A stretch of DNA of 19,570 nucleotides from Elusimicrobia bacterium HGW-Elusimicrobia-2 (GTDB lineage Bacteria > CG03). The position numbers were made by a program, and so were the translations under genes. This document shows, piece by piece, positions 1-19,570 of this stretch. The DNA is taken from positions 1 through 19,570 of the forward strand of contig PHAM01000034.1 in NCBI GenBank assembly GCA_002841685.1, written 5' to 3'. The notes below the pieces were generated by a model. That model was given only the letters and a program-made list of their open reading frames with translations. It searched no databases and had not been told where the DNA came from. Numbering within the stretch: position 1 is the first letter of the stretch; every line of letters starts with the position of its first letter.

Positions 1-3000
1 TGGAACACAAATGCTGCGAGCGCTCCGCTAGTGGCGATAACAAGTGAAGACACAAACGCGAGTCTGCCGGGGTCGCAAACCCTTACCGGAGGCACCGGGG
101 ATTTCTTGTTTACTTTCAAAACAGCCAACACTTCATGGACGATAACAGCGTCAAATACGGACGGGGCGCTCACTTCGTCTGAGACGGCGAAAATACAGGT
201 GAATCCCGCCTCCGCTGTGAAACTTCTGTGCCTTGTTCCAAATGAAACATATCAGCCGGGCACAACTTCGGGCAAAGGCGGCGGAGTTATTTCTCAAGTC
301 GCAGGGGAACCTTTTACCGTCACCGTTTACGGGGTGGACGCCAACTGGAATATTAACACATCCGCCAATCAGACGGTAACTATAGGAACGCAAGACCCGT
401 ATGATATAGAACCCGCCGTACAGCCGCTTATAGACGGAACAACCGCTTTCGCCGTAACTCTTGTGAGGGCATGGTCGTCATGGGTAAACGCGAGCGCCAC
501 CGGCCTTACCTCTTACACAACTCCGTCTATAGTCGTTTCCACAAATACGGCAGTAAAACTTATAGTTCTTGTGCCGAATGTTAAGCATGATCCTGGCGAG
601 TGGAGCGGCGCCGCGGCCTCTGTGTCACCATACGGCCGGACGGGTGCGCCTTCCGTTCAAACGGCGGGAACAGGTTTTAGCGTGACTGTCATGGCCGTTG
701 ATAACTGGTGGAACAGGCGTTATGACTCCAATAATATAGTTAAAATAACCACGGAAGACCCGAACGACGATTTGTATTATGGTTTTAATCCAGCCGCCAA
801 AGCTCTTACAGACGGTATAGCGGTGTTTATATCCACAATGGTGACAAATGACCCTTCGGGAATAGGCAATCAGTGGAAGATAACCGCTTCTACAGCCGAC
901 GGCAGCGCCCTGTCTTCTGATATGTCCGCGGCGATTACGATGGCCTCCGGCGCGACTTCGCGGCTGCAGCTGCTGCTCCCGAACGAAAGTTCAGCGCCCG
1001 GAACGGATACCGGCCGCTCCGGCACGGTTTCCACTCAGACAGCGGGTGTGGAATTCACCGTTACGGTTAATGCCGCTGACCAGTATTGGAATTTTGTCAG
1101 CGCGCCGGCGCCGAATCCGCTTGTTAATATAGAGACGAGTGATCCGTATGACCAGAATTGGGGGTTTGACCCGACAAATCAGCAGCTTCAAAGCGGTACG
1201 CTGCCGTTTAAGATTACAATGGTAACCGAAGGCAATTGGCGGATTTACGGCTATCCAACAAATTACGGTTATACTCCGGCGACATCGTCGCTGCTCCATG
1301 TCCAATATGGCGCTGCCGCGAAATATCAGGTGCTTCTTCCCACGCAGACAGCCGTAGCCGGTTCCGTTTCCGGTAAGTCCGGCGTTCCGAAAACCCAGAC
1401 AGCCGGAATAGTTTTTACGGCGACCGTTAATGTCACTGATGCTTATTGGAACATTGTACCGACGGTATCGCCGGCCGCGAATATAACCACCCACGATTCC
1501 TTTGATACGAATCCCGGAAATGTGCAGCTCATAAACGGTTCAACGACATTCCCCGTTATTATAAAAACCGCTTCCCACGGGTTAGGCAGTTTCAGCTCAA
1601 CGCAGACGGTTACGGCTTCTGGCGCTTACCAGAGCAATAAATCTTCCGTGTTCGGAGTAAACAGCTATACGCCGCAGAAACTTCTGCTTCTTGCCCCGGG
1701 CGAAAGATACGTACCCGGGGATGTGGCTAATCTCGGCCGCGGGGGTTCTCCCAATTCCCAGCCTGCCGGAGCGGTGTTTACTGTCACGGTTATTTCCTGC
1801 GACCAGTATTATAATCAGGCATCGACGAACACGAATATTACGATATATACGACCGATCCATATGATGACGAACCCGGTGATGCCCAGCTTGCGGGCGGAT
1901 TCAAAACATTTAATATAACAATGAAACAAAAAGGTTATCAGCGGATAAGTTCTTCCGATACCGCTACCGTCGGAAAACTTGCCTGCTACACTTCTCAGGA
2001 TATTAACATAGGCTACGGTCCCGCTGTTAAACTGCAGGTTCTTTTAACCGGGGAGGAGAGCGCCCCCGGCACCGCATCAGGCAAGACCGGAGGTTATTCT
2101 ACTCCGACGGCAGGGGTGCCTTATAACATAACGGTCAACTGCGTTGACCAGTATTGGAACGTTAATCCCGACGCAAATCCGTGGGTGGGAATTGAGACAT
2201 CGGATCAATATGACCCGATAATTTCCTCGGCAGTTCTCACAAGCGGCTATAAGATATTTTCTATTACACCCGTTACTGCGGGCACACAGACTGTTATAGC
2301 TTCCGATGTGGACGATACGGGCGATTATTATACATCGAACCAGTCCACTGTTTTCAATGTCTTTCCCGCCGCGCTTGACAGAATAATAGCCATCCTTCCG
2401 GGTGAAACATACAATCCGGGGAATGTTCCTTCCGGAGGAAAAACCGGCGCGCCATCCGTTCAGACCGCCGGATCCGTATTCCAGGCGACGGTTTATGCCA
2501 CTGACGAATATTACAATAAGGTTTCAACCAACTGCAGCATAGGCATCGTCACCGAAGACCCTTACGACGCGCATCCTGACACTCAAACTCTTGTTGCCGG
2601 ACAACTCGCATTTGATATTGAAATGATTACTCACGGCTCATGGGATATTTATGCCAAGGAAATCACTGAATCTCTGAACACTTTTGATTATACGACTCCG
2701 AATGTAAATGTCATTGCGGGCTCCGGCTCGAGGCTTGCCGTCAAGCTTCAGGACCAGACACTTGTGGAAGGCTACGGCATTACCGGAATTCCCGCTGTTC
2801 AGGAAGCCTATCAAACTGTGCAGTTTACGGTTTATTTGACAGATGTCCATTATAATATTGCTTCCGATACGCGCCCATGGGTAACTTTTGCCACAACAGA
2901 CCCCAACGATAACCCGATAAATAACGGCGTACCCATCAGAATAGATGTAAACGGCCAGCTTGTGACATCTTCCAGGCTCAAAACTTCCGTTGTCGCCGGC

Positions 3001-6000
3001 GGCAGTAAAATATACGCTTACTCGCAGGGTTTCAGCACAGGAACAACCCCCGCTATAACAGTCAATAACGCGTCGCATACGAATTTCGCTCTGACGGGCG
3101 TACCGTCTAATCTCGACGCCGGTGAACTCTTTAATGTGACGGTCCGCGCGAAGGATGATTACGGCAACACCTGCACGGGTTCTTACGACAAATATGGCAC
3201 ATGGGTGGGAAACAAGAATTACACCGGCGAGATAGATTTTACATCCGATACGGATTCCGACCCCACCGATCCCGCTTCTCTGCCGGCCAATTACACCTTC
3301 CTGACTTCGGATTTTGGTCAGAAAATATTTAACAACCTTTCCATGTTCCGCGCGGGAACGGGAAGATGGCTGAAGGCGCACGACACTTTCTATACTTCAA
3401 AATACGGACAGGTCTCGGACATAACAGTGACAGCCGGAGCTCTCGCGGCTTTTATTGTTTCTCCCACGGCCGCCGAAACAACCTGTCCTGCCGGCCAGTC
3501 GCAGAAGATAATAGGCACCGCTGCGGATCTTTATAACAATCCTAAGTCCACCGAAGGCCTTTATTGCGAAATCAAAATATCAACAAAGGTAAACAGCGGT
3601 TCTCCCGCGCTCGAAGACGGCGACGGTTTTACTGTCACTCACGCCACCACCGACGCCAACGGTGTTATAGGTGTGTCATCGGAAATATGGTTTTATGTCT
3701 CAACCGTTAAAAACGATATAGCCCGCGTGCAAATAGTGTATTCTCCGAGTATCCACGGTGAAACGGGAAACATAAAAACCGCCGGCGGAAGTCCCAAGAA
3801 GTATGTGATAAAAAGCTCCCCTCCGCCTTTTAGTGTCAAAAACGCCGATTATTCAGGCTGGTCAAAGACTGACGAGCCCTTTGTGGTGCAAAGATATGAC
3901 CAGTATAACAATATTTCCGAAACAGGCGACGGCTACTGCTATCCGATTTCCAATTCCGCCGATAATCCAAACGATGACATAGGCGGCACCTCCAAACCCG
4001 GCCGTTTCTTTAAAATAGGTGTGGGGGACCCCGGACATCAAGGGCAGCCGGAGTATTTTACAGAGCCCTTTGACGATGTTGATTATTCAAGCTGGAGTAT
4101 TCTCATACCCGACGGCGCGAATTCCTGCGAGTTCTATTACTATGAACTAAAGGCGTCATGGGATTCCATCAGCATCGCGTCGTGGACAATCACCGCCGCC
4201 GGCGGCGCCGGCATTGATCCGGACAGCGTGGCTATCCGTGTGGATCCCGGAGAAGTTTCAGGAATAGCTTTTATGACCCCCGCCCGCAGTCTGGTTGCCG
4301 GCACGACCTCGCAGATAATGACTGTTCACGCGCAGGATGTTGAGTTCAACGAAAAGGTAGTGCCCTCCGATGTGCTCTGTGACCTGATGTCTGACGCGTC
4401 TCCCGGAAATTACAGCTTTATCATCACTCCCGGCGGCGGACAGATAGTGGGGAATACGGAGATTGTCTTTTCCACCGGCACATACGAAACCAGTTTCTGG
4501 TTCACCTGCAAGGTGACGGGAAATCCCGGCATACTTGTCAGCGCTTCAACTGACACAATTGGTAAGAATTGGTCCGACGGTTCCCAGACCCAGACGGTAA
4601 CGCCGGCGCCGATTTCAAAAATAGCTTTTACTACATTGAACCTTGAACTCACCGCGGGCGTCACCTCGCAGATAATGACGGTTGAGCTGCAGGATGTTTT
4701 CGGCAATCAATCTCCTATTCCCGTAGGCACGAACGGAGGGAATCCTGTTGTCTTTAAACTCCAGTCGTATCCCGCGGGACGATACGCTTTTTCTCTTTCT
4801 TCATCGGTGTGGCTGGCCATTTCCAGCGCGACCATAGCCGTCGGCCAGGCGCAGCTCTCTTTTTACTATGTCAACACCAAGAGCAATTCCGATCCCGGCT
4901 GGGAGATAACGGTTGACGAAGACGCCGGTTACAGTTACGGCTGGTCGAAAGCTTCACGGTTTGTAAAATTGTACGGAGGCCAGATCTCGCAGGTGGTTAT
5001 TATAACGCCCGGGAGGAATATCACCGCCGGCGTTAAAAATTATCTGGATTACGGCGCGACAAATTATGTGTTTACGGCAGAGCTGAGGGATAGATTTGAC
5101 AACACCTCAAAGGCCACCGAGCCCACCCAGCTGCTCCTTACATCGGATTCGGGAGCGGCAGATTTTTCGCCTGATTCTCTGCAGTGGACGCAGAACATAG
5201 TTGTTATCACCTCGGGCACGCCGTCAGCGAATTTCTATTATTATGACGAGATAGTCGGCGCCCCCACCATCGCCGCTGACGAGCGTCCGGCCAGAGGCTG
5301 GACAATGGCTACCCAGACGGTGAATGTGTATCCCAATGACGCGGTGGCTTTCAAGGTGCAGCATTCCGGTTCGGCCACGGTTTATGAGCCCAAAGACATA
5401 ACGGTCTATGCCGTGGATGCATACGGCGCCGGAGGCGCCGGAAATGTGTGCACCGGTCACCCGCCGCTGGCGAGCCCCTACGCGTCTTCCTCCGAAAGGG
5501 TGTATTATGTGAGCGTGGCCTCTTTCACATCATCCGGAACAACTCAGCTCAATCCGTGGAGTTATGATTTCGCCGATGCCGTGACGGACGATCCGGCTCA
5601 TCCGGGCATCTCTTATCTGCAGGCGACCGATGTGAATGTGACTGATCCGCCCGATGTACCGCCTATTATCATATCCGCTTATGACACGGCAGACCCAATG
5701 ATAGTGGGCACTTCCGCGGAAATGATCATACGGGGCGCTCTGGTGACGCCTTATGTAGATCCCGAAACGTACCGGCGGATCATAGAAATGGAAGTTTACG
5801 GTTCAACCCGCATTTATCAGGGCGCCGTCAACAGGATCATAGAGAGGATTGACCTTAAAACGAATTCGGGAACGGGAATATGGACGGGCCTCCAGATAGA
5901 CAATGTGGGTCAGACCGCCGAAAGCGATATTCCGGCCATAAGGGTGTGGAAAGATGGCAATGCAAACGCCAGATTCGATTCGCCGTCAAAAGAAGACCCT

Positions 6001-9000
6001 GATAATTTATACGGGATAAGTGAGGATATATGGCTTTCATCCGGAGCCTTTAATCCCGTGACGAGAAAAGTGGAACTCACATTCACCACGCCGCAGACGA
6101 TAGGAATGAGCCCGCAGAATTATTTCATCACCGTGGATATATCCGAATACGCCGAACCGGCAAAGACTTTTGTCGTGCGCATGAAAGACAGGAATTATTT
6201 TAAATGGGATATAGCCTCCGAAGTGCAGCTGGCCTCCAATAATTTTGAGATCAGGCTGCCCACGGCAACCATCACGACCTCTCCCGGCCAGATCACGGTC
6301 TACGGCACCAATCTTGTGGATGAAGACACAATGCAGATAGAACAGGGCACCAATAAACTCGCAATGATTCAATTGGATATGGTGACGAACAAATACACGG
6401 TGCCGTGGACAAAAATAAGGCTGGGGCTGAAAGGTTCCGTCGACGGCGGTTACTATGATGCCGCCAAAGATGAATATATACCGTCCAAAGATATTGATTC
6501 GGTGAGAATTTACAAAGATCGGGCTCCCTTTGGCGAATTTGCGGAGGATGGGGATCAACTCATTTCTTCCGGGGATGAGACTTTCGGCCAGCTTCAGCCG
6601 GGGGTATGTATAATCACTCTGAAAAATCCGGACGATGTCAAAAATGAAGACCGCGCTCAGATTATATCGGAATCCACTTCCACTTATTTTGTGGCTTTTT
6701 CTTTTACGAATTCAGCCACAGTCGGCGCTACGGCAGGCGTAAAGCTGGCCAACTCTTCCGGTATTACAGCTTTTATGGAAGGCATTAACAGGGTTTTTGA
6801 TTATTACGATTATAACGGCAACACCCGCAGGGATGAAGGCGAGCCGGATATTTATCCGCTTGAATCCGAGGCTCCGCCGATAATAGCGACTGTGGACATG
6901 CTGGTTGTAAACAAGGCGCACCCGGGCATCACCGAGCTTACACAGGGTTCAAAGAATAATGTGTTTGAACAGATCATTTTGAAGACCGATGCCCGCGCGG
7001 TCTGGTGGAGCGGCATCACGGTGGAGATGCTGGGCGATATACCCAACGAGGATGTGGACGCGGTTAAGATCTGGAAATATAATTCGGGCACTATTGACCA
7101 ATCAGGAGACCCTGTTGTGAATATATCTACAATGGGGCCGACAGGAATGAAAGATGTGCTCGTGGCTAAAGCGGAGGGGGATCTCGTATCCAACACTTAC
7201 GGAGCATTCACATCCACTTCCGTTTTTATTCTTTTTGACGAGGCCAGCTGGCAGGAAATAACAACGGTTAATGAAAATTACCTGATAACTTATGACCTTG
7301 ACCCCTTTGCCGAAGTGGGCAGTAAACTGGGCCTTAATCTGGCTACGAAGGACAATTTACAGGTTGAGCCGGTTGATGAGGTGAAAGACGAGAATTTCCC
7401 GATAAAATTCCCTGCGATAGCAATAAAGGAATATTCGGATAATGTCACATTCGAGTTCTCCGACGCCACGGCTCTCATAGCGGACAAGCAGATAAATCAG
7501 GGAGATGTAAATCTGCCTATCCTCGCGTTAAATGTCAAAACCAACCAGTCGGACGCTTTCTGGAACAGCATTATAATAGACCAGGCCGGTTCCGCGGGGG
7601 ATGAGGATATAGACAACATAACCATCTGGCTGGATAAGGACAATAACGGGAAATTCAATGAGACGCTGGATGAAATGATATCGTCCGGCACTTTCCATAA
7701 CGGCCAGGCGGCATTCACCTTTGTCGGCCACGCAGACGCCAGAAGAATAGGCCCCGTGAACACCGTCTCTTACCGCACGGAGGTGCAGAACAAAGCTTAT
7801 TTTATCAATTTCTCTCTGTCCGACACGGCGGCGCCGGCGAAAACCATAGCCCTTAAAATAGAAGGAGACCCGCTGCTTGGCTATCTGGGTGTCTCTTCTC
7901 CCAACAAGATAGCCACTTCTTTCGAGGCCGCCGGAGGTTATCTGCTCCCATCCAAAGAGATCAAGGCCTCTCCCCGCACGCTTTATGTGGAGGGGGAATC
8001 CCTCGCTCCCGAGACCGTTTATCAGGGCGCGGATGATGTGGTGATGATGAAACTCTCAATGTGGGTCTCAGGTTATGAGGTACCCTGGACGAAACTGCAG
8101 GCCGCCAGATCCGGCACGGGCCTTGATGAAGATATAGAGAGAGTCAGATTGTACAGGGACGTTCAGGTGCCCGGCCAGCCCAACTACGGCGAATGGGGCG
8201 GAGGGGATAATCTTGTCGCGACCGGTGTTTTTGACGGCGGGATATGTCTCCTGGATTTCTCAACTCCCACAGCGTCAATAGAGATCATACCCACAACGAC
8301 AATATATTATTTTATCCTCTTTGATTTTGCCAACAGCGCCACGCCCGGGGCGTTTACGGGCCTGAGGATCAATTCCAACAGCGCGTTTGAGGTGGAAACG
8401 CCTCACAATGTCTACAATTTCTCTCCGGAGATAACCTCTGTTCAGGCGCAGCAGCTGGCCACGACCGACACGCTGGAAGTTCTCACGCTCGATCCCATGG
8501 TCGCCGAAGTGACGCAGGGGGACAGGAATGTGTCATTCGCGCGGCTGACGCTGAGGACCGACTATCACGACGCTGTGGTGCAGGCGGTGCGTATATACAG
8601 GACGGGCAGCGGGATAGACGGCGATATAGAGGCCATAAAGATCTACAGGGATCTCTATGAGGTGGACGGCGGCGGCGTTGAGGGTGTCCTTGACAGCTGG
8701 GATATAAGATATGACACGACAACTTACATATATCCGGGCCTTATCAATTACGGCAATGAGGTGTTTATCGACGGAGTCGCCGACATAACTCTCAAGATCC
8801 CGCAGAAGGTGGGCACCACGGCGGATGAAATGGATAAAACGTATTTTGTGGCTTTTGATATAGCCAATCTTGCCTCAGTCGGCAAGAGCGTGGGATTCAG
8901 GATACTGCCTCCCGGCGCCAGCTCTTTTAAGGTGATCGAGCCCGATCAGGTGCAGGATAAGAATTTCACAACAATGGGCGCTGTTATCGGGGAATATCCG

Positions 9001-11544
9001 GATAGCGTGACGATCGCCCCGTGGAGAGATTCTTCGGGTGCGGGCGTGACGCCGAACGAAGTTGTGCAGGGGGAGAAAAATATTCTTGTGGAGAAATTCT
9101 CGCTCACAACCCGCACCTCCGAATTGGGAGATCCCGAATCCGAGGCTGTCTGGACGGGTATGCGCTCGGCTCTCGGCGGCGATGTGCCCGACCGGTATAT
9201 TGAGAAGGTGAAGGTCTACAGGGATCTTGACGGCAACGGCCTCTATGACTCCGCCAAAGACCAGCTCATAGGCCATGCGGGCGATCCCACCACGGGCGCG
9301 CCGGCCTATGTCAGCGGAGCCGTGAACATACTTTTTGTGAATGAGCGCGTGACATCACCTGATATAAGCAGCGCTTACACGGTGGGGAAAGATTATATGA
9401 ACTGGCCGGTGAACAAATATGCGGGCTATACAATCGAGATCACGACAGGAACTGGCGCCGGACAGAAGAGAACGGTTGTTTCAAACACATCAACCATATT
9501 CACGATATCGCCGGCATGGGACACCATTCCCGACCAGAGCTCCGTCTTTGAAATCAAAACCATCCAGACGATAGGGACGGTGGCCAAAAATTATTTCATG
9601 GTTTACGATCTTTCCGTCAACGCTCCGCCGCTGGCGACGCTCGCGTCCAAATTCACATCTCCGTCATATTTCTTTGTGTCGCAGCCGAATGTGGTTCTTT
9701 TGAAAGACAATCTGCCGATAGAAAGCGCCGAGGCCACAATAAAACCGGCGGTGATAAACATGAAACTCACAGACACGGCTCCGCCGTCCTGTCTGCAGGG
9801 CGAACTCGCCGTGCCTATGGCGGCCATGGAAATTTATGTCTCTTCTTTAACCGTGAAATCCGCGGAAGGCAAGCCGGAGCTCCGTAAGGTAAAAATGTAT
9901 CTCAGGTTCAGCGGAGGTTCGGATGTGCCGGCAACCTATGACGCCAATATCAGCGCCGTGCTCGTTTATGCCGACAGCAACGGCGATGGGGAACTGACGA
10001 GGGTCTGGAACACAGGGACACTGAATTATGAGATCTCCGGTGATTCGCTGATATCAAGCGGCAATGACGCGTTCAGCGGCAATTTGTGCGAAATAAATTT
10101 AACGTCACCGCTTGTACTGAAGACCGTCCCCTCAAAGATATTCATAGCTTTTAATGTGTCGCCCGCGGCTAACACAAATGATTCCGTGGGAATAGACATA
10201 GGACATTTCACCAACGACTGGATAGGGATCAATCCGCCGGAAAGGATTATTGATGACGGCTCGTTCACGTCCGCTTTTTCTCTGATCAAGAGCCAGTACC
10301 GGCCGACGACGCCAGTCGTTACCATGGGGAGCGTCTGGACCAACAGAGGCACCGAGGTGAGCGCCGCATGGGAATCTTATGCGACGCTGGGCGTGGTGGA
10401 GACGAGATACGCCATAGGCCGAATAGCCGGCGGAACCGAAAACCTTTCATGGCAGAGCGTGACAATCCCCGTTTCGGAATGGACACAGGGCTTTGCCTCT
10501 TCCGTCACGGCCCGGGTGGAAAAGCCGCTGTCGGCGAGAAATTATTTCTTTTCCGCGCAGACAGTGGGCAGAAAACTGGTCGGAACCACATTCACGACAG
10601 AGGAGAGCGAAACGGGCTGCGCCCAGTTCTTTGTTGATATGACGAGCCCGGAATCGCCGGCGCAACCGACCATATCAGCACAGGAGACATCGTCCAATTA
10701 CTGGATTATGTGGGTGCCGTCCTATGACATATATGAGGATGCCGCTGATGCGCCACATAGAGTCACAATGGGCATGACAGCTGAGCTTGCCAGCGAGCTG
10801 GCGGCCTCGGGCTACACTTACCAGGCGGATGAGAACGGCGTGATGACTCTCTATACATCCGACGGCGTCGCCGCGGGCGACCCCTTCTCGGGCTATTATG
10901 AATTGAGCTCCGGGGCCAAAGAGAGGGTGCTCGCCAGCGGCGTGAAGTATTATGAACTTCAGGAACAGGCTGACACTTCCGCTAAATGGCACACCATATC
11001 ATCCAAGATTCCTCTGGGCACAAACGGTTATGAGATAGGCACTTCGCTGACTTTATATGAAGACGGGATCGCGAGAAAGAGCGCGGCTAGCTTCTACCGC
11101 TACAGGATAAGGTCTTTGGACAAAGCGGGCAATTATGGTGAATGGTCGAGCGTTTCCGCCGCGCATCAGGCCGCGCCGCCGATGACAGGGATATCGCAGG
11201 TGTCAAATTATCCGAATCCCGTGGACGCGACAAAATACGGCGACACCACGATAGCGTATACGCTGAGTGAACCGTCTACGGTGGATATCACGCTTTATGA
11301 TCTCCTCGGCAAAAAGGTCTATTCATGGCATTTTTCTCCCGACGAAGAAGTGTTCTTTGAAGACGATCCAAGGACAGGGGATTCCCGTTCCGGCGGAGGT
11401 AAGGCCGGCCCGAACAAGATAGCGTGGTATCTCAAGAACGAGGTGGGCAGAAAGGTCGCCAAGGGCGGCTATATCTGTTACATCAAGGTCGCGAATTCAA
11501 AGGGCAGTTTTGAGAAGACCTATAAAATAGCCGTCATCAGATAA
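1..11544 (+). CDS. Giant secreted/surface repeat protein with FlgD-Ig/T9SS-like C-terminal domain (5' end outside window)
   Basis: The frame is open from base 1 to the TAA at 11542-11544, giving at least 3847 residues. Residues before the GTG at base 31 (YWNT-like context, 'NTNAASAP') continue the first repeat, so base 31 is not the start. No signal peptide can be seen because the N-terminus is missing. Domain order: Ig/invasin-like repeats (about 1-5690), larger repeats with Asp/Asn-rich loops (about 5700-10290), a fibronectin-III-like segment (about 10300-11166), and a terminal beta-sandwich domain (11191-11541) of the kind used as sorting or anchoring signals in FCB-type bacteria. Cysteine is scarce and Thr, Ser, Asn, Gly and Asp are abundant, as in extracellular adhesins. 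Likely role (inference): a surface-exposed or secreted adhesin, S-layer-like or matrix protein. The ligand is unknown. It is followed by a hairpin and then the microcompartment operon, with no functional link evident. Confidence 0.9.
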   Translation, partial: WNTNAASAPLVAITSEDTNASLPGSQTLTGGTGDFLFTFKTANTSWTITASNTDGALTSSETAKIQVNPASAVKLLCLVPNETYQPGTTSGKGGGVISQVAGEPFTVTVYGVDANWNINTSANQTVTIGTQDPYDIEPAVQPLIDGTTAFAVTLVRAWSSWVNASATGLTSYTTPSIVVSTNTAVKLIVLVPNVKHDPGEWSGAAASVSPYGRTGAPSVQTAGTGFSVTVMAVDNWWNRRYDSNNIVKITTEDPNDDLYYGFNPAAKALTDGIAVFISTMVTNDPSGIGNQWKITASTADGSALSSDMSAAITMASGATSRLQLLLPNESSAPGTDTGRSGTVSTQTAGVEFTVTVNAADQYWNFVSAPAPNPLVNIETSDPYDQNWGFDPTNQQLQSGTLPFKITMVTEGNWRIYGYPTNYGYTPATSSLLHVQYGAAAKYQVLLPTQTAVAGSVSGKSGVPKTQTAGIVFTATVNVTDAYWNIVPTVSPAANITTHDSFDTNPGNVQLINGSTTFPVIIKTASHGLGSFSSTQTVTASGAYQSNKSSVFGVNSYTPQKLLLLAPGERYVPGDVANLGRGGSPNSQPAGAVFTVTVISCDQYYNQASTNTNITIYTTDPYDDEPGDAQLAGGFKTFNITMKQKGYQRISSSDTATVGKLACYTSQDINIGYGPAVKLQVLLTGEESAPGTASGKTGGYSTPTAGVPYNITVNCVDQYWNVNPDANPWVGIETSDQYDPIISSAVLTSGYKIFSITPVTAGTQTVIASDVDDTGDYYTSNQSTVFNVFPAALDRIIAILPGETYNPGNVPSGGKTGAPSVQTAGSVFQATVYATDEYYNKVSTNCSIGIVTEDPYDAHPDTQTLVAGQLAFDIEMITHGSWDIYAKEITESLNTFDYTTPNVNVIAGSGSRLAVKLQDQTLVEGYGITGIPAVQEAYQTVQFTVYLTDVHYNIASDTRPWVTFATTDPNDNPINNGVPIRIDVNGQLVTSSRLKTSVVAGGSKIYAYSQGFSTGTTPAITVNNASHTNFALTGVPSNLDAGELFNVTVRAKDDYGNTCTGSYDKYGTWVGNKNYTGEIDFTSDTDSDPTDPASLPANYTFLTSDFGQKIFNNLSMFRAGTGRWLKAHDTFYTSKYGQVSDITVTAGALAAFIVSPTAAETTCPAGQSQKIIGTAADLYNNPKSTEGLYCEIKISTKVNSGSPALEDGDGFTVTHATTDANGVIGVSSEIWFYVSTVKNDIARVQIVYSPSIHGETGNIKTAGGSPKKYVIKSSPPPFSVKNADYSGWSKTDEPFVVQRYDQYNNISETGDGYCYPISNSADNPNDDIGGTSKPGRFFKIGVGDPGHQGQPEYFTEPFDDVDYSSWSILIPDGANSCEFYYYELKASWDSISIASWTITAAGGAGIDPDSVAIRVDPGEVSGIAFMTPARSLVAGTTSQIMTVHAQDVEFNEKVVPSDVLCDLMSDASPGNYSFIITPGGGQIVGNTEIVFSTGTYETSFWFTCKVTGNPGILVSASTDTIGKNWSDGSQTQTVTPAPISKIAFTTLNLELTAGVTSQIMTVELQDVFGNQSPIPVGTNGGNPVVFKLQSYPAGRYAFSLSSSVWLAISSATIAVGQAQLSFYYVNTKSNSDPGWEITVDEDAGYSYGWSKASRFVKLYGGQISQVVIITPGRNITAGVKNYLDYGATNYVFTAELRDRFDNTSKATEPTQLLLTSDSGAADFSPDSLQWTQNIVVITSGTPSANFYYYDEIVGAPTIAADERPARGWTMATQTVNVYPNDAVAFKVQHSGSATVYEPKDITVYAVDAYGAGGAGNVCTGHPPLASPYASSSERVYYVSVASFTSSGTTQLNPWSYDFADAVTDDPAHPGISYLQATDVNVTDPPDVPPIIISAYDTADPMIVGTSAEMIIRGALVTPYVDPETYRRIIEMEVYGSTRIYQGAVNRIIERIDLKTNSGTGIWTGLQIDNVGQTAESDIPAIRVWKDGNANARFDSPSKEDPDNLYGISEDIWLSSGAFNPVTRKVELTFTTPQTIGMSPQNYFITVDISEYAEPAKTFVVRMKDRNYFKWDIASEVQLASNNFEIRLPTATITTSPGQITVYGTNLVDEDTMQIEQGTNKLAMIQLDMVTNKYTVPWTKIRLGLKGSVDGGYYDAAKDEYIPSKDIDSVRIYKDRAPFGEFAEDGDQLISSGDETFGQLQPGVCIITLKNPDDVKNEDRAQIISESTSTYFVAFSFTNSATVGATAGVKLANSSGITAFMEGINRVFDYYDYNGNTRRDEGEPDIYPLESEAPPIIATVDMLVVNKAHPGITELTQGSKNNVFEQIILKTDARAVWWSGITVEMLGDIPNEDVDAVKIWKYNSGTIDQSGDPVVNISTMGPTGMKDVLVAKAEGDLVSNTYGAFTSTSVFILFDEASWQEITTVNENYLITYDLDPFAEVGSKLGLNLATKDNLQVEPVDEVKDENFPIKFPAIAIKEYSDNVTFEFSDATALIADKQINQGDVNLPILALNVKTNQSDAFWNSIIIDQAGSAGDEDIDNITIWLDKDNNGKFNETLDEMISSGTFHNGQAAFTFVGHADARRIGPVNTVSYRTEVQNKAYFINFSLSDTAAPAKTIALKIEGDPLLGYLGVSSPNKIATSFEAAGGYLLPSKEIKASPRTLYVEGESLAPETVYQGADDVVMMKLSMWVSGYEVPWTKLQAARSGTGLDEDIERVRLYRDVQVPGQPNYGEWGGGDNLVATGVFDGGICLLDFSTPTASIEIIPTTTIYYFILFDFANSATPGAFTGLRINSNSAFEVETPHNVYNFSPEITSVQAQQLATTDTLEVLTLDPMVAEVTQGDRNVSFARLTLRTDYHDAVVQAVRIYRTGSGIDGDIEAIKIYRDLYEVDGGGVEGVLDSWDIRYDTTTYIYPGLINYGNEVFIDGVADITLKIPQKVGTTADEMDKTYFVAFDIANLASVGKSVGFRILPPGASSFKVIEPDQVQDKNFTTMGAVIGEYPDSVTIAPWRDSSGAGVTPNEVVQGEKNILVEKFSLTTRTSELGDPESEAVWTGMRSALGGDVPDRYIEKVKVYRDLDGNGLYDSAKDQLIGHAGDPTTGAPAYVSGAVNILFVNERVTSPDISSAYTVGKDYMNWPVNKYAGYTIEITTGTGAGQKRTVVSNTSTIFTISPAWDTIPDQSSVFEIKTIQTIGTVAKNYFMVYDLSVNAPPLATLASKFTSPSYFFVSQPNVVLLKDNLPIESAEATIKPAVINMKLTDTAPPSCLQGELAVPMAAMEIYVSSLTVKSAEGKPELRKVKMYLRFSGGSDVPATYDANISAVLVYADSNGDGELTRVWNTGTLNYEISGDSLISSGNDAFSGNLCEINLTSPLVLKTVPSKIFIAFNVSPAANTNDSVGIDIGHFTNDWIGINPPERIIDDGSFTSAFSLIKSQYRPTTPVVTMGSVWTNRGTEVSAAWESYATLGVVETRYAIGRIAGGTENLSWQSVTIPVSEWTQGFASSVTARVEKPLSARNYFFSAQTVGRKLVGTTFTTEESETGCAQFFVDMTSPESPAQPTISAQETSSNYWIMWVPSYDIYEDAADAPHRVTMGMTAELASELAASGYTYQADENGVMTLYTSDGVAAGDPFSGYYELSSGAKERVLASGVKYYELQEQADTSAKWHTISSKIPLGTNGYEIGTSLTLYEDGIARKSAASFYRYRIRSLDKAGNYGEWSSVSAAHQAAPPMTGISQVSNYPNPVDATKYGDTTIAYTLSEPSTVDITLYDLLGKKVYSWHFSPDEEVFFEDDPRTGDSRSGGGKAGPNKIAWYLKNEVGRKVAKGGYICYIKVANSKGSFEKTYKIAVIR
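214..3063 (+). repeat. Eight tandem ~115-residue Ig/invasin-like protein repeats
   Basis: Unit starts read near 214, 550, 958, 1318, 1675, 2023, 2374 and 2728, spaced 336-408 bases. Each begins with a strand like 'VKLxVLLPxE' and then 'PGTxSGKxG'. Next comes 'xQTAGxxFTVTVxxVDxYWN', a phrase like 'ITTEDPYD', a 'LxxGxxxF' strand and a variable end. A partial unit occupies 1-213. The 'AG..F.vTV.a.D.yWN' core resembles bacterial Ig-like (Big/invasin type) domains, but the Trp in 'YWN' and the 'T.DPYD' phrase are family-specific. Units are diverged at DNA level, so this is old duplication and not recent expansion. Confidence 0.85.
3064..5690 (+). repeat. Diverged Ig-like repeats continuing the array (about seven units)
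   Basis: Units begin approximately at 3064, 3436, 3790, 4252, 4612, 4981 and 5332. They keep the pattern 'xxAGxxxxxTVxAxDxxxN' (for example 'LVAGTTSQIMTVHAQDVEFN' and 'LTAGVTSQIMTVELQDVFGN') but lose the 'LLPGE...PG' opening of the first eight. The last two matching phrases, near 4290 and 4650, are close copies of one another. Boundaries are read by eye and are approximate. Confidence 0.6.
5695..10290 (+). repeat. Eight larger (~170-250 residue) beta-rich repeats with Asp/Asn-rich, EF-hand-like loops
   Basis: Units start roughly at 5780, 6292, 6889, 7440, 7978, 8473, 9007 and 9754. The recurring order is: a strand with 'QG' ('IEQGTNK', 'LTQGSKN', 'INQGDVN', 'VYQGADD', 'VTQGDRN', 'VVQGEKN'); a Trp-containing strand ('VWWSGI', 'FWNSI', 'VPWTK', 'VWTGM'); 'DEDIDxVxIxxD'; a loop such as DGNANARFD (5953), DKDNNGKFN (7633-7659), DLDGNGLYD (9223) or DSNGDGELT (9973); 'LISSGxF'; and 'KxYFIxxDIS..A..G'. 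The Asp/Asn loops resemble dockerin/EF-hand calcium loops, so calcium binding is likely but not proven. No named family was recognised for the whole unit. Confidence 0.7.
9337..9561 (+). other. ~75-residue inserted segment inside the seventh large repeat
   Basis: In sister units a strand like 'ELTFTTPQTIG' runs directly into 'xxNYFIxxDIS'. In this unit the strand is split between 'AVNILF' and 'IQTIGTVAKNYF'. The intervening segment contains 'NKYAGYTIEITTGTGAGQ', 'SNTSTIFTISPAWDTIPD' and 'SSVFEI'. From memory, this 'N.yaG..v.i.tGtGaGQ...i.sNt.t.ltv.paWdt.Pd..S.feI' pattern recurs in unrelated phage-tail and surface proteins. The segment is therefore read as a small beta module nested in the repeat. 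Confidence 0.6.
10645..11166 (+). other. Fibronectin-III-like segment of the giant protein
   Basis: The segment opens 'SPESPAQPTISA' after 'FFVDMT', which resembles the inter-domain linkers of FN3 domains. It closes with 'YRYRIRSLDKAGNYGEWS', the usual last strands of an FN3 fold (Y.YRV.A.D.AGN.S.WS). A longer loop region with 'SGYTYQADENGVMTLYTSDG' separates the two halves, so the domain is enlarged relative to a standard ~90-residue FN3. Confidence 0.6.
11191..11541 (+). other. FlgD-Ig / type IX secretion-like C-terminal domain
   Basis: The last ~117 residues hold the classic pattern: 'VSNYPNPV', then 'TTIAYTLSEPSTVDITLYDL' with 'LGKKV', 'GPNKIAWYLKNEVGRKVAKG', 'GYICYIKV' and a basic end 'YKIAVIR'. 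In Bacteroidota, domains of this type direct export by the type IX system. In other phyla similar FlgD-Ig-like ends occur with less certain function. An acidic/Gly-rich loop (about 11335-11405) between 'YSWHFSP' and 'GPNKIAW' is longer than usual. Whether a type IX apparatus exists in this organism cannot be seen here. Confidence 0.8.
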
Positions 11545-11586
11545 TAATGGGGTCAGGTCTTGACGCAAGACCTGACCCCATTATTA
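11542..11586. terminator. Perfect 21-bp inverted repeat (hairpin) overlapping the giant gene's stop codon
   Basis: The left arm is 11542-11562, the loop ACG is 11563-11565 and the right arm is 11566-11586. The arms are exact reverse complements and begin at the TAA stop codon. The core is GGGGTCAGGTCTTG. It could end transcription of the giant gene, but it is not followed by a clean T-run, only 'ATTTGAC'. The core matches, from memory, a palindrome scattered in many environmental bacterial genomes, so it may be a REP/MITE-like element serving as a terminator. A symmetric hairpin would act on both strands. Confidence 0.6.
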
Positions 11587-11588
11587 AT

Positions 11589-11617
11589 TTGACAAAGAGA
11601 AAACTTTTTGATAAAAA
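11589..11617 (+). promoter_or_regulatory. Possible sigma-70-like promoter for the microcompartment operon
   Basis: TTGACA at 11589-11594 is a perfect -35 hexamer directly after the hairpin. The best -10 options are GATAAA (11610-11615, 15-base spacer) or TAAAAA (11612-11617, 17-base spacer), both weak. An alternative is TTGATA (11608) with TATACA/TACAAT (11631-11638). If the latter is used, the upstream coding module would be only partly transcribed. Position between a hairpin and the first operon gene supports a promoter here; the exact boxes are uncertain. Confidence 0.3.
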
Positions 11618-11766
11618 AGACGATGAGACTTATACAATATGAGGACATTCTGTCCGCAGCGCGCACCGGCGGAAAACTTTTTACCGATGGGAAATACATG
11701 CTCACCCCCCTTGCAAAGGAGGCGTTAAAAAGGCATAATGTGGAAATTTTGAGCGGAGGTTCTTCA
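11608..11766 (+). other. In-frame EutT/EutQ-like N-terminal module upstream of, or fused to, triosephosphate isomerase
   Basis: This stretch has no stop and is in frame with tpiA. Candidate starts are TTG 11608 and ATG 11623, neither with a good ribosome site. Read from ATG 11623 it begins 'MRLIQYEDILSAARTGG' and contains 'YMLTPLAKEALKRHNVEIL'. The shape 'i.eedl......g.......lTP.A.e.l....i.i' is what I know from the N-terminal regions of EutT/EutQ-type microcompartment proteins. It is not part of the isomerase fold, which starts at the Met of 11767. Either the product is a 302-residue fusion, or this is a remnant or a separately initiated short peptide reading through. I favour a real coding module because the similarity fits the operon. 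Confidence 0.5.
11755..11759 (+). promoter_or_regulatory. Internal ribosome binding site supporting tpiA start at 11767
   Basis: GGAGG lies 7 bases before ATG 11767, inside the in-frame upstream module. This allows initiation of a standard-length isomerase even if the longer fusion is also made. It is the strongest ribosome site between 11590 and 11770. Confidence 0.65.
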
Positions 11767-12531
11767 ATGAGAAAAATTATAATCGCGGGCAACTGGAAAA
11801 TGAACATGAGCAATGAGGATGCTGTCAGGTTATCCCGGGCTGTGGCCTCCGGCCTGGGGGATTTATCCTCGCGCGGCCGAATAGCCGTGATGTGCCCTCC
11901 TTTTACGGCGCTGAGTTCCGTTGCGTCATCTATATCCGGCTCGAAGGGCCTTTATCTTGGAGCACAGAACATATTTTATGAGGACAAGGGCGCTTATACG
12001 GGAGAGGTATCCGCGGATATGCTGATTTCCTGCGGCTGTTCGTTCTGCATCATAGGCCATTCCGAAAGGAGAAAATATTTTGGCGAAACCGATGAGACGG
12101 TGAACAAAAGGGCGAAGAAAGCTCTTGAGAAATCATTGACGCCGGTAATATGCGTGGGCGAAACTCTGGAAGAAAGGGAATCTTCTCGCGCTTTTAATGT
12201 TGTGAAAAAACAGATCACCGGCGCTCTTCAGGGGATTTCAAAAGAAGATATTGCTAAAGTTGTGATAGCTTATGAGCCTGTCTGGGCCATAGGCACCGGC
12301 AAAACTGCCTCGCCCGAACAGGCCCAGTCTATGCACGCATATATAAGGGAGCAGATAGCGGGGCTTTCCGATGGCGCTGTTGCGCAGAGTGTGTCAATTC
12401 TCTACGGCGGTTCCATGAACCCAGCTAATGTCAAAGGTTTACTTGAATGCACTGACATAGACGGCGGCCTTATAGGCGGAGCCAGCCTCAAGGCGGAAGA
12501 TTTTCTGAAGCTCGTTCACTTTGATGATTGA
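11767..12531 (+). CDS. tpiA: Triosephosphate isomerase
   Basis: The enzyme interconverts glyceraldehyde-3-phosphate and dihydroxyacetone phosphate. From ATG 11767 the protein has 254 residues, the usual family length, and all catalytic elements are present: Asn9/Lys11 in 'GNWKMN', His98 in 'IIGHSERR', Glu170 in 'AYEPVWAIGTGKTA' (with the phosphate-gripping loop 6 directly after), and 'LYGGSMNP' plus 'GGLIGGASL' at the phosphate site. It should be active. It heads the microcompartment operon and overlaps pduL by 8 bases, so the two are probably translated together. Its place here suggests that the pathway releases a triose phosphate, as aldolase-based pathways do (inference). It could also be the cell's general glycolytic copy recruited to the operon. 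The frame extends upstream without a stop (see the entry at 11608). Confidence 0.95.
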   Translation: MRKIIIAGNWKMNMSNEDAVRLSRAVASGLGDLSSRGRIAVMCPPFTALSSVASSISGSKGLYLGAQNIFYEDKGAYTGEVSADMLISCGCSFCIIGHSERRKYFGETDETVNKRAKKALEKSLTPVICVGETLEERESSRAFNVVKKQITGALQGISKEDIAKVVIAYEPVWAIGTGKTASPEQAQSMHAYIREQIAGLSDGAVAQSVSILYGGSMNPANVKGLLECTDIDGGLIGGASLKAEDFLKLVHFDD

Positions 12532-13144
12532 AGCGAAAACAATAGCGGACAATATAGCCCGGAAGCTCGCTCGCGCGTCAAAACCCGTCATATGCAATGT
12601 GTCCAACAGGCATGTGCACATCACGCGGGAGAATTTCAGCACACTTTTCGGACAGACCTACGCCATGAGGAAACTTAAAGATCTGATGCAGCCCGGAGAA
12701 TTCGCTTCCAAGGAGCTGATCGAAATAGCCGGGCCCCGCGGAAGCATAAAAAAGGTGCGGATACTCGGCCCTTTCAGAAAATACACGCAGGTTGAGATAT
12801 CCCGGACTGACAGTTTTAAGCTCGGCGTTTCCGCTCCTGTAAAGGAGTCCGGGAAAATAATCGGCTCCTCGCCCATTAAGCTCATCGGGCCCGCCGGAGA
12901 AGTAGAACTAAAGGAGGGTTGTCTTGCCGCTGTCCGGCACATACACATGACTCCCGCCGACGCGAAGGAGCTGGAACTGAAAGACGGAGAGACGGTGAGG
13001 ATTGAAATAAACGGGAAACGAGGCGGGATTCTGGGCGACACCCTTGTGCGGGTTTCGCCGAAATACGCCCTGGAATGCCATATAGATACGGATGAGGCCA
13101 ACGCTTTTGATTTTAAGAGCGGCGGCTGGATTTATGTTGTTTAG
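12524..13144 (+). CDS. pduL: Phosphate propanoyltransferase (PduL-type phosphotransacylase), with encapsulation helix
   Basis: PduL converts acyl-CoA plus phosphate to acyl-phosphate, recycling CoA inside the compartment. The protein has 206 residues from ATG 12524, a typical length. Signature segments are 'NVSNRHVHIT' (His30, His32), 'QVEISRTDSFKLGVSAPVKESG' read as residues 89-110, and 'RHIHMTPADA' (His139, His141). The paired HxH motifs are the zinc ligands of the family. Residues 2-18 ('IEAKTIADNIARKLARA') form an amphipathic helix like the known PduL encapsulation peptide, so it is probably a lumen enzyme. It overlaps the tpiA stop by 8 bases and lacks a strong ribosome site of its own, suggesting translational coupling. 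The TTG at 12521 is a less likely start. Confidence 0.93.
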   Translation: MIEAKTIADNIARKLARASKPVICNVSNRHVHITRENFSTLFGQTYAMRKLKDLMQPGEFASKELIEIAGPRGSIKKVRILGPFRKYTQVEISRTDSFKLGVSAPVKESGKIIGSSPIKLIGPAGEVELKEGCLAAVRHIHMTPADAKELELKDGETVRIEINGKRGGILGDTLVRVSPKYALECHIDTDEANAFDFKSGGWIYVV

Positions 13145-13153
13145 GAGGTAAAA

Positions 13154-13444
13154 ATGGAAGCTCTCGGAATGATTGAAACGAAAGGTCTTGTGGCGCTTAT
13201 TGAGGCTGCTGACGCCATGGTGAAAGCGGCCAATGTCCAGATCGCCGGTTATGACAAAATAGGCGGCGGTTATGTCACTATTTTCGTCAGGGGAGAAGTC
13301 GCCGCCTGCCGCGCCGCGTGCGAAGCGGGAGCCGCTTCCGCAGGGAGAATCGGTGAGCTCGTGTCTGTTCATGTGATTCCCCAGCCTCACGGTGACCTGG
13401 AAGGCAAGCTCCCTATTTCTTTGCCCGGAAGCAGAAAGAAATAA
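13154..13444 (+). CDS. BMC-H microcompartment shell protein (PduA/EutM/CcmK type), copy 1
   Basis: A 96-residue single-BMC-domain protein that forms hexamers tiling the shell facets. The opening '[20 protein letters not shown]', pore loop 'YDKIGGGY' (Lys35-Ile36-Gly37-Gly38-Gly39), '[16 protein letters not shown]' and 'SVHVIPQPH' are all textbook for the family. The pore is small and neutral, close to PduA's KIGSG. GGAGG at 13144-13148 overlaps the end of the pduL stop codon and lies 5 bases before the ATG, so the start is firm. It is an intact tandem paralogue of the next gene. Short C-terminal tail 'PGSRKK'. Confidence 0.96.
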
Positions 13445-13464
13445 GACGGTAAGGCGCTGATCTG

Positions 13465-13905
13465 ATGCTGAGCCGCGCGAAGCGCTTCGTCCGCCGTGGC
13501 GAGTCCGCCTCCGGAGGATCGTCTCTGGGGATGCTGGAGACACGCGGCCGTCTTGCGCTGATAGCCGCATCCGACGCCATGGCGAAAGCAGCGTTCGTGG
13601 AGGTGCTCGGCACCGCGAAAACAGGAGAAGGTTTTACCACTGTTTTCGTGCGCGGGGATGTAGCCAGCTGCCAGGCCGCGTGCGAAGCTGGAGCGATTGC
13701 CGCGTCGGAGTTGGATTCTCTTGTGGCGGTCCATGTTATAGCCCAGCCGCATCCGCAATTGAAAGAGCACTGGCCGGAAATAATAGAAGTGGTGAGCCCA
13801 TTCGACTCGCTCTGCTCGCTCAGGGTCGAACCCAAAGTGGTGAGTCCTTCGATTTCACTCAGGATACTGAGCCTGTCGAAGTACGAAGCCGAACCAAAGT
13901 GGTGA
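13465..13905 (+). CDS. BMC-H microcompartment shell protein, copy 2, with abnormal N- and C-terminal extensions
   Basis: The core from 'LGMLETRGRLALIAASDAM' to 'VAVHVIAQPHPQLKEHWPEI' aligns with copy 1 along its whole length. The pore loop is KTGEG (residues 52-56 from ATG 13465), so Glu55 puts negative charge in the pore, unlike copy 1. Both ends are odd. The N-terminal 20 or so residues are basic ('MLSRAKRFVRRGE') and lie over palindromic DNA. Residues 109-146 are encoded by dispersed-repeat-like palindromes and end 'YEAEPKW'. Start choice is open: ATG 13465 has no good ribosome site; ATG 13531 follows GGAGG (13513-13517) by 13 bases but would clip the domain; an in-frame CTG at 13525 has the ideal 7-base spacing. 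The core looks intact, so it is probably a functional shell protein. Confidence 0.88.
   Translation: MLSRAKRFVRRGESASGGSSLGMLETRGRLALIAASDAMAKAAFVEVLGTAKTGEGFTTVFVRGDVASCQAACEAGAIAASELDSLVAVHVIAQPHPQLKEHWPEIIEVVSPFDSLCSLRVEPKVVSPSISLRILSLSKYEAEPKW
13478..13517. repeat. Palindrome-bearing segment at the 5' end of the second BMC-H gene
   Basis: CGAAGCGCTTCG at 13478-13489 is a perfect 12-bp palindrome and CCTCCGGAGG at 13508-13517 a perfect 10-bp palindrome, separated by 18 bases. GTCCGCC occurs twice (at about 13489 and 13503). The stretch codes for the extra N-terminal residues that copy 1 lacks. It is read as a possible dispersed repeat fused to the gene start; this depends on genome-wide copies that cannot be checked here. 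Confidence 0.4.
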
Positions 13906-13921
13906 GCTAAGCCGAACCAAA
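13786..13921. repeat. Cluster of dispersed-repeat-like palindromes at the 3' end of the second BMC-H gene
   Basis: Three copies of (A)AGTGGTGAG lie at 13788-13796, 13834-13844 and 13896-13906. Between the first two, TTCGAC (13801-13806) pairs with GTCGAA (13825-13830). Between the second and third, CTTCGA (13847-13852) pairs with TCGAAG (13876-13881), with CTCAG/CTGAG (13858-13862, 13867-13871) inside. AAGCCGAACCAAA is directly repeated at 13886-13898 and 13909-13921. The motifs resemble, from memory, 'CTTCGAC...CTCAG' intergenic repeats common in environmental bacterial genomes. Here they are mostly inside a coding frame. Confidence 0.75.
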
Positions 13922-13932
13922 AGGAGGCAATA

Positions 13933-14223
13933 ATGCAATTTGCCAGAGTTATAGGTAACTGTGTCTGTACGGTGAAGGACGCCAAATTGCCTAAGGAAAA
14001 ACTTCTTGTCATACAGCCGGTGGATTCGTCGCTCAAGAAAGCGGCGGGATCTCCCCTTGTGGCCATAGATGTCGTCGGTGCGGGCAACGGTGAGCTGGTG
14101 CTTTTTGTTTCCGGTTCATCGGCGAGGCAGACGACCATAACGGAAAACAAACCCACCGACTGCACCGTTATGGCGATAGTGGATTATGTTGAAAAAGACG
14201 GTAAGCTGATTTTTTCGAAGTAG
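13933..14223 (+). CDS. BMC-P microcompartment vertex protein (EutN/CcmL family)
   Basis: A 96-residue protein that as a pentamer caps the vertices of the polyhedral shell. Hallmarks are the opening 'MQFARVIGNCVCTVKDAKL', 'KLLVIQPVD', 'VAIDVVGAGNGELVLFVSGSSAR' and the final 'DCTVMAIVDYVE'. Length and order match EutN/CcmL/PduN. GGAGG at 13923-13927 with a 5-base spacer fixes the start, immediately after the repeat cluster that ends the preceding shell gene. A gap of 31 bases leads to the aldehyde dehydrogenase gene. Its presence with BMC-H proteins means that a closed shell can be made from this operon. Confidence 0.95.
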   Translation: MQFARVIGNCVCTVKDAKLPKEKLLVIQPVDSSLKKAAGSPLVAIDVVGAGNGELVLFVSGSSARQTTITENKPTDCTVMAIVDYVEKDGKLIFSK

Positions 14224-14254
14224 GCGTTGATGCTGCCCTTGCAGCGGAGGTTTT

Positions 14255-15673
14255 ATGGATAATGCGGATATAGAAAAAATTGTTGATGAGGTTATGAAAA
14301 GAATACCTGCCTCTTCCGGAGCTGCTTTGCCCGCGGAGATTTTATCCGGCCCGCTTTTTGACACGATGGATGAGGCGATCTCAGCCTCGGTCAAAGCTCA
14401 GAAGTTTTTCCAGGATCAGGGCGTGGAAAAGCGCGTGAAAATAATAGAGGCGATTCGCAAGGCGGCTCTTGATAACGCCGAGGTTCTGGCGAGCGCCGCT
14501 CAGATTGAAACAAAGATGGGCCGCGCCGCTGATAAGATAATCAAAAATAAACTGGCCGCCGAGAAAACGCCCGGCGTTGAAGACGTGCAGCCCGGCGCTT
14601 TTACGGGAGATCACGGAATGACCCTGGTGGAATACGGGCCCTTCGGCGTTGTGGGCTCGGTGATACCGTCCACAAACCCGACATCCACGGTGATAAACAA
14701 CACGATAAGTATTTTGTCCGGCGGCAATTCCGTTATTTTTGCGCCTCATCCTTCGGCAAAGAATTGCTCACTTAAGGCGATAAGTATTTTACAGAATGCC
14801 GTTAGTTCCGCAGGCGGCCCCGGCGCGCTCATCTCCGCTATGAAAAAACCCTCTCTTGAAGGGGCGGAAATGCTTTTTGACGACCCCAGGGTCAAGCTCA
14901 TGGCTGTCACCGGCGGCCCCGCCGTGGTGCGCCGGGCGATGAGGAGCGAAAAACGGGTGATAGCCGCAGGCCCCGGAAATCCTCCCGTCGTGATAGATGA
15001 AACTGCTCAGTTTCCGAAATGCGCCGCGGATGTTATTAGCGGCGCCTCTTTTGACAACGGTGTTTTGTGCACCGCTGAAAAAGCCGTCATTGTCTGTGAA
15101 AAGGCCTGGGACAGTTTTATATCCGCCATGCGCGCTGATAGCAGGGCTTTTGAACTCAACGCCGGGCAGTTTGATGCGCTCACGATTGCGGCGATCAAAG
15201 AGCCGGCCACTCCGGAAAAGAGTGAGGGCGTTGTCAACAGGGATTTTATAGGCCGCGATGCCGCCGTTATAGCAAAGGCAATAGGTATAGAAGTTCCATC
15301 AACGGTGCGGCTTTTATGGGCCGCGGTTCCTCAGGCACACCCCTTTGTCTGGACGGAACAGCTCATGCCTGTGCTTCCCGTGACCATGGCGGCGGATATT
15401 GACGAAGCCATTGAGCTGGCAAGAAAAGTGGAAGCCGGTAACCGTCACACGGCCGTTATGCATTCTACAAATGTGGCCAATCTTTCCAAAATGGCGCGCG
15501 CCATGCAGTGCTCCATCTTCGTTAAAAACGGGCCTTCCTATATGGGGCTTGGTATGGGCACCGGTTATGCGACGCTGACCATTTCCACTCCGACGGGAGA
15601 AGGGCTGACAAAAGCAAAGGATTTCACGAGGGAGCTTCGATGTGCTCTCGTGGATAATTTCAGGATTGTGTAG
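14255..15673 (+). CDS. pduP/eutE-like: CoA-acylating aldehyde dehydrogenase (PduP/EutE type), with encapsulation peptide
   Basis: Oxidises an aldehyde (acetaldehyde, propionaldehyde or similar) to acyl-CoA with NAD+ and CoA; the core metabolosome enzyme. The protein has 472 residues, normal for the family. Residues 2-17 ('DNADIEKIVDEVMKRI') are a typical amphipathic encapsulation helix, followed by a flexible Pro/Ala/Ser linker to about residue 30. The catalytic domain shows 'GPFGVVGSVIPSTNPTST', 'AGPGNPPVVID' and the catalytic Cys272 in 'FDNGVLCTAEKAV', near the Cys position of PduP. GGAGG 4 bases before the ATG supports the start. The product acyl-CoA is the substrate of PduL in the same operon. 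Which aldehyde is used cannot be read from the sequence. Confidence 0.95.
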   Translation: MDNADIEKIVDEVMKRIPASSGAALPAEILSGPLFDTMDEAISASVKAQKFFQDQGVEKRVKIIEAIRKAALDNAEVLASAAQIETKMGRAADKIIKNKLAAEKTPGVEDVQPGAFTGDHGMTLVEYGPFGVVGSVIPSTNPTSTVINNTISILSGGNSVIFAPHPSAKNCSLKAISILQNAVSSAGGPGALISAMKKPSLEGAEMLFDDPRVKLMAVTGGPAVVRRAMRSEKRVIAAGPGNPPVVIDETAQFPKCAADVISGASFDNGVLCTAEKAVIVCEKAWDSFISAMRADSRAFELNAGQFDALTIAAIKEPATPEKSEGVVNRDFIGRDAAVIAKAIGIEVPSTVRLLWAAVPQAHPFVWTEQLMPVLPVTMAADIDEAIELARKVEAGNRHTAVMHSTNVANLSKMARAMQCSIFVKNGPSYMGLGMGTGYATLTISTPTGEGLTKAKDFTRELRCALVDNFRIV

Positions 15674-15687
15674 CGGGGAGAAAAAAT

Positions 15688-16398
15688 ATGCTCAAATTTA
15701 ATGTAGCTGATTTCGAGAAATCTTTATCAGAATCTTTTAGTAAGTATAAAAGGTTCGGCCCTCGAAGTCCCAAAAAATTAACTCCTCTGCATAAGTATGT
15801 TCAAAATACATTGGCGCTAATATGGGGAAAAAAATTTAAAATATATTGTCTCGGCGCCGGGGGGGAATTCAAAGTTGAAGGTAAATATTATCCGAAAGAT
15901 ATTGATATTACAGTAACTTATTTAGAAAAACCAATTTTTTGTGTTGGGGTAAAATTTGTTACGTCTAATTACAAGCAAAATGCTAATAATTATTTTGAAA
16001 ATATGATGGGGGAAACAGCGAATATTCAATCATTGAAAAATTTACCATACGCACAATTGCTGATATTAAGATATAAAACGCCTTATTATAAAAAAAGAGC
16101 AAGTTATAACGACACAAGTGAGATAGGGAAAATTGAAATAATAAGCAAGAGCGATTTGGATAAGTATATTAAACTTTGTTTTGATAGCAGGCAAGCCCAT
16201 AGACCTGATATTATGGCGATACAGCTGATAGAAGCTGATGAAAAGACACACAAAGTAAAATGTCTTTCGCCGTTCAAATTGTATGACGATAAATTGGCGC
16301 AATTGCTGGATACCGCATTATCGGTAAAAAAGTTTTTTGAGGATATTGAAAGCTTCAAAAATTATTATGAATTAAATCAAAATGGCGACACTATTTAA
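15688..16398 (+). CDS. Putative type II restriction endonuclease
   Basis: A 236-residue AT-rich gene starting 14 bases after the dehydrogenase stop, with GGGGAG as ribosome site. It overlaps the following methyltransferase by 17 bases, the arrangement expected of a restriction-modification pair. A nuclease-like core can be read: Glu60 in 'GGEFKVEGKYYP', Asp71/Asp73 in 'KDIDITV', and a strand 'CVGVKF' with Lys89. This resembles a PD-(D/E)XK site in which the usual Glu two residues before Lys is Gly87. The next segment 'NYKQNANNYFENMMGETANI' recalls a conserved family of predicted restriction enzymes. Recognition sequence unknown. No signal peptide or membrane segment. Composition differs sharply from the shell genes, indicating transfer. 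Confidence 0.65.
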   Translation: MLKFNVADFEKSLSESFSKYKRFGPRSPKKLTPLHKYVQNTLALIWGKKFKIYCLGAGGEFKVEGKYYPKDIDITVTYLEKPIFCVGVKFVTSNYKQNANNYFENMMGETANIQSLKNLPYAQLLILRYKTPYYKKRASYNDTSEIGKIEIISKSDLDKYIKLCFDSRQAHRPDIMAIQLIEADEKTHKVKCLSPFKLYDDKLAQLLDTALSVKKFFEDIESFKNYYELNQNGDTI

Positions 16399-17947
16399 AA
16401 ATCACTCGGATAAGAAATTACTTGGTCAAATATATACGCCTGATTTTATTGTAAAAAAAATACTGAATGATATGGGGTATAAAGGAAAAAATATTTTGAA
16501 AAAATATATATTAGATTCTTCCTGTGGAGACGGCAGATTTTTAATTGAAGCCGCGCGTAGAATAATAAGCGAATCCAAACCCAATGAATTAAAAGAAAAT
16601 TTATCTTATCTTTATGGATGGGATATAGATAATAAGGCTGTAAAAAAGTGTAAAAAAAATTTAAATAAGCTTATTGGGAAATATAGTATTAGCATAGATT
16701 GGAATATTAAATGTTGCAATACGTTAAGGAAAATAGAAAATTTCAATTCGTTATTCAAAAATGAAAATTTTATGACATTTGATTATATAGTAGGAAATCC
16801 GCCATATATAAGGATTCAGCATTTAGAAGAGGAACAAAGGAAATTTATTCAACGAAATTATAATTTTTGCTCTAACGGTTCTACTGACATTTATATTGCT
16901 TTTTTTGAGTTTTGCTTAAAGTCTTTAAAAAAAACAGGCGTTTGCGGATTAATAACGCCCAATACTTATTTTACAACTGAAACCGCTCAAATTATTAGAA
17001 AATATTTTGAAGACAATAGAAACTTAATAAAGATAACAAATTATGGGGACATTCAAATTTTTGAGAATGCCACCACATACAGCGCTATAACTATTTTTGG
17101 CAGAAAAACTAATAAAAATTTTGTTTTTGAAAAAGCGAAAACAAAAAAAAGTTTTATCGACAGGGAAGTAGATTTTAAGGAAATTGCGGACACAGAGTTT
17201 TGGCAATTATCCGCCGAAAATGAATTCAGAAAAAGGGTGGGGAAAAAATTAAAAGAAATTTGTGATATCCATTGCGGCCTGGCAACTTTAGCAGACAGGG
17301 CGTATATTATGAAATTTATAAATTTTGAGGGAGATTGTATCAATTTATTTTCCAGATTAAAAGGAAAAGTGAAAATAGAAAAAGATATATTAAAACCCAT
17401 TATTAAGGCATCCCGTTTAAAATTTTCCGGCGAGGCCATAAGCGAATATATTTTGTTTCCGTATAAAAAAGAATCAGGTAAAAGTAAAATTATTTCAGAA
17501 AACGAGTTGAAGAGCAAATATCCGAATGCTTATAAATATTTATGTGCGGTTAAAAATTATTTAGATAAAAGATGTAATGGCAAACCAAATCCTGTCGCGT
17601 GGTATGCATATGGCCGGACACAAGCCTTGGATACAAGTTTTGGCAAAAAAATTCTATTTTCGCCCATGGCCCAAAAACCGAATTTTATATATTGCGGTAA
17701 TGAAGAAACTACTTTTTATTCCGGATACTGTATAAAATACGGAGGCGAGCCCGAGAAATTGCTGCAACAACTAAATAGTAGAGAAATGGAGGAATTTGTT
17801 TTAATATCAGGGAGAGATTTTAGAGACGGCTGGAAATCTTATAGCAAAAAGATTATCCAGGAATTTGTCGTGAATATTACTGAACCTGACACGGTGAAAA
17901 TAAGGGCAGGATTTGGAAAAGAGCGTTTTATGAATTTGGGGGTGTGA
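16382..17947 (+). CDS. N6-adenine DNA methyltransferase (M.TaqI/Eco57I-like, gamma class)
   Basis: A 521-residue methylase that would protect host DNA against the endonuclease encoded upstream. 'LGQIYTPDFIVKKIL' (about residues 14-28) is the usual opening of these enzymes. Motif I, 'LDSSCGDGRFLIEA', binds S-adenosylmethionine (residues 44-57), and NPPY at 139-142 is the catalytic motif of adenine-N6 methylases. The C-terminal part from 'FWQLSAENEFRKRVGKKLKE' onward looks like a TaqI-type target-recognition domain. It is longer than M.TaqI (421 residues, from memory), as many type II/IIG-like relatives are. The ATG lies within the end of the endonuclease gene with no clear ribosome site, so translation is probably coupled. 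Strongly AT-rich. Confidence 0.9.
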   Translation: MATLFKNHSDKKLLGQIYTPDFIVKKILNDMGYKGKNILKKYILDSSCGDGRFLIEAARRIISESKPNELKENLSYLYGWDIDNKAVKKCKKNLNKLIGKYSISIDWNIKCCNTLRKIENFNSLFKNENFMTFDYIVGNPPYIRIQHLEEEQRKFIQRNYNFCSNGSTDIYIAFFEFCLKSLKKTGVCGLITPNTYFTTETAQIIRKYFEDNRNLIKITNYGDIQIFENATTYSAITIFGRKTNKNFVFEKAKTKKSFIDREVDFKEIADTEFWQLSAENEFRKRVGKKLKEICDIHCGLATLADRAYIMKFINFEGDCINLFSRLKGKVKIEKDILKPIIKASRLKFSGEAISEYILFPYKKESGKSKIISENELKSKYPNAYKYLCAVKNYLDKRCNGKPNPVAWYAYGRTQALDTSFGKKILFSPMAQKPNFIYCGNEETTFYSGYCIKYGGEPEKLLQQLNSREMEEFVLISGRDFRDGWKSYSKKIIQEFVVNITEPDTVKIRAGFGKERFMNLGV

Positions 17948-17950
17948 ACA

Positions 17951-18340
17951 TTGATTATAAGGAAATTTAATCACGGCGCGGATCTGTGCGAAGAGATAAA
18001 ACGGGTCTGTAAAAAAGAGAAGGTCAAATCGGGATGGTTTAATGTTATCGGAGCTTTGAAGGGGCTGTCTATTGCTTTTTATGACCAGAAAAAAAAGAAG
18101 TACGGGGAAATTAAACTTCGAGGTGCATGGGAAATAAGTTCCTGCATGGGAAATATTTCTCTCAGTGACGTCGGGCGGATTTTCGTGCATGCGCATATCA
18201 ATGCCGCCGATAAGAAAGGAAATGTGAAGGGTGGACATCTGCTGAAGAGCGAGATCTTCGCCGCGGAGCTTGCACTATTTCCCTCGCATGAAATTCTGAA
18301 AAGAAAGTTTGATAAAACAACAGGTTTGAAATTATGGTAA
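17951..18340 (+). CDS. PCC/DUF296 (PPC-domain) protein
   Basis: A 129-residue single-domain protein of the Plants-and-Prokaryotes-Conserved fold, a small trimer-forming family. Visible hallmarks are 'GWFNVIGALKG' (residues 28-38), 'WEISSCMGNISL' (60-71) and 'FVHAHINAADKKGNVKGGHL' (78-97). His80, His82 and His96 are the conserved putative metal-binding histidines. Bacterial members are often called DNA-binding by similarity to plant AT-hook proteins, but no AT-hook is present here and the role is unproven. The start is TTG at 17951, 3 bases after the methyltransferase stop, with GGGGG at 17938-17942 as a possible ribosome site. Base composition is closer to the shell genes than to the restriction pair, so this is probably an original operon member. 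It overlaps the next gene by 7 bases. Confidence 0.8.
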   Translation: MIIRKFNHGADLCEEIKRVCKKEKVKSGWFNVIGALKGLSIAFYDQKKKKYGEIKLRGAWEISSCMGNISLSDVGRIFVHAHINAADKKGNVKGGHLLKSEIFAAELALFPSHEILKRKFDKTTGLKLW

Positions 18341-19185
18341 AAACATTTTTTAAAACTATTTTGTTACTTTTGTGTTTTTCGAAAACACCGGCAATTTTTG
18401 CAATAGATGGGGTATTTGAAGATGAAAAAGGAAATATCCATTATCCGACGAATTATGAATATTTCCCGGTTAGCAAGGAAAATTTTATTTTGAGATATGG
18501 TGATATATTATTTTTTGCATCTACCGGAGACGAGAAGAGTTGTTTTAAGGCAGTAAGAATAGCAAAAAACCTTCTTGCTGTTCCTTTTTTAAATGAATTT
18601 TCTCCGAATTTTAAGAACAATATAGAAAATAGTTTTTTGCCAGCGATAAAGAAAAATGTAGGTGAGGAAAGATTCAAGAAAATGTGGAATGAAGTTGAAT
18701 CTATTAAGTATATCGAAGGCAAGAATGTTGTTTACAAAAATTTATGGTGTGGTTTTCAAATAAAATTTCCCAAAAATTGGAAGATTTTGGCTGAAGGTGA
18801 GCATACAGAGGATGAACAGGCATTATTACAAATTGAGTCACCCGCAATCCTCGGGGATGACAATAAGGTGGTCTTTCCGTCTCTTGCTGTTGCTGTTAAA
18901 AAAGTGTTAAACGGGACTTCTGTAAAAAATTATTTTCAATTCTGGCAAAGTGTTATGGAAAAGAAAGGCGCTAAATTTTCAACCATTAGTGAATATAAAA
19001 AAGGTCTTAGGTCGGTTTTCAATGTCAGAAGCAGTGTTAATGCTTTTAAAGGGGAAATTACATGCTTTGTTGAAAATGATTTTGGCTATTATCTAAACTT
19101 TACAGCAAAGCCGAGTGTATGGAAGCAGTCGCAAATACAGTTTAGTGAAATTTTGGGTAGTTTTGAGATAATAAAACAAAAATGA
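18334..19185 (+). CDS. Secreted protein with PsbP/DcrB-like C-terminal half; function unknown
   Basis: 283 residues. The N-terminus 'MVKTFFKTILLLLCFSK' followed by 'TPAIFA' reads as a signal peptide cut after Ala23, so the mature protein would be extracytoplasmic. There is no lipobox: the Cys at 14 lies within the hydrophobic core. Residues from about 135 ('YKNLWCGFQIKFPKNWKI') to the end ('SEILGSFEII') resemble PsbP/DcrB/DUF1795-type domains, whose members often open with 'F.i.yP..W' and end with 'f..il.SF'. The N-terminal half (about 24-130) is not recognised. The gene is AT-rich, unlike the flanking shell and pduS genes. It overlaps the PCC gene by 7 bases and the pduS-like gene by 4 bases (ATGA). 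A secreted product in the middle of a cytoplasmic microcompartment operon is unexpected. Confidence 0.7.
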   Translation: MVKTFFKTILLLLCFSKTPAIFAIDGVFEDEKGNIHYPTNYEYFPVSKENFILRYGDILFFASTGDEKSCFKAVRIAKNLLAVPFLNEFSPNFKNNIENSFLPAIKKNVGEERFKKMWNEVESIKYIEGKNVVYKNLWCGFQIKFPKNWKILAEGEHTEDEQALLQIESPAILGDDNKVVFPSLAVAVKKVLNGTSVKNYFQFWQSVMEKKGAKFSTISEYKKGLRSVFNVRSSVNAFKGEITCFVENDFGYYLNFTAKPSVWKQSQIQFSEILGSFEIIKQK

Positions 19186-19570
19186 CAAAAGAAGAAATAA
19201 TAAAAAAAGTCAGGGACGCGGGCGTTGTCGGCTGCGGCGGCGCGGGCTTCCCCACACATGTTAAGATAGCGGCCCCGGCGGATTTTGTCATAGCCAACGG
19301 CGCGGAATGCGAGCCGCTGCTGAAGGGTGACCAGTATTTGATGGCAGAACACGCATCCGAGATTGTGAGGGGAATGAAGTATGTCATGCAAACTTCAGGA
19401 GCTTCCGCCGCTTACATAGGGCTCAAAAAAAAGTACCGCAGGCAGATAGAAGCGCTCAGCAGAGTCCTGGCGCCTGGCATTAAAGTTTTTGAGATGGAAA
19501 ATGTTTATCCCTCCGGCGATGAGCATGTCATGGTCCATGAGATAACAGGGCGGATCGTACCCGAGGCGGG
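19182..19570 (+). CDS. pduS-like: PduS/RnfC-like NADH-dependent flavin/Fe-S oxidoreductase (3' end outside window)
   Basis: The first 129 residues are visible; the frame runs off the right edge. 'GVVGCGGAGFPTHVK' (residues 14-28) and 'IANGAECEPLLKGDQ' (37-51) are the NADH/FMN-binding signatures shared by PduS, RnfC and the Nqo1/NuoF family. The form 'ANGAECEPLL' and the absence of an N-terminal domain before the Gly-rich loop favour PduS over RnfC. PduS reduces corrinoid cofactors in propanediol compartments; in B12-free systems homologues are thought to move electrons or recycle NAD+. The Fe-S cluster motifs would be further downstream. ATG 19182 overlaps the previous stop by 4 bases. Composition returns to that of the shell genes. 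Confidence 0.9.
   Translation, partial: MTKEEIIKKVRDAGVVGCGGAGFPTHVKIAAPADFVIANGAECEPLLKGDQYLMAEHASEIVRGMKYVMQTSGASAAYIGLKKKYRRQIEALSRVLAPGIKVFEMENVYPSGDEHVMVHEITGRIVPEA

Follow-up and report, generated by a model that had tools for sequence, protein, structure and literature searches.

Sugar-phosphate-utilisation (SPU) metabolosomes are a published type of bacterial microcompartment, with seven described subtypes (SPU1-7). Sutter et al. (2021) surveyed more than 280 SPU loci in 26 phyla; pfam01791 and pfam02502 are common to all of them, their aldehyde dehydrogenase (AldDH) is located on the EUT1 branch, and the type is read as serving DNA sugar catabolism (PMC8217296). Axen et al. (2014) described SPU loci with DeoC, RpiB, AldDH, PduL and PduS, and with triosephosphate isomerase (TIM) in one Atribacteria genome (PMC4207490). 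In the text available to our literature search, natural TIM in microcompartments was mentioned nowhere beyond that paper, and another paper naming TIM concerns engineered cargo loading. In Salmonella, H1/H2 of EutQ (residues 9-41) binds the shell of the compartment, and EutQ residues 1-99 target GFP to it (PMC12487888).

Judged from its genes, the operon described here very probably encodes an SPU metabolosome. It contains a DeoC-type aldolase, two copies of RpiB, AldDH, PduL, PduS and BMC-H, BMC-P and BMC-T shell proteins, like the published SPU loci (PMC4207490, PMC8217296), and TIM, like the Atribacteria locus (PMC4207490). Three Elusimicrobia-labelled loci (L076, L078 and L079) share the order TIM-PduL-H-P-AldDH-T-RpiB-P-P-DeoC. 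It departs from the published loci in that TIM is fused to a EutQ-N-like domain and has a conserved internal start, RpiB is encoded twice, and a PCC-domain gene and restriction-modification cassettes lie inside the operon. As a possible SPU hallmark we considered a CxxCxxC metal motif that precedes the DeoC core and rejected it as not general: it is present in 7 of 31 compartment loci.

Completed operon and inserted genes

The window, the whole stretch of DNA analysed, is the entire 19,570-base contig C74 of genome G000 (1.78 Mb, 94 contigs, 96% complete), and its right end falls inside pduS. All genomes compared are fragmented assemblies. An earlier note had listed TIM, PduL, two BMC-H, BMC-P, AldDH and PduS in the window. 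The list stands for all but PduS, of which only the start is present, cut by the contig end; it had missed the methyltransferase cassette, the PCC gene and a gene for a 283-aa protein between AldDH and pduS (Table 1), as well as the contig boundary within pduS. AldDH aligns over its full length with the acetaldehyde dehydrogenase EutE of E. coli at 47% identity (BLASTP). By synteny, the PCC-domain gene is a conserved part of the operon in families f1 and f2. The 283-aa protein has no match in Pfam or PADLOC, and its gene is missing from the relatives' operons; in G003, pduS directly adjoins the PCC gene. It is a probable insertion.

A search of G000 for BMC domains also pointed to contig C52, which carries a tandem BMC-T gene near its left end and a further BMC-H gene. 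C52 starts in the middle of pduS, the remainder of which occupies C52:1-914. The NCBIfam rnfC profile is matched in complementary parts, positions 120-251 on the window part and 258-433 on the C52 part. In G003, which belongs to the same genus, pduS is uninterrupted and 11 bases separate the equivalents of the two contig ends: the C74 end ...CCCGAGGCGGG is followed by TATCCCTATCA and then by the C52 start ATGTGGGTTG... When the 11 bases missing at the gap are taken from G003, the reading frame remains open. As read from these sequences, C74 and C52 are one operon, broken within pduS by assembly. It was this break in the middle of the operon that made the signature enzyme look missing. Its reported absence holds within the window and fails for the locus, where DeoC is encoded on C52. 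The earlier note had advised looking further to the right, and there, on C52, DeoC, two RpiB genes and BMC-T were found.

In the joined operon, the genes on the C74 side are, in order, TIM-PduL-BMC-H-BMC-H-BMC-P-AldDH-(methyltransferase cassette)-PCC-(283-aa protein)-PduS. On the C52 side they are (PduS)-BMC-T-(TdeIII restriction-modification genes with an AbiU-like gene)-RpiB-RpiB-BMC-P-BMC-P-DeoC-BMC-H-92-aa adaptor-like protein, after which comes a V-type ATPase operon. The shell genes of the completed locus are three BMC-H, three BMC-P and one tandem BMC-T. Encapsulation-peptide-like helices are found at the N-termini of DeoC and AldDH and, by eye, of PduL and the 92-aa protein. The operon of G003 is compact and reads TIM-PduL-H-H-P-AldDH-PCC-PduS-T-RpiB-RpiB-P-P-DeoC; its H-adaptor end is found on a different contig. 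This gene order recurs within the phylum, and DeoC and BMC genes occur together in its families f1-f6. A dehydratase, lyase or glycyl-radical enzyme downstream, which the earlier note had said would place the locus in a standard class, did not appear: the ORFs of the completed locus include no ethanolamine ammonia-lyase, diol dehydratase or glycyl-radical enzyme. Nor does the completed locus contain an alcohol dehydrogenase gene.

Table 1. Features of the operon on the window (C74) and on contig C52 (locus L006)
Feature	Position	Strand	Evidence or remark
Predicted sigma-70 promoter (TTGACA - 17 - TAAAAA)	11587..11617	+	read from sequence
TIM	11608/11623-12531	+	PF00121, 4e-93
EutQ-N-like domain fused in frame to TIM, 48 aa	11623..11766	+	predicted shell anchor
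TIM core	11767..12531	+	PF00121; internal ATG 11767, GGAGG before it
PduL phosphotransacylase	12521..13144	+	PF06130 1.7e-73; N-terminus encapsulation-peptide-like
BMC-H shell protein 1	13154..13444	+	PF00936 3.6e-29
BMC-H shell protein 2	13465..13905	+	PF00936 9e-20; C-terminal tail repeat-like
BMC-P pentamer	13933..14223	+	PF03319 3.8e-28
Acylating aldehyde dehydrogenase (AldDH), EutE-like	14255..15673	+	NF011927 4e-181; N-terminus encapsulation-peptide-like
Inserted cassette, outside microcompartment gene set	15688..17947	+	236-aa protein and Eco57I-like methyltransferase
236-aa protein, no family assigned	15688-16398	+	first gene of inserted cassette
Eco57I-like Type II methyltransferase	16382-17947	+	PF07669; PADLOC MTase_II 4e-131
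PCC (DUF296) domain protein	17951..18340	+	PF03479 2e-26; synteny
283-aa protein, no family assigned	18334..19185	+	candidate insertion
PduS/RnfC-like, N-terminal part	19182..19570	+	NCBIfam rnfC; contig end cuts gene
RpiB, first copy	L006:5725-6174		PF02502
RpiB, second copy	L006:6171-6608		PF02502
DeoC, signature aldolase	G000:C52 7224-8264 (L006)		TIGR00126 5e-85; PF01791 1.3e-21
92-aa adaptor-like protein	L006:8635-8913		profile matches EutQ, EutT

The methyltransferase cassette is located between AldDH and PCC, and G003 has the same site without it. In G004 a methyltransferase on the same side of PCC has 82% identity, compared with about 65% for the flanking proteins. Here, as in G002, the TdeIII restriction-modification pair separates BMC-T from RpiB, whereas G003 lacks it; among 80 other loci, a similar pair occurs only in L106, where about 8 kb lie between it and the SPU genes. 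HEAT and amidase-like genes are located upstream of pduS in G001, and relatives of these genes split the ATPase genes ntpA and ntpB here. All inserted genes keep the strand of the operon, with junctions at gene boundaries. Restriction-modification genes were considered as functional compartment parts and rejected, because G003 has none at these junctions and only some relatives have them there. We regard the inserted genes as passengers. Insertions recur at the same gene boundaries.

The N-terminal domain and the two starts of TIM

A PF00121 search found one TIM gene in G000, and the relatives in which TIM was found likewise have one each. In 11 genomes (families f1, f2, f3, f4 and f6), TIM carries 47-55 additional N-terminal residues, and the domain is seen at a contig end in a twelfth, G015. 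It is not essential to the compartment type, because TIM in family f5 and genome G013 is without it. The long-form ATG and the fused frame are conserved in the 11 genomes, with linkers of varying length. Within the genus, pN/pS of the extension is 0.08-0.22, as low as that of the TIM core. In an AlphaFold model the extension is beta-alpha-beta-beta-alpha-beta with pLDDT near 80, followed by a flexible hinge with pLDDT below 50.

A profile of eight TIM extensions matches residues 2-45 of E. coli EutQ (9.9e-6, among 21 eut-region proteins). Against the same 21 proteins, a profile of the 92-aa protein matches eutQ (2e-6) and eutT (1.1e-4). For the 92-aa protein, AlphaFold likewise gives beta-alpha-beta-beta-alpha-beta in the C-terminal half, in a model of low overall confidence that gave no Foldseek match below E 0.25. 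By the profile match, TIM residues 1-45 are homologous to the EutQ N-terminus (H1/H2), at a weak-to-moderate level. In EutQ of the ethanolamine compartment, the first ~45 residues, which share homology with the TIM extension and with the second half of the 92-aa protein, are linked to a pair of cargo-binding helices and a cupin domain; here their counterpart is linked to TIM. By analogy with H1/H2 of Salmonella EutQ, we think it somewhat probable that TIM is tethered to the shell through its N-terminal domain. TIM also has a targeting-like N-terminal addition in two other SPU loci, L065 (Deltaproteobacteria) and L128 (Sutcliffiella), but there it is a classical encapsulation peptide, a short amphipathic helix. 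Two points speak against shell binding by TIM: the EutQ match reaches an E-value of about 1e-5 in a set of 21 proteins, and no structure match was found.

Some compartment proteins are made in a long and a short form by an internal start in one gene, as in PduB/PduB' and CcmM-58/CcmM-35. We tentatively propose, from patterns in the DNA, that the single TIM gene likewise yields two isoforms, one long and shell-anchored and one short and cytosolic. PduB and CcmM are shell or scaffold proteins, whereas TIM is an enzyme of central metabolism encoded by one gene copy. The long form would be translated from leaderless mRNA and tethered inside the SPU shell by the EutQ-like domain. The short form would be translated from the internal ribosome-binding site, providing free cytosolic TIM for glycolysis and gluconeogenesis.

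The two starts were compared in the 11 fully readable genomes. The first Met is present in all 11 sequences, and so is the Met at which the ancestral TIM began. The SD before ATG 11767 has an energy of -10.2 kcal/mol; the internal SD ranges from -7.8 to -12.2 kcal/mol across the relatives (11/11 genomes), and 3.6% of 722 internal ATGs reach -7.8 kcal/mol or better. With codons redrawn and the peptide fixed, the internal SD exceeds expectation modestly but consistently (Fisher p = 0.0045, seven genomes). It is kept over deep divergence despite amino-acid change (GGSS, GGKQ, RRRI, REEKN, TEEL, REDI). The long-form start has no SD in 9 of the 11 genomes. The predicted promoter here ends about 5 nt upstream of the long-form ATG, and a 10/12 promoter ends 3-11 nt upstream of it in 10/11 genomes (pattern TTGAC(A/T)-16/18-TA(T/A)A(A/T)(A/T/G), shuffle rate 2.3% per sequence). 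The predicted mRNA would thus have no leader or almost none.

It is conceivable but unlikely that TIM is a housekeeping enzyme, first in the operon by chance, with the domain a relic and only the short, SD-started form made. Such a reading would account for the single TIM found in the genome, the strength of the internal SD compared with the usual lack of one at the long start, and the TIM of f5 and G013. It would not explain why the domain is under purifying selection equal to that of TIM, why it stays in frame in 11 genomes despite varied linkers, why both Met codons are invariant, or why a promoter is found just upstream of the long start in 10/11 genomes. Those same -35/-10 positions, typical of leaderless mRNAs, together with the single gene, would fit a compartment in which all TIM is long and shell-anchored, triose-phosphate isomerisation takes place at the compartment and the internal SD is an unused ancestral leftover. 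This is distinctly unlikely, given the survival of the internal SD through amino-acid change; in addition, FBP aldolase and PGK, encoded elsewhere, need cytosolic TIM.

Predicted pathway and compartment type

We infer the substrate and enzyme activities of the locus from protein families. Within the shell, DeoC would cleave a deoxyribose-5-phosphate-type sugar phosphate, prepared or isomerised by the RpiB paralogues, to acetaldehyde and glyceraldehyde-3-phosphate. The EutE-like dehydrogenase would convert acetaldehyde to acetyl-CoA, PduL would convert acetyl-CoA to acetyl-phosphate, and acetate kinase would use acetyl-phosphate to make ATP. PduS would mediate electron transfer, and TIM would interconvert the triose phosphate and DHAP. 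Elsewhere in G000, acetate kinase is encoded at C67, FBP aldolase at C33 and PGK at C60. The idea that TIM hinted at an aldolase yielding an aldehyde plus triose phosphate proved right, as DeoC is that aldolase (Table 1).

The RpiB paralogues differ in active-site letters, and RpiB1 has D in place of C. In E. coli RpiB the catalytic residue is Cys; its replacement by Asp makes the substrate of RpiB1 uncertain. The differing active sites suggest sugar isomerisation of the LacAB/RpiB kind, and a DHAP-yielding cleavage would need TIM; both would suit another substrate, such as a 5-deoxypentose or other deoxy-sugar phosphate, in place of 2-deoxyribose-5-phosphate. However, the aldolase is a clear DeoC equivalog, not of the class II FucA/RhaD type, and SPU has been published as DNA sugar catabolism (PMC8217296), which makes another substrate quite improbable. 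The organelle is of a known type, and its food is probably sugar phosphates from DNA.

A new microcompartment type with no signature enzyme is almost certainly wrong: none is found inside the window, but DeoC, RpiB and BMC-T are located on the continuing contig and in the relatives' intact operons, and the contig join rules it out. The type, which the earlier note had called undefined and possibly new, is no longer undefined, because DeoC and the other genes on C52 make the locus SPU (PMC4207490, PMC8217296).

Implications of the locus

The SPU type is known; what is new is TIM, with its fused EutQ-N-like domain and its conserved internal start. An assembly break can mimic the absence of a signature enzyme. 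With the SPU assignment, a candidate-phylum lineage would join the presumed recyclers of DNA sugars. If the two-isoform proposal is true, a single-copy enzyme of central metabolism would be split between organelle and cytosol through alternative starts, and the shell-binding module of EutQ would be extended to another cargo and another type of compartment.

Restriction-modification cassettes within the operon

Type II restriction-modification genes are located at gene boundaries of the microcompartment operon, on the operon strand. They are found in the window, in L006 (the contig carrying the rest of the operon) and at the relatives' loci L035 and L028, and occupy corresponding operon positions in different genomes. 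None were found at those positions in G003, a relative of the same genus. In the second cassette, the AIPR/AbiU-like gene consists of two overlapping frames and is therefore broken or mis-assembled. G002 lacks this gene at the equivalent site.

Coordinates of the features
Feature	Sequence	Positions
3837-aa ORF	window	31-11544
Hairpin	window	11543-11587
Second BMC-H tail	window	13750-13905
Restriction-modification genes	window	15688-17947
Restriction-modification genes	L006	1477-5704
Restriction-modification genes	L035
Restriction-modification genes	L028
AIPR/AbiU-like gene	L006	3089-4904
RpiB pair	L006	5725-6608
DeoC linker	L006	7224-7600
HEAT-repeat and amidase-like genes, G000	L006	14946-17887
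HEAT-repeat and amidase-like genes, G001	L029	269-2979
A subunit with intein, G002	L028	14-3310
A subunit with similar gap, G005	L034	5879-9160

Other features of the window and the V-type ATPase genes

The left half of the window is a single ORF with repeated segments and a sorting-like domain at the C-terminal end, and probably encodes a large surface or secreted protein. A near-perfect hairpin, TAATAATGGGGTCAGGTC...GACCTGACCCCATTATTA, lies directly upstream of the TIM promoter. A genome sequence search located its core at three further sites in G000, the genome of the window, and it is a possible REP-like repeat. In the second BMC-H, repeat-like DNA codes for the tail, which varies among close relatives.

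In G002, an intein carrying LAGLIDADG domains interrupts the A subunit of the V-type ATPase, and G005 has a similar gap there; neither is present in G000 and G003. A HEAT-repeat gene and a gene for an amidase-like secreted protein separate ntpA and ntpB in G000, and are directly upstream of pduS in G001. In G003, ntpA adjoins ntpB.

DeoC and the RpiB pair

A cysteine-rich linker, with four cysteines in G000, connects the encapsulation peptide to the DeoC core; such a linker also occurs in DeoC of relatives. DeoC of families f3, f4 and f6 in the phylum possesses an extra N-terminal domain of about 150-200 residues. Two RpiB paralogues are encoded side by side. At the active-site position RpiB1 has Asp and RpiB2 has Cys, a difference that points to a LacA/LacB-like heteromer or to a split of function between the two.
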